DNA of 64,000 nt from Nevskia sp. (lineage in GTDB: Bacteria; Pseudomonadota; Gammaproteobacteria; Nevskiales; Nevskiaceae): positions 62,001-126,000 of the forward strand of contig NZ_JAKFUM010000007.1 in NCBI RefSeq assembly GCF_021732705.1, in the 5' to 3' direction. Shown here in pieces: positions 1-64,000 of the stretch (within the stretch, counting starts at the first letter, position 1; each line of letters begins with the position of its first letter). A model generated the notes under the pieces. The model saw nothing but the letters and a program-made list of their open reading frames with translations. It had not been told where the DNA came from and searched no databases. Made by a program: the position numbers and the translations under genes.

Positions 1-301
1 GGATCTTCGCGATTTCGCCCTTGAATCGCTCGAAGTGCGCTGGCTTGACCAGCGGGCGATCGAATCCCGGCGACGAGATTTCGAGGCGATAGGCCTGCTG
101 GATCACGTCTTCGACATCGAGCGTCGCCGCGACTTCGCGGCTGACCTTTTCGCAATCTTCAAGCGTGATGCCGGCCTCGGCGTCAATGAACAGCCGCAGC
201 ATGCCGGACCCGTCGCGCGGGCTGTATTCCAGCAATATCAGCTCGTAGCCGATGGCATTGACCACCGGCTCCAGCAATTCGATCAAACGGTCTCGCAGCA
301 C
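1..301 (-). CDS. rimP: Ribosome maturation factor RimP, N-terminal part (cut by window edge)
   Basis: RimP assists maturation of the 30S ribosomal subunit in the cytoplasm. The minus strand from 301 reads a GTG start followed by residues beginning VLRDRLIELLEPVVNAIGYE and, further in, LEISSPGFDRPL, which is the conserved RimP signature; the frame stays open to base 1. The GTG is preferred because GAGGA lies a few bases upstream and the nearby ATG is out of frame. The gene lies just downstream of the initiator tRNA gene, the order seen in metY-rimP-nusA-infB operons. About 100 codons are visible, and the C-terminal domain is outside the window. A competing minus-strand ORF in another frame shows no RimP similarity. 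Confidence 0.88.
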   Translation of the reverse strand, partial: MLRDRLIELLEPVVNAIGYELILLEYSPRDGSGMLRLFIDAEAGITLEDCEKVSREVAATLDVEDVIQQAYRLEISSPGFDRPLVKPAHFERFKGEIAKI

Positions 302-374
302 CCAGCATCCTCGTCGAATGGGTCTCGAATCGAGACCTTTCCTTCAAAATCGTCAGCAAAAGCCACAAAAAGCC

Positions 375-399
375 AATAAAAAAGGCCCACACGGGGCCC
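375..399 (-). terminator. Rho-independent terminator/attenuator between tRNA-fMet and rimP
   Basis: On the minus strand a GGCCC/GGGCC stem with a five-base CGTGT loop is followed by TTTTTTATT. It sits between the 3' end of the initiator tRNA gene and the rimP start, so it would release or attenuate the tRNA transcript before rimP. I infer partial read-through, since rimP shows no clear promoter of its own in this gap. Confidence 0.7.
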
Positions 400-421
400 G
401 AATGCAGCGTACAACCTGAAT

Positions 422-498
<77 letters not shown>

Positions 499-594
499 CC
501 GTTCAGTTAGCTAGTATAACGAGCCTCTACCTCTCAAGCAACAATTTGTTTCACTTCAGAACAAATACCGGTTTCGCCGGGACTTCTTCTACGT

Positions 595-679
595 TGGTGC
601 CGACGCCGAGACTCGAACTCGGACAGGTTTCCCCGCTACCACCTCAAGGTAGTGCGTCTACCAATTCCGCCACGTCGGC
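595..679 (-). tRNA. tRNA-Leu (anticodon GAG)
   Basis: An 85-nt class II tRNA on the minus strand with acceptor stem GCCGACG/CGTCGGC, discriminator and encoded ACCA. It has a long variable arm typical of tRNA-Leu and an anticodon loop reading TTGAGGT, so anticodon GAG. It lies between secG and the initiator tRNA, the usual gammaproteobacterial arrangement downstream of secG. Confidence 0.95.
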
Positions 680-778
680 TTGAAACATGAAACTAACCGC
701 TTGATTCACTCACCGCGTCGAACATTATAACGCGGGTTCAACGATGTTGCTTTGGAAAATCGAGATTCACGCTCCGAT

Positions 779-1219
779 TCACGGAACCTGAGGCTTCGCT
801 GGTTCCGGAGCAGCTTCGGCAGCCGGTGCCGCGGCAGCCGGCGCTGCCGGAACCTGCGGTTCGGTGCCTGCCGCCGGCGCGTCGCCGGCAGGGGCCGTGG
901 CTGGCGGCAACTCGATCTGCTTGATCTCCGGTGCGCCCGTGTCGGCAGCCGCCGGGATGCCGTCGACGACACTGCCGCTGGCCGCGTGACGGCCCGTGAC
1001 GAAATACGCCAGCGCCAGGCTCAGCGCGAAGAATGCGGCCGCGAGCCAAGCCGTGAGGCGGGTCAGGAAGTTGGCCGAGCCGCGCGAACCGAAGACGGTG
1101 CCCGAGGCACCGCTGCCGAAGGCAGCGCCCGCGTCTGCTCCCTTCCCGTGCTGAACCAGCACGAGAATGATCAGCGCAAGCGATACCAGCACATGAGCGA
1201 CTACCAGAATTGTGTACAT
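779..1219 (-). CDS. secG: Preprotein translocase subunit SecG
   Basis: SecG is the small auxiliary subunit of the SecYEG inner-membrane channel. The protein starts MYTILVVAHVLVSLALIILV, has two hydrophobic segments (about residues 3-22 and 52-72), and between them the conserved glycine-rich cytoplasmic loop with QHGKGADAGAAFGSG and an SANFLTR motif. The C-terminal tail (after about residue 80) is long, Ala/Pro-rich and low complexity, common in high-GC SecG proteins. The ATG at 1219 is chosen because the longer frame adds basic residues with no family match. It follows tpiA by 22 bases, the usual tpiA-secG pair. Confidence 0.93.
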   Translation of the reverse strand: MYTILVVAHVLVSLALIILVLVQHGKGADAGAAFGSGASGTVFGSRGSANFLTRLTAWLAAAFFALSLALAYFVTGRHAASGSVVDGIPAAADTGAPEIKQIELPPATAPAGDAPAAGTEPQVPAAPAAAAPAAEAAPEPAKPQVP

Positions 1220-1241
1220 GAAACCCGATCGTTTTATTTGT

Positions 1242-2024
1242 TCAGGCGTCTTGTGCCGCCGCGAGCACCTGGGCTGCGGCACAAATCGCCAGGAATTCCG
1301 GCGCTTTCAGCGATGCGCCACCGATCAAGCCACCGTCCACATCCTCGCAGGAGAACAGGGACGCCGCGTTGTCGGCCTTGACGCTACCGCCGTACAGCAG
1401 GCGAACTGAATTTGAGATTTTAACATCGTTCTTCGCGATGACGCCACGGATAAATGCGTGCGCGGCCTGCGCCTGCTCGACGCTGGCCGTGCGCCCGGTG
1501 CCGATCGCCCAGACCGGCTCGTAAGCGATCACGGCATTGATGAACGAGCGCACGCCGGCTGCGGCAATCACGGCATCGAGCTGACGCGCCAGCACGGCCT
1601 CGGTCTGTTCGGATTCGCGTTCGGCGAGCGTCTCACCGATGCACAGCACCGGAATCAGGCCGCCCGCCTGCGCCTGCAGATACTTGCGCGCGACGCAGGC
1701 GTCGTCCTCGCCGTACAGCGTGCGGCGTTCGGAATGGCCGACCAGCACGTAGCCGCAGCCGACATCGCGCAGCATCGAAGCATCGATCTCACCCGTGAAC
1801 GCGCCCTGCTGCGGCTGATCGCTGAGGTTCTGTCCACCCAGCGCGATCGGAGACGCACTCAGATGTCGGCGTGCGGAATCCAGATAGACCGACGGCGGAC
1901 AGACCAGCACGTCGATCGCCGGACATTCGGACACACCACGGACCAGTCCTTCCAGCAGCGCCGCATTCGACGCCGCCGAACCATTCATCTTCCAGTTGCC
2001 CGCCACCAGATAACCGCGTGCCAT
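1242..2024 (-). CDS. tpiA: Triosephosphate isomerase
   Basis: Cytoplasmic glycolytic enzyme interconverting dihydroxyacetone phosphate and glyceraldehyde 3-phosphate. The sequence opens with the N-x-K motif (AGNWKMNG, catalytic Lys), has VGHSERR with the electrophilic His, YEPVWAIGTG with the catalytic Glu, and the phosphate-binding LLYGGSVKADN near the C terminus. Length of about 260 residues is normal. The ATG at 2024 follows a GGGGAG ribosome-binding site; a GTG two codons upstream is less well placed. It lies between glmM and secG in the same direction. Confidence 0.96.
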   Translation of the reverse strand: MARGYLVAGNWKMNGSAASNAALLEGLVRGVSECPAIDVLVCPPSVYLDSARRHLSASPIALGGQNLSDQPQQGAFTGEIDASMLRDVGCGYVLVGHSERRTLYGEDDACVARKYLQAQAGGLIPVLCIGETLAERESEQTEAVLARQLDAVIAAAGVRSFINAVIAYEPVWAIGTGRTASVEQAQAAHAFIRGVIAKNDVKISNSVRLLYGGSVKADNAASLFSCEDVDGGLIGGASLKAPEFLAICAAAQVLAAAQDA

Positions 2025-2057
2025 GCCCACTCCCCTGTTCCAGTCTCGATTATTCGT

Positions 2058-3407
2058 TCACATCGCCATGCCAGCTGCGCTGGCGCGTACCGCATCGGCC
2101 AAGGATTCCGCGGCCTGCTGCGCCATGAGCGCCTGATCGGCCTCGACCATCACGCGGATCACGGGCTCGGTGCCGGACGCCCGGAGCAGCACGCGACCGC
2201 GACCGCTCAGCGCCGCTTCGATGTCGCCCAGCGCCAGTTTCAGTCTCGGCTGATCGAGCACCGGCTTCGCTTTGCCGGTCACCGGCACATTGAGCAGGAC
2301 CTGCGGCAGCTTGGTCATTCCCGCGACGAGGCCCGACAGGCTCTGTCCACTCGCCTGCATCGCTTCAAGAATCTGCAGCGCGGTAATGATGCCATCGCCG
2401 GTCCGGGCACGGTCGAGGCAGATCGTGTGCCCGGAGGTCTCGCCGCCGACAATGCCGCCGGTCGCACGCAACATCTCCAGCACATGTCGGTCTCCGACGG
2501 CCGCCCGACGAAAATCGATGCCGCCGTCAGTCAAAGCCTTTTCGAGGCCGAAGTTGCTCATCACCGTGCCGACGACCGGGCCGCGAAGCAGGCCGGCGCG
2601 ATGCCGGTTCTGTGCGATGACGTAGAGGATTTCGTCGCCATCGACGGTCTGCCCGCTGGCGCAGACCATCAGACAGCGATCACCGTCGCCATCCAGCGCG
2701 ATGCCGAGATCGGCGCCGTGTTCGGCCACAGCCCGGGTCAGCGCCTGCAGATGGGTCGAGCCGCAGCCTTCATTGATGTTCAGGCCATTCGGGTTGATGC
2801 CGATCGGCACGACCTGCGCACCGAGTTCGGCAAACACCGCCGGGGCGACCTTGTACGACGCGCCGTTCGCGCAATCGACGACGAGCTTGAGGCCCCGCAG
2901 CGAATCGCCGGCGAACGCCCCTTTGCAGAATTCGATGTACCGACCCTGGGCATCATCGATACGGCGCGCGCGCCCCATCAGTTCCGGCGGCACGCACACG
3001 AGATCGCGTTCCAGAAACGATTCGATCTCGGCTTCCAGCGCATCGCTGAGCTTGTCGCCCTCGGCCGAAAAGAACTTCACGCCGTTGTCGAAATGCGGGT
3101 TGTGCGAGGCCGAAATCACGACACCGGCCTGCGCCCGCAAGGCGCGGGTCAGATAGGCCACAGCCGGTGTCGGCAACGGTCCGAGCAGATAGGTTTCAAC
3201 GCCGGCTGCCGCGAAGCCCGCTTCCAGCGCGGATTCGAACAGATAGCCGGACCGCCGCGTGTCCTTTCCCACCAAGACCCGCGCACCAGCCGTCCTCGCG
3301 AGCACGCTGCCGGCCGCCCAGCCGAGCTTCAATGCGAACTCCGGCGTCATCGGTGCCTGCCCGACCCGGCCGCGAATGCCGTCGGTTCCAAAATATTGTC
3401 GACTCAT
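2058..3407 (-). CDS. glmM: Phosphoglucosamine mutase
   Basis: Converts glucosamine-6-phosphate to glucosamine-1-phosphate for peptidoglycan and lipopolysaccharide precursor synthesis. The start [16 protein letters not shown] is the family signature; the phosphoserine loop is [13 protein letters not shown]. The metal-binding DGDGDRC follows, and the C-terminal sugar-phosphate loop is [12 protein letters not shown]. At 449 residues it is full length. Only 7 bases separate it from the folP stop, so the two are probably co-transcribed, as in most gammaproteobacteria. Confidence 0.96.
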
Positions 3408-3414
3408 CGCGACA

Positions 3415-4266
3415 TTATGACGTTGCCGGCCGACCCTGCGCCGAAGTCAGGATCGCCGATGCCACGCGGACGGCATCGACCGTCGCCGCAACGTCGTGTG
3501 TCCGGATGATGTTTGCGCCGTGCAGCACAGCGACCGTCGCGGCTGCCACGCCTGCCGCCAGGCGTTCGTCGACTGCGCGACCGGTCAGTTGTCCGAGCAT
3601 GCCTTTGCGCGACATGCCGACCAGCAGTGGTCGACCCATCGTGCGGAAATCGGCGAGTCGCGCCAGCAGCGCGAGATTGTGTTCCAGCGTCTTGCCGAAG
3701 CCGAATCCGGGGTCGATCAGCAGGCGATCCACCGGGATGCCGGCATCGACGCAGTCCCGCAGCCGTTGCGCAAGAAACCGCCGAACATCGGCAACGACAT
3801 CGCCATAAGCCGGTGCCTGCTGCATCGTTCGCGGCGTGCCCTGCATATGCATGAGACAGACGGCCGCTCCGCCGGAGGCGGCAGCCTCCAGTGCGCCATC
3901 GGCGCGCAAGGCATTGACATCATTGATCATTGCCGCACCAGCCCGGCACGCCGCGCGCATCACGGCTGGCTTCATCGTGTCGATCGAGATGACGCAGCCG
4001 GTCTCGCCGACGAGCCGCTCGATCACCGGAATCACGCGGGCCAGTTCTTCGGCTTCATCGACTGGGTCCGCGCCGGGCCGAGTCGACTCGCCGCCGACAT
4101 CGATGATGGTGGCGCCGTCGTCGAGCATCCGGCGTGCTGCCGCCAGCGCGGCATCGAGGTCGACATGCCGGCCGCCGTCGGAAAACGAATCCGGCGTGAC
4201 ATTGAGAATCCCCATGACGCAGGGCGCCGACAGGTCGACGCGGTGCCCGGGCAGTTCAAGTTTCAT
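3415..4266 (-). CDS. folP: Dihydropteroate synthase
   Basis: Condenses dihydropterin pyrophosphate with p-aminobenzoate in folate synthesis; the sulfonamide target. The protein shows the two pterin-binding signatures [15 protein letters not shown] and [16 protein letters not shown], the IDTMKPAV stretch and C-terminal [10 protein letters not shown]. The start [12 protein letters not shown] at 4266 gives a normal length of 283; a much longer frame upstream is arginine/proline-rich noise that overlaps ftsH. Transcription probably starts after the strong terminator at 4283-4306. Confidence 0.95.
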
Positions 4267-4282
4267 CGTGCGGTCGCCCACG

Positions 4283-4306
4283 AAAAAGGCCGGCTTGCGC
4301 CGGCCT
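4283..4306 (-). terminator. Rho-independent terminator after ftsH
   Basis: On the minus strand an eight-base stem AGGCCGGC / GCCGGCCT with loop GCAA is followed directly by TTTTT. It lies between the ftsH stop and the folP start and would end the ftsH transcript, separating it from folP-glmM. Confidence 0.85.
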
Positions 4307-4324
4307 CGTTTCGCATCACACCGA

Positions 4325-6250
<1,926 letters not shown>

Positions 6251-6292
6251 CGGATTTTCCTCAATGGGTGTATCGCGTTACCACATTTGACA

Positions 6293-6922
6293 CTACACGA
6301 CGCGGTGATTGCGCGCCAGCACGTAGACCTCCGGGCTGCGCGCCCGCGAAGCCTTGGGCTTGCGGATCTGCACGGTCCGGAACTGCTTCCTGACGTCTTT
6401 CAGATACACCTCCGATCCGGGCCCCTGGAACAGCTTCACCAGAAACGCACCGCCGGGCTTCAGACGCTGGACCGCGAAATCGAGTGCCAGTTCACACAGG
6501 TAGATCGACGACGCCTGATCTGCAATGTCGATGCCGGAGATGTTGGGGGCCATGTCCGACAACACAAGGTCCGCAGACCCCGCCGGAACCGCGGTTTCGA
6601 TCTGCTGCAAGACCGATTCCTCGCGGAAGTCGCCGCAGATGAATTCGACGCCATTGATCGGCGGCATCGGCAGGATGTCGAGCGCCACGACCCGTCCGGT
6701 TTTACCAACCTGCGGCCGCGCGTACTGGCTCCAGCCGCCGGGCGCCGCGCCCAGATCGACAACCGTCATGCCGGTCTTCAGCAGCTTGTCGCGTTCGTGG
6801 ATTTCCTTGAGCTTGTAGACCGCGCGCGAGCGATAACCTTCCTTGCGTGCGAGCTGCACATACGGGTCGGCTTCGTGCTCGGCGAGCCATTGGGTGCTGC
6901 TCTTGCTGCGCGGCTTGCTCAA
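6293..6922 (-). CDS. rlmE: 23S rRNA (uridine-2'-O)-methyltransferase
   Basis: RlmE (FtsJ/RrmJ) methylates the ribose of U2552 in 23S rRNA of the 50S subunit. The sequence has the SAM-binding motif VVDLGAAPGGWSQ, the LSDMAPN motif with the catalytic Asp, and FLVKLFQG with the catalytic Lys. The start MSKPRSKSS and the length of 209 match the family. It lies between greA and ftsH on the same strand, 7 bases after the greA stop. The RNA-binding gene yhbY often found divergently beside rlmE is not here; greA occupies the position. Confidence 0.95.
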   Translation of the reverse strand: MSKPRSKSSTQWLAEHEADPYVQLARKEGYRSRAVYKLKEIHERDKLLKTGMTVVDLGAAPGGWSQYARPQVGKTGRVVALDILPMPPINGVEFICGDFREESVLQQIETAVPAGSADLVLSDMAPNISGIDIADQASSIYLCELALDFAVQRLKPGGAFLVKLFQGPGSEVYLKDVRKQFRTVQIRKPKASRARSPEVYVLARNHRVV

Positions 6923-6929
6923 GCCCGTC

Positions 6930-7405
6930 TCAGAGGTAGCTGACTTTCACGACTTCGAGTTCCCGCACGCCGCGCGGGGTCTGGACCTGCGCGACATCGC
7001 CTTCGGACTTGCCGATCAGCGCGCGCGCGATCGGCGAGTTCACCGAAATCAGGCCTTTCTTGATGTCGGCCTCGTCCTCGCCGACGATCTGGTAGCGCAA
7101 TTCCTCGCCGGAATCGGCATCGACCAGCTCGACGGTGGTGCTGAACATGATCTTGCCGGTCTTCGGCAAGGTGGCCGGATCGACGATCTGCGCGTTCGAC
7201 AATTTCGCTTCCAGCTCGCCGATGCGGCCTTCATTGAAGCCGTGCTGCTCCCGGGCCGCGTGGTACTCGGCGTTTTCCTTCAGATCGCCATGCGCACGCG
7301 CCTCTTCGACCGACGCGATGATCTTCGGACGCAGTTCGCTCTTGCGGTGGCGCAGTTCCTCGCGCAGCGCCTCGGCGCCGCGCAGGGTCATCGGGGTCTT
7401 GGTGC

Positions 7406-7409
<4 letters not shown>
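6930..7409 (-). CDS. greA: Transcription elongation factor GreA
   Basis: GreA binds RNA polymerase and stimulates cleavage of backtracked transcripts. The N-terminal coiled coil contains [19 protein letters not shown] with the acidic tip residues (E/D) and [12 protein letters not shown]. The C-terminal FKBP-like domain ends with [13 protein letters not shown]. Length of 159 is normal. The ATG at 7409 overlaps the carB TGA by four bases (ATGA), implying translational coupling; the longer upstream frame runs inside carB and is rejected. Confidence 0.95.
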
Positions 7410-10634
<3,225 letters not shown>

Positions 10635-10642
<8 letters not shown>

Positions 10643-11786
10643 GGGCGCTCTCCTTCGAGGCATCGATCAGCGTGACGAAGCGATCGAACAGATAACTGAC
10701 GTCATGAGGCCCGGGACTCGCCTCCGGGTGACCCTGGAAGCTGAACGCCGGCGCGTCGGTCAGACGGATGCCCTGATTCGAGCCGTCGAACAGCGAGCGA
10801 TGGGTGACCACGGCGTTGGCTGGCAAGGTTCCTTCATCGACGGCAAAGCCGTGGTTCTGGCTGGTGATCAGCACGCGGCGGGTGTCGAGGTCCTGCACCG
10901 GGTGATTGGCGCCGTGATGACCGAACTTCATCTTGAGGGTTTTCGCTCCGGCCGCGAGGCCAAGGATCTGGTGACCGAGGCAGATGCCGAACGTCGGCAG
11001 CTTCCTCGCCAGGAATTCGCGGGCCGCGGCGATCGCGTAATCGCAGGGCTCCGGATCGCCGGGACCATTGCTCAGCATCACGCCATCCGGCTTGAGCTTG
11101 AGCACGTCGGCCGCCGTCGACTTCGCCGGTACCACGGTGACCCGGCACGCCCGATCGACCAGCATGCGCAGGATGTTGCGCTTGACGCCGAAGTCGTAGA
11201 CCACGACATGGCGCGCGCCGCCGGTGATGTCAGGCTCGGCATTGGTCTTCAGCTCCCAGCTGCCGCGCGTCCACGCATACGGTGCGGCGGTGGTGACGAC
11301 CTTCGCGAGGTCCATGCCCTTCAAGCCCGGCCAGGCCTGCGCCTGCTTCAGCGCGGCCTTTTCATCGATGGTCTGGCCGGCCACGATGGTGCCGTTCTGC
11401 GCGCCCTTGTCGCGCAGGATGCGGGTCAGGCGGCGGGTGTCGATGCCGGCGATCGCGACGACGCGCTGTTCGCGCAGGTAGTCGCTGAACGACTGCTTCG
11501 AGCGGAAGTTCGACGGCGGACGCGGCACTTCGCGCAGGATCAGACCGGCGAGCTGGGTCTTCTCCGATTCGTTGTCTTCAGGATTGACGCCGACGTTGCC
11601 GATGTGCGGATAGGTCAACGTGACGATTTGTTCGCGGTACGAGGCATCCGTGAGGATTTCCTGGTACCCGGTCATGGCAGTGTTGAAAACCACTTCGCCG
11701 ACCGTGGAGCCCTCGATGCCGATGGAGACGCCGTGGAAGGTACTGCCGTCGGCGAGCGTGAGGAGGGCCGGAGTCGTTTGGAGCAT
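10635..11786 (-). CDS. carA: Carbamoyl-phosphate synthase, small (glutaminase) subunit
   Basis: Class I glutamine amidotransferase subunit that hydrolyses glutamine and passes ammonia to CarB. The nucleophile is in [13 protein letters not shown], and the catalytic His/Glu pair is in [10 protein letters not shown]. The N-terminal half shows [14 protein letters not shown]. Full length at 383 residues. In most relatives dapB lies immediately upstream; here dapB is about 22 kb away because of the radical SAM gene, its island and several other genes. No obvious arginine- or pyrimidine-type attenuator was identified in the leader, only the hairpin at 11842-11874. Confidence 0.97.
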
Positions 11787-11841
11787 GAGGCGGCTGAGGT
11801 CCTTGATTTATCTAAAGGTTTCTCCTGTCGCGCACACGCGA

Positions 11842-11874
11842 AGGGGGGCCGGACTTTTGATGGTTGGCCCCCCT
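11842..11874. repeat. Perfect 9-bp inverted repeat in the carA leader
   Basis: AGGGGGGCC and GGCCCCCCT are separated by 15 bases, giving a very GC-rich hairpin in the 180-base gap between the radical SAM stop and the carA start. There is no T-run after it on the minus strand, so a simple terminator is unlikely. A leader structure or factor-independent pausing element is possible but unproven. Confidence 0.55.
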
Positions 11875-11968
11875 CGCAGGATTAAGACGCCATTTTACGG
11901 GCCGGGGGCGATTGCGTCCATCCAGACGCGCCCGAAATCGGTGCAGCGGCGCCGCGCGCTGGGCGCAC

Positions 11969-12772
11969 TCAGAAGCCGAGTTCCGCCTGTCCGCCGGCGG
12001 CCGGAACGCGGAACAGGTCGCAGCGCGGCGTGAATCGTGGCCGGTCCAAGCCGAGCCTGCGGCAGGCCAGACGGTAGCGTTGGGCAATCAGATCGGCGAA
12101 GGCGCCCTCGCCTTTCATCCGCGTGCCGAAGCCCGAATCGTAATCCTTGCCGCCGCGGCTCTGATTGATCAGGCTCATGACGTGTGCGGCCTTCAGTGGC
12201 GCATGCGTTTGAAGCCAGTCCCGGAACAGGTCCTTCACCTCGTGCGGCAGCCGCAGCAGCACGTAGCTGGCGGAGGTTGCACCGGCATCGCGGCCGGCTT
12301 CGAGCACGCGCTCGAGTTCGGCATCGTTCACGAACGGAATCACCGGCGAGAACATCACCCGCACCGGCACGCCGATGTCGGCCAGCTTGCGCATCACGCG
12401 CAGCCGCGCGTCCGGCGACGCCGCCCGCGGTTCGAGCGTCCGCTTCAGAGCCGGCTCGAGGGTCGTCAGCGTGATGCCGACCGTCACCAGCTGATCGCGC
12501 GCGAGATCGGCCAGCAGATCGAGGTCGCGCTCGATCAGCGTGCCCTTGGTGATGATGCCGACGGGATGCCGGAAGCGCGTCAGCACCTCGAGGATGCCGC
12601 GGGTCACCCGGTGCTGTTTCTCGATCGGCTGGTAGCAGTCGGTGTTGGCGCCGATCATCGTGAAGACCGGCCGGTAACTGCGCCGCCGAAGCTCGGCCTC
12701 CAGCACGTCGGCGGCGTTGGCCTTGACGAACAGCCGGGTCTCGAAATCGAGTCCGGCCGACAGGTTCAGATA
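11969..12772 (-). pseudogene. PA0069-family radical SAM protein, C-terminal part separated by island insertion
   Basis: The frame from the Tyr codon at 12772 down to the stop at 11969 begins YLNLSAGLDFETRLFVKAN and continues through GIITKGTLIERDLDLLADLA and MFSPVIPFVND, the C-terminal three quarters of a PA0069-family radical SAM protein (function unknown, related to spore-photoproduct-lyase-like proteins). The N-terminal 88 codons with the iron-sulfur cysteines are at 29248-29511. Joining the two at the shared Tyr codon restores an uninterrupted 354-residue protein of normal family length. The frame continues upstream into the island to an ATG at 12931, so a fusion ORF without the cysteine motif could be translated, but it would not be an active enzyme. 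Confidence 0.92.
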
Positions 12773-12792
12773 TATGCATGCCTGACCAGACA

Positions 12793-12800
12793 TTATGCGA
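12793..12800 (+). repeat. TTATGCGA subterminal motif, left island end
   Basis: This octamer lies about 20 bases inside the left island boundary and is repeated exactly near the right boundary (29146-29153), with further TTATGC copies there. The neighbouring left-end bases TTCAG (12765-12769) and CTGACC (12782-12787) form an imperfect inverted pair around the junction. These are candidate recombinase-binding sequences. Confidence 0.4.
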
Positions 12801-12835
12801 CGGAGCTTGGAGGTTGCGTTTCGACCTAAGATCCG

Positions 12836-14233
12836 GTGAATGCTCATGCCTACCTGAGTCTTATGGCGATCTTCGTAATGCTGCCAAACGCGCCCGATCT
12901 GATTAGCGCAGGCTTTCCTTCGCTCGCACACGTCCCGTACCTGATTGGTGAAGACGCCTTTTATCCGGCGGAAGCAAACCGTTACCTACGGGCAAGAGCG
13001 ATGTGTGAATGGGGGCTTCGTATAGGAACGGGTGGGCCGGCAATCGAATCACGGAAGAAGTTTCTAACCCCTCCGACATGCATGGCGATCGCGCGGCGTC
13101 TCGCCGCCTTCCTGAATTGGTGTCAATCGACCGGAAGAGATTGGAAAACTATTGACTACTCAACTGATGTGATGCAATGGCAGATTGGCCTTCAACTCGG
13201 CAACTCCTCCGCATCGGGCAAAGCATTGATACCAGCTACAGTCAACGCGCTCATTTCGGAATGTTGCTTTTTCCTAACATGGGCTTCAGAAATTCCTTCA
13301 GCTTCAGGCTCGAAGATAAGAAGCCCTATCTTGATCCCGGTGTACTCAGACCGGTCCGCAAGAACAAACAGGGGCCGCTCGAAAGGTTCACGAGCATCTG
13401 TCGACTCTATTGTGAGAGTTGGGTCAATTCGCCAACGGCCTAGCGAGTTACTGATCCCATCGCCGAAGGAGGTAGGTCCCTGGATACACGCAATGCGAAT
13501 CCGCTATCCAGTAAAAAGTTTGATGGCAGAACTGATCATCGAAACAGGAATGCGAATATCGGAGGTAAATCAACTCCATCTAAACGATCTTCCTTCACGG
13601 GACCGATGGCCTAAAATATTAAGGGCCGGCTTTCTGCCAATGAAAATTCGGTACGGAATAAAGGGCTCAAAGATATCGCCAAACAGCATGGAATCAGTGA
13701 ACCCCCGGGAGGTTCTCGTTCCGATTGAACTAGCTGATCGGATTGACCACTACCGATCAACGACGAGACCCATGCAACTTGCGCGCTGGGTAAGATCAGC
13801 AGCTACGAAGAGCGAGCGCTCACAACGTGAACGGAAAGAAAAGCCAACGCGTCTTTGGTTGTCTGAATATAGCCAACAGCCGTTTGCAAACCAGCAGTTT
13901 TATGCCGCTTGGACCAACACCGCAGGATGTCCTGATGGCTGGCATCCACATGTGGGTCGCGAGTATTTTGCCGTTGAAACAATTGTCAAATATGTTCGGG
14001 AGCATTATCAAGCCTATTCCTATAAGGGAACACCCGAACTGAGCTGGCTTCAAGGTGCGATGAGAGACCAAGTTCGCCTTCTACTTTCCCCACTACTTGG
14101 ACATATAGACGACGACACAACGATGATCTATCTCCGAGCAGTGCATCTACGACTACTAGAAGAATTCGGGCACCCAGCTTTACGCTGGCAAAGCTTTTGT
14201 GATGACGGCGAGTTGCCTCCGTTTGATGAATAA
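12836..14233 (+). CDS. ginA: Tyrosine recombinase, first of four gin genes (GinA-like)
   Basis: Large tyrosine recombinase of about 465 residues, expected to act in excision and integration of the island. The C-terminal catalytic domain keeps the expected residues: Arg in ETGMRISEV (about residue 238), the HxxR box in HPHVGREYF (about 371), the LLGHIDDDTT His region, and the nucleophile Tyr432 in MIYLRAV. The N-terminal part resembles a SAM-like DNA-binding domain. The start is uncertain: GTG at 12836 gives the longest form, with ATG choices at 12863 and 12878. Its stop overlaps the next gene by eight bases, and base composition is clearly more AT-rich than the host genes. Confidence 0.85.
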   Translation: MNAHAYLSLMAIFVMLPNAPDLISAGFPSLAHVPYLIGEDAFYPAEANRYLRARAMCEWGLRIGTGGPAIESRKKFLTPPTCMAIARRLAAFLNWCQSTGRDWKTIDYSTDVMQWQIGLQLGNSSASGKALIPATVNALISECCFFLTWASEIPSASGSKIRSPILIPVYSDRSARTNRGRSKGSRASVDSIVRVGSIRQRPSELLIPSPKEVGPWIHAMRIRYPVKSLMAELIIETGMRISEVNQLHLNDLPSRDRWPKILRAGFLPMKIRYGIKGSKISPNSMESVNPREVLVPIELADRIDHYRSTTRPMQLARWVRSAATKSERSQRERKEKPTRLWLSEYSQQPFANQQFYAAWTNTAGCPDGWHPHVGREYFAVETIVKYVREHYQAYSYKGTPELSWLQGAMRDQVRLLLSPLLGHIDDDTTMIYLRAVHLRLLEEFGHPALRWQSFCDDGELPPFDE

Positions 14234-16208
14234 ATTTCATTCAAACGGTGTTATCGCCTGCTCATACCCCAACCAATCTCATCGAAGCTTCGATTTCAAT
14301 GATCTTTGGAAAGGAGCACCAAACGAAGTTGCAAAAGGGCAAGCACGCTGGAAAGGTAAATTTAGCGGTCGCCCCGAGCTCGCCGAACAAATATGGCCTG
14401 TCCTAACCTCTTACCTAAATGGTAAATCACCCGGCATTTGCGAAAGTGCTAGGACTGCTTTGCGCAGTCTATTTCGATTTCTCGACGCCTACGAAGAACG
14501 AGGTTGGCCGTCAATAAAGAAGATCGACGATCTCCCACCCGCATTTTCCACACTCTGGTTGCGTCCACCAACGCAGGCTTGGCCTGTACCAGATGGCCAG
14601 GCATACAGAATGGCGGGGCGAATCTTGAGATCTACATGGCAAAACAATGTCGGCCAGTCTCGAATATGGCTCTGGGAGCCGTTTCCAAAAGCCGACATAA
14701 CGTCAACAAAAGATCTACCGTCTGAGCAGGAGATTAAGACGGCCATGCACAGCTTGAAGATCGAGGCCCGCAACATATTTGATCGCTGGGAAGATGCCGA
14801 TCGCCTTGCAGCAATAGGTCGAAACCTCCTTCAAGCATCAAGAAACGGGCGCGGCAAGCTAATTCGAGGCATCGCACCGACAACGCTGGCAGATGCACAC
14901 GCCACTTACCGTGCCATTATTAATGAAACGCGGTCTCCGCTTCCCAATATCGGCAACCTTCGTAGAGCGCTTGGATTCAAAACAGACGCAAAAAACAATT
15001 ATCCTCGTTGGTGGCCGCGGTATCCAGCCGGTCATCGAAACGCCGGTAAGAATATTTCACTCAACGAGCTTCAGGATGGGCTGTATCCCAATGCGAATGA
15101 TATCGCATGCTTAGCAGTTCTTTACATGGCACGGACTGGATGGAACGAAGCGACAGTCGCATCGCTTGACGTAAGCGGCGCTCACTGGGCAACACCACAC
15201 GGGGAGACCGCAAGCTCGAAGCTGTGGATGATTACGGCATGGAAAGAAAGATCAAGGGAATTTCAATGGACCGTAAGTTTGGAGAAAACAACGACTGGCC
15301 CGTTTCAAATAGTTAAAAGACTTCGAGATCGAACTGCAGTACTTCGTGAACTCGTCAAAAGCGACCCTTCGCGATCATTACAACCCAAGATTGCGGAACG
15401 ATCACCTTGGATTGCCGCCGACAGCACCGGCAAAGGGAGCGTAATAACTCTGGGAGGCCGAGTTTGCGTGTGGTGGCAACAACATGTGCATGCGCATAAC
15501 CTCCAAGCAGCCGAACATCGGAAAATACCTGAATCAATGACCGCAAGCGATTGGAGAGATATTTATGCTTCATACGTTTTCGCGGATTCTAGGTATAGCT
15601 GGGTAATCGTCCAATGGGCACTTGGCCATAAGCATATATCATCGACGCGACACTACCTTCGTAATCGCCTCTGGCGTCACGCCAGCGAACGCAAGCTCAA
15701 TAGGCTAGTAACGGTCCTCATTGATGGCATCGAAATAAACGAACGGGTAGACGCGGTAATCTTGCGTGCGAAAGTAGAGTTTGATTTTGATCCATCCGAA
15801 TCTGATCTATGCCGTCTAGCCGCTCATCGACGAGTCATCGCGGAAAGCGAAATTACTTACTCGGGCCATATTTGCAGCGACTTGACGCATCCTCCCGCCG
15901 AAATTGACCCAGGCAATCCTCGCGATGGCTCGATGAACTGCCGTTCGGGAGAACGATGTGCCGGTTGCCCATCAGGGCGAGCTGTCGACGGAAGCGCGTT
16001 AGCGCGCAGGGCCGCGGAACTTACTTGGCTTCAACGACAAACGACCGGCCTTGTTTGGGCTGAATCCCACTACGCAGCAGATCTCGAAGTTCTTAACGCA
16101 AGCTTGAAGCAATGGGATGTTAGTCAGGTGAATAAGTGGATGGAATACTGGCGCGCAGAGATCGCTTCGGGTAGGCACAAAGTCATACGTTTCGGAGCAA
16201 AGCAGTGA
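14226..16208 (+). CDS. ginB: Divergent tyrosine recombinase, second gin gene (GinB-like)
   Basis: About 660 residues. The C-terminal recombinase fold is recognisable (ALGHKHISSTRHYLRNR with candidate Tyr477), but other catalytic positions differ from the usual pattern. Where Arg I is expected the sequence reads TGWNEATVASL (Asn307), and the HxxR box reads SDWRDIYAS (His replaced by Ser, Arg kept). A Cys cluster near the C terminus (NCRSGERCAGC) suggests a zinc-binding segment. This could be a structural partner of the other two recombinases rather than an independent catalyst. The ATG at 14226 overlaps the end of ginA in ATGAATAA; an in-frame GTG at 14199 is less likely. Confidence 0.82.
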   Translation: MNKFHSNGVIACSYPNQSHRSFDFNDLWKGAPNEVAKGQARWKGKFSGRPELAEQIWPVLTSYLNGKSPGICESARTALRSLFRFLDAYEERGWPSIKKIDDLPPAFSTLWLRPPTQAWPVPDGQAYRMAGRILRSTWQNNVGQSRIWLWEPFPKADITSTKDLPSEQEIKTAMHSLKIEARNIFDRWEDADRLAAIGRNLLQASRNGRGKLIRGIAPTTLADAHATYRAIINETRSPLPNIGNLRRALGFKTDAKNNYPRWWPRYPAGHRNAGKNISLNELQDGLYPNANDIACLAVLYMARTGWNEATVASLDVSGAHWATPHGETASSKLWMITAWKERSREFQWTVSLEKTTTGPFQIVKRLRDRTAVLRELVKSDPSRSLQPKIAERSPWIAADSTGKGSVITLGGRVCVWWQQHVHAHNLQAAEHRKIPESMTASDWRDIYASYVFADSRYSWVIVQWALGHKHISSTRHYLRNRLWRHASERKLNRLVTVLIDGIEINERVDAVILRAKVEFDFDPSESDLCRLAAHRRVIAESEITYSGHICSDLTHPPAEIDPGNPRDGSMNCRSGERCAGCPSGRAVDGSALARRAAELTWLQRQTTGLVWAESHYAADLEVLNASLKQWDVSQVNKWMEYWRAEIASGRHKVIRFGAKQ

Positions 16209-18253
16209 GCGCAATGCAAAGGGTTAATGCTATTCATCCAGACCTTTTGCACCGGCGTGATCACTGTTTGGCAACGAACTTTGATCTATTTGCTATTCAA
16301 CATGCAAGTCCACGGGAACTTCTGTCAACTCAGACTATGCTTGGCTATGGCGACCGTTGGGGAGTATGGGAAGTCCCGCTGACTTGGTTGCCACCGACAT
16401 TCAGGACTCCTGCAGGCCATACCGTTTCTATTGACACTTCAACCGATCTTGGTTGTCGAATGTGGACTGAGGTACTTCGATTCATGTTGCTTTGCTCTCT
16501 CGTTTGCGGCCGAAAAGGCAGACCTGACAAAGCAACTACGGTTATATACAACGGAAAATCTGCTCTGAGATTGCTTCCGTTACTTTCCACAAACTTAACT
16601 GCGCAGAGCAGTTCTTGGTGGGGCTATTTAACCGATTGCCAAATTATCTCCGTCCTGGGCCGAAAAGGGACCGACATTGCTACTCGACTGCGCGGCCTAC
16701 ATCACCGTGGCTTTCTCTCGGAATCACCGAGGAAGCGGACATTTGATGAAAATTCAATAGAACGTAATCGATTCGGCGAGTCCGCTCCAGAAAACATGGT
16801 AAATGATCCAGACGAGTATCAGCCTCTGCCTGACGAGTTCGTGGCACAGTGCGGGCGACGGGTACTTTGGTTTATTACTAATATTGGTCCGACGCTTTTG
16901 GATTGCGTCGACGCATGCCTACGTGTGAAGGCACCACCAGATCGTTTTTATCACTCTGACCGAGGCGGAAGAACTGCAAGGAATACAGAGCAGCTTGTCA
17001 TTAAAGCACGAGGACAGTTGATATCTGAATGGGTATGGATTGACTTCCAAGGTACACCAATTCAGGAATTGACTTTTGATTTGGTAATGAAGAGGACTAT
17101 ATCGAGGAATGTTTTTACAAAGTTTTCTTGGCCGCCCCGCTCTTGGATGGAGGTAATAAGGCTCTGCAAAATTCTTCAAGCATGCCATGCGTGGATTCTT
17201 CTTCTTGCAAGCGGACCACGTGTGTCAACACTATTGAGTTACACGAGTAGTTCGTATACTGAATCGTTTGGCGTTGCAAGAGTTGAAGCTCATCTATACA
17301 AAACGCAACAAGCTATATCGGGTCGGCTTCGTGATTGGCCAGCACCACCACGTGTCGCGCAAGCGCTCAAACAACAGATCCGTCTTGCAGCACTGGCGAG
17401 AACAATGTCGGACCCTAACAGCGTGCAAGACGACGATAGACAAATATGGCTGATGCTTAGAAGCAGCCGTTTGAGTCGATTAGGTGATCCGCTTGCAGGG
17501 CTTAATAAAGATCTGGACGGGTTAGTTCATACGTTTAAACTTGCCCACCTTCTCGACGGTCGCAGACTTCACTCGCACAGATTCAGAAAAACTCTTGCGC
17601 GAATTATTGCTTTGGCGCTCACGGATGCACAGTTGATATTGATGGATTGTTTTGGTCACGATGACCCTCAAATGACCCTCGGATACATGACGGCGGACAA
17701 AGCAATCATTGGCGATGCTCTTAGAATGCAGAGAGAACTGGTAGTTCTTATGGCACGTGATGCCATCCTTAGTCCAGATGAGCTTGGTGGCCCTGTTGCC
17801 AGTAAGGTACGTGAGGCCAAAGCCTCTTTTCTTCGGGTACGCCGGAAGTCTTGTCTTGATCCTAACGACGCTTTTGAGCTCGCAGAATCATTGACTGCTG
17901 ATGGCCGCACGTGGGCCATCGTAATGCCGGGCGTCATTTGTACATTGCCGATGGGTATTACTGGTCCATGCGGACTACGGCAAGGGGGACGAGATCCCGG
18001 ACACTGTCAATCAGGTTGCGGGCATCAACTTTTGCTTGCCCGACATAAGACGGAATGCCACGACACGGTTGAATTTATCGTTGAGCAACTTCAACGCGCA
18101 GTTGATATTGACTCAATCACGGTTACGATGTGGCAAGGACAACTTCGAAATTGGCTATATCGATGGGATGAGGTCTATCAGGCCTGGGCCGATCATCCCA
18201 TGGTTATCCGGTTTGGAGATCCCGCAGTATTAATCGGGGGAGCAACTAAATGA
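16205..18253 (+). CDS. ginC: Tyrosine recombinase, third gin gene (GinC-like)
   Basis: About 682 residues with a complete tyrosine-recombinase active site: Arg339 in SGPRVSTLL, the HxxR box HRFRKTLAR (His458), FGHDDPQMT and the nucleophile Tyr494 in TLGYMTAD. A C-terminal Cys/His-rich stretch (CTLPMGITGPCG ... CQSGCGH) may bind zinc. The GTG start at 16205 overlaps the ginB TGA; an ATG three codons later is the alternative. Codon use is AT-rich like ginA and ginB. The large size and conserved order with neighbours fit the GInt module better than the shorter recombinases of RIT elements. Confidence 0.85.
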   Translation: MSAMQRVNAIHPDLLHRRDHCLATNFDLFAIQHASPRELLSTQTMLGYGDRWGVWEVPLTWLPPTFRTPAGHTVSIDTSTDLGCRMWTEVLRFMLLCSLVCGRKGRPDKATTVIYNGKSALRLLPLLSTNLTAQSSSWWGYLTDCQIISVLGRKGTDIATRLRGLHHRGFLSESPRKRTFDENSIERNRFGESAPENMVNDPDEYQPLPDEFVAQCGRRVLWFITNIGPTLLDCVDACLRVKAPPDRFYHSDRGGRTARNTEQLVIKARGQLISEWVWIDFQGTPIQELTFDLVMKRTISRNVFTKFSWPPRSWMEVIRLCKILQACHAWILLLASGPRVSTLLSYTSSSYTESFGVARVEAHLYKTQQAISGRLRDWPAPPRVAQALKQQIRLAALARTMSDPNSVQDDDRQIWLMLRSSRLSRLGDPLAGLNKDLDGLVHTFKLAHLLDGRRLHSHRFRKTLARIIALALTDAQLILMDCFGHDDPQMTLGYMTADKAIIGDALRMQRELVVLMARDAILSPDELGGPVASKVREAKASFLRVRRKSCLDPNDAFELAESLTADGRTWAIVMPGVICTLPMGITGPCGLRQGGRDPGHCQSGCGHQLLLARHKTECHDTVEFIVEQLQRAVDIDSITVTMWQGQLRNWLYRWDEVYQAWADHPMVIRFGDPAVLIGGATK

Positions 18254-18744
18254 GCGAAAAGCGTGATCCTCTCAAAGATTATGCTAAATCTCGAACCAAA
18301 ACTGTCCTAGCGCGGATTCATACAGCGAAATCGGTGATCGAGCTAGACATCGAGCAGAATGAAGGGGTCTATCCGTACAACGGCGGACGCTTATCGGCAG
18401 CTGAACTTTGCCGGCGGGCGGGTGTGCATGAGGTAACTCTTCATGGTCCTACTCACAAAAGCACGACCCTTAGATCTGTGCACACATGGTTGAAAGAAGT
18501 CAGTCTCCGCCTTATTACAGGGAAGCGTGTGGTTCGTCAAAGAGTAACCGAGCGTGCTGATTATTGGCATCAGCGGTTCAAAGCGAGCTCGGACTGGGTC
18601 CACCGTTATCATATTGAGCAAGCGAAGCAAATAGAGCTATTGACCACCGCACATGCTCGTATCAAAGAGCTTGAGACCGAGGTCCTTTTACTCAAGAAGC
18701 AGTTTGTCGGTGGCAAAGTTGTACCAATCAACCGGGTTAAGTAA
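18250..18744 (+). CDS. ginD: Small HTH/coiled-coil protein, fourth gin gene (GinD-like)
   Basis: A 164-residue basic protein. The middle segment GGRLSAAELCRRAGVHEVTLH looks like a helix-turn-helix, and the C-terminal third (IEQAKQIELLTTAHARIKEL) is predicted coiled coil. It resembles in size and layout the small accessory protein TnpC of Tn554-type elements and GinD of GInts, so a DNA-binding accessory role in recombination is inferred. The ATG overlaps the ginC stop by four bases (ATGA), completing a four-gene translationally coupled operon. Confidence 0.78.
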   Translation: MSEKRDPLKDYAKSRTKTVLARIHTAKSVIELDIEQNEGVYPYNGGRLSAAELCRRAGVHEVTLHGPTHKSTTLRSVHTWLKEVSLRLITGKRVVRQRVTERADYWHQRFKASSDWVHRYHIEQAKQIELLTTAHARIKELETEVLLLKKQFVGGKVVPINRVK

Positions 18745-18801
18745 TTGGTCGCTAATTTTCATGCTTTGTATCCCAGGCTCCGCAGAAGAACGACTGTCGC
18801 T

Positions 18802-19170
18802 CTATCGATTTTGTCCCAAGATTTTCGATAAATGACGAACTCGCATCGCCTCCGTAACCAACTGGTTGGAGCGAACGTCCCACAGTTCTTTCGACAGCCA
18901 TAGTGCTAGGTTTCGATCTTCAATGTCTACGCCGAAGATTCGATCAATCATTGCCGGCCATACCACCGAGGAAACACGCGCCATTCCCAGTTTCAACGAT
19001 CCAACCTCGGCGATGACAGCGATCTCATTGGTACGCAGCAGGCCGTACATAGACCATACGATTTCGGGATATTCCTTATCTTTAAAGTCCGATCCGTAGT
19101 CACTGGCCGCCTCGTCAATGAGTGCGGTGCGGACTCGCACTGCGATTTCTTCCGGAGACTCATTGCTCAC
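18802..19170 (-). CDS. Hypothetical protein, last gene of C-box-flanked operon
   Basis: A 122-residue acidic protein of unknown family, beginning MSNESPEEIAVRVRTALIDE. No signal peptide or membrane segment is seen, and there is a tryptophan-rich helical pattern (WSMYGLLRT, ALWLSKELW). It is the third gene of a short minus-strand operon: its ATG overlaps the preceding stop in ATGA. The operon faces away from the controller-protein gene at 19737. I cannot assign a function; a toxin, immunity or restriction accessory role would fit the location but is not shown by the sequence. Confidence 0.6.
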   Translation of the reverse strand: MSNESPEEIAVRVRTALIDEAASDYGSDFKDKEYPEIVWSMYGLLRTNEIAVIAEVGSLKLGMARVSSVVWPAMIDRIFGVDIEDRNLALWLSKELWDVRSNQLVTEAMRVRHLSKILGQNR

Positions 19171-19532
19171 GGCCGAATCGCTGCATCTGGTCCAAGGTAG
19201 CCTTTACGCCGACGGTAGTGCTCTGCATGGGTGTCGAGAAATGCCTTCATCGTCTCGCGGTACTGCAGCACCTCGGCTGGAAGCACAAGTGACAGCTCTT
19301 GAGCGATCGCTACCGCATATTTGAGCTGCTTTTCGGTAGGCGGCAGCAACTCTCCTTCGAGCAAAGCGGTCACCAAATCGACGATGCGCCTCGACAAATC
19401 AACCCGCCCCCGTTCGGCTGCTGCTTGTGGCTCAGCCTTGCCGATGATCTGAAGCAGGCGTTCTTCGATGTGCCCATCGAAGCGGAGAGCCAAGCAAATT
19501 TCAGAATCGTCATATGTCAATCGAAAGCACAC
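19167..19532 (-). CDS. Hypothetical protein, middle gene of C-box-flanked operon
   Basis: A 121-residue soluble protein of unknown family, with a predicted helical C-terminal half (RRIVDLVTALLEGELL and EVLQYRETMKAFLDTHAEHY). The GTG start at 19532 has GAGGG nine bases upstream and lies inside the end of a preceding small ORF (23-base overlap). It overlaps the downstream gene by four bases. Either the small ORF and this gene are separate coupled genes, or they are one gene split by a frameshift near 19515-19530; the sequence alone does not decide. Confidence 0.58.
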   Translation of the reverse strand: MCFRLTYDDSEICLALRFDGHIEERLLQIIGKAEPQAAAERGRVDLSRRIVDLVTALLEGELLPPTEKQLKYAVAIAQELSLVLPAEVLQYRETMKAFLDTHAEHYRRRKGYLGPDAAIRP

Positions 19533-19680
19533 GCGCTACCCTCAGTCTTGTCGAAAGTTCACGAAGCACGCACCCGCCGTGCTCCTCTCGCAATTCGGAC
19601 TGTCCGCTGTGCGTCGAGAAACTGAGCTTCCCGCCCTCAAACTTACCGCCGAGGGACAAAGCAGGCCCAGGTATCCCCAT
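19510..19680 (-). CDS. Possible small protein, first ORF of C-box-flanked operon
   Basis: A 56-codon ORF starting ATG at 19680, reading MGIPGPALSLGGKFEGG and ending in RVLSIDI. It starts only ten bases from the C-box-like palindrome, so a transcript from the TATAGT within that palindrome would be nearly leaderless. It may be a real leader gene, or the N-terminal part of the following protein if a frameshift is present. No family was recognised. Confidence 0.35.
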   Translation of the reverse strand: MGIPGPALSLGGKFEGGKLSFSTHSGQSELREEHGGCVLRELSTRLRVARVLSIDI

Positions 19681-19689
19681 AGCGTCGCA

Positions 19690-19714
19690 GACTATAGTCC
19701 GTAGATCAATAGTC
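19690..19714. promoter_or_regulatory. C-box-like operator of the controller protein
   Basis: The 10-bp palindrome GACTATAGTC is followed by CGT and then by a second half-site, GATCAATAGTC. The two AGTC half-sites start 15 bases apart, and AGTCCGT is present, the arrangement known for C-protein operators such as PvuII (GACTNNNAGTC class). It lies 23 bases before the controller ATG and 10 bases before a divergent ATG. The palindrome also contains TATAGT on both strands, a possible -10 for both directions. Confidence 0.65.
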
Positions 19715-19736
19715 GTCGGCGAGTCACTGTCGGCGG

Positions 19737-19988
19737 ATGCCGGCCAAGTCAGAGAAACGCAACCCTGTTGCCATCGCGTTCGGTGATGTGCTTCGAGCCG
19801 CCCGGGCGCGGGTTGGCGTTTCACAGGAAGCCCTGGGCCTTGCTTGTGGTATGGATCGCACCTATGTGTCCCTGCTTGAGCGCGGGGAACGCCAGCCCAC
19901 CCTGAGTACTCTTTTTGCCCTGTCACAGCAGCTAGGTGTGGCGGCTGAGGTGTTGGTCGCCCGTACTGGCGAGGCGCTGTCGAAATAG
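19737..19988 (+). CDS. Controller (C) protein of restriction-modification type, XRE-family HTH
   Basis: An 83-residue HTH_3 protein: FGDVLRAARARVGVSQEALG, GMDRTYVSLLERGERQPTL and LFALSQQLGVAAEVL match the compact single-domain C proteins that time restriction-enzyme expression (usually 75-85 residues). The operator upstream also matches. What is odd is that no restriction gene follows in the same direction; the plus strand downstream holds only a decayed ORF. The obvious targets are the divergent unknown genes at 18802-19680, with the methyltransferase operon 9 kb away as another possibility. Confidence 0.8.
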   Translation: MPAKSEKRNPVAIAFGDVLRAARARVGVSQEALGLACGMDRTYVSLLERGERQPTLSTLFALSQQLGVAAEVLVARTGEALSK

Positions 19989-20059
19989 GGCTAGGAGGGT
20001 CGTGGCGGGGACTGGCAACTCAGAACGCCCATCTCAAGTCGCCGCCGTTACGGTGCGAC

Positions 20060-20250
20060 AGCGCGGTCACGCGATACCAACTTGCTCGTCAACCTCATCA
20101 CGGACATGGCATCCGGCGGGATCGAGCCGCCCAAAACCGACGATGGCAAAGGTCATGCGCCATGGCCTACACCGCAAGGGTAGCTACAAAAGTTGCAGTG
20201 CAACGGATGAGCCCCGAGAAGGGGCAGAATTCGCCGCCGGAGCAGTGCTG
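20060..20250 (+). pseudogene. Decayed ORF resembling a small island-associated basic protein
   Basis: One frame reads TNLLVNLITDMASGG ending in KTDDGK, and after frame changes the same strand reads KGSYKS and RMSPEKG. Together these resemble a common hypothetical family (RDTNQLAKLIVD ... ALGRKGGLKGG ... LSPEKRSEIARKAAAARW) that has suffered several frameshifts. It fills the gap between the controller gene and the converging ATPase gene. The resemblance is from memory and the fragment is short, so confidence is limited. Confidence 0.3.
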
Positions 20251-20267
20251 TTTGCAACACCACAGGC

Positions 20268-22874
20268 TCAGGACAGTTTCGCGGCACCTTGACGCTGCCG
20301 AAGGCTCTCTGACCATGCGGCCAGCATTTCAATCTCGGCAGAAAGTGCTTCCGGTCTCGGCAAAGGACGATTTAACGTGGCGGCGGCGCTATGCAACAGT
20401 TCGGAGCACCGACCATATGCATCGCGCATTCCCTCGCAGTCGGGAACAGTAATCGCGGTCAGCTTTACCAAGCCAGGGGTCTTCACCTCGTTGGAAAGGC
20501 GCCGAATGACATGACCTACGGCTTCTTCGACTGCGATCTCCCACGTATCGCGTAATGATGTTGCGATGGTTTTGACAGACTTTCGCCACTCGTCGTGATT
20601 GCCTTGGTCAAAGTGGTAGCGTTCACCGGCAAGCTGGTTGCTCAGGCTTGCGGTTATGTCATTGACCCGACGCGCTTTAAATGGCGGCTCGGTGCGGCAA
20701 AAGCCCGCCTTGTCAGCCCCCCGACTGATAGAACTAATCGCGACCAGCGGCTTGGGCTGAGCATCGTCTGCCGCACGATTCAGATCGTATAAGAATGCGA
20801 GGTCGTGAGTGAACACGATGACCTGGCGATGAGCGGCTTCGGCAACCAATCGCTTTGCCACTGCTTCCCTATGCATGTGGTCGAGCGATGAAACGGGATC
20901 GTCAAAGACGATGCCTGACTTGTTTTCGGTGGTGGTGAGTTCAGCCATGAAGGCTGCCAAGGCGACGCATCGATGTTCACCTTCGCTCAAGACCTGTCCT
21001 ACCGCAGCGTTAGGCTTTCGTGTGAGGGCAACCTTAAATCTGGGAATGCCCTGCACGCTATTTTGCTGGCGAAGCTCCACGGCAAGGCCAGCAATTTCGA
21101 AGCTCGCCGCCTCACGAGCGAACTGTGTACGAAGAGCGTCCGTCACCAAAGCCTGAGCGATCTCGGTGCTCTTGGTGGTAACGCGGTTGGTAGCAGTGTC
21201 CCGTAGCGCGGCCTCAAGCCGGGCGATTCGTCTATGGCGTTCGATTTCGGCAAGAACGTCGGCTTTCATGCCACAAAGCCAATTCCGATCCGTAAGCTCG
21301 GACTTTTCGGCAAGCAAGGCGGCACGAGCTGGAGAACCAGCCTCCGCAGCTAGGGCAGCCGCCCGAGTCTCAATGCCCGCTGCTTGTTCGACAAGCGCAT
21401 TTCGCGGATATCCCCCAACAGCGGCGCCAAGAACGGCACCTAGCTTTGCGTGGCACCGTCTGATCTTGCGATGACGCCACAGTGCACATAGGGTCGCCCT
21501 CCGAATCTCCATCGCTAAAGCGTCCTGACGCAGTTCATCGCGGACGGTCGCCACGATGCTCGCAAGCTCGACCAACGAAATCGCCCCACCCTCGAAAGTT
21601 GCCAACCTCGCGTCGTAAGCGACGCGCGCAGCCTCGGCACGTTGCTGACTATCGTTGCGCACGAAAGCCTCAAAGCGATTGAGACGATCAGCGGCGACGG
21701 GCGTCAAATGCTGCTGGCAAAGCACGCATACGCTGCCGGGGGCTGTTACGGGGAAGTGCAGTTCTGGATAGGCATCCGCATCAGAAAATGCTCGGGCGCT
21801 GTCCCATAGCGCCTGCCAAACCTCCGAGCCTATCTGCGGCAATGGTTCGTCGCGGAAAAGTGCATCGGAGGCGGCGCTTGCAGCTCGGCGCGCGGAATCG
21901 CTATCCACGGCAAGACGGTGCAGGTCATTAGCGGCTGCGTCACCAATTGACGCGAACAGCCGGTCCAAACTCGCAACGTATCCATCAACTTTGCCTTTCA
22001 ACGCCGAAAGCTGGCGCGCGGCACGAGCCGGATCACCTGCCAAATCCGCCGTCAGCTGAACCAATCGGTCTTGCTCTGATTGCGTGAGCGTGGTCAATAC
22101 TTCTAATGTCGCAGGAGCAGTACCGGCTGTAAGCCGAGACAGAAGCCTACCGACCGCTGTATCCCTGCCGCATGCCGGTGTACTTATTGCTTCGGGAGTT
22201 TGGTCCTTTATCTGCTCGATCTCGGCTGCCAGCTTGTCCCTGACCGATCTACAAAGCTGCGCCAGCCCGCCAAGCAGCTTGAGCGGTGCCGGTGTGTAAG
22301 CCACATCATTCGTTTCGTCTACGTGGACGTTCGCGGTGCGGGCATCGAACACGCTGATGCCTGAAAGCGCAGTATCAGCAGGCTGTCCGAGCTGCCAAGC
22401 GCAAGTACGGTTCTGACCGTTGACCGAGTATTCGATCGTTGCGCTCGGGGTGCCAGGCGAAACGTCATATATGTCGGCTGCAATTTCCTCAGTTCGTCCG
22501 GACATGCGCGCGCGGCACACCTTTTTGAGAATCCGCGCGTAGCCAGATTTTCCCGATCCGTTGTCCCCGTAGATGATCGTTAATCCAAGCCGGTGAAGCG
22601 TAAGCCGTTGGTCGGGAGCAAGGGCGTTGACGTTTCTCACCCCATGCACCTGACGTAGGTTAACTACACCCTGATCTCGGTGCTGGCCGCGAAGGTGCGC
22701 CGCTTGTAGTGGAACCGCCTGGCGGTCACCCTTGCAAATGAAAGCTAGTTCGTCGGTCTCGCCCGGCTGCAGAGTTGCTTGCGTTGCCAGTCGGCGCAAC
22801 GCGTCTCGCTGCCAGCCGGGGCCGTCAGCAGACCAAACGAGGATGTTCGCGAGCGCCTCGGCTTCCGTAGTCAT
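20268..22874 (-). CDS. RloC/PrrC-like ABC ATPase, candidate anticodon nuclease
   Basis: An 868-residue SMC/ABC-type ATPase: Walker A GDNGSGKSG (about residue 107), signature LSEGEHR (about 628), Walker B VFDDPVSSLDH (about 656) and H-loop FTHDLAF. A CVLC motif (about 382) lies between coiled-coil arms, as in a zinc hook. After the ATPase core the C-terminal domain has RDTWE (Arg775, Glu779) and LLHS (His828). This is an Arg-x3-Glu ... His pattern like the catalytic triad of the anticodon nucleases PrrC and RloC. The distance from Glu to His is longer than in those proteins, so nuclease activity is inferred, not shown. It is the last gene of the four-gene operon, 4 bases after the GIY-YIG gene. 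Confidence 0.68.
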   Translation of the reverse strand: MTTEAEALANILVWSADGPGWQRDALRRLATQATLQPGETDELAFICKGDRQAVPLQAAHLRGQHRDQGVVNLRQVHGVRNVNALAPDQRLTLHRLGLTIIYGDNGSGKSGYARILKKVCRARMSGRTEEIAADIYDVSPGTPSATIEYSVNGQNRTCAWQLGQPADTALSGISVFDARTANVHVDETNDVAYTPAPLKLLGGLAQLCRSVRDKLAAEIEQIKDQTPEAISTPACGRDTAVGRLLSRLTAGTAPATLEVLTTLTQSEQDRLVQLTADLAGDPARAARQLSALKGKVDGYVASLDRLFASIGDAAANDLHRLAVDSDSARRAASAASDALFRDEPLPQIGSEVWQALWDSARAFSDADAYPELHFPVTAPGSVCVLCQQHLTPVAADRLNRFEAFVRNDSQQRAEAARVAYDARLATFEGGAISLVELASIVATVRDELRQDALAMEIRRATLCALWRHRKIRRCHAKLGAVLGAAVGGYPRNALVEQAAGIETRAAALAAEAGSPARAALLAEKSELTDRNWLCGMKADVLAEIERHRRIARLEAALRDTATNRVTTKSTEIAQALVTDALRTQFAREAASFEIAGLAVELRQQNSVQGIPRFKVALTRKPNAAVGQVLSEGEHRCVALAAFMAELTTTENKSGIVFDDPVSSLDHMHREAVAKRLVAEAAHRQVIVFTHDLAFLYDLNRAADDAQPKPLVAISSISRGADKAGFCRTEPPFKARRVNDITASLSNQLAGERYHFDQGNHDEWRKSVKTIATSLRDTWEIAVEEAVGHVIRRLSNEVKTPGLVKLTAITVPDCEGMRDAYGRCSELLHSAAATLNRPLPRPEALSAEIEMLAAWSESLRQRQGAAKLS

Positions 22875-22878
22875 ATGT

Positions 22879-24063
22879 CTATGCAGTCACCAGCTTTGCA
22901 GCCTTGGGATCGTAGAGATATCCCGTGATGCTGCCATCCTTGATGCGCGCCACGGCCTCGTCGATGACGAACAGCGGAACGAGAAACCACTCTTCGGGCT
23001 GCACGGGGTGACCGAAGCGGTCATTGATGGTGATGTTCAGGCGCGCAGGTGCGAACAGCCTGTGGAACAGGTTCTCCATCCGGGTGCGGTTGATGCCCGC
23101 GAGCTTATAAGTCGCCACCACTTCGACCTTCGCGAGCAAGTATGTGGACTCGTGTTCGGCGTTGGCAATGCGCGTCTCTACCTTTCCGCCGGTCACGCCC
23201 ATCTTGTGGATGACGTCGCGGTGCTGCGCGACGTAGGGATGATCAGACAGAGAGCGCAGGACGTAGATCGTCCCGCTTTCGACATCATCGGCCTCAAGCT
23301 CGCCGCCGAAGGAGAGTTGCCCGCTCTCAGGTGAGGCCAGCCGCCGTGCGGCGGAGTCGTTGTAGAACGCGCGCTGGAGCGAGCGCAACAGCAGATTGCT
23401 CTCGGTGCCGTTGGAGAAGATGAGGCGCAGGCGGCGGTCCACCTCCCCCGCGGTCGTCTTCAGTGGCTCGCCGACCTCGGCGACGTAGAGCGTAAGGCCA
23501 TCGAGAACGAAAAAGTCGCCGGCCTCGATCGCGCGGCGGCCCGCCTCGATGGACTGGGATTGGCGCAAGCCAGTCTTGACTTCCGTTTGCACGCGCTCGA
23601 ACAAGGGGCGGAAGATTTCAAAGTCCTCGCAGGGCTTGCGATCCGCGATCTCTTCGGCTGCACGCTTTTCGGCGCTGGTACGGACGTGGCGCAGAACCGT
23701 GATGTCGTCTGCGTCGGCCACGTCCGCCAGCTCGGCAGCCAGGTCGTCGATGTCGATCGAATCGTCCGCCGAAGCGGCTACGGTTGGCGCGCCAGCAAGC
23801 AAGTCCTGATGGTCTAACGGCTCAAGTAAGGCGCGGCAATCCGGGAGCGCGCGTAGACGGTCGAGCCGTACGGCATAGAGGCGCTCGAATATGTCGCGGT
23901 CTTCGCCATGCCCCGGCGCACGCCCGTGCTCCTCGGTGAAACGTTGAATTTCCTCGAAGCCAGCGATGACGCGCTCCTCGCCGGCCGGGCGTCCATTTTT
24001 CTTCTCAGGCGGTGCGAACTCGGCCAGCTCTGCCGCGAGGTCGTCAAGATCGGAGTTACTCAT
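22879..24063 (-). CDS. GIY-YIG nuclease family protein (T5orf172-like)
   Basis: A 394-residue protein with an acidic N-terminal region (SDLDDLAAELAEFAPP) and a C-terminal GIY-YIG domain starting about residue 267: GTIYVLRSLSDHPYV, then HKMGVTGGKVETRIANAE with the Arg, and NRTRMENLFHRLFAPAR with the metal-binding Glu. These domains cut DNA. It probably provides cleavage for the adjacent methyltransferase/helicase pair. The ATG at 24063 lies in ATGAGTAA overlapping the helicase stop by eight bases; a longer frame upstream runs inside the helicase and is rejected. Confidence 0.82.
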   Translation of the reverse strand: MSNSDLDDLAAELAEFAPPEKKNGRPAGEERVIAGFEEIQRFTEEHGRAPGHGEDRDIFERLYAVRLDRLRALPDCRALLEPLDHQDLLAGAPTVAASADDSIDIDDLAAELADVADADDITVLRHVRTSAEKRAAEEIADRKPCEDFEIFRPLFERVQTEVKTGLRQSQSIEAGRRAIEAGDFFVLDGLTLYVAEVGEPLKTTAGEVDRRLRLIFSNGTESNLLLRSLQRAFYNDSAARRLASPESGQLSFGGELEADDVESGTIYVLRSLSDHPYVAQHRDVIHKMGVTGGKVETRIANAEHESTYLLAKVEVVATYKLAGINRTRMENLFHRLFAPARLNITINDRFGHPVQPEEWFLVPLFVIDEAVARIKDGSITGYLYDPKAAKLVTA

Positions 24064-26110
24064 AGCGTCCTTCCGCCCTGAAGCGCATGAACGCGGCCGC
24101 GCCTTCGGCAAGGTGCTTTTCCCAGGCATCCTGTGCGGTAACCGATGGGGTACGCCCACGCTCGCGTTTGAACTCCACCGCGCGCTTGGCGATCACTTTT
24201 GCATCTTCGGGTGTGATTGACGTGCGCTTGGCAGAAATGGCCGCCGCGACCTGCTTCAAGCTGTCCTCGCTCATGGTCTTGGCAAGGATGGCGTAGGCCT
24301 CCCCAAAGGGGTTGATGCGATCGATGAGATCAATGTCCAACTCGCGCACGTCCATCGCGAAGCGGCGCACACCGTCGATCAGGGCGGTGTTGGGCGAGCC
24401 GTCACTCTCGCCTTCGGTGACGAGCCGCTTGGCCTGCTGGGTGAGATTGAGGGCGGCAACGGCATGCTGGCGAACGGCCTCCTGATCTTCGGCGTCTAGA
24501 TCCGGATATTTGTCCTTGATGATCTTGCCCATGCGAACCTGCGTAAGCTCCTCAGGCACCAGCTCCTCATCGAACAGGCCGCGTTCTATAGTCGGCTTGT
24601 CCTGAACGAAAGCAGCGATGACTTCGTTCAGGTCTTCCTGACAGATGCGTGCCGCCTCCTTGCTCTTGGGCTCGGCGAGGCCCTTGATCTCAATCTGGTA
24701 CGCCCCTGTCTGCTCGTTGACACCGACATTGCAGCGGTCCGGGTCGTATCCCCCCTCGCCATAGTTAAATCCCGGCGTCGGGCCGCTATCGGGGTTCTTG
24801 GGTTTGAACTCGAAGCGCGGAGCAAGAACCTGCTCCATCAGCAAGCTCGCCGCGATCGCCTTCAACGTGTCGTTGACGGCCTCGGCAACAGCTTCCTCGG
24901 CTGCATCCGGCTCGGCGATCAAGTTGGTGAACCTCGCGCGGGTCTTACCAGGCGCGTCACGAGTAGCGCGGCCGATGATCTGCACGATCTCGGTCAAACT
25001 GGCGCGGTAGCCCACGGTCAGTGCGTGCTCGCACCAAATCCAGTCGAAACCTTCCTTCGCCATGCCAAGCGCGATGATGATGTCTACATGGTCCCGGTTG
25101 TTCTTCTGCGCCGGGTCTTTCAGAGCCGCGGACACCCGGTCCCGCTTCGCTCCATCGTCATCGACCAGATCGGCGATGCGCAGCATGTGCCCATCAGGGC
25201 GCCTGACGAGCTGGAAGCCAGTGGCGGCGTCGATGCCCTGCCACTCCCCCAGAGCCTCGATGATGTGTTCCACCTCCCTCACCTTGTCCTTCGTACTCTC
25301 GCGCGAATTGACGTTGGGGATGTGGATGATGGTTTTCTCTGCAGGATTGAGGACATTGAGGATGTCGTCGATGTAAGGCCCGCTGTAGAAGAAATAGCCG
25401 ATGTCGAGTTGCTTGAGGTACTCGTAGCCGTTCAGTTGCTCGTAGTACGTGTAAGTGACGGTATCGAACTTCGACTCATCCTGAGGCGCGAGCACGGCCT
25501 CGGCGTCGCCGCGGAAGTAGGAGCCAGTCATAGCGACGATGTGGGTCTTGCCACGTGCAAAGAACTGCCCGAGGTGCAAGCCGAGCTTGTTGTCCGGGCT
25601 CGCTGAAACGTGGTGGAACTCGTCAACCGCGATCAGGCGATCGTCGAACGCTTCTACGCCGTAGACATCGACTGCGAAGCGGAATGTCGCGTGGGTGCAG
25701 ACCAGCACCTTGTCATCGCCTTGGAGGAACGCGCCCAGCGCCTTGATTTTGCCGCCGTTGTCGTTGCCCGGTGCGTTGCACAGGTTCCACTTAGGTTCAA
25801 CGTGCCAGTCGGACCAGAAGCCATACTTCGACAGCGGCTCGTCGTTGAAGCTGGCCCCGATGGACTTCTCGGGCACAACGATGATGGCCTGTTTGATGCC
25901 CTGGTTCTTGAGCTTGTCGAGTGCCACGAACATCAGCGCACGGCTCTTACCCGAGGCGGGTGGCGACTTGATGAGCAGGTACTGCTCTCCACGCTTCTCG
26001 TAGGCACGCTCCTGCATGGGGCGCATGCCAAGGGTATTGGCCTTAGCCGATGCGCCATTGCGAGCGTAGGTGACGGAAACGGTCGGTACAGCCTTGGTAC
26101 TGTCGCTCAT
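24056..26110 (-). CDS. DEAD/DEAH-box (superfamily 2) helicase of restriction-like system
   Basis: A 684-residue SF2 helicase related to type I/III restriction translocases: motif I KSPPASGKSRAL (about residue 55), motif II VDEFHHV with DEFH instead of DEAD (about 165), motif III AMTGSYF, and motif VI QIIGRATRDAPGKTR (about 375). No nuclease motif is seen in the protein itself. It sits between the methyltransferase (ATGA overlap) and the GIY-YIG gene (eight-base overlap), suggesting that translocation and cutting are split between subunits. Confidence 0.87.
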   Translation of the reverse strand: MSDSTKAVPTVSVTYARNGASAKANTLGMRPMQERAYEKRGEQYLLIKSPPASGKSRALMFVALDKLKNQGIKQAIIVVPEKSIGASFNDEPLSKYGFWSDWHVEPKWNLCNAPGNDNGGKIKALGAFLQGDDKVLVCTHATFRFAVDVYGVEAFDDRLIAVDEFHHVSASPDNKLGLHLGQFFARGKTHIVAMTGSYFRGDAEAVLAPQDESKFDTVTYTYYEQLNGYEYLKQLDIGYFFYSGPYIDDILNVLNPAEKTIIHIPNVNSRESTKDKVREVEHIIEALGEWQGIDAATGFQLVRRPDGHMLRIADLVDDDGAKRDRVSAALKDPAQKNNRDHVDIIIALGMAKEGFDWIWCEHALTVGYRASLTEIVQIIGRATRDAPGKTRARFTNLIAEPDAAEEAVAEAVNDTLKAIAASLLMEQVLAPRFEFKPKNPDSGPTPGFNYGEGGYDPDRCNVGVNEQTGAYQIEIKGLAEPKSKEAARICQEDLNEVIAAFVQDKPTIERGLFDEELVPEELTQVRMGKIIKDKYPDLDAEDQEAVRQHAVAALNLTQQAKRLVTEGESDGSPNTALIDGVRRFAMDVRELDIDLIDRINPFGEAYAILAKTMSEDSLKQVAAAISAKRTSITPEDAKVIAKRAVEFKRERGRTPSVTAQDAWEKHLAEGAAAFMRFRAEGRYE

Positions 26111-28884
26111 GCATTGGCTCCCGCCTTGCGCTTCTTGCCCTTGGCCGGTGCAGCCGAAGCGGTCATCTTGGTGTAGAGGTCAAACAGCTTTTCCAGCCGC
26201 TCGGTATCATTCTTGAAGCGGCGGCCGATGTAAATGCGCTCTAGTACTTCGTCGTTGCGATCATGCGCCATCCGTAAGTCGGCGGGCATGGCATCGGGAT
26301 CGTAGAGTTCGGCGATAGTCGCCGGGAAGTGGCGCTCCCGCGAAAGTATGATTTCCTCGGCGCAGCGAGTGAGGTCGGCTTTGTTCTTTTCGGTCAGCTC
26401 AGGCAAGGGAAAAGTGTTGTAGCAAGTAGCAGAGGTATACCTAATACGATCTTCGAGCTTGCCTGAAACTGCCTCTACCCAACAGATATGTAGTGACGAA
26501 GAGACGACTGAAAACACATAGAGTTGTGGGTTCTGAACAATGTTTGCCGCATTATTGACGACCACCGTATTATCTAAATAGCCGGCTGTTACGTATTCAC
26601 GTTTCTCCGAGAATACTGTTGGTACGATGATCTGCGGTGTGTTGCGCTTATTTATCCAAGCGAACTTGTGCGGGCGCGATACTGCCGTTTTGGCTCGCGT
26701 TCCACCGGCGATTCTGTACGCTTTTACGGCCGCGACTCGACGGGCAATTTCTTCGCATTGCAATGCATCATCGAGGTGTCGGTCTTCGATCCAGAGACAC
26801 CAGCGTAGGGTGCCTTTAATAAACTCCCCGGAGCCCATGTAAGGCAGCACATATTTGGCAAATCGGCCCGACTGCATTTGGATGATCTGGTCCCGCGCAT
26901 GGCGATCCAGAATCAGAAACCCGCCGTCCAATGCGCCGCTACCATCTGTAATCTCAGCATCAAATCCGAGGGTCTTCTTAGCGCCTTCCACGAACACATT
27001 TTTCGCGTTCAATAAATAGGCATTGATATTCGTTACCTGCCTGCTGTGAAGCTGTCCTTCGCTATTCGTTTCGTAGAGCTTGCGTTCACCAATGATCTTA
27101 GTCGCAAGGCCAACGACGACCACAGAAACACCAGCATTATGGCTCGCTAGGTTTGACCATTTGAATGAGGTGTGTGCAAAAGCAATTTCTTGGCCGGTCT
27201 CGAAAATGAGGGGCCACAGAATCGAAGCTTGAAGACCTTGGCAAACCGAGTTTGTCATCACAAACGCACTCGCGGCGGCAACGTAGCGGCTGTAATCGGA
27301 AGCCTTGATTACCCACCCACAGACGTAATCTAGTGCCTTCCACGTCGTTGTTCGATGGCTAAAGAGATCACTCAATTCCTGCGTTTGCTCCTTGGTTCGC
27401 CAATTGCTGCCTTTGTAAGGAGGATTTCCGCAGATATACGTTTCGCCGCCTTCATTTTCGAAGTCGATCTCTGCTTGATCTAAAGGAGTACCGAACAGGT
27501 CATCTGCAAGCACCTTCACGCTTCTCCCCGTGGGAGGGCAAATTGCCAACCAGTCGAGCCGTAAAGCGTTACCGCAGGTGATCCAGTTCTCGTTGCGCAG
27601 GGGAAGAAAAACGGCCAGCGCCAACTTTTTACCCCGGTACAGGACGTCGCACTGGTACTCGGCGATGACCAGCGCAAGGCGGGCGATCTCTGCGGGGAAG
27701 TCGCGCAGCTCGATACCGCGAAAATTCGTGAGCGGGATCAATGAGCGTATATCTGGTTCGCCGCGCCGACGGTTGATCTCGGCCTCGATTGCGCGCATTT
27801 CCTTGTAGGCTATGACCAGGAAATTGCCAGAACCGCAGGCCGGGTCGAAGACCCTGATCTTGGCGATGCGCTTGCGCAGGTTTAGCAACATTCGGACGTT
27901 ATCGCCTGCTTCCTCCAGCTTCTCCCGCAGATCGTCGAGGAACAGCGGATTCAGCACCTTCAGGATGTTGGGGACACTCGTGTAGTGCATCCCCAGTTCG
28001 CCGCGCTCCTCGTCCTCGGTAACGGCCTGGATCATCGAACCGAAGATGTCGGGGTTGATCAGGGTCCAGTCCAGCCCGCCGACGTGCACCAGGTAGGATC
28101 GAGCGATTCTGCTGAATCGAGGCACCTCTTCACTGCCTGAGAATAACTGCCCATTAACGTAGGGGAAATCGGTAGCCCAACGAGGAATCCCCGCAGTGGC
28201 CCGGTCCTCGCGCTCAATGTTCATAGCTCGGAACAGTGTGGCGATCACCTCATGCGTGTTGGATGCATCCTTGGCGCTCATCGTCGCCACAGTGTCGGTG
28301 AAGGCGTCGCTGAAGATGTCGGTGTCCTCGGCGAAGAAGCAGAAGATCAGCCGCGCCATGAACTTGTTCATGTCGTGGCGGCGCTCTGACATGCCCCACT
28401 CGGGATTGTCTTTCAGTAGTTCGACATACAGGCGGTTCAGGCGGCTGGTGGCCCGGATGTCGAAAGCGTTTTCGCTGATTTGCCGGACGGTATTGATACC
28501 CGCCAGCGGCAGGAAGAAGCCAAAGTGGTCGGGAAAGTCTTTGAAAGCACAGGCGACGGTCTCGCCGCTGGACAGGTCTTCTGCCTCGAAGTCCGCACCG
28601 TCCGTGGCGAGGATGAACTTGGCCTTGGCCTTGGCCGTCGCCGGGCTGGCCTTGAGGGCGGCCAGCGTCTGCGTGACCCGCCCTGCGTCGCAGGTCAGGA
28701 TGTGGATGTTGTTGGTTTGGAGAACACCGCCGAGGTCAGACTTGTTCGACGCCCCCGCGCGGAGACGTTTGATGGTCGTCTCCTTGTTACCGAATGCTTC
28801 AAGGAATCCGTAGGGGAACTCAGCGGACTCAAAAGGCCGATCCGCGAGGTCGGTGATGGCTTGCTCGATCTCAACTGCGTTCAC
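26107..28884 (-). CDS. MmeI/YeeA-like class I DNA (adenine) methyltransferase
   Basis: About 925 residues. Motif I FDPACGSGNFLV (about 345) and motif IV GNPPYKGSN (about 485) mark an N6-adenine methyltransferase. The N-terminal part (GASNKSDLGGVLQ, FKDFPDHFGFFLPLAGI) and the target-recognition and C-terminal regions match the MmeI/YeeA group. Unlike MmeI itself I see no N-terminal D...ExK nuclease motif, so it is probably modification-only. The GTG at 28884 has AAGGA seven bases upstream and begins VNAVEIEQAI as in relatives; an in-frame ATG at 28917 would add 11 residues. First gene of a four-gene operon. Confidence 0.85.
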   Translation of the reverse strand: MNAVEIEQAITDLADRPFESAEFPYGFLEAFGNKETTIKRLRAGASNKSDLGGVLQTNNIHILTCDAGRVTQTLAALKASPATAKAKAKFILATDGADFEAEDLSSGETVACAFKDFPDHFGFFLPLAGINTVRQISENAFDIRATSRLNRLYVELLKDNPEWGMSERRHDMNKFMARLIFCFFAEDTDIFSDAFTDTVATMSAKDASNTHEVIATLFRAMNIEREDRATAGIPRWATDFPYVNGQLFSGSEEVPRFSRIARSYLVHVGGLDWTLINPDIFGSMIQAVTEDEERGELGMHYTSVPNILKVLNPLFLDDLREKLEEAGDNVRMLLNLRKRIAKIRVFDPACGSGNFLVIAYKEMRAIEAEINRRRGEPDIRSLIPLTNFRGIELRDFPAEIARLALVIAEYQCDVLYRGKKLALAVFLPLRNENWITCGNALRLDWLAICPPTGRSVKVLADDLFGTPLDQAEIDFENEGGETYICGNPPYKGSNWRTKEQTQELSDLFSHRTTTWKALDYVCGWVIKASDYSRYVAAASAFVMTNSVCQGLQASILWPLIFETGQEIAFAHTSFKWSNLASHNAGVSVVVVGLATKIIGERKLYETNSEGQLHSRQVTNINAYLLNAKNVFVEGAKKTLGFDAEITDGSGALDGGFLILDRHARDQIIQMQSGRFAKYVLPYMGSGEFIKGTLRWCLWIEDRHLDDALQCEEIARRVAAVKAYRIAGGTRAKTAVSRPHKFAWINKRNTPQIIVPTVFSEKREYVTAGYLDNTVVVNNAANIVQNPQLYVFSVVSSSLHICWVEAVSGKLEDRIRYTSATCYNTFPLPELTEKNKADLTRCAEEIILSRERHFPATIAELYDPDAMPADLRMAHDRNDEVLERIYIGRRFKNDTERLEKLFDLYTKMTASAAPAKGKKRKAGANA

Positions 28885-28989
28885 TTGCTTTTCCTTACGC
28901 TTTCGGGGTCGGGCCATCCTAAAAAAGGCCAATGCCTACATGCGCGGTATTTGACCAGATGTTGCTCTTTGAATTCTCCCTGAAGGGAT

Positions 28990-29011
28990 GTGACTCGGTG
29001 CACTAAGTCAC
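28990..29011. promoter_or_regulatory. Inverted repeat GTGACT-N10-AGTCAC upstream of the methyltransferase
   Basis: GTGACT (28990-28995) and AGTCAC (29006-29011) form a perfect six-base inverted repeat about 105 bases upstream of the methyltransferase GTG. The GACT/AGTC halves are those of the C-box at 19690-19714, but the spacing differs. It may be an operator or simply a hairpin. Nothing else is recognisable in the gap between the methyltransferase and the right island end (28885-29247). Confidence 0.35.
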
Positions 29012-29145
29012 GAGGCCTCCTTGCTAAACCAGCAATAGCTCAATGGTTCCGCTAGAAGATCCCCAAAAGTCCCGGGCAATGACCTGCTTGGTGTCTGCCT
29101 TTCAGTGGTACGAGGAAGAACGTCAACGCTGTTCGTCGTCAAGTC

Positions 29146-29215
29146 TTATGCGAGGATGACCCAATGGCATAAGGCGACTGGCCATTATGCCAAGCTGATG
29201 TCGTTTTTTTATGCG
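29146..29215. repeat. Cluster of TTATGC motifs at the right island end
   Basis: TTATGCGA occurs at 29146-29153, TTATGCCA at 29185-29192, its reverse complement TGGCATAA at 29165-29172 and TTATGCG at 29209-29215. The left end has TTATGCGA at 12793-12800. Between this cluster and the junction, CGCCAT and ATGGCG (29230-29248) form an inverted pair around a seven-base spacer GTATTTA. The layout resembles arm-type plus core-type sites of a tyrosine-recombinase attachment region. Confidence 0.5.
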
Positions 29216-29247
29216 TGTCGAAGAACTCTCGCCATGTATTTAATGGC

Positions 29248-29511
29248 GTAGCCGTGGCTCGGCCGCGCATAGCAGTAGATGCAGCCGTGCTCGCAGCCCA
29301 GATACGGATTGATCGACTGGTCGAAGCCGATGTCCGGCGACTCGTTGCGGGTCAGGACCGATTTCGCCTGCACCGTCCGCACGATGGTCTCGAACGACGG
29401 CAGTGGTTCTTCTTCCCGCTGCCAGCCGTCGTCCACCTTCTCGATGCTGCGCGACTCGAAGCGGCCCTCGTCGTTCGAGCCGGCGCCGCGTCCCTTGCGC
29501 AGCACCGCCAT
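29248..29511 (-). pseudogene. PA0069-family radical SAM protein, N-terminal part
   Basis: The first 88 codons of the interrupted gene: MAVLRKGRGAGSNDEGRFES, then SPDIGFDQSINPYLGCEHGC with the CX3CX2C iron-sulfur motif (Cys73, Cys77, Cys80) and YARPSHGY at the junction. The frame then runs 12 codons into island DNA before a stop at 29209. The remainder of the gene is at 11969-12772. It starts 7 bases after the DUF427 gene, so it belonged to an operon with the M20 and DUF427 genes. As it stands, the fragment has the cluster-binding loop but no barrel. Confidence 0.93.
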
Positions 29512-29518
29512 CGAAGCC

Positions 29519-29800
29519 TCAGGCCTCGACCTTCACGCCCTTCCAGAACGCGACCCGTCCCTTGATCTCGGCGGCGGCCGATTTCGGTTCCGGGTAGTAC
29601 CAGGCGGCGTCCTTGTTGCCGGCGCCATCGACATTCAGCGAGTAGTACGAGGCCGTGCCTTTCCAGCCGCAGACCGTGTGCGTGGCACTGTCGGCGAAGT
29701 ATTCACGCTTGATCGAATCGGCCGGGAAGTAGTGGTTGCCTTCGACGACGACGGTGTCATTGCTTTCGGCGATGACGGTTCCGTTCCAGATGGCTTTCAT
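29519..29800 (-). CDS. DUF427 domain-containing protein
   Basis: A 93-residue protein matching the DUF427 family throughout: MKAIWNGTVIAES, GNHYFPADSI, CGWKGTASYYSL and AAWYYPEPKSAA. The biochemical function is unknown; the fold is a small beta-rich barrel. Its ATG overlaps the stop of the upstream M20 gene by four bases, and the radical SAM fragment follows 7 bases after its stop, so the three form one operon. Confidence 0.9.
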   Translation of the reverse strand: MKAIWNGTVIAESNDTVVVEGNHYFPADSIKREYFADSATHTVCGWKGTASYYSLNVDGAGNKDAAWYYPEPKSAAAEIKGRVAFWKGVKVEA

Positions 29801-31143
29801 GGGGTTTTGCTCGTGGTTTTGGGAAGCGGGGAATTCATGTAGTCCAGGGTCAGTCCGACCAGCGTCCTGACGCCCAGCGGCAGTCCGGCTTCGTCGATCT
29901 TGAAGCGCGGCGAGTGATTGGCGGCGTACTCGTCAGGCGAGCCGCCGGGCTTGCGCACGCCGACGAACACGAACAGGCCCGGGATCTTCTGCTGGTAGAA
30001 CGAGAAATCCTCGGCCACCGTCTGCGGCGTGGTCTCGACCAGATTCGACGCGCCGGCGATCCGCGCGAGCGATGGCCGCATCTTCGCGGTCAGCGCCGGG
30101 TCGTTATAGGTGACGGGATACGCGGTCTCGTCGCCGATCAGCACATCGGCGGTGGCGCCGGACGCTTCCGCGATCCTGGTCGCGGTGCGGCGCACGGCCT
30201 CGTGAATCTGCTCGCGCGCTTTCGGATCCAGCGCGCGGATCGTGCCCTTCATCGTCACCGACTCCGGAATGATGTTGTTGCGCACGCCGCCATCGAACTT
30301 GCCGACGGTGACGATGGCCGGCGCTTCGGTGATGTTGACCTGACGGCTGACGATGGTCTGCAGTGCCAGCACGATCTGCGACGACACCACGATCGGATCG
30401 ATGCCGCCCCATGGAATGGCACCGTGCGTCTGTTTGCCGTGGACGACGATGCTGAAGTTGTCGGCGCTCGCCATCAGGCCACCGGCGCGAAAGCCCAACT
30501 GGCCGGATTCGTACTGGGTGAGCACGTGCAGGCCGAAAATCACTTCCGGGACCGGCGCCTGGCTCAGCACTCCTTCCTTGATCATCAGCTCCGCGCCGCC
30601 TTCCTCGCCCTTCGGCTTGCCTTCCTCCGCCGGCTGGAAGATCAGCTTGACCGTGCCCGGCAGCCGGTCCTTGCGCTGCGCGAAGATCTTCGCGGCACCG
30701 AGCAGGATGGCCATGTGCGAGTCGTGGCCGCAGGCATGCATGACGCCGACATCCTTGCCGTCATAGGTGCTCTTGACCTTCGAGGCGAACGGCAGGTCGA
30801 CTTCCTCGGCCACGGGCAGTCCGTCCATGTCCGCACGCAGCGCCACCACCGGCCCGGGCTTGCCGCCGCGCAGCACCGCCACGACGCCGGTGCGGGCGAC
30901 GCCGGTCTGAACCTGATAACCCATCGCCTTCAACCTGCCGGCGACGTACTGGCTGGTCTCGAACTCGCGATTCGACAGTTCCGGGTGTTCGTGCAGGTAG
31001 CGGCGATCGGTGATCAGTTGGTCGGTGACACTGTCGACCAGATCATCGAGATCGTGGCTGCGCGGATTCTGCATCGCGAGCACAGGCCAGACCGACAGCA
31101 TCGCCGCAGCCGAGACGGCTGCGCGCAGGGCATTTCGAATCAT
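29797..31143 (-). CDS. Exported M20-family amidohydrolase (hippurate hydrolase/aminoacylase type)
   Basis: M20 metallohydrolases cleave N-acyl amino acids or related amides. The ATG at 31143 gives a signal peptide (MIRNALRAAVSAAAMLSVWP, cleavage after VLA), so a periplasmic protein. Metal ligands and the catalytic region are visible: HACGHDSHMAILLGAAK, QPAEEGKPKGEEGGA, FGLHVLT, and a late His in NHSPRFK. The dimerisation domain contains GKQTHGAIPWGGIDP. Length of about 448 is normal. The longer reading to 31227 overlaps the GNAT gene and lacks the signal peptide at the start, so it is rejected. Confidence 0.9.
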   Translation of the reverse strand: MIRNALRAAVSAAAMLSVWPVLAMQNPRSHDLDDLVDSVTDQLITDRRYLHEHPELSNREFETSQYVAGRLKAMGYQVQTGVARTGVVAVLRGGKPGPVVALRADMDGLPVAEEVDLPFASKVKSTYDGKDVGVMHACGHDSHMAILLGAAKIFAQRKDRLPGTVKLIFQPAEEGKPKGEEGGAELMIKEGVLSQAPVPEVIFGLHVLTQYESGQLGFRAGGLMASADNFSIVVHGKQTHGAIPWGGIDPIVVSSQIVLALQTIVSRQVNITEAPAIVTVGKFDGGVRNNIIPESVTMKGTIRALDPKAREQIHEAVRRTATRIAEASGATADVLIGDETAYPVTYNDPALTAKMRPSLARIAGASNLVETTPQTVAEDFSFYQQKIPGLFVFVGVRKPGGSPDEYAANHSPRFKIDEAGLPLGVRTLVGLTLDYMNSPLPKTTSKTP

Positions 31144-31177
31144 CGTGGGAACCGGCTGAAGGAGATCAGCCGCGAGA

Positions 31178-31672
31178 TTAGCGTGTGGCCTTGCCGGTGT
31201 CTGCGGCAAACGTCCGCAAGCCGTCACCGGTGAGCCGGCAGATGCGCCACTCGTCCATCACGACGGCGCCGACGCTGCGATAGAAGCCGATCGCCGGCGC
31301 ATTCCAGTCCAGCACTGACCACTCGAGCCGGCCACATTGCCGGGCCACGGCCAGTTGTGCCAGCGCCTGGAGCAGTGCGCGGCCATAGCCCTTGCCGCGA
31401 TGGTCCGGATCGACGAACAGGTCTTCCAGATACAGGCCGCGGCGGCCCAGGAAGGTCGAGAAGTTGTGGAAGAACAGCGCGAAGCCGACGGCCTCGCCGT
31501 TCTCGCGGCCGATCAGACATTCGGCGCCGGGGCGATCGCCGAACAGCGCGTCGCGCAGGCCGTCTTCGGTCGCCACCACTTCGTGCGACAGCTTTTCGTA
31601 GTCGGCCAGCGCCCGGATCAGCCGCAGGATGGTCGGCACGTCATCGACCGTGGCGGGGGTGATCGCGAACAT
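31178..31672 (-). CDS. GNAT-family N-acetyltransferase
   Basis: A 164-residue acetyltransferase fold: ATVDDVPTILRLIRALADYE at the N terminus, YLEDLFVDPDHRGKGYGRAL containing the acetyl-CoA binding R/Q-x-x-G-x-G/A loop, and VLDWNAPAIGFYRSVGAV. It most resembles diamine/spermidine-type GNATs, but the substrate cannot be told. The start at 31672 lies 3 bases after the kup stop, implying coupling with kup. Confidence 0.9.
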   Translation of the reverse strand: MFAITPATVDDVPTILRLIRALADYEKLSHEVVATEDGLRDALFGDRPGAECLIGRENGEAVGFALFFHNFSTFLGRRGLYLEDLFVDPDHRGKGYGRALLQALAQLAVARQCGRLEWSVLDWNAPAIGFYRSVGAVVMDEWRICRLTGDGLRTFAADTGKATR

Positions 31673-31675
31673 GGC

Positions 31676-33538
31676 TCAGATCTCGACATGGAAGCCCAGC
31701 TCGACCACGTCTTCCGGCGGCAGGCCGTAGAAATCGGTCGCGCGGGTGGCGTTGTGGGCCAGGAAGGCGAACAGGTGATCGCGCCACAGCGGCATGCCGG
31801 GCAGATCGTCGGACGGGATCAGGGTCGCGCGACCGAGGAAATAGGTGACGTTGTCGATGTCGATGTCGAGGCCGAGCTGCTCGCTGAAGCGCAGCGCCAC
31901 CGGCACGTTCGGCGTCTGCATGAAGCCGTAGCGGATCACCAGCCGGTAGATGCCGGGCGCGATGCCATAGCCGCGCAGGCGCTCGACTGCCGGCACGCGC
32001 GGCTCGTCGACCGTCTGCACCGTCAGCAGCACGATGCGCTCGTGCAGCACGCGGTTGCGCTCCAGGTGGCGCAGCAGATAGGCCGGTGCGTGATCGTCGC
32101 CGGTCATGTAGACGCCGGTGCCGGGAATCTTGTGCGGCGGGTCTTCGCGGACGCGCCGCGCCAGCTCGTCGGTCGTGTCCTCGGCGGTGGCAATGCGCAG
32201 GTGGAACAGCTTGCGGCCACGGCTCCAGGTCGTCATCAGCGTGAAGATCAGCGCCGCCATCATCAGCGGCACCCAGCCGCCATCGGCAATCTTGAACAGG
32301 TTCGCGCTGAAGAATCCGAGATCGATGACCAGGAACAGGGCCGCCAGCGGATAGACGATGCGGCGCGGCCAGTCGTACCGGCGAGCGACGAAGAAAGTCA
32401 GGATCGTCGTCACCACCATCGTCGACGACACGGCGATGCCGTAGGCGGCCGCGAGGTTCGACGACGAGCGGAACACCAGCACCAAAGTGATGCAGGCCAG
32501 CATCAGCAGCCAGTTCACGGCCGGAATGTAGATCTGGCCTTGCTCCTCGCCGGAGGTCTGGACGATGTTCATCCGCGGCAGCTGCCCGAGCTGCACCAGC
32601 TGGCGCGTCAGCGAGAACGCGCCGGTGATCATCGCCTGCGACGCGATGATCGTCGCGAAGGTGGTCAGCGCGACCAGCGGATAGGTCATCCAGCCGGGTG
32701 CGAGCTGATAGAACGGATTGTGGACGTCCGGGTTGCCCAGAATCAGTGCGCCCTGCCCGAAGTAGTTCAGCAGCAGCGCCGGCAGCACCAGACAGCCCCA
32801 GGCGCGGCGGATCGGCGAGCGGCCGAAGTGACCCATGTCGGCGTACAGCGCTTCGGCGCCGGTGACGACCAGGAATACCGAGCTCAGGATGATGAACGCG
32901 GCGAAGCCGTTGTCGGTGAAAAAGTGCAGCGCATACAAGGGGTTGATTGCCTTCAGCACGCCCGGATTGCCGATGATGCCGGCGATGCCGAGCGCACCCA
33001 GCGTGGCAAACCAGATCGCCATGCCGGGGCCGAACAGGGCACCGATGTCGCCGGTACCGCGCTTCTGCATGAAGAAGATGCCGATCAGGATGATCACGGT
33101 CAGCGGCAGGATGATCGGCTGGAACGCCGGCGTCGCCACCTTGAGTCCTTCAAGCGCCGACAGCACCGAGATCGCCGGCGTGATCGCGCCATCGCCATAG
33201 AGCAAGGCGGCACCGAACAGGCCGACCATCATCAGGATGTTGCGCGTCGAACCCGGTCGCGAGCGCCACGGGTTCAGCAGCGCGACCAGCGCAATCGTGC
33301 CGCCCTCGCCGCGGTTGTCGGCGCGCATGACGATCGCCAGATATTTCAGCGTGACGATCAGGATCAGCGCCCAGGTGATCAGGCTGAGCACACCGTGGAC
33401 GTTGGCCGACGACGCCTCGATGCTGTGCTCGCCGAAAAAGCATTCGCGCAGCGCGTAGATCGGGCTAGTGCCGATGTCGCCGTAGACGACGCCGAGCGCG
33501 GCAATGCCCAGACTCAGGGTCTTGCGATCACCGCGCAT
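31676..33538 (-). CDS. kup: Kup-type low-affinity potassium uptake protein
   Basis: Inner-membrane K+/H+ symporter with about twelve hydrophobic segments and a C-terminal cytoplasmic domain. The N-terminal signature GVVYGDIGTSPIYALRECF is present, followed by RADNRGEGGTIALVALL and GDGAITPAISVLSALEGL. The ATG at 33538 has GAGGTGAT upstream; a TTG two codons earlier is less likely. At about 620 residues it is full length. It heads the run kup-GNAT-M20-DUF427-radical SAM on the minus strand. Confidence 0.94.
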   Translation of the reverse strand: MRGDRKTLSLGIAALGVVYGDIGTSPIYALRECFFGEHSIEASSANVHGVLSLITWALILIVTLKYLAIVMRADNRGEGGTIALVALLNPWRSRPGSTRNILMMVGLFGAALLYGDGAITPAISVLSALEGLKVATPAFQPIILPLTVIILIGIFFMQKRGTGDIGALFGPGMAIWFATLGALGIAGIIGNPGVLKAINPLYALHFFTDNGFAAFIILSSVFLVVTGAEALYADMGHFGRSPIRRAWGCLVLPALLLNYFGQGALILGNPDVHNPFYQLAPGWMTYPLVALTTFATIIASQAMITGAFSLTRQLVQLGQLPRMNIVQTSGEEQGQIYIPAVNWLLMLACITLVLVFRSSSNLAAAYGIAVSSTMVVTTILTFFVARRYDWPRRIVYPLAALFLVIDLGFFSANLFKIADGGWVPLMMAALIFTLMTTWSRGRKLFHLRIATAEDTTDELARRVREDPPHKIPGTGVYMTGDDHAPAYLLRHLERNRVLHERIVLLTVQTVDEPRVPAVERLRGYGIAPGIYRLVIRYGFMQTPNVPVALRFSEQLGLDIDIDNVTYFLGRATLIPSDDLPGMPLWRDHLFAFLAHNATRATDFYGLPPEDVVELGFHVEI

Positions 33539-33599
33539 CGGCAATCACCTCGGGCTCGACAGCCGGTATCGGCGCGTTCAAGTGCGGATCAGACGCGAA

Positions 33600-34415
33600 T
33601 CAGTCGTTCAGCGACAGCACGTCGCGCATCGAATAGAGGCCGGGCGGCTGCTCGGCCATCCAGACCGCAGCACGCAGCGCGCCCGTGGCGAAGTTCGCGC
33701 GGTTCGATGCCCGATGCGAGATTTCCAGCCGCTCGCCGTCACCGAGATACATCACCGTGTGATCGCCGACGACGTCGCCGCCGCGAACCGTGGCGAAGCC
33801 GATGGTGTTCGGGTTGCGCGCCCCGATCTGGCCTTCGCGGCCATAGACGGCATTGCTGCGCAGATCGCGGCCCAGCCCGGCGGCCGCGGCCTCGCCCAGC
33901 GCCAGTGCCGTGCCACTCGGCGAGTCGACCTTGTGCCGATGGTGCGCCTCGACGATCTCGACGTCGTACTCCGGCCCCAAGGTCCGGGCCGCGACCTCGA
34001 CCAGCTTCAGCGCAACATTGACGCCGATCGAGTAGTTGGCCGCAATGCACACCGGAATGCTGCGCGAGGCCTTGCCGATCAGCACCTTCTGCTCCGGCGT
34101 GAAGCCGGTGGTACCGATGACGATCGGCCGGCCGATCTCGACACACGCCTCGAGCGCCGCCAGGGTGGCGGCCGGTGCGGTGAAATCGACCAGAACGGCC
34201 GACTGCGCAAGCGCCGGCAACAGGGCATCGGTCACCGGCACGCCGGCGGCGGCGGCACCGATCATCACGCCGGCGTCAGTGCCGACGACCGGATTGCCGG
34301 CCCGCTCGATCGCAGCGGAAAGCGTCAGTTCGGAGGAGCGGAGCGTGGCATCGATCAGCGCACGCCCCATGCGCCCGGAGGCGCCGAGGATGGCGACGGC
34401 TAAAGCTGGATTCAT
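33600..34415 (-). CDS. dapB: 4-hydroxy-tetrahydrodipicolinate reductase
   Basis: Lysine/diaminopimelate pathway enzyme that reduces the DapA product with NAD(P)H. It has an N-terminal Rossmann motif AILGASGRMGRAL, and VDFTAPAATLAALEAC and VIGTTGFTPEQ in the cofactor domain. The catalytic/substrate region is EAHHRHKVDSPSGTAL with the His pair and Lys. Full length at 271 residues. It follows dnaJ as in most relatives, but carA does not follow it directly. Confidence 0.96.
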   Translation of the reverse strand: MNPALAVAILGASGRMGRALIDATLRSSELTLSAAIERAGNPVVGTDAGVMIGAAAAGVPVTDALLPALAQSAVLVDFTAPAATLAALEACVEIGRPIVIGTTGFTPEQKVLIGKASRSIPVCIAANYSIGVNVALKLVEVAARTLGPEYDVEIVEAHHRHKVDSPSGTALALGEAAAAGLGRDLRSNAVYGREGQIGARNPNTIGFATVRGGDVVGDHTVMYLGDGERLEISHRASNRANFATGALRAAVWMAEQPPGLYSMRDVLSLND

Positions 34416-34436
34416 GAACGAATGACGAAGCAGTCA

Positions 34437-34466
34437 GCGAAGGCGCGTTAGATTACGCGCCTTCGC
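34437..34466. repeat. Perfect 12-bp hairpin between dnaJ and dapB
   Basis: GCGAAGGCGCGT (34437-34448) and ACGCGCCTTCGC (34455-34466) are exact inverted copies around a six-base loop. It lies in the 128-base gap after dnaJ, just before dapB. No T-run follows on the minus strand, so it may be a processing or mRNA-stabilising stem rather than a classical terminator. Confidence 0.6.
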
Positions 34467-34543
34467 CAGCCTTGCGGGAATCCGCCGCGCAGCGGCACCG
34501 GAATTGACCTCGATCATCGGTCACGCGGCGGATGGCAGCGCCA

Positions 34544-35671
34544 TCAACCCGGCTTGATGTGCTCGTCGAAGAACTGCTTGGCCTTGGACAGCCATGAGGT
34601 TGCCGCCGGGCTGTGGCGTTCGCCGCCCTTGTCGACGGTCTCGCCGAATTCCTTCAGCAGATCCTTCTGCTTGCGCGTCAGGTGCACCGGCGTCTCGACC
34701 ACGACGCTGCACAGCAGATCGCCCTGCGGACCACCCCGCACCGGCTTGACGCCGAGACCACGAAGGCGGAACACCTTGCCGCTCTGCGTGCCTTCCGGAA
34801 CCGTCAGCTTGGCCTTGCCGTTCAGCGTCGGCACGTCCATTTCGCCGCCGAGGGCAGCGACGACGAACCCGACCGGCACCTGGCAGTGCAGATCGTTGTT
34901 GTCGCGCTCGAAAATCTCGTGCGGCTTCACTTCCACCTGCACGTATAGGTCACCGGCCGGGGCATTCTTTTCGCCCGGTTCGCCTTCGCCGGTCAGACGG
35001 ATACGGTCGCCGGTGTCGACACCGGCCGGAATCTTCACTTCCAGCGTCTTTTCCGAACGCGTCTTGCCGGCACCGCGACAGGTCTTGCACGGATCGGCAA
35101 CGACCGTGCCGCGGCCACGGCAGGCCGGGCAGCTCTGCTGCAGCACGAAGAAGCCCTGCTGCACGCGCACCTGACCCTGTCCGCGGCAGGTCGAGCAGGT
35201 CGGTGGCGCCTTGCCGTCGACCGTGCCGTGGCCATGGCAGGGCTCGCAGTCGCGAACGGTGGGGATGCGGATCGTTTCGGTCGCGCCGAACACCGCCTGT
35301 TCCAGCGACAGTTCGATGCGATAGCGAAGATCGGCGCCGCGACGCGGGCCGCCGCGCCCGCCGCCGCCACCGAAGATGTCCGAGAACACGTCGCCGAAGA
35401 TGTCGGCGAAGCCGCCGCCGAAGTCCGCACCGCCGCCGCCGCCGCGCTGCATGCCTTCGTGGCCGTACTTGTCGTAGACCGCACGCTTGTTGCCGTCGGT
35501 CAGGACTTCGTAAGCCTCGTTGGCTTCCTTGAATTTCTCCTCCGCCGACTTGTCGCCCGGATTGCGGTCCGGGTGGTACTTCATCGCGAGCTTGCGATAA
35601 GCCTTCTTCAGTTCGTCGTCCGAAGCGGTCTTGGCGACGCCAAGCACCTCGTAGTAATCGCGCTTGCTCAT
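34544..35671 (-). CDS. dnaJ: Molecular chaperone DnaJ
   Basis: Hsp40 co-chaperone that delivers clients to DnaK and stimulates its ATPase. The J domain at the N terminus ([20 protein letters not shown], with HPDRNPGD carrying the HPD loop) is followed by a Gly/Phe-rich linker. Four zinc-binding repeats come next ([32 protein letters not shown]), then the substrate-binding C-terminal domain. Length 375 is typical of type I DnaJ. It follows dnaK by about 150 bases that hold repeats. Confidence 0.97.
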
Positions 35672-35687
35672 TTTGTTGGTGCGACGT

Positions 35688-35719
35688 GCGGCGTGAGGCG
35701 TGAGACGTAAAGACGTGGC
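35688..35719. repeat. Degenerate heptamer-like repeat upstream of dnaJ
   Basis: GCGTGAG is repeated directly as GGCGTGAGGCGTGAGACG and continues as related ACGTAAAGACGTGG. Short degenerate heptamer arrays of this sort are common between genes in Xanthomonas and relatives. The array lies between the dnaJ start and the possible dnaK terminator. Confidence 0.45.
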
Positions 35720-35758
35720 ATCGCGAAAATTCCCTGGTAGATCCCGGTCAACGCAAAA

Positions 35759-35819
35759 GGCGGGAGTCGAAAGGAGTTCGGCTTTTCACGCCCAACGCCT
35801 CCCGCCTCCCGCCTCCCGC
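35759..35819 (-). terminator. Possible dnaK terminator with tandem CCTCCCG repeats
   Basis: On the minus strand, GGCGGGAG and CTCCCGCC can form a stem over a loop of about 32 bases, followed by TTTTGC. The 35798-35818 arm consists of three tandem CCTCCCG units, so alternative pairings are possible. It follows the dnaK stop and could reduce read-through into dnaJ. Confidence 0.45.
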
Positions 35820-35827
35820 GCAAAGCC

Positions 35828-37756
<1,929 letters not shown>

Positions 37757-37867
37757 GTTCTTGTGAGCTCCGGTATTCGTGAATGCAGCTGGGTTATAGA
37801 TGAAGGCAATCTGTTGACGGGCCGGGCTAATTCAAGCGCGGCGTGTCACAGAGACCGAAACGAGACG

Positions 37868-38419
37868 TCAGGCGGCCGGTGGCGCCTTGGCGACCATCAC
37901 CATCGCCGGTCGCAGCAGTCGGTCGTGCAGGCGGTAGCCCTTCTGCATGACGCTGAGCACGTGATTCGGCGGCACGTCGCTGCTCGGGATCGCCGAAACC
38001 GCTTCGTGCAGGTCCGGGTTGAACGGCTGTCCCGCCGGGTCGACCACGGCCACCGCGAACTTCTCGAACATCTGGTGCAGCTGCTTGTGCGTGATCGCCA
38101 TGCCGTCGGCAATCGACTTCGCCGTCGCTTCCGGCGCGCTGGCTGCCTTCAGACCGAGTTCCAGACTGTCGGCGATGGTCAGCAGGTCGCCCAGCACGCG
38201 CTCGGCGCCGTACTTGCGGGCGCTGTCGATCTCGCGCTCGGCACGCTTGCGGACATTGTCGAGTTCGGCCACGGCACGCAGGTGGCTGTCTCGCGCCGTC
38301 GCGGCGGCGGTTTCTGCCTCGGTCAGGCGCGCGTTCAGCGCTTCGTATTCTTCGATCGACACCGTCGCCGGCAGGTCATTGTCAGGCGCAGCCGGTGTCG
38401 CTTCGGATTGATCCGTCAT
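37868..38419 (-). CDS. grpE: Nucleotide exchange factor GrpE
   Basis: Dimeric ADP/ATP exchange factor for DnaK. A long N-terminal coiled coil (VSIEEYEALNARLTEAETAA ... AELDNVRKRAEREI) is followed by the small beta domain with LHEAVSAIPSSDVPPNHVL and MQKGYRLHDRLLRPAMVMVA, the family signature. The start MTDQSEATPAAP at 38419 is chosen over an ATG four codons upstream. It lies between hrcA and dnaK, about 180 bases from hrcA, a gap containing a short CGGCGG-loop-CCGCCG hairpin (38527-38543). Confidence 0.95.
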   Translation of the reverse strand: MTDQSEATPAAPDNDLPATVSIEEYEALNARLTEAETAAATARDSHLRAVAELDNVRKRAEREIDSARKYGAERVLGDLLTIADSLELGLKAASAPEATAKSIADGMAITHKQLHQMFEKFAVAVVDPAGQPFNPDLHEAVSAIPSSDVPPNHVLSVMQKGYRLHDRLLRPAMVMVAKAPPAA

Positions 38420-38599
38420 GATTGATTCCACTGGATTTTCTGGATGCAGGGGTGGCGGTCAGAGCGCCCCCGCGCCCTGCCCTGACAACCTGTTGGGGAT
38501 GCCGCGACGGGTTTCAAGCCCGCGCGCGGCGGCAAAACCGCCGTGACGGGCGCTCCGGCCTCGCTTTTGGCGCGAGCGCGGCCCCGCCGGCCGGCAGCT

Positions 38600-39670
38600 T
38601 CAGCCCTGAACCCGGCCCGAGCCCAGCCCGGGTCCCATCCCGGTGCCCAGGCCTGTCCCCAGCAGCCGCGCGGTCTCGCTGACCAATGGAATGATCCGCT
38701 GGTAGGCCATCCGGGTCGGCCCGATCACGCCGAGCACGCCGGCGACCTGCCCGTCGATCGTGTACGGCGCGGTGACCAGACTGCAGCCGTCGAGCACCTG
38801 ATAGCCGGATTCGCCGCCGATGAAGATCTGCACGCCGGTGCTGTTGAGGCACTGGTCGAACAGTTCCAGCAGGTCGCGCTTCTGGTCCAGCACGTCGAAC
38901 AGCCGTCGCAGCCGGTTGATGTCGGCCAGTTCCTGGAACGCCAGCAGGTTGGTGCCACCGGCCAGCACGTAATCCTCGGCCTCGTCGCCGCGCAGCGCGG
39001 CTTCGGCGAGCATCGCAGCCTCGCCGAGCACCTGCTGCACGCGCTTCTGGGTTTCCTGGAAATCCTCGGCCAGCGAGCGGCGCAGGGTGTAGAGATCGCG
39101 CCCGGCGAAGGTCTCGTTGATGATGTTGGCGCAGCGTTCGAGTTCCTGCGGCGTGTAGTCGCGGCCCATGTCGAGCACGCGGTTCTGCACATCGCGCTGG
39201 TTGACGACCAGAATCGCCAGCACGCGTCCACCGGACAGGTTCAGGAATTCGATCCGCCGCAGCACCGTGACGTTGCGCCGCGGCACGGTGACGACGCCGG
39301 CCATCGACGACAGTCGGGACAGCAGGCCGGAAACGGTCTGCAGCATGTCGGCCGGCGACTTGTTGCCCGGCAGCAGTTCTTCGGCGATGCGCGACTGCTC
39401 GACTGCCGACAATGGTTCCGGCGCCAGCAAGGTGTCGACGAAGTAGCGATAGCCGGCCTGCGTCGGTACCCGTCCCGCGGACGTGTGCGGCGACGCGACG
39501 AAGCCGAGGTCTTCGAGATCGGCCATGACGTTGCGGATCGTCGCCGGGCTCAGTTCGACCCCGAACGCGCGCGCCAGCGTCCGCGAACCGACCGGAAGGC
39601 CATCCTGCAGATGGCGTTCGATCAGCAGTTTCAGCAGTTCGGCAGCGCGGGGATCGAGATTGACGGACAT
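38600..39670 (-). CDS. hrcA: Heat-inducible transcription repressor HrcA
   Basis: Repressor of chaperone genes that usually binds CIRCE operators. N-terminal winged-helix region: DPRAAELLKLLIERHLQDGL, GSRTLARAFGVELSPATIRN and ADLEDLGFVASPHTSAGRVP. The GAF-like middle and C-terminal parts include VNQRDVQNRVLDMGRDY and GVLGVIGPTRMAYQRIIPLV. The ATG at 39670 matches the family start; the extra upstream residues in the longer frame are rejected. I did not find a clear CIRCE inverted repeat in front of hrcA, grpE or dnaK. Confidence 0.94.
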   Translation of the reverse strand: MSVNLDPRAAELLKLLIERHLQDGLPVGSRTLARAFGVELSPATIRNVMADLEDLGFVASPHTSAGRVPTQAGYRYFVDTLLAPEPLSAVEQSRIAEELLPGNKSPADMLQTVSGLLSRLSSMAGVVTVPRRNVTVLRRIEFLNLSGGRVLAILVVNQRDVQNRVLDMGRDYTPQELERCANIINETFAGRDLYTLRRSLAEDFQETQKRVQQVLGEAAMLAEAALRGDEAEDYVLAGGTNLLAFQELADINRLRRLFDVLDQKRDLLELFDQCLNSTGVQIFIGGESGYQVLDGCSLVTAPYTIDGQVAGVLGVIGPTRMAYQRIIPLVSETARLLGTGLGTGMGPGLGSGRVQG

Positions 39671-39788
39671 GGCGGGCTTCGAAACGACATCGATGACGAT
39701 AGGATTTCCTGACAATACGGGCTTTTTCGCGATCGCGAGGCCGGCAGCAGACGCCTGAAAGCCGGGCAGCGTTTGCCGCATGAGCATG

Positions 39789-39817
39789 ATAATTTGCGCA
39801 CCTCACGCATTTATCAA
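39789..39817 (-). promoter_or_regulatory. Sigma-70-like promoter for hrcA
   Basis: On the minus strand TTGATA (39817-39812) and AATTAT (39794-39789) are 17 bases apart, close to consensus, about 120 bases upstream of the hrcA ATG. The site overlaps the beginning of the longest possible nadK reading frame, supporting the later nadK start at 39858. Confidence 0.5.
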
Positions 39818-39857
39818 GCGCGCCCGTCGCCCACCCCCGGCCTCCCACGCAAGCCCT

Positions 39858-40817
39858 GTGCCCCAGAGCCCTTTCCAGACCGTCGGCGTGATCGGCAAGC
39901 GGCGCGATCCGCGCGTGACCGACACGCTGATCCAGTTGTGCGGGCTGCTGCGCCAGCATCGCCGGACCATCCTGATCGATTCCGAAACCGCGCGCCTGGT
40001 GCCGGCCAGCACCGGGACCGCCGTCGGCCGTGACGAACTGGCCTCGCGCTGCGATCTGGTCGTGGTCATCGGCGGCGACGGCACCCTGCTCGATGCCGGC
40101 CGCAGTCTCGCCAGCGCCGGCGTGCCGATCCTCGGCGTCAATCAGGGCCGCCTCGGCTTCCTTGTCGATGTTCGCCCGGAAGACATGTCGAACACGCTCG
40201 ATGCCCTGTTCCGAGGCGAATACATCAAGGAATCCCGCGTCGTGCTCGAAGCCAGCGTGCGTCGGGCCGATGGCGGCCTGAGCCTGCCGCTGCTCGCGGT
40301 CAACGATGTCGTCGTGCGCAATCAGGCTGCGATCCGGATGGTCGAATTCGCGACCTACCTCGCCAGCGACGCCGGCGGCTGGGAGTTCATCAGCCAGCAT
40401 CGTGCCGACGGCTTCATCGTCTCCACCGCGACCGGTTCCACGGCGTACGCGCTGTCCGGCGGCGGCCCGGTGGTGCATCCGGCGCTGGCCGCGCTGGCCC
40501 TGGTGCCGATCTGCCCGCACACGCTGTCCGATCGCCCGATCGTGGTGCCGGCGTCGCGCACCGTGCGCATCGTGCTCGGCGTGAACGAAAGCGGTGCCAC
40601 GATGACCTGCGACGGCCAGATCGGCACGGCGCTGAATCCGAGCGATGCGGTGGAAATCCGCCGCTCGCAACATGACCTGATCCTGGTCCATCCGCGCAGC
40701 TACAGCTATTTCGAACTGCTGCGCGACAAGCTCGACTGGGGTCGCCACCCGACCGGCAACGGGCCCGGCCGCGCCCCTGCCGGTGCCGCGTCCGGTTCGG
40801 TGCCCGGCAAGAACTGA
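39858..40817 (+). CDS. nadK: NAD kinase
   Basis: Phosphorylates NAD to NADP. The sequence contains the GGDGT motif in LVVVIGGDGTLLDAGR, NQGRLGFLVDV, the VVRNQAAIRMVEF region and TATGSTAYALSGGGP with the conserved Gly-rich loop, ending near SYFELLRDKLDWG. The GTG at 39858 begins VPQSPFQTVGVIGKRRDPRV, like known NadK N termini. The ATG at 39780 would add 26 atypical residues and overlap the hrcA promoter. A short Gly/Pro/Ala-rich C-terminal tail is unusual. recN starts 5 bases after its stop. Confidence 0.93.
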   Translation: MPQSPFQTVGVIGKRRDPRVTDTLIQLCGLLRQHRRTILIDSETARLVPASTGTAVGRDELASRCDLVVVIGGDGTLLDAGRSLASAGVPILGVNQGRLGFLVDVRPEDMSNTLDALFRGEYIKESRVVLEASVRRADGGLSLPLLAVNDVVVRNQAAIRMVEFATYLASDAGGWEFISQHRADGFIVSTATGSTAYALSGGGPVVHPALAALALVPICPHTLSDRPIVVPASRTVRIVLGVNESGATMTCDGQIGTALNPSDAVEIRRSQHDLILVHPRSYSYFELLRDKLDWGRHPTGNGPGRAPAGAASGSVPGKN

Positions 40818-40821
40818 CCGC

Positions 40822-42504
40822 ATGCTTCGCCATCTTCATATCCGCAACCTCGCGATCATCGACGAGCTGAGCCTGGACTGGAACGCCGGCTTCACCGTGC
40901 TGACCGGCGAAACCGGCGCCGGCAAGTCGATCCTGATCGACGCGCTGGGCCTCGTCATCGGCCTGCGCGCCGACTCCTCGCTGGTGCGTGCCGGCACCGA
41001 CAAGGCCGAGGTCTCGGCCGAGTTCTCGATTGCCGACTGCCTCGACGCCCGGGCCTGGCTGGCCGAGCGCGAACTGCTCGGCGACGGTGCCGATCACGAC
41101 GACTGCACGATCCGCCGCGTGGTCTATGCCGAAGGCCGCACCCGTGCTTTCGTCAACGGCAGCCCGGTGTCGGCCACCGACCTGCGCGAACTCGGCGAAC
41201 GGCTGGTCGAGATCTTCGGGCAGGGCGAAAGTCGCAGCCTGCTGCTGACCGACGCCCAGCGCGGCGCGCTCGACGAGTTCGGCCGCCATCCGCAGCTGCT
41301 GGCGCCGGTCGCTGCCGCGGCGCAGGCAGTGCAGCAGATCGAGCGCGAGATCGAGAAGCTGCACGCAGCCCAGAGCCGCGATCCGGCCCAGCTGGAATAC
41401 CTGCGCTTCCAGCTTCAGGAACTCGACGCCCTGGCGCTCAACACCGACGAGTTGCCGGAACTCGACGCCGAGCACCGTCGCCTGGCGAATGCCGGACGGC
41501 TGCTCGACGAAGGATTCGGCGCGCAACAGCTGCTGTACGGCGGCGACGCCAGCATCTACGACCAGCTGTCGAGTGCCGTCGCGGCGCTGCGCGGTCTGAC
41601 GCCGCTGCATGAAGGGTTTGCCGAAGCCGAAGCACTGGCCGCCAGCGCGCAGGCGCAGGCGCGCGAGGCCGCGGACAGCCTGCGTCGGCTGCTCGACAAG
41701 CTCGACCTCGATCCCGAACGTCTGGCCGCAGTCGAGAATCGTCTGACCGCGATCCACGATCTGGCGCGCAAGCATCGCGTGCGTGCCGACGATCTGCCGG
41801 ACCGTCATGCCGCGCTGCGCGAGGAACTGGCCGGCCTCGAAGATGCCGGCAGCGCGCTTGAACGGCTCGAGGCTCAGCGCAAGGCAGCTTTGGCGGCCTT
41901 TGCGACGGCGGCCTCGGCGCTGACCGCTGCCCGGCGCAAGGCGGCGGATGCGCTGTCGGCCGATGTCACGCGCCGCGTGCGCGAGCTCGGGATGCCGAAT
42001 GCCGAGTTCGTGATCGCAGTGGAAGCGCTTGGTCGCGACAAGCCGCTGCCGCACGGCACCGATCTGGTGCGCTTCGATTTCTCGGCGAACCCGGGCCAGC
42101 CGCCACGGCCGCTGGCCAAGGTCGCGTCCGGCGGCGAACTGTCCCGCATCAGCCTTGCCTTGCAGGTCAGCCTGCTGTCCGACGCGGGAGCGGCAACGCA
42201 GATCTTCGACGAGGTCGATGCCGGCATCGGCGGCGTCACCGCCGACGTCGTCGGACGTCAACTCCGCGAACTGGGCGGACGCCGCCAGGTCCTGTGCGTC
42301 ACCCATCTGGCGCAGGTTGCCGCCCAGGGTGTCGACCACTTCGGCATTGCCAAAGCGGTCGAAGCCGGCAGCACTTTCACGCGCGTGCGGCGGCTGGATG
42401 CCGCGACCCGTGTCGTCGAACTGTCAAGAATGCTCGGCGGCGACGGCAGCGGCGGCAGCACCGTGACCTTGGCCCGGGACCTGCTGAAGCGCGCGGCCGG
42501 CTGA
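40822..42504 (+). CDS. recN: DNA repair protein RecN
   Basis: SMC-like ATPase acting in double-strand break repair. Start MLRHLHIRNLAIIDELSLDW, Walker A GETGAGKSILIDALG, long central coiled coils, then KVASGGELSRISLALQVSLL (ABC signature) and IFDEVDAGIGGVTADVVGRQ (Walker B). Length of about 560 is normal. The ATG at 40822 is preferred to the upstream in-frame start, since it begins exactly with the family N terminus and follows the nadK stop. Confidence 0.96.
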   Translation: MLRHLHIRNLAIIDELSLDWNAGFTVLTGETGAGKSILIDALGLVIGLRADSSLVRAGTDKAEVSAEFSIADCLDARAWLAERELLGDGADHDDCTIRRVVYAEGRTRAFVNGSPVSATDLRELGERLVEIFGQGESRSLLLTDAQRGALDEFGRHPQLLAPVAAAAQAVQQIEREIEKLHAAQSRDPAQLEYLRFQLQELDALALNTDELPELDAEHRRLANAGRLLDEGFGAQQLLYGGDASIYDQLSSAVAALRGLTPLHEGFAEAEALAASAQAQAREAADSLRRLLDKLDLDPERLAAVENRLTAIHDLARKHRVRADDLPDRHAALREELAGLEDAGSALERLEAQRKAALAAFATAASALTAARRKAADALSADVTRRVRELGMPNAEFVIAVEALGRDKPLPHGTDLVRFDFSANPGQPPRPLAKVASGGELSRISLALQVSLLSDAGAATQIFDEVDAGIGGVTADVVGRQLRELGGRRQVLCVTHLAQVAAQGVDHFGIAKAVEAGSTFTRVRRLDAATRVVELSRMLGGDGSGGSTVTLARDLLKRAAG

Positions 42505-42530
42505 TTCGTCGCCGGCGCGTCACTCGTCGC

Positions 42531-42974
42531 TCAGAGCCGACGGTTGCTCGCGGTCTTCAGGTGCGGGCAGTCCTTCTTCTGGCACTCGCCGTACATGATC
42601 AGGTTGTGCTCGATCAGCTTGAAGCCGAGCGATTCCGCCTTCTCGCGCTGGCGCTTTTCGATGATCTCGTCCTCGAACTCGTCGACCCGGCCGCACTGCA
42701 TGCAGACGATGTGATCATGGTGATGACCGCGTTCCAGTTCGAACACGGCGTGACCGCCCTCGAAGTGGTGGCGGGTGACCAGACCCGCCGCTTCGAACTG
42801 CGTCAGCACCCGGTAGACCGTCGCCAGACCGATGTCCTCGCCGCCGTCCATCAGCCGCCGGTAGATCTCTTCGGCAGACAGATGCCGCGTCGGGCTGTGC
42901 TCCAGCATTTCGATGATCTTCAGGCGCGGCAGCGTCACCTTCAGTCCGGCATTGCGCAAATCCTGTGATTCCAT
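42531..42974 (-). CDS. fur: Ferric uptake regulator Fur
   Basis: Iron-responsive repressor. The winged helix contains NAGLKVTLPRLKIIEMLEHS and ATVYRVLTQFEAAGLVTRHH. The metal and dimerisation part has GHHHDHIVCMQCGRVDEFED and a C-terminal YGECQKKDCPHL, giving the regulatory His cluster and Cys pairs. Length of 147 is normal. The ATG at 42974 (MESQDLRNAG) is chosen over a longer frame. It is divergent from bamE, a conserved pairing, with the 119 bases between them holding both promoters. Confidence 0.95.
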   Translation of the reverse strand: MESQDLRNAGLKVTLPRLKIIEMLEHSPTRHLSAEEIYRRLMDGGEDIGLATVYRVLTQFEAAGLVTRHHFEGGHAVFELERGHHHDHIVCMQCGRVDEFEDEIIEKRQREKAESLGFKLIEHNLIMYGECQKKDCPHLKTASNRRL

Positions 42975-43093
42975 GGGGCTTCCTGGGCGACGAATGGCGG
43001 CGCGCTCGGCGTCTGGGGCCGGCTGGCGTGCGGGGGGCGGAGGTTCGGCTATTATCGCACCTCGCTTTTCAGCCACAACACCAAGTCCTGTCC

Positions 43094-43510
43094 ATGCGTC
43101 TGATCCTGATGTCCCTGCTGGTGCTCGGCCTTTCGGGCTGCTCGATCGTTTACAAGCTGCCGACGCGTCAGGGCAATGTCATCGACCAGAAGCAGTTCGA
43201 TTTGCTGAAGGTTGGTCAGACCCGCGAGCAGGTGAAGTTCCTGCTCGGCACACCGATCGCCACCTCGCCGTTCCGGACCGATCGCTGGGACTACTTCGGC
43301 TATTACAAGGACCCGCGCGGCAAGGTATCGAGCCGCACGATCAGTCTGTATTTCGACGCCGACAAGCTCGCCCGGATGGAAGGCGTGCAGATCGCCGGGG
43401 CCGCGCGACCGCTGGACTCGCCCGACGTCGAGCGGATTCAGGCCGAGCAGCAGAAGAAGGAGGCGATCGAGGTTCAGACGCCGCCTGCAGCCGAGCCGGC
43501 TGCGCCCTGA
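43094..43510 (+). CDS. bamE: Outer membrane protein assembly factor BamE
   Basis: Small lipoprotein of the BAM complex at the inner face of the outer membrane. Signal peptide MRLILMSLLVLGLSGCSIVY with lipobox LSGC. The SmpA/OmlA domain contains VIDQKQFDLLKVGQTREQVK, LLGTPIATSPFRTDRWDYFG and ISLYFDADKLARMEG. The start at 43094 places the signal peptide at the N terminus; the longer frame is rejected. It converges with rnfH. Confidence 0.95.
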   Translation: MRLILMSLLVLGLSGCSIVYKLPTRQGNVIDQKQFDLLKVGQTREQVKFLLGTPIATSPFRTDRWDYFGYYKDPRGKVSSRTISLYFDADKLARMEGVQIAGAARPLDSPDVERIQAEQQKKEAIEVQTPPAAEPAAP

Positions 43511-43539
43511 GCGTCAGGCGGTCTGCGCAGCCACGCTGC

Positions 43540-43812
43540 TCAGCGCCGCGACAGCCGTGCGCGCTGCCGGCGCGCCTGCTTTGGATCCGCCAGCAGATCC
43601 CGATACAGCTCGACCCGGTCGCCATCGGCAAGACGATCGCCCGGCACGCGGAGGCGACCATGGATGCCGGCCGTCCACTGCTCGCCTGCCGGCATCCAGC
43701 CTGACGCCGCCACCGCATCGGCCACGGTCGCACCCGGCGGCAACGCCAGCATGATCCGCCTCGGGGCACCCGGGCGATCCTGAACCACTTCCACCTGCAG
43801 TCGATCTGTCAC
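43540..43812 (-). CDS. rnfH: RnfH-family protein
   Basis: A ubiquitin-fold protein of the UPF0125/RnfH family, about 90 residues: LPPGATVADAVAASG, GIHGRLRVPGDRLADGDRVE and LYRDLLADPKQARRQRA. Function is not established. A GTG start at 43812 has GGGGAG seven bases upstream. In many gammaproteobacteria ratA precedes rnfH; here only about 90 bases separate rnfH from the divergent smpB, so ratA is missing from this spot. Confidence 0.85.
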   Translation of the reverse strand: MTDRLQVEVVQDRPGAPRRIMLALPPGATVADAVAASGWMPAGEQWTAGIHGRLRVPGDRLADGDRVELYRDLLADPKQARRQRARLSRR

Positions 43813-43903
43813 CCGCGAACTCCCCGAGCCTGCCGCGATGTAGCGCGACACTCGCCGTCACGCGGGCCATCGGCGGCGCCTTCAACACTCCTATAATGCA
43901 ACG

Positions 43904-44398
43904 ATGAATCAGGCGAAGAAGGGCGGCAAGCGCAAGGAAGACGAGGCGGATCGCGACATTGCGCAGAACCGGCGCGCGCGTTTCGAGTATTTCATCGAAG
44001 ACACGTTCGAGGCCGGCATTCAGCTGCTGGGCTGGGAAGTGAAAAGCCTGCGGGTCGGCAAGGCCCAGATCACCGAAGCCTACGTGATCATCAAGAACGC
44101 CGAGGCGTTCCTGCTCGGCGCGCATTTCACCCCCCTGCTGTCGGCATCGACGCACGTCGTGCCCGACGCCACGCGCACCCGCAAGCTGCTGCTCCAGCGC
44201 AAGCAGATCAACCTGCTGATGGGCAAGGTCGACCGCGCCGGCTACACCATCGTGCCGCTGGACCTGCACTGGACACGAGGCCGCGCCAAGCTGACCGTGG
44301 GTCTCGCCAAGGGCAAGAAGCTGCACGACAAGCGCTCGACCGAGAAGGATCGAGACTGGCAGCGGGAGAAGGGCCGCGCCCTTCGCCACGACGCCTGA
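43904..44398 (+). CDS. smpB: SsrA-binding protein SmpB
   Basis: Binds tmRNA and brings it to stalled ribosomes. The OB-fold signatures are complete: [68 protein letters not shown]. The C-terminal basic tail [19 protein letters not shown] inserts in the decoding centre. Length 164. The tmRNA gene lies 390 bases downstream on the same strand. Confidence 0.97.
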
Positions 44399-44787
44399 GC
44401 CGCCATGCACTGCCGTCGACGCCAGCTTGTGCATTGACACCGGCTTCGCACTGTATTGACGCAGGATCGACGTCTGCACGCCCCTTCCGCGGGCGGAGAA
44501 AGTTGCTTTTTCCGATTCCGGCCACCGGTACGCACGTAAACCGAAAATTGGGATTTTCACCCGATTATCGAACACATCGATTCCGGATACCGCACTTAGC
44601 AAAGTTGGCCGTCGAACCGTGCGCGCGGTCCTGTCAGAATCAAGTTGCCGGAGGCGTTTTGCAGGCTCTTGATCGGCAACGATTGCAAGCGTTTTCAACA
44701 GACTGCGCGACAATCTTGCGGTCGGCTTGATTTTCGTCAATCCCGAACGATTTGTCAGAACGAACAGTGGTATATTTCTACTGTAAC
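44399..44787 (+). other. Intergenic region between smpB and ssrA
   Basis: No ORF here looks coding. Near 44507 a short imperfect stem (CGGAGAAAG / CTTTTTCCG) could end the smpB transcript. The last 40 bases before the tmRNA contain TTGTCA and TATATT, plausible promoter elements for ssrA, though the spacing (13) is short for sigma-70. The region is less GC-rich than the genes around it. Confidence 0.4.
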
Positions 44788-45144
44788 GGGGGTGACATGG
44801 TCTCGACAGTGACTGGAAATCCAACGTGCATGCCGAGGTGCTTTCCTCCCTCGTAAAACTTGAAAGCAACCAAGCTAGTTGCGAACGACGCTAACTACGC
44901 CCTCGCCGCTTAATCGCGGTGAGCGGTTGCCCCGGTGGTGTTGATGCCCCGGAAGCAGCCGTCGACTCTCATCAACTCGCGATAAAGGCAGGTCACTGGC
45001 CAATACGCTAAAACCCAAAGTGAATAGGTGATTGCGTTCCGTGCCCGTCCGGGAGCAATCAATGAAAACTAAAGACTGGCTAAGCATGTAGAGCGAAGGA
45101 CGGAAGGTTGTTGGACGCGGGTTCGATTCCCGCCACCTCCACCA
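44788..45144 (+). ncRNA. ssrA: Transfer-messenger RNA (tmRNA)
   Basis: A 357-nt tmRNA. The 5' end GGGGGTG pairs with CACCTCC before the encoded ACCA, including the G3-U70 pair needed for alanylation. A tRNA-like T arm GGTTCGATTCC is near the 3' end. The resume codon GCG is at 44881, and the tag reading frame 44881-44913 encodes ANDANYALAA followed by TAA, so the full tag with the tRNA alanine is AANDANYALAA. It follows smpB, its protein partner. Confidence 0.96.
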
Positions 45145-45539
45145 TTTCGGGGATTGCGGCCGCAATCCACGGTTGACATCGGCTGCGGCCGGTGTCAACC
45201 GGTCATCGGAACAGCAGTGCCGGTCGGTCATACCGGTCGGCATTGGGCTATGAGGCTGGTTCATGGTGCACTTATTGCTAAATGGAAGGTGCATACGCTT
45301 TTCGTGAAATGGCCATACGTCCGTCATCAAAGACCAACACCCCACGGCGAGAATTCCGACGATTTGCGGTGAACCGCGAAGTCTGCGCCGCCGGCCACCG
45401 GCGAATGTCAATCAACACCCTTTTCACCTTGTTCGCGATCCCGTGCAGTCTTCACGGGGCAGCGCTGTTTCACCACGGCTTGGGGAAGCCGAGTAGCTGA
45501 TTTCAACCACTATTCGATCAATCAACAAAAAAGTAAGCG
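45145..45539. other. Intergenic region after ssrA with strong inverted repeats
   Basis: No convincing ORF. Directly after the tmRNA is a perfect 18-bp palindrome (45151-45168, GGATTGCGG/CCGCAATCC), then a 12-bp stem with one wobble pair (45171-45182 with 45189-45200, GGTTGACAYCGG arms, loop CTGCGG), then CCGGTCGG-type repeats near 45210-45240. These could form a factor-independent end for the tmRNA transcript. The rest of the region to the next ATG has lower GC and may hold the promoter of the lipid cluster, but no clear motif was found. Confidence 0.45.
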
Positions 45540-46358
45540 ATGACGGCCAACAATCTCGTCTTCATCGTCATGGACAGCTGCCGCTACGACAGCTACCTCG
45601 CCGCCAAGCGTCCGAACATGGACCGACTGGGAGGTGGGCAGAAGCGCTATTCGTTCGCGTCCTGGACCAGCCCGTCGCACTACACCTACCTGATGGGGAT
45701 GATCCCGCACACCAGCCCGCAGGGCGTGTTCGCGTCGGAGGTCTACAAGAAAGATTTCTCGCTGTGGGTCGACCGTATCGGCATCAAGGACCTGTCGTTC
45801 AAGAGCTTCGTCCCCCAGCTGTCGCTGCCGCACGTGCTGCAGCAGAACGGTTATCGAACCTCGGCCAAGGTCTCGCTGCCGGTGCTCAATCCGTTCTCGC
45901 ACCTGAACAAGCACTTCGACGACTACAAGCTGATGGCGAATCACAACGATTTCGCCGGCATGGTCAAGCAGATCGAGTTCGACGAGTCGGAGCCGCAGTT
46001 CTACTTCCTGAATCTGGGCGAGACGCACTACCCCTTCATGCTGGACCCGAAGAACATGCCGCACATCTCCGGCGTGCATGGGGTGTTCAAGCGCATGGAC
46101 GACAACATGGGCGTCGAGACCGAAGACAAGTTCTTCGATGACGAGCAGATGCGCGACCTGCACAAGCAGCAGATCCGTTGCGTCGAATACATCGACGAAG
46201 TACTCGACGCATTGATCGCCAAGGCACCGGTCGGCACGCATTTCGTCATCACCGCCGATCACGGCGAGTGCTTCGGCGAAGGCGGCTACTTCGGCCACGG
46301 CCCCATCGTTCACGAAAAGGTTCTTGAAGTACCGTTCCTGGAAGGGAAAAAGCGATAA
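45540..46358 (+). CDS. Alkaline phosphatase superfamily (sulfatase-like) protein with Thr nucleophile
   Basis: A 272-residue soluble protein with the sulfatase/phosphatase fold: metal ligand in VFIVMDSCRYDSYL, the nucleophile loop SWTSPSHYTYLMG, and the second metal site ITADHGECFGEGGYFGHGP. In true sulfatases the loop reads C/S-x-P-x-R; here a Thr is at the nucleophile place and His replaces Arg, which fits phosphate or phosphoester transfer better than sulfate hydrolysis. It is short but ends at a position typical of similar small members. It is the first gene of the lipid cluster, so action on a head group or lipid phosphate is inferred. Confidence 0.78.
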   Translation: MTANNLVFIVMDSCRYDSYLAAKRPNMDRLGGGQKRYSFASWTSPSHYTYLMGMIPHTSPQGVFASEVYKKDFSLWVDRIGIKDLSFKSFVPQLSLPHVLQQNGYRTSAKVSLPVLNPFSHLNKHFDDYKLMANHNDFAGMVKQIEFDESEPQFYFLNLGETHYPFMLDPKNMPHISGVHGVFKRMDDNMGVETEDKFFDDEQMRDLHKQQIRCVEYIDEVLDALIAKAPVGTHFVITADHGECFGEGGYFGHGPIVHEKVLEVPFLEGKKR

Positions 46359-46421
46359 CGCGACGGCTTCGACCACGAACCAACGCGTCATTCTGCTGAG
46401 TCATCAATGGGGAGAGCGGCA

Positions 46422-49400
46422 GTGCTTCACGACAGCTTCGATGTATTCGGTATCGCGCCCGCAGACGCGGCCCACCCCGGCGTCGCCGTCGCCGCAGCAC
46501 GAGCAGGCGGCACGGGCCTGCTGGATCTCGAGTTCAGCCGCGATGACGATCGCAGCGCTGCCAACTTCCTGAAGCTGAGCGAAGCGACCGATGCGCGCAT
46601 CGGCCTGCGCATCGACATCGCCCACGCCGCACTCGCGGGCCGACTGCTGGCCGAATCCGGTGCGCGGCCATTGACGGTGATCCTGACCGGAACCCCATCG
46701 CAGCAGGCGGAAGTGTCCGCCCTGTTGGCGCTGTCTGGCCAGCACCGCGTGCTGGCGGAAGTGATCGATGTCACAGACGTGGGCCACTTCACCTTTGCGC
46801 ATCACGGTCTGGTGGCCAAAGGCCACGAAGCCGGCGGATGGGTGGGCGCTGACACGAGCTACATCCTCGCCCAGAAGCTGCTCGGCAAGGCCGTCACATC
46901 GACATCGCTGCCGATCTACATGCAGGGCGGCATCGGCGTGCACAGCGCCGCGGCGTGCCGCGCGATGGGCGCTGCTGGCGTGGTCTTCGAAGACCAGTTG
47001 CTGCTGCTGGCCGAATCGCCGCTGCCGGAAACGCTGCAGAACGAACTGTCGCGGCTGAATGGTGCCGAGACCCGCCTGTTTGGCGAACTGGTGGATCAGC
47101 CATGTCGCGTCTACACGCGTCCGGGCACTGCCACGCTGAAGGCTGCCGACAACGACAACCGACTGGTCGAGGCCGGCGAACTGTCGCTTGCCGACTGGCG
47201 CGCTCGCCTGACGCCGATGCTGGGCTGGGCGGGCGGCGAGCAGCTGATGCCGGTGGGCCAGGGCATCGGCATGGCCGCGACCTATCGCAGCCAGTATCGC
47301 AGCGTCGGTCGCTTCATCCAGGCCGTACGCAAGGCCAGCCTCAAGCACATCGAATCCGCCGTCGCGACCGGCTTCATGGCACCGAACGGTGCGCTCGCCA
47401 AGTCGCATAGCACGACATTCCCGATCGCGCAGGGTCCGATGACCCGCGTGTCGGACTCGCCGGAGTTCGCCTATCAGGTCTCGAAGAACGGCGCGCTGCC
47501 GTTCCTGGCGCTGGCGCTGATGCGCGGCCCGCAGGTGCTCGAGATGCTGCAGGAAACCAAGGCCAAGATGACGCAAGGCGGCGTCGAACTGCCGTGGGGC
47601 GTTGGCATGCTCGGTTTCGTGCCGCACTCGCTGCGCGAAGAGCAGATTGCCGCGGTCTGGAAGTGCAAGCCGACATTCGCGCTGATCGCGGGCGGTCGTC
47701 CGGATCAGGCTGCGCACTTCGAGAAGGAAGGCATCCCGACCTACATCCATGCCCCTGCGCCGGCGCTGCTCAGGATGTACATCGAGCAGGGCGCCAAGCG
47801 CTTCGTGTTCGAAGGCCGCGAGTGCGGCGGTCACATCGGCCCGCTCGCCAGCTTCCCGCTGTGGGAGCAGATGATCGAGGTGCTGCTGGCCGACGTGAAG
47901 CCGGGCAGCGAAGGCGATTACCACATCCTGTTCGCTGGCGGCATCCACAACGCCGCGTCCGGCGCGATGCTCGCCGCCCTCGCCGCGCCGCTCGCCGCGC
48001 GCGGCATGAAGGTCGGCTGCATCATGGGCACGGCCTATCTGTTCACGCAGGAAATCGTCGACAGCGGTGCCGTGGTCAAGGGCTTCCGCGACGCCGCGAT
48101 CTCCTGCGACAAGACCGTCAATTTCGAGACGGGCCCCGGTCATTCGACGCGCTGCGTCGATACCCCGTTCTTCCGCGAATTCCGCGAAGCACGCAAGGAA
48201 TTGCTGCGCGAGGGGGCAACGGCCGAAGAACTGCGCGACCGTCTCGAAGACATGAACATGGGCCGCATGCGCGTGGCCTCGAAGGGCCTGAACCGCGATG
48301 CCTCGGGCCAGATCGTCACGGTGTCCGAAGCCGACCAGTACAAGGACGGCATGTTTATGATCGGCCAGGTCGCGACGATGCGCGACGACGTGGTCACGAT
48401 CGACGCCCTGCACCGCGAAGTGACCGTCGACGCCATGACGATGCTCGAGTCCGCCGTTGGCTCGCGCAAGTCGAAGGCACAGGTCGCGAAGCCGTCGGAC
48501 ATCGCGATCGTCGGCATCGGCACGCTGCTGCCGAAGGCGACGAACGCCGAGAAGTATTGGGAAAACATCCTTGACCAGGTCTGCGTGATCGGCGAAGTAC
48601 CGAAGGATCGCTGGGACTGGAAGATGTACTTCGACGCCGACCGCCGCGCCCGCGACAAGGTCTACTCGCGCTGGGGCGGTTTCCTCGATGAAGTCGCGTT
48701 CGATCCGATCAGCTACGGCATTCCGCCGAAGTCGATGAAGTCGATCGATCCGATGCAGCTGCTGACGCTCGAAGTCACGCGTCGCGCGCTCGGCGACGCC
48801 GGCATGGCCGATGGCGACTACGACCGCGAGAACACCAGCGTCATCCTCGGTGCCGGTGGTGGCTTGGGCGACCTCGGCACGCAGTACGCCGTTCGCGCCG
48901 AGCTGCCGCGCTTTGTCGACATCGACGACAAGACCGTGTGGGAACGTCTGCCCGAGTGGACCGAGGAATCGTTCGCCGGCACGCTGTTGAACGTGGCGGC
49001 CGGTCGCGTGACCAACCGCATGGACTTCGGCGGCCTGAACTTCACGATCGATGCGGCCTGCGCCTCGTCGCTCGCCGCGATCTCGATCGCCGTCAACGAG
49101 CTGGAAGCCGGCCGTACCAATGTCGCCATCGCCGGTGGCATCGATACCGTGCAGAGCCCGTTCGGCTTCCTGTGTTTCTCCAAGACGCAGGCGCTGTCGC
49201 CGAACGGCAAGCCGCGCACCTTCGATCAGGGCGCCGATGGCATCGCGATCAGCGAAGGGCTTGCCGTGGTCGTGCTGAAGCGCCTGGCCGATGCCGAAGC
49301 TGCCGGGGACCGCATCTATGCCGTCATCAAGTCCGTTGCCGGTTCCAGTGATGGCCGTGCGCTCGGCCTCACCGCACCACGTCCGGAAGGCCAGAAGCTC

Positions 49401-52400
49401 GCCCTGAAGCGCGCGTATGAACGCGCCGGCTTCTCGCCGGCCACGCTCGGCATGGCCGAAGCGCATGGCACCGGCACGCCGGTTGGCGACAAGGCCGAAG
49501 CGCGGACGATCACCGAATCGCTCGCCGGCGAAGGCGCTGCGCCGAAGACCGTCGCGATCAGCTCGGTCAAGACCCTGCTCGGTCATACCAAGGCCAGTGC
49601 CGGCGTGTCCGGCCTGATCAAGGTCGCCCTGTCGCTGTATCACCGCACGCTGCCGGCCCACTACGGCGTCGACAAGCCGATCGACACGATCGCCGATCCG
49701 AATTCCCCGGTCTATCTGCTGAAGGATGCCCGGCCGTGGCTGGCGCATCCGGATCATCCGCGCCGCGGCGGCGTCTCGGCATTCGGTTTCGGCGGCACCA
49801 ACTTCCATGCCGTGCTCGAGGAGTACAAGGGCAGCTTCGGTTCGGCCTCGCCGGCGGGTGCCGCGCGCTGGCCGTTCGAGCTGTTCGTGTTCCGCGCCAA
49901 GGATGAGGCGACACTTGCTGCCGATCTCGGTCGCTTCGTGTCGGCGCTGCGCATCGGCAGCAACGTCAAGTTCCGCGATCTCGCCTATTCGCTGGCCAAG
50001 CAGGCGGAAGCCCGCGTCGGCTCACCGCTGTGCATCGCGCTGGTCGCCAAGGACTTCACCGGCCTGCTCGCCGATCTCGAAGCGACCATCGCGAGCCTCG
50101 CCGGCAATGGCAAGCCGTTGCCGCAGGCGGTGCGCCTCGGCCGCAATCTGCCAGCCACCGCGCCGAACGTCGCTTTCCTGTTCCCGGGCCAGGGCTCGCA
50201 GTACGTCAACATGGGGCGCGAGACCGCGCTGTATGTCGACGAACTGCGTGGCGCGCTCGAGTTTGCCGACGCGACGCTGCGCAGCGAGTTCCCGACCCTG
50301 CTGTCGCGCACGATCCTGCCGCCGGCGACTTTCGATGCCGATGCCGAAGCGGCGCAGAACAAGGCGCTGACCGATACCCGCGTCGCCCAGCCGGCGATCG
50401 GCGCACTGGCGCTGGGCTATACCCGCCTCGCCAGCCGCCTCGGCCTCAAGGCGCAGTCCGTGGCCGGTCACAGTTACGGCGAATACGCGGCACTGCATGC
50501 CGCCGGCGCGCTGAACGCTGCCGACTTCCTCGCGCTGTCCGCTGTCCGTGGCCGTTGCATGGCCGAAGCGGCGGCGACCAGCGAAAAGGGCGCGATGGCC
50601 GCGATACAGGCGCGTCGCGACGTCGTGGCCGCGGCAATCGCCGGTATCGCCGGCGTCAAGCTCGCGAATCACAACGCACCGGAACAGGCAGTGATTTCCG
50701 GCCCTGCCGCGGGTGTCGAACAGGCAGCCAAGGCACTGGAAGCGTCCGGCGTGCGCGTCACCCGGCTCGCGGTCAGCGGGGCGTTCCATACCGAACTCGT
50801 TGCCAGTGCGCAGACCGGCCTGTCGGCGGCGATTGCCGCTGCAGAGGTGTCGACGCCGCAGTGCACGGTCTACTCGAACACCACCGGCAAGCCGTATCCG
50901 ACCGATGCCGCCGGCATCAAGGCCACGCTCGACGGCCATCTGCTGAACAGCGTCGAATTCGTTGCCGAAATCGAAGCGATGTATGTCGCGGGCGCCCGCG
51001 TGTTCGTCGAACTCGGCCCCAAGGGCACCTGCGCCAACATGGCGAAGGCAACGCTCGCCGGCAAGGACGCTCAGGGCTCATTCACCTGTGTGTCGCTGGA
51101 TGGTCAGGGTGGCGGCCTGCGCGGCCTGCTGCTCGGCCTTGCCGAACTGACGGCCGCCGGCGTGCCGCTGGCGCTGACCCGCCTGTTCGACGGCCGTGAT
51201 CCGCAGACGCTGGATCTGAACAAGCTCGCCGATCTGGTCAAGCCGGACGCGATTCCGAAACATGCCTGGATGGTCAGCGGCGGCTGTGCGCGCGAGCAGA
51301 CCGATGCCACGTTCCGCACCGGCAAGCTGCCAGCGTACGACGTGCAGACGCTGGCCGAGGCGCAGGCCAAGCTCAAGGCCGCTCGCACGGTCATCGTGCA
51401 GGCTCTCGCGGCCGCCGCGCCTGCACCACAGGCTGTGCAGGCTCCGACCGCTCAGCCCGCGCTGGCGGCGGCCAATCCGGCGCTGGGCGCCGAAGCACTG
51501 GCGGCGTATCAGCAGACCATGCGGCAGTTCCTGCAGCTGCAGGAGCGCGTCGTGTCGCAGTTCCTGACCGGCGGCACGGGTGCCGTCGTGCCGATGCCAG
51601 CGGCCCCCGCGCTGCCGTCGGTGCCGATGCCAGTGTCGGTCCCGACGCCGGTTGCCGGGCCGATGGCTGCGACACCACCGGCCGCACCGGTGGCGATGGC
51701 GCCGGCACGCGTCGAAGCGCCGAAGCCGGTCGCAGCGCCCGTTTCGACGCCGGTACGGGCAGCCGCACCGACCGTCAGTTTCGACCCGACGGCGGCGCTG
51801 CTCGAAATCGTCGCCGATCGCACCGGCTACCCGCAGGACATGCTGGGGCTCGATCAGGATCTCGAAGCCGAACTCGGCATCGATTCGATCAAGCGCGTCG
51901 AAATCCTCGGCGCGTTCCAGAAGAAGTTGCCGGCCGCGGTCGGTGACTCGATGCAATCCGGCATGGAGCGCTATACCCGCGCCCGCACGCTGAACGCCAT
52001 TCTTGAAACGGCGAAGGCCGATCTTGCGAAGCTCGGCGTCGGCAGCGCTGGCGCGGCACCGGTGGCGGTCTCGGCACCGGTGACGTCGGCAGCGGCGGCA
52101 CCCGCCATCGATCGCGCACTGCTGACCGGCACGCTGCTCGCGATCGTGGCGGACCGCACCGGTTACCCGACCGACATGCTCGGTCTCGATCAGGATCTTG
52201 AAGCGGAACTCGGCATCGACTCGATCAAGCGCGTCGAAATCCTCGGGGCGTTGCAGAAGTCGCTTCCGGGTTCGGCATCGGATGCGATGCAGGGCGGCAT
52301 GGAACGCTTCACGCGCGCCCGCACGCTGACGGCGATTCTCGATGCGGCCGAAGCGATCATTCCGGCGGTGGCCGTTGCAGCGCCGGCGGCAGTGTCCGCT

Positions 52401-55400
52401 GCGGTGACGTCGTCGGCGCCGATGGTCAGCGCCTTCGATCGCGCCGCAGCGCAAGCGACCTTGCTGTCGATCGTCGCCGATCGCACGGGCTACCCGACCG
52501 ACATGCTCGGGCTCGATCAGGACCTCGAAGCCGAACTCGGCATCGACTCGATCAAGCGCGTCGAGATCCTCGGCGCGCTGCAGAAGGCGCTGCCGGCCGC
52601 GCAGGGCGATGCCATGCAGGCGGGCATGGAGAGGTTCACCCGCGCCCGCACGCTGAACGCGATTCTCGATGCGGCAGCATCATTGGCTCCGGCATCGGCG
52701 ATGGCGGCACCGGCCCCGGTCGCTGTCGCAGAGGCGGTCGCGCAGGCCGCAGCTCCGACGATCGACCGGGCGTCGATGCAGGCGCAGTTGCTGACCATCG
52801 TCGCCGATCGCACCGGCTACCCGACCGACATGCTCGGTCTCGATCAGGATCTCGAAGCGGAACTCGGCATCGACTCGATCAAGCGCGTCGAAATCCTCGG
52901 CGCGCTGCAGAAGGCGCTGCCGGGTTCGCAGGGTGATGCCATGCAGGCCGGCATGGAGAAGTTCACCCGCGCCCGCACGCTGAACGCGATTCTCGATGCC
53001 GCGGTGTCGCTGATGCCGGCAGCTGCGGCACCCGTGACCGTGGCGATGGCGTCGACGGCCCCTCCGGTGGCGGCAGCAACGGCAACGATCGACCGCGCAT
53101 CGATGCAGGCGCAACTGCTGACGATCGTCGCCGATCGCACCGGCTACCCGACCGACATGCTCGGCCTCGATCAGGATCTCGAAGCGGAACTCGGCATCGA
53201 CTCGATCAAGCGGGTCGAAATCCTCGGCGCACTGCAGAAATCGCTGCCGGGCGCGCACGGCGATGCCATGCAGGCTGGCATGGAGAAGTTCACCCGCGCG
53301 CGCACGCTGAACGCGATTCTCGATGCCGCGATGGCGGTCGCAGCGCCGCAGCAGGCGGCGGTCCAGGTGACCGCGGTTGCCGCTCCGGCGACCACCGCAG
53401 CGCCGGTCACCCTCGACCGTGCAGCGATCGGCGCTTTGCTGCTCGACATCGTTGCCGATCGCACCGGCTATCCGACCGACATGCTCGGCCTTGATCAGGA
53501 CCTCGAAGCCGAACTCGGCATCGACTCGATCAAGCGGGTCGAAATCCTCGGCGCGCTGCAGAAGGCAATGCCGGGCGCCCATGCCGATGCCATGCAGGCT
53601 GGCATGGAGAAGTTCACCCGCGCCCGCTCGTTGAACGCGATTCTCGATGCCGTGACCTCGCTGGCAGTATCGGCGGCGACTCCGGCAGCGTCGACGCTCG
53701 CGGCCAGCGCCGCACCAGCCGCTGCTGCCGTCAGCGAGACGATTCCGCGCTACGCACCGCGCGCGAAGCGCGTGCCGCTTCCGAAGCAGCGCCATGCGGT
53801 CTCTGGCCTGTATGTGCTGACGGCGGATGCCGACGGTGTCGCCGAGAAGCTCGCGGCGCGCATCGTGGCTGCCGGGGCTCACGCCACCGTGCTGCCGGCA
53901 TCCGCTGCCACCGACCCGGCGCAGCTGGCGTCGCAGCTGACGGCGCTGCGCGCTGCGCACGGCAAGGTTGCCGGCATCATCCACCTGGCCTCGCTGATCA
54001 GCGCCGATGTGAGCGGAATCGATGCCTGGAAGCAGCAGAGCGCGCTGCAGGCGAAGAGCCTGTTCTGGCTGCTGCAGCAGACGATGGCGGATCTCGCGTC
54101 GGCACCGTCCGTGGCGCTCGCGGCAAGCCGCTTCGGCGGCAGCCTGGGCCGCGAAGCCGAGGGCCCGGCCCTGCCGCAGGCGGGCGCTGCCGTCGGCCTG
54201 TTCAACTGCGCCACGGCGGAGATTCCGACGCTGCGCGCACGCCTCGTCGATTTCGAGGCCGCCGTAACCGTCGATGCCATCGTCGATGCCCTGTTCGATG
54301 AACTGCAGGTGGCCGAGGCTCGGACGGAAATCGGCTATGCCGATGGCCTGCGCTATGGCTACACGCACGCGGCCGAACCGGTGTCGGACAACCCGTTTGC
54401 GCCGCATCTGGTGCCGGGCAGCGACTGGGTGGTCCTGATCACCGGCGGTGCCCGCGGCATCACCGCCGAAGTGGTCGAGGAAATGGTCAAGCCGGGCATG
54501 CGTCTGGTGCTGCTGGGACGCACGCCACTGCCGGGTGCAGAACAGTCCGCTACGGCGTCGATCCACGATGTGGCGGCGCTCAAGAAGGCGTTGCTGGCGG
54601 CGGCCCTTGCGGCCGGCCGCAAGCCGACCCCGGTCGAACTCGAACGCGAACTCCGCGCCGTGCTGGCGGATCGCGAGATTCGCAGCAATGTCGGCAAGCT
54701 GACCGCGGCAGGCGCCGTCGTCGATTACCGCGCCTGCGATGTTCGCGACACCGCGGCGTTCGCCGCGCTGATCGATGCGGTCTACGCCCAGTACGGGCGC
54801 ATCGACGGCGTGCTGCATGGCGCCGGTGTGATCGAGGACAAGCGCATTCCGGACAAGACGCCGGATTCGTTCGACCGCGTCTACGACACCAAGGTCGACA
54901 GTGCCTGGACCCTCGCGACCAAGCTCAAGCCGGAAAGCCTGCAGTTGCTGGCGCTGTTCACCAGCGTGTCAGGCCGCTTCGGCAACACCGGGCAGTCTGA
55001 CTATGCCGCCGCGAACGAGACGCTGAACCGTCTGGCGTGGCAGTTGCACCGCCGGTGGACCGGTGTCCGCGTGATCTCGGTGAACTGGGGCCCGTGGGAT
55101 GCCGGCATGGCCAGCCAGCAGGTTCGCGATGCCTTCCGCGCCCGCAGCATCGAGCCGATCCCGGTCAAGGCCGGTCGTCGCTGGTTCGTCGACGAACTGG
55201 CGTTCGGTCCGCGCAAGGATGTCGAACTGGTTGCCGGCGCCGGTCCCTGGGACATCGACCGCGGCAGCGACAGTGCCGATTCGTCGGGAGCATCGAACGA
55301 CAGCACCGGTGCCGGTGTCCCGGCGCTGCCGCTGATCCGCCGTCCGCTGCGCATTGGTGCCGGCGGTGCCGTGGTGTTCGAACACAGTCTCAGCCTCAAG

Positions 55401-56204
55401 GCGGATCCGTACCTGACCGATCACCGCCTGGATTCCAAGCCGGTGCTGCCGGCGGCGACGGCGCTGGAATACATGGCGCAGTTCGTGGCCGCAGGATGGC
55501 CGGAATGGCAGGTGGTCGAGATTCGCGACCTGCGCGCGTTCTCGGGCATCGTGCTCGACAACGACGGCGCCGAGAAGACGCTGCTGCTGCGGGCACGCTC
55601 GTCGACGCATTCGGATGCCGGCTCGCAGGCGGTCACGGTCGAACTGTTCGATCCGCCGCGCAAGACGCCGAACTATCGCTGCACCGCACTGCTGCTGCCG
55701 GCCGTGCCGGAAGCGCCGATGGCCGATGCCTCGCCGCTGGCACCCGGACAGTCGATGGAAGCGCAGCAGATGTATGCCGATCATCTGTTCCATGGCCCGC
55801 AGTTCCAGTTCGTCAAGAAGGTCACGAACATCTCGGCCGATGGGGTCGAAGCGGTGGTCAACGCTTCGTCCCCGGCCAGCCTGCTTGGCGCCGGGACGCA
55901 GGGTGCGCGCTGGCTGTTCGATTTCGGTCTGGTCGACACCGCACCGCAGCTCGCGCTGGTCTGGGCTCGCCTGCTGCACGGCAAGACGGCGCTGCCGTCG
56001 AGCTTCGGCAAGGTGGCGCGCTACGGCACCGACCCCGTCGTGGGCCAGCTGCGGACGGTCATCCGGATCAAGCCGGCGACGCACGACGCCGGGGTGCGCT
56101 ACGACATGCAGTTCATCGACGGCAAGGGTCGCGTGCGGCTGGCGATCACGGATGCCGAAAGCACGATGAGTGCGGCGCTGAACCGTCTGGCAGGCAATTC
56201 CTGA
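46422..56204 (+). CDS. PUFA-synthase-like megasynthase (FMN-ER x2, KS, AT, ACP x6, KR, DH)
   Basis: About 3260 residues; iterative synthase for a secondary fatty acid/polyketide. Domain order: two nitronate-monooxygenase/PfaD-like FMN barrels (KGHEAGGW near 137; EGRECGGHIGP near 467). Then a ketosynthase (DAACASS, Cys880; EAHGTGTPVGD; LLGHTKASAG) and an acyltransferase (GHSYGEY, Ser1351). Six acyl carrier domains follow, each with LGIDSIKRVEI (serines near 1822, 1934, 2043, 2152, 2261, 2369). A ketoreductase (LITGGARGIT near 2673) and a hotdog dehydratase (TDHRLDSKPVLP near 3001, LFHGPQFQF) end the protein. In classical PfaA-E systems the enoylreductase PfaD is separate; here it is fused in front. 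The GTG at 46422 has GGGGAG six bases upstream; an ATG at 46407 is the alternative. Confidence 0.9.
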   Translation: MLHDSFDVFGIAPADAAHPGVAVAAARAGGTGLLDLEFSRDDDRSAANFLKLSEATDARIGLRIDIAHAALAGRLLAESGARPLTVILTGTPSQQAEVSALLALSGQHRVLAEVIDVTDVGHFTFAHHGLVAKGHEAGGWVGADTSYILAQKLLGKAVTSTSLPIYMQGGIGVHSAAACRAMGAAGVVFEDQLLLLAESPLPETLQNELSRLNGAETRLFGELVDQPCRVYTRPGTATLKAADNDNRLVEAGELSLADWRARLTPMLGWAGGEQLMPVGQGIGMAATYRSQYRSVGRFIQAVRKASLKHIESAVATGFMAPNGALAKSHSTTFPIAQGPMTRVSDSPEFAYQVSKNGALPFLALALMRGPQVLEMLQETKAKMTQGGVELPWGVGMLGFVPHSLREEQIAAVWKCKPTFALIAGGRPDQAAHFEKEGIPTYIHAPAPALLRMYIEQGAKRFVFEGRECGGHIGPLASFPLWEQMIEVLLADVKPGSEGDYHILFAGGIHNAASGAMLAALAAPLAARGMKVGCIMGTAYLFTQEIVDSGAVVKGFRDAAISCDKTVNFETGPGHSTRCVDTPFFREFREARKELLREGATAEELRDRLEDMNMGRMRVASKGLNRDASGQIVTVSEADQYKDGMFMIGQVATMRDDVVTIDALHREVTVDAMTMLESAVGSRKSKAQVAKPSDIAIVGIGTLLPKATNAEKYWENILDQVCVIGEVPKDRWDWKMYFDADRRARDKVYSRWGGFLDEVAFDPISYGIPPKSMKSIDPMQLLTLEVTRRALGDAGMADGDYDRENTSVILGAGGGLGDLGTQYAVRAELPRFVDIDDKTVWERLPEWTEESFAGTLLNVAAGRVTNRMDFGGLNFTIDAACASSLAAISIAVNELEAGRTNVAIAGGIDTVQSPFGFLCFSKTQALSPNGKPRTFDQGADGIAISEGLAVVVLKRLADAEAAGDRIYAVIKSVAGSSDGRALGLTAPRPEGQKLALKRAYERAGFSPATLGMAEAHGTGTPVGDKAEARTITESLAGEGAAPKTVAISSVKTLLGHTKASAGVSGLIKVALSLYHRTLPAHYGVDKPIDTIADPNSPVYLLKDARPWLAHPDHPRRGGVSAFGFGGTNFHAVLEEYKGSFGSASPAGAARWPFELFVFRAKDEATLAADLGRFVSALRIGSNVKFRDLAYSLAKQAEARVGSPLCIALVAKDFTGLLADLEATIASLAGNGKPLPQAVRLGRNLPATAPNVAFLFPGQGSQYVNMGRETALYVDELRGALEFADATLRSEFPTLLSRTILPPATFDADAEAAQNKALTDTRVAQPAIGALALGYTRLASRLGLKAQSVAGHSYGEYAALHAAGALNAADFLALSAVRGRCMAEAAATSEKGAMAAIQARRDVVAAAIAGIAGVKLANHNAPEQAVISGPAAGVEQAAKALEASGVRVTRLAVSGAFHTELVASAQTGLSAAIAAAEVSTPQCTVYSNTTGKPYPTDAAGIKATLDGHLLNSVEFVAEIEAMYVAGARVFVELGPKGTCANMAKATLAGKDAQGSFTCVSLDGQGGGLRGLLLGLAELTAAGVPLALTRLFDGRDPQTLDLNKLADLVKPDAIPKHAWMVSGGCAREQTDATFRTGKLPAYDVQTLAEAQAKLKAARTVIVQALAAAAPAPQAVQAPTAQPALAAANPALGAEALAAYQQTMRQFLQLQERVVSQFLTGGTGAVVPMPAAPALPSVPMPVSVPTPVAGPMAATPPAAPVAMAPARVEAPKPVAAPVSTPVRAAAPTVSFDPTAALLEIVADRTGYPQDMLGLDQDLEAELGIDSIKRVEILGAFQKKLPAAVGDSMQSGMERYTRARTLNAILETAKADLAKLGVGSAGAAPVAVSAPVTSAAAAPAIDRALLTGTLLAIVADRTGYPTDMLGLDQDLEAELGIDSIKRVEILGALQKSLPGSASDAMQGGMERFTRARTLTAILDAAEAIIPAVAVAAPAAVSAAVTSSAPMVSAFDRAAAQATLLSIVADRTGYPTDMLGLDQDLEAELGIDSIKRVEILGALQKALPAAQGDAMQAGMERFTRARTLNAILDAAASLAPASAMAAPAPVAVAEAVAQAAAPTIDRASMQAQLLTIVADRTGYPTDMLGLDQDLEAELGIDSIKRVEILGALQKALPGSQGDAMQAGMEKFTRARTLNAILDAAVSLMPAAAAPVTVAMASTAPPVAAATATIDRASMQAQLLTIVADRTGYPTDMLGLDQDLEAELGIDSIKRVEILGALQKSLPGAHGDAMQAGMEKFTRARTLNAILDAAMAVAAPQQAAVQVTAVAAPATTAAPVTLDRAAIGALLLDIVADRTGYPTDMLGLDQDLEAELGIDSIKRVEILGALQKAMPGAHADAMQAGMEKFTRARSLNAILDAVTSLAVSAATPAASTLAASAAPAAAAVSETIPRYAPRAKRVPLPKQRHAVSGLYVLTADADGVAEKLAARIVAAGAHATVLPASAATDPAQLASQLTALRAAHGKVAGIIHLASLISADVSGIDAWKQQSALQAKSLFWLLQQTMADLASAPSVALAASRFGGSLGREAEGPALPQAGAAVGLFNCATAEIPTLRARLVDFEAAVTVDAIVDALFDELQVAEARTEIGYADGLRYGYTHAAEPVSDNPFAPHLVPGSDWVVLITGGARGITAEVVEEMVKPGMRLVLLGRTPLPGAEQSATASIHDVAALKKALLAAALAAGRKPTPVELERELRAVLADREIRSNVGKLTAAGAVVDYRACDVRDTAAFAALIDAVYAQYGRIDGVLHGAGVIEDKRIPDKTPDSFDRVYDTKVDSAWTLATKLKPESLQLLALFTSVSGRFGNTGQSDYAAANETLNRLAWQLHRRWTGVRVISVNWGPWDAGMASQQVRDAFRARSIEPIPVKAGRRWFVDELAFGPRKDVELVAGAGPWDIDRGSDSADSSGASNDSTGAGVPALPLIRRPLRIGAGGAVVFEHSLSLKADPYLTDHRLDSKPVLPAATALEYMAQFVAAGWPEWQVVEIRDLRAFSGIVLDNDGAEKTLLLRARSSTHSDAGSQAVTVELFDPPRKTPNYRCTALLLPAVPEAPMADASPLAPGQSMEAQQMYADHLFHGPQFQFVKKVTNISADGVEAVVNASSPASLLGAGTQGARWLFDFGLVDTAPQLALVWARLLHGKTALPSSFGKVARYGTDPVVGQLRTVIRIKPATHDAGVRYDMQFIDGKGRVRLAITDAESTMSAALNRLAGNS
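51790..53660 (+). repeat. Six tandem acyl-carrier-domain repeats
   Basis: Six copies of an approximately 327-bp unit, about 109 codons apart, each encoding VADRTGYPTDMLGLDQDLEA and LGIDSIKRVEILGA, joined by Ala/Pro/Val-rich linkers. Copies 2-6 are nearly identical in the core at protein level and very similar in DNA. Copy 1 is more diverged (YPQDM, AFQKKLP). The array is a likely site of unequal recombination that changes carrier number. Confidence 0.95.
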
Positions 56205-56335
56205 TGCCTGCCAGCGACTGCGAGTCACGAACCGCGCCCTCGCCAGCGCCTGAACTGGCGCCGATGCCGGCGCCGGTATCGGCAACGGGACGGTCCGGCG
56301 CGGCCATCGAACGAACCATCGAGCGCATCCGATGA
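56204..56335 (+). CDS. Small linking ORF between the two synthase genes
   Basis: A 43-codon ORF whose ATG overlaps the stop of the first synthase gene (TGATG) and whose TGA overlaps the ATG of the second (ATGA). It encodes MPASDCESRTAPSPAPELAP and more Ala/Pro-rich linker-like residues, with no domain. It may relay ribosomes from one large gene to the next, or be the trace of a former fusion linker. It could also be chance: the gap is GC-rich and open frames are common in such DNA. Confidence 0.35.
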   Translation: MPASDCESRTAPSPAPELAPMPAPVSATGRSGAAIERTIERIR

Positions 56336-59300
56336 ACCAGCGCATGAATATCGCCATCATCGGCATGGCGGGTGCCTACGCCGGCGCACGCGATGCCGCG
56401 ACGTTCTGGCAGAACATCCTGAACAAGGTCGATGCCGTCGACGAGGCCGGTCCGGAATGGGCTGGCCCGTACGTCGATCCGACTGCGAATACCAACGATC
56501 GCATCTACACCACGCGCGGCGGCTTCCTGCGCGACATGGCCGAAATCGATCTGAGCGAACTCGGCGTGATGCCGAACACGCTCGACGGCGGCGAACCGGA
56601 CCACATGCTGGCGCTGCGCTTTGCCCGCGATGCCCTGGCCGATTCGGGTTACCTGAAGAAGGCCTTCAATCGCGAGCGCATCGGCATCGTGCTCGGCCGC
56701 GGCACCTATGCCAATCGCGGCATCCTGACCATGGTGCAGCACGGCATGATCATGGATCAGACAATGGAACTGATCCGCGGACTGCGTCCCGATCTGACCG
56801 AAGCCGAACTCGCCAGCCTGAAGGCCGCGTTCAAGAAGCAGTTGCCGCCGTACAACGCGGAAATGGTCGGCCTGCTGACGCCGAACGTGATCGCCGGCCT
56901 GATCGCGAACCGGCTGGACCTGATGGGGCCGAACTACATCGTCGACGCGGCCTGCGCCTCGAGCCTGATCGCGATCGAGCTGGCTGCGCGAGAGATCATG
57001 TCCGGCCGCTGCGACATGATGATCACCGGCGGCGTCCAGGCCCAGTGCCCGCCGCAGCTGTACATGCAGTTCTGCCAGCTCGGCGCCTTGTCGAAAGGCC
57101 AGCTTCGGCCGTTCGAGAAAGGCTCCGACGGCACCCTGCTCGGCGAAGGTGTCGGCGTGCTCGTGCTGAAGAAGCTCGAACTCGCCGAAGCCGACGGCGA
57201 CCGCATCTACGCCGTGATCAAGGGCATCGGCTCGGCCAGCGACGGCAAGGCCAAGGGCTTGCTGACGCCACGCCTCGAAGGCGAAATCCTGGCGCTGAAG
57301 CGCGCCTACGAATCCAGCGGCATCGATCCGACTACCATCGGCCTGATCGAGGCGCACGGCACCGGCACGCGGGTTGGCGATCGCACCGAGATCGAGTCGC
57401 TCACCGCGTGCTTCGGCCCGCGCACCGGCGATCTGCCGACGATCGCGCTGGGCTCGGTCAAGTCGATGATCTCGCACTGCCTGCCGGCGGCCGGCAGTGC
57501 CTCGATCATCAAGACCGCGCTGGCGCTGCACCACAAGGTGCTGCCGCCGATGATCTGCAACGAGGTCGATCCCGACCTGCAGATGGAGAAGACGCCGTTC
57601 TACATCAACAACGAGGCACGGCCGTGGATCCACGGCGGGCCGTATCCGCGTCGCGCCGGCGTCAACGCCTTCGGCTTCGGTGGCATCAACGCCCACGTGA
57701 TCCTCGAGGAATACCGGCCGAAGCATGTCGCTGACGGCATCGCGCGGCGCGGCGCGACCGGGCTGCTGCATGCCCCGGGCCACTCCGAACTGCTGACGCT
57801 GGCCGCCGGCTCCACCGGTGATCTGGTGACCTTGGCGCAGCAACTGCTCGCGCATGCGCGCGGCCCCTCGAAGCCGAGTCTGGCGATGCTGGCGCGGGCC
57901 AGCAGCAGCGCTGCCGTCGGCGAGCACCGACTCGCGATCGTCGCCAGCGATGTCGTCGATCTCGTCGCCAAGCTCGAACAGGCAATCACCAAGCTGAACC
58001 GGCCGGAAGTCTCGCCGTTCAAGATCCGTGCGGGCGTGCATTACGGTCGCGGTCCGGCGCCGGGCCGGTCCTGCTTCGTGTTTCCGGGAGAAGGCGCGCA
58101 GTACTCGAACATGCTGGCGGACCTGAGTCTGAACTTTCCGCAGGTTCGGGAATGGTTCGATTTCATCGAGGAAACTGCCGTCCGACGCAGCAGCCCGCTG
58201 CGCGCGCCGGTGGTGTTTCCGGCGCCGACCGCGATCAGTGGCAGCACGCGCGACAAGCTCGAATCCGATCTGTTCGAAATGGATGTCGCGGCCGAAACCG
58301 TGTTCGCGGCGAGCATCGGCATGTTCACGCTGCTCGACGAACTCGGTTTCCGGCCGGACACGATGCTCGGGCATTCCACCGGCGAGAACACCGCGATCAC
58401 CGCGAGCGGCGTGCGCCGCTACGAGAAGCGCGAAGAGATTGCCGATACCGTCCGCGATCTGAACCACATCTATCGCGAGCTCGACCGCGAAGGCCGCATC
58501 GTCGAAGGCAGCCTGCTGACCATCGGCGCATTGAAGGCCGACGTCCGCGCGCAGCTGCTGAGCCGGCACAGCGCGCCGGACAGCGCAGTCAAGGTCGCAA
58601 TGGACAACTGCCCGAACCAGCTGGTGCTGTTCGGCTCGCGCTTCGACATTGCGGAACTGAAGGAACAGCTGTCGGCCGATGGCGCGATCTGCGCAGAGCT
58701 GCCGTTTGGCCGTGCTTACCACACTTCGTTGTTCCATCCGGTGGCTGACGCCTATCGGGCGTATTACCAGACACTCGAATTCGGGCCGGGCCGCAGCCTG
58801 CTGTACAGCGCGCGCAGTGTCGGACCGTTCCCCGAAAACGCCGACGACATCCGCGAACTCGCCTGCGCCCAGTGGGAGAACCCGGTGCGCTTCACCGAAA
58901 CCATCGAGAAGCTGTATGCCGATGGGGTCCGCGTGTTCATCGAGATCGGCCCGAGCGGCAATCTGACGTCGTTCATCGGCGATACGCTGCGCGACCGCGA
59001 CGATGTCGTGTCGCTCAGCACCAACAGTCGTCGCAAGTCCGGCATCACCCACCTGCACCAGACGCTGGCGCAGTTGTTCGCGCTGGGCGTGCCGTTCAAG
59101 CCGGAAGCACTGTTCGTGCATCGCGACATCCCGGCGCTGAACCTCGCGGCACCGCCGCTGGCGGCGCCAAAGGCCAAGCCGCGTCTCAAGCTGCAGATGC
59201 CGCTGGTGCATCTGCCGGAAGGCTTCAAGCCGATGCCGCAGGCGCTGCCGGCCGTGGCCGCGAACGCGGCGGCGCCGGCCCCGGTCGAGCGCGATCCGCA

Positions 59301-61305
59301 TCCGAATGTCGTGTCGATCGACCGTGGCGCTCCGCGCCGGGTCGAACCGGTGGTTGCCGCACCGGCCAGCGACCCGCGCCTGGATGCGCTGAAGTCGCAT
59401 TTCGCGTTGATGCAGGAATTCCTCGACAGTCAGTCGCGCGTGCTCGGTGGCTTTGCGCCGCCGCCGGCGCTGGTGCCCGGCGAGATGCCGATCGCAGCGC
59501 CGGCCGCGACGGCCGTGCCGGTGCTGCCGCTGATCGACAGCAATCAGCCGAACCCGCATCACTTCCCGCTGCTCGGTCGCGTCATCGAGCAAAGCGCATC
59601 GAAGCTCGTCTGCGAGCGCACCTACGATTCGGATCTCGACCTGTTCCTGCAGGATCATGCGATCGGCTCGCGTCCGACCGACCGCCAGCCGCATCTGCTG
59701 CCGCTGACGGTGATCCCGTTCACCTTCAGCATGGAGATCCTTGCGGAAGCGGCGTGCCTGCTGACCGGCAACCAGCTCAAGGTGATCGGCGTCGACAGCT
59801 CGCGCGGCCACCGCTGGCTCGGGCTCGACGATGGCCGGTTGCCGCTGCGGATCGTCGCCGAGAAGCTGCCGTCGACCCAGCCGGACTTCCAGCGGGTATC
59901 GGTGCGCCTGTTCCAGACCACCGAGGCGGGTCCGAAAACCGGCGTGCTGGTGTTCGAAGGCCAGGTGCTGCTGGCCGAGAAGTACCCGCAGCCGCCGGCC
60001 GTGAGGCCGTGGACCGCGACGCAGGACTTCCCGGCCCGCAACAATCCGGATGGCGAGCTGTACAGCCACGGCATGTTCCACGGGCCGCGCCTGCAGGGCG
60101 TCACCTCGATCCGTCGCTGGGCCGACGAAGCGATCGAGGCCGACATGATCACGATCCCGACGCACGACTACTTCAGCTTCACCACGACGCCGAAGTTCCG
60201 GATCGACTCCGCGCTGCTCGACGCCGCCGGCCAGCTCGCCGGGTACTGGCTGACCGAGAAGCACACCTGGGGCTTCAACTGCTTCCCGTATCACCTCGGC
60301 CATTACACGCAGTACGGACCGCCGCCGCCGCCCGGCACGAGGATGATCTGCCGGGGCGACGTGCGGATGAGCGACGAACTGCGCATCGAAGCCCACTTCG
60401 ATCTGTTCGACGACTCCGGTCGCCTGCTGTTCCGCGCCGCGAACTGGGACGACCGCAAGTTCTCGGTGCCGCAGCACCTGTACGACTTCCGCCTCGATCC
60501 GCAGGTGCGTTTCATGTCGGAAGACTGGCTGCCGGACGCGATGGCGGCCCGAGGCCAGTTCCTGCGAAGGCTGCAGCCGTTCGAGGAAGGCTTCATGGAC
60601 CAGGGCTGGGGCGTCTGGAAGCGGATGCTGGCGAACCTGGTGCTGTCGGCCGAAGAGCGGCGCGTGTTCTACCGCGAGCTGCCGACGACCGGACCGCGCC
60701 GCGAGGATTGGCTGATCGGCCGTGTGGCGGCGAAGGATGCCGTTCGCAGCTGGGCGCTGGCGACACATGGCATCAAGCTGGCGCCGGCCGACGTCGTGAT
60801 CATGACCGGCACGCGCGGCGAGCCGATCGTGGTCCGGGCGGACGGCCTGCCGCCGAGCGTGCCGCTGCCGGCGATCTCGATCAGCCACAGCCGCCGCTGG
60901 GCGGTCGGCATCTGCGCCGCAGGCGGCTCGCGACTCGGCGCCGACTATCAGCACCTGGACCGGGTCGACGCGGCCGATCTGATCGCGGGCGCGTTCTCGG
61001 AAGCCGAAACCGCAGCCTTCCTGCGCGCGCTGCCGCAGGCGCAGCAGAAGCGCGCTGCAGTGGCCCTGTGGTGCGCCAAGGAAGCGGCCGGCAAGGCTGC
61101 CGGCACCGGACTCGAAGCCCGCCCGCAGGACTGGCGGATCACGGATGCCGTGCTTGAACGTCGCGGTGCTGCCCCGGCATCGGCCGTGGTGCATCACGGC
61201 GGCATCGATTACCGGGTTGAGCTGCAGATCGGCGACAGCGAAGTGTTCGCCGTCTGCCGGGCACCGGGCGATGCCAGTGTCGCAGCGCTGGCGGCCACGG
61301 CGTGA
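56332..61305 (+). CDS. PfaC-like synthase subunit with fused phosphopantetheinyl transferase (KS-AT-DH-PPTase)
   Basis: A 1657-residue partner of the upstream synthase. The N-terminal ketosynthase has DAACASSLIAIE (Cys208), EAHGTGTRVGD and SVKSMISHCLPAAG (His in the H/N position). The acyltransferase has VFPGEGAQYSN and GHSTGENT (Ser682). After an Ala/Pro linker comes a double-hotdog dehydratase region (LQDHAIGSRP ... FHGPRLQGV). The last 200 residues are a 4'-phosphopantetheinyl transferase: ISISHSRRWAVGI, GADYQHLD (Asp1538), AFSEAE and WCAKEAAGKAAG (Glu1584). Classical PfaC has two KS and dehydratases, and PfaE is a separate PPTase. Here the PPTase is fused, so the synthase can activate its own carrier domains. 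Confidence 0.88.
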   Translation: MNQRMNIAIIGMAGAYAGARDAATFWQNILNKVDAVDEAGPEWAGPYVDPTANTNDRIYTTRGGFLRDMAEIDLSELGVMPNTLDGGEPDHMLALRFARDALADSGYLKKAFNRERIGIVLGRGTYANRGILTMVQHGMIMDQTMELIRGLRPDLTEAELASLKAAFKKQLPPYNAEMVGLLTPNVIAGLIANRLDLMGPNYIVDAACASSLIAIELAAREIMSGRCDMMITGGVQAQCPPQLYMQFCQLGALSKGQLRPFEKGSDGTLLGEGVGVLVLKKLELAEADGDRIYAVIKGIGSASDGKAKGLLTPRLEGEILALKRAYESSGIDPTTIGLIEAHGTGTRVGDRTEIESLTACFGPRTGDLPTIALGSVKSMISHCLPAAGSASIIKTALALHHKVLPPMICNEVDPDLQMEKTPFYINNEARPWIHGGPYPRRAGVNAFGFGGINAHVILEEYRPKHVADGIARRGATGLLHAPGHSELLTLAAGSTGDLVTLAQQLLAHARGPSKPSLAMLARASSSAAVGEHRLAIVASDVVDLVAKLEQAITKLNRPEVSPFKIRAGVHYGRGPAPGRSCFVFPGEGAQYSNMLADLSLNFPQVREWFDFIEETAVRRSSPLRAPVVFPAPTAISGSTRDKLESDLFEMDVAAETVFAASIGMFTLLDELGFRPDTMLGHSTGENTAITASGVRRYEKREEIADTVRDLNHIYRELDREGRIVEGSLLTIGALKADVRAQLLSRHSAPDSAVKVAMDNCPNQLVLFGSRFDIAELKEQLSADGAICAELPFGRAYHTSLFHPVADAYRAYYQTLEFGPGRSLLYSARSVGPFPENADDIRELACAQWENPVRFTETIEKLYADGVRVFIEIGPSGNLTSFIGDTLRDRDDVVSLSTNSRRKSGITHLHQTLAQLFALGVPFKPEALFVHRDIPALNLAAPPLAAPKAKPRLKLQMPLVHLPEGFKPMPQALPAVAANAAAPAPVERDPHPNVVSIDRGAPRRVEPVVAAPASDPRLDALKSHFALMQEFLDSQSRVLGGFAPPPALVPGEMPIAAPAATAVPVLPLIDSNQPNPHHFPLLGRVIEQSASKLVCERTYDSDLDLFLQDHAIGSRPTDRQPHLLPLTVIPFTFSMEILAEAACLLTGNQLKVIGVDSSRGHRWLGLDDGRLPLRIVAEKLPSTQPDFQRVSVRLFQTTEAGPKTGVLVFEGQVLLAEKYPQPPAVRPWTATQDFPARNNPDGELYSHGMFHGPRLQGVTSIRRWADEAIEADMITIPTHDYFSFTTTPKFRIDSALLDAAGQLAGYWLTEKHTWGFNCFPYHLGHYTQYGPPPPPGTRMICRGDVRMSDELRIEAHFDLFDDSGRLLFRAANWDDRKFSVPQHLYDFRLDPQVRFMSEDWLPDAMAARGQFLRRLQPFEEGFMDQGWGVWKRMLANLVLSAEERRVFYRELPTTGPRREDWLIGRVAAKDAVRSWALATHGIKLAPADVVIMTGTRGEPIVVRADGLPPSVPLPAISISHSRRWAVGICAAGGSRLGADYQHLDRVDAADLIAGAFSEAETAAFLRALPQAQQKRAAVALWCAKEAAGKAAGTGLEARPQDWRITDAVLERRGAAPASAVVHHGGIDYRVELQIGDSEVFAVCRAPGDASVAALAATA

Positions 61306-61369
61306 TCGAAATCGAATCCTGCAACACTACTTTCTTCACCGTTGAACAGAACCTGAGCGGAGCCATCGG

Positions 61370-62968
61370 ATGACCACCAAGACCCTTTTTATCGGTATGG
61401 ACGGCTGCACGTTCACCGTTCTCAATGAGATGACCCGCGACCTTCCGGGCGAAGGCGTGACCATGCCCTTCCTGGCCGGCCTGATGGCCAAGGGCTCGCG
61501 CGCGAACCTGCGTTCGACGCCGAACCCGCTGACCCCGCCGGCCTGGACGTCGATCATGACCGGCCGCGGCCCGGGCCAGCACGGCGTGTTCGACTTCATC
61601 CGTGCCGAAGACAAGGGCGGCGAGGTCTACTGGACCCTGTACGACTCGCGCGACGTCGACTCGGAAATGATCTGGTCGATCGCCAGCCGTCAGGGCAAGT
61701 CGATCGCCGCGCTGAACTTCCCGCTGACCGCGCCGCCGCCGAAGGACGTCAACGGCTCGATCGTGCCGGGCTTCATTCCGGCCAAGCATCTGCGCCGCAA
61801 TTCCACGCCGGGCCTGTTCGAGCGCCTGAAGGAAGCGATTCCGGGTTTCGACGCCAAGGAACTGGCCTGGGACTTCGACAACGAGAAGCAGGCGCTCGAA
61901 GTGCTGAACGACAACGACATGGAGCAGTGGGTGCGCTATCACCTGCCGCGCGAGGAGCAGTGGTTCAACATCGCCGAATACATCCTGCAGAACGACGCAC
62001 CGGACCTGATGGCGGTGATGTTCGACGGCACCGACAAGATCCAGCATCAGGCCTGGCAGTTCGTCGATCCGAACCTGGTCCCGGCCGAGCGCAGCGAGTT
62101 CTACAACCGCATGCGCGGCGTCTGCCGCGAGTACTTCGCGAACGTCGACCGCTACATCGAGAAGCTGGTGACGATGGCCGGTCCGGAATGCCAGGTGTTC
62201 TTCGCCTCCGACCATGGCTTCACCGCCACCGTCGAAGTGTTGCGCATCAACAGCTTCCTCGAGGATCTCGGCTACCTGAAGTGGGCCGTCAACGACGGCA
62301 GCGAACAGGCGCTGCGCCGCGAAGCCAGCGACTTCGCGAACCTCGACTGGTCGCAGACCACGGCGTACTGCCGGACGCCGTCGTCGAACGGCATCCACAT
62401 CCGTCAGTCGACCAAGCCGGGCGAGCCGGGCATCGATCCGAAGGACTACATCCCGTTCCGCGACAAGCTCATCGCCGATCTGAAGACGCTGAAGAACGAC
62501 GACGGCGAGCCGGTGATCGTCGACGTGCTCAAGCGCGAGGAATGGTTCCCGGGCCAGCACATGGAACGCGCCTGCGACCTGACCCTGGTGCTGCGCGACA
62601 ACGGTTTCGTGTCGATCCGCAACATCAAGCCGGCAGTGGTCAAGCGCCCGAACCCGGCCGGCACGCATCATCCGGACGGCATCTTCATGGCCTACGGCAA
62701 GGGCATTGCGGCCAATGGCCTGGTCGATCGTCTCGACATCCGCGATGTCTGCCCGACCCTGCTGTACAGCCTCGGCCTGCCGGTGCCGAGCGATTTCGAA
62801 GGCAAGGCCGCCGAGCCGTTCTTCACCGAGAACTGGCTGGCCGAACATCCGGTCAAGATCGGCCGCGCGACCGTCGGCGGTGGCGAGAAGGCCAAGTCCG
62901 AAGACATGGATGACGAGGAAAAGCGCCAGATCATCGAGCAGCTGCAGATGCTCGGCTACATGGAATAA
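61370..62968 (+). CDS. Alkaline phosphatase family protein (type I phosphodiesterase/nucleotide pyrophosphatase-like)
   Basis: A 532-residue member of the phosphodiesterase branch of the alkaline phosphatase superfamily: metal ligand and start LFIGMDGCTFTVL, nucleophile Thr in PPAWTSIMTGRGPGQHG, VMFDGTDKIQHQAW, FFASDHGFTATVEVL and late ligand HHPDGIFMAYG. No signal peptide is seen, so a cytoplasmic site is likely. It follows the second synthase gene by 64 bases, in the same direction. The group includes phosphotransferases and phosphoglycerate mutases, so handling of a phosphorylated lipid or head group is inferred. Confidence 0.85.
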   Translation: MTTKTLFIGMDGCTFTVLNEMTRDLPGEGVTMPFLAGLMAKGSRANLRSTPNPLTPPAWTSIMTGRGPGQHGVFDFIRAEDKGGEVYWTLYDSRDVDSEMIWSIASRQGKSIAALNFPLTAPPPKDVNGSIVPGFIPAKHLRRNSTPGLFERLKEAIPGFDAKELAWDFDNEKQALEVLNDNDMEQWVRYHLPREEQWFNIAEYILQNDAPDLMAVMFDGTDKIQHQAWQFVDPNLVPAERSEFYNRMRGVCREYFANVDRYIEKLVTMAGPECQVFFASDHGFTATVEVLRINSFLEDLGYLKWAVNDGSEQALRREASDFANLDWSQTTAYCRTPSSNGIHIRQSTKPGEPGIDPKDYIPFRDKLIADLKTLKNDDGEPVIVDVLKREEWFPGQHMERACDLTLVLRDNGFVSIRNIKPAVVKRPNPAGTHHPDGIFMAYGKGIAANGLVDRLDIRDVCPTLLYSLGLPVPSDFEGKAAEPFFTENWLAEHPVKIGRATVGGGEKAKSEDMDDEEKRQIIEQLQMLGYME

Positions 62969-63081
62969 GGCTGGGGCAACAACGAGGCTGCGGAATTCCC
63001 CGGTTCGGTGTCAGACTCGCGTCTGATGCCGGACCGGTCATGAGACCGGACAGAACCGGCGCATCACGAGCAAGGAACAGG

Positions 63082-63879
63082 ATGGAACCGTTAACCGGAG
63101 TTGACGTGGCGGCGCTGCCCGGACTGGGGCTCAGCGGCATCACGCTGACCGTCGGCAAGTCGATACAGGGCACGCTGGAGTTCGAGCGGCCCGCCATGGC
63201 GTTCGATCCCCGGCGGATCAAGGATTCGTCGCTCGGCGCGCACACCTACATCAACGGCCATGGCTCGACCGCCATCTACCGTTGCCACATCGGGCGCTTC
63301 TGCTCGATCGGCGAGGACGCGGTGCTGGGGCCGCCCGAGCATCCGGTGAGCTGGCTGTCGACCCACCCGTTCGCATTCTCGCGGCCGGAGCATGTGCCGG
63401 GGTTCTACCAGGTTCCGGAATTCGCGCGGCTCGCGCCGGATGGCCAGCCATCGGCGAGCGGCCAGCCGCTGATGCCGCTGACCGAGCCGCACACGCGCAT
63501 CGGCCACGATGTCTGGGTTGGCGTCGGCGCCTTCGTCAAGCGCGGCGTGTCGGTGGGCCATGGCGCGATCATTGCGGCCCATGCCGTGGTCACGCGCGAC
63601 GTGCCACCGTACGCGATCGTCGTCGGCATGCCGGCACGGGTGCTGAAGCTGCGCTTCCCGGAGCCCATCATCGAGCGCCTGCTGAAGCTGCAATGGTGGC
63701 AATACGATCTGGCGCCCCACAAGAAGACGCTGGATTTCTCGAACATCGAATCGACGCTGGATCGCCTCGAAGCCCTGCAGGCCGATGGCGCACTGGCGAC
63801 GCTGAGCCCGCAAACCTGGCGGCTGGTGCGCGAAGGCAAGACCTTTGCCGCGCAGCAGTTGCCGGAAAGCCTCTACTGA
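63082..63879 (+). CDS. CatB/Vat-like hexapeptide-repeat acyltransferase
   Basis: A 265-residue left-handed beta-helix acyltransferase. An N-terminal lipid-cluster-specific part is followed by RCHIGRFCSIGEDAVLGP, WLSTHPFAFSRPEH (catalytic His), IGHDVWVGVGAFVKRGVSVG, IIAAHAVVTRDVPPYAIVVG and MPARVLKLRFPEPIIERLLK, typical of the xenobiotic acetyltransferase group. It is tied to the cluster by position and direction. The ATG at 63082 has AAGGAACAGG just upstream. It could transfer an acyl group to or from the synthase product; the substrate is unknown. Confidence 0.85.
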   Translation: MEPLTGVDVAALPGLGLSGITLTVGKSIQGTLEFERPAMAFDPRRIKDSSLGAHTYINGHGSTAIYRCHIGRFCSIGEDAVLGPPEHPVSWLSTHPFAFSRPEHVPGFYQVPEFARLAPDGQPSASGQPLMPLTEPHTRIGHDVWVGVGAFVKRGVSVGHGAIIAAHAVVTRDVPPYAIVVGMPARVLKLRFPEPIIERLLKLQWWQYDLAPHKKTLDFSNIESTLDRLEALQADGALATLSPQTWRLVREGKTFAAQQLPESLY

Positions 63880-63903
63880 AACGGCTGCACCCTACCCGAC
63901 CTC

Positions 63904-64000
63904 ATGACCACGACTCGCGACACCTACATCCAGCAACTGATTGTCCTGCTCGAAGATTTCACCCAGGACTGGGATCATGAATTCGAAGGCCGCATGAATG
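63904..64000 (+). CDS. Start of a small protein, probably a free-standing acyl carrier protein (cut by window edge)
   Basis: The last 32 codons read MTTTRDTYIQQLIVLLEDFT then QDWDHEFEGRMN. The hydrophobic/acidic helix pattern (IQQLIVLLEDF, then W-D acidic stretch) is like helix I of acyl carrier proteins of the type D-W-E-x-x-x-E-x-x-x-x-x-T-R-L. The Ser attachment motif would lie beyond the window, so the call is tentative. It follows the acyltransferase gene by 24 bases. Confidence 0.45.
   Translation, partial: MTTTRDTYIQQLIVLLEDFTQDWDHEFEGRMN

Follow-up and report, generated by a model that had tools for sequence, protein, structure and literature searches.

Could proteins of the RloC type stand guard over R-M enzymes in the way that PrrC does? 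In the PrrC-EcoprrI pair, which is similar in that a tRNA-cutting ATPase is coded with an R-M operon, PrrC guards a type Ic system (PMC2610378, PMC3874165). The question is posed by an operon of Nevskia sp. found in the window (the whole 64,000-nucleotide stretch of contig NZ_JAKFUM010000007.1 that was analysed), in which the gene of an RloC-like ATPase follows the three genes of a YeeABC cluster. YeeABC is common, with YeeB detected at E ≤ 1e-100 in 22 of the 398 genomes of the phylum and 12 of the 369 of the class (the window's own genome included in each) and in 264 plasmid records at E ≤ 1e-5, yet its role in defence is disputed. With its conserved dead nuclease domain, replaced TRD and coupled RloC-type effector, the window locus lends itself better to testing than the B. 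subtilis cluster.

A four-gene operon on an integrated island

The operon consists of four intact ORFs arranged head to tail on the minus strand (20268-28884; Table 1). The methyltransferase and helicase genes overlap by 4 nt (ATGA), the helicase and GIY-YIG genes by 8 nt, and a gap of 4 nt separates the GIY-YIG gene from that of the ATPase. An earlier note on this DNA had described a composite, restriction-like operon of four coupled genes on a mobile island, with the helicase and GIY-YIG functions in separate genes and an RloC-like ATPase, a candidate anticodon nuclease, in last position. The intact frames and tight junctions agree with the coupling, the Pfam assignments with the separate helicase and GIY-YIG genes, and the last protein has the layout described for RloC. 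The search against defence profiles proposed in the same note was run on all four proteins using PADLOC: the methyltransferase matched REase_MTase_IIG (902.7 bits) and the ATPase PDC-S06 (611.6 bits), both over the whole length, the helicase gave only a weak match to PbeA, and the GIY-YIG protein gave no match.

The mobile island claimed in the note was also recovered, as judged by the split radical-SAM gene, the G+C content (0.49-0.62 in the island versus ~0.65 outside) and the recombinase-like genes. An uninterrupted radical-SAM motif is present in three of the seven same-genus loci scanned (L169, L170, L172). Of the recombinase-like proteins, the first matches Phage_integrase, as does the third with a score under the curated cut-off; neither the middle one nor the 164-aa protein has a Pfam match. 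The third recombinase was absent from all 99 other relatives in which it was sought, and the second gave one weak plasmid match.

Table 1. Features of the operon and the surrounding island (window coordinates).
Feature	Position	Strand	Remarks
Radical-SAM gene, 3' part	11969..12770	-	
Integrated island carrying the operon	12771..29248	.	16.5 kb; splits radical-SAM gene
Three coupled recombinase-like genes (465, 669, 682 aa) and small gene (164 aa)	12836..18744	+	
Two small overlapping ORFs (122 and 121 aa)	18802-19532	-	No family matches
Small XRE-type helix-turn-helix protein	19737..19991	+	Outside the operon; read by eye from the sequence
RloC-like ABC ATPase, 868 aa	20268..22874	-	AAA_13 9.7e-17; SMC_N; PADLOC PDC-S06
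Candidate anticodon-nuclease triad of ATPase, R775-x3-E779-x48-H828	20391..20552	-	Alignment of 48 sequences
CxxC zinc-hook motif of ATPase, residues 383-386	21717..21728	-	C383 and C386 invariant (48/48)
YeeC-type GIY-YIG (T5orf172/MUG113) protein, 394 aa	22879..24063	-	Pfam MUG113 1e-11, T5orf172 1.2e-9
YeeB-type SF2 helicase, 684 aa	24056..26110	-	Pfam DEAD and ResIII
YeeA/DnmA-type N6-adenine DNA methyltransferase, MmeI family, 925 aa	26107..28884	-	Nuclease-dead N-domain, variable TRD
Radical-SAM gene, 5' part	29249..29511	-	

The YeeABC core

The locus was assigned to YeeABC by domains and gene order: an MmeI-family methyltransferase without a nuclease motif is followed by an SF2 helicase at +1 and a T5orf172/GIY-YIG protein at +2. 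DnmA(YeeA)-YeeB-YeeC has been described as a conserved cluster and a possible Type I-like R-M system (PMC7261158, PMC9973331). According to these reports, the clusters of Bacillus subtilis and relatives contain the three families found here in an identical order, including a methyltransferase of the MmeI family without an endonuclease motif and a T5orf172/GIY-YIG YeeC, and the B. subtilis cluster also adjoins DNA-mobility genes (PMC7261158, PMC9973331). Unlike them, the window has an RloC-like ATPase coupled 4 nt downstream of YeeC. The suggestion of the earlier note that the operon may be an undescribed defence type therefore does not apply to the three-gene core, for which it was ruled out by the YeeA/B/C literature; for an RloC-type gene beside YeeABC, no earlier report was found in a limited search of the open literature, and this pairing is apparently new.

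Conservation of the cluster was examined in 40 YeeB loci (the window, L013-L019, L021-L023, L146-L165 and L183-L191), with the fragments L009-L012, the regions L020 and L145 and the truncated G339 left outside. The methyltransferase, helicase and GIY-YIG genes have the same strand and order in all 39 other loci. Since the methyltransferase lies 0.8-7.1 kb away from the helicase in 16 of these 39 (for example L148, L150, L183 and L189), the trio is not always a tight operon.

The window methyltransferase contains all five MmeI Pfam domains, namely MmeI_N, MmeI_hel, MmeI_Mtase (E=2.5e-110), MmeI_TRD and MmeI_C, and its start, placed at the GTG at 28884 by the conserved MNAVEIE N-terminus, is the one given in the earlier note. 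It shares the methyltransferase/TRD architecture of MmeI, a Type IIL R-M enzyme (457 bits to structure 5hr4, with the alignment beginning at about residue 103, past the nuclease part). It differs from MmeI in having no fused D...ExK nuclease, and cutting and motor functions presumably reside in separate proteins. The nuclease residue pattern of MmeI is D...ExK. Between residues 40 and 135, the window protein has no D-x(6-20)-E-x-K string, as the earlier note had observed of the D...ExK nuclease; such a string occurs in 2 of the 21 aligned YeeA sequences (window included). These two strings (L149, L154) sit in different columns by eye and are therefore probably due to chance. The methyltransferase motif DPACGSG is present in the window protein and kept in 20/21 YeeA (L161 differs); NPPY, likewise present in the window, is found as NPPY/NPPF in 19/21 and as NPQF in 2/21.

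Comparison with nine YeeA homologs gave identities of 29-35% for the TRD and 74-94% for the N-domain. In the five nearest relatives (L013-L016, L146) the N-domain is 92-94%, the C-domain 85-88% and the helicase 92-95% identical to that of the window. On these alignments, the TRD is replaced with the partners and the dead N-domain held constant, a pattern typical of R-M specificity change. Since the dead N-domain is conserved beside a replaced TRD, it appears still to have a job, and we infer that it may act as an interface.

A DEFH box and a QIIGRATR motif were read in the helicase sequence, and the GIY-YIG hallmark residues (G, Y, K-x-G, R, E, EW) are intact in 20/20 YeeC proteins, the window's included. 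The dN/dS values against the window, calculated by the Nei-Gojobori method with synonymous sites partly saturated, were 0.04-0.07 for the helicase, 0.06-0.08 for the GIY-YIG protein and 0.12-0.14 for the ATPase; for these pairs, the low ratios indicate purifying selection on all three genes.

The RloC-like ATPase and its neighbourhoods

RloC has been defined as an ATPase into which a zinc-hook coiled coil is inserted, with a C-terminal R-x3-E-x36-52-H triad and a length of 658-897 aa (PMC2610378). The window ATPase, at 868 aa, contains Walker A, CxxC (383-386) within the coiled-coil insert, LSEGE, Walker B and the triad with an x48 spacing; the likeness is by this published rule. Among the 48 aligned sequences, the triad R is found in 48/48, E in 46/48 (D in 2) and H in 48/48. 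The string by itself is weak, since shuffling the C-terminal 163 aa produced R-x3-E-x36-52-H in 531 of 2000 cases. PrrC has roughly half the size of the window ATPase, has no zinc hook and is tied to type Ic systems, and the PADLOC PrrC profile matched the window ATPase with 17.5 bits over residues 645-694 only, not over the whole length.

The nucleases of RloC and PrrC have been placed in the HEPN superfamily (PMC3710099). The full ATPase model (pLDDT 86.5, pTM 0.58) has a Rad50/SMC head, with the best rows at Z ~20 over residues 70-737. The C-terminal domain modelled alone with AlphaFold (pLDDT 90.5, pTM 0.85) is a helical bundle, and its weak Foldseek matches, none with E<0.001, include HEPN 2hsb (E 0.075), 1o3u, 1wol and 3o10; the top rows from VIA-align are helical bundles other than HEPN. 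Some homologous ATPases are interrupted within the C-terminal nuclease part or a short way ahead of it: L013 (G047) has an in-frame stop after residue 669, L055 a frame break near 767-789 and L090 a gap at 789. Other breaks (L085, L112, L117) lie elsewhere in the protein, and thus no pattern is claimed for the interruptions.

To identify relatives, a genome scan with the ATPase was used, which returned at least 593 pattern matches and at least 286 relatives, of which the best 80 were used. The order methyltransferase-helicase-GIY-ATPase was found at six of these best 80 of at least 286 loci: L047 of Polycyclovorans (same genome as L016 and G040), L048 and L088 of Rhodoplanes (identical ATPases, methyltransferase in pieces), L049 of Hyphomicrobium, L054 of a Rhodobacteraceae MAG (methyltransferase truncated at the contig end) and L070 of Shimia (ATPase only 44% identical). 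At L080, the ATPase lies between the methyltransferase and the helicase. Together with the YeeB loci, the ATPase directly follows YeeC in six lineages besides the window (L013, L016/L047, L048/L088, L049, L054, L070), where it lies 35-296 bp away as measured from tblastn ends. The four genes thus co-occur elsewhere, although the earlier note had allowed that they might not. Within the family, a close ATPase is present in 3 of 58 genomes (its own, G047, which corresponds to L013, and G040, the genome of L047), all beside YeeABC. More distant ATPases (30-31%) occur in G051 and G042, and no YeeABC was found near that of G051.

Viewed from YeeB, the pairing is infrequent. The 39 other YeeB regions were searched by tblastn with two ATPases, and ten downstream genes were scanned with Pfam, nine of them also with PADLOC. 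In 3 of the 40 loci (window, L013, L016), YeeC is followed by an ATPase of the same kind as in the window, and L149 carries in this position an ATPase of another, distant PDC-S06 subfamily with CxxC and without R-x3-E-x36-52-H; the other 36 have no such ATPase in the slot. A weak ATPase match upstream of the methyltransferase at L161 was left out of the counts. The 3/40 frequency rules out the ATPase as an obligate fourth component and makes the fourth gene an optional accessory. In the neighbourhood conservation analysis suggested in the earlier note, the order recurs in six other lineages and the ATPase is present in few YeeB loci. Judged from these gene neighbourhoods, the YeeABC-ATPase pairing is recurrent but optional.

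Seventeen loci have ATPases with at least 60% identity (14 among the best 80 of at least 286, plus the window, L013 and L035). Within 5 kb, using a small neighbour panel at E 1e-8 that would miss other R-M gene types, 7 adjoin YeeABC, 5 another methyltransferase operon and 5 neither. The second group comprises L045 (N6_Mtase and specificity subunit), L055 (5860-9982: Eco57I-type methyltransferase, then a T5orf172 (GIY-YIG)/ResIII helicase fusion, then the RloC-like ATPase), L051 (Eco57I methyltransferase and helicase/GIY-YIG fusion, in pieces), L081 (inside a type III locus) and L035 (N6_N4 methyltransferase, on a plasmid). The fusion protein of L055 is a fused analogue of YeeB/YeeC. With this panel, no methyltransferase operon was seen by the ATPase at L046, L050, L052, L053 and L056, the first two having <2.1 kb upstream. 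Most of the less similar ATPase loci among the best 80 of at least 286 had no panel match. In the published survey, linkage of RloC to R-M is rare, with 8 of 72 RloC at loci of type I/III (PMC2610378), in contrast to the 12 of 17 close relatives here that adjoin methyltransferase operons.

In the ATPase tree, a quick tree with 15 of 48 forks open, the YeeABC label changes seven times, with at least four changes forced by well-supported branches; label clustering is weak (40/500 shuffles as low). The forced changes suggest repeated gains or losses of the pairing. The ATPases nearest that of the window (L035, L045, L081) all lie in other R-M loci, and the tree and neighbour counts together indicate that the gene moves between R-M systems.

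Other genes also occur in the position after YeeC: a Ppl-like ATPase with AlbA_2 (L146), Mrr-AAA/McrC (L150), an ATPase with McrC by record annotation (L023) and a GajA-like gene 296 bp off (L147). Such gene content is suggestive of a variable effector slot; against this, no same-strand gene comes after YeeC at many YeeB loci.

A possible backup nuclease and alternative readings

We consider it probable, from gene content and motifs, that the operon encodes a YeeABC Type I-like R-M system with an interchangeable backup anticodon nuclease of the RloC/PrrC type. The methyltransferase would mark one adenine at a TRD-defined, probably non-palindromic site, and YeeB, as helicase/translocase, and YeeC, as GIY-YIG nuclease, would probably dock on its dead N-domain and would jointly form a complex restricting unmarked DNA in a Type I-like manner. 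The Rad50-like ATPase with its C-terminal candidate nuclease domain would be held off in healthy cells; broken DNA or blocked restriction may release it, with tRNA cleavage and a stop of translation as the predicted result. By analogy with RloC and PrrC, tRNA cleavage would most likely be a second line behind R-M, and we infer that the two together may protect against phage. Several findings speak against this reading: the slot is empty of such an ATPase at 36/40 YeeB loci and holds a distant one with unsuitable triad spacing at L149, the methyltransferase is set apart from the helicase at 16 of 39 loci, the B. subtilis trio is reported not to restrict, the triad string is frequent in shuffles, the C-terminal helical bundle has best PDB matches that do not point specifically to HEPN, and the ATPase and YeeABC have differing histories.

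A possible, though less probable, explanation is that the last gene of the operon acts as a defence system of its own (RloC/PDC-S06), located next to YeeABC in a defence island but with no functional link to it. Close ATPases occur without YeeABC at 10 of the 17 loci, 36/40 YeeB loci have no such ATPase, the nearest ATPases belong to other R-M loci, and ten annotated plasmid regions around the ATPase show neither YeeB nor YeeC. Chance proximity is harder to reconcile with an ATPase on the same strand 4-296 bp after YeeC in the window and six lineages, with a pairing that arose or was lost repeatedly, and with the methyltransferase operons beside most close relatives. The three-gene core could itself be an R-M relic, with its methyltransferase serving as an orphan regulator of epigenetic type. 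This has been proposed for B. subtilis, where YeeABC is reported to have no restricting effect on plasmid uptake or on three phages (PMC7261158, PMC9973331). We consider a relic unlikely here, given the low dN/dS of the helicase and GIY-YIG genes, the intact catalytic residues, the TRD replacement with conserved partners and the mobile island. In addition, V. crassostreae is reported to become more sensitive to some phages when its dnmA and yeeB homologs are deleted, and YeeB and YeeC of B. subtilis to be without C-terminal stretches (PMC9973331). Weaker PADLOC matches, of the methyltransferase to DrmMI (105 bits), PglX and mad2 and of the ATPase to mad3, would be expected of a BREX, DISARM or MADS variant; these are partial, the whole-length matches go to REase_MTase_IIG and PDC-S06, and PglZ, BrxC/L and DrmA/B/C were not matched among the four operon proteins, so that membership was rejected as highly improbable.

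Beyond the backup-nuclease reading of this operon, we tentatively hypothesize, with considerable doubt, that a clade of RloC-type anticodon nucleases acts as a general guard shared among unrelated R-M classes by transfer from one to another (YeeABC, type I-like, type III, and Eco57I methyltransferase with GIY-YIG/helicase), silenced by the methyltransferase-motor complex of its host system and freed by phage inhibition. If so, PrrC logic would extend to many R-M types. Like the YeeABC trio, the R-M linkage of RloC-like proteins was already known: ABC-HEPN proteins of this kind have been published as neighbours of R-M genes, in some cases along with a Doc/Fic gene (PMC3710099). A Fic gene lies downstream of the RloC-like ATPase at L050.
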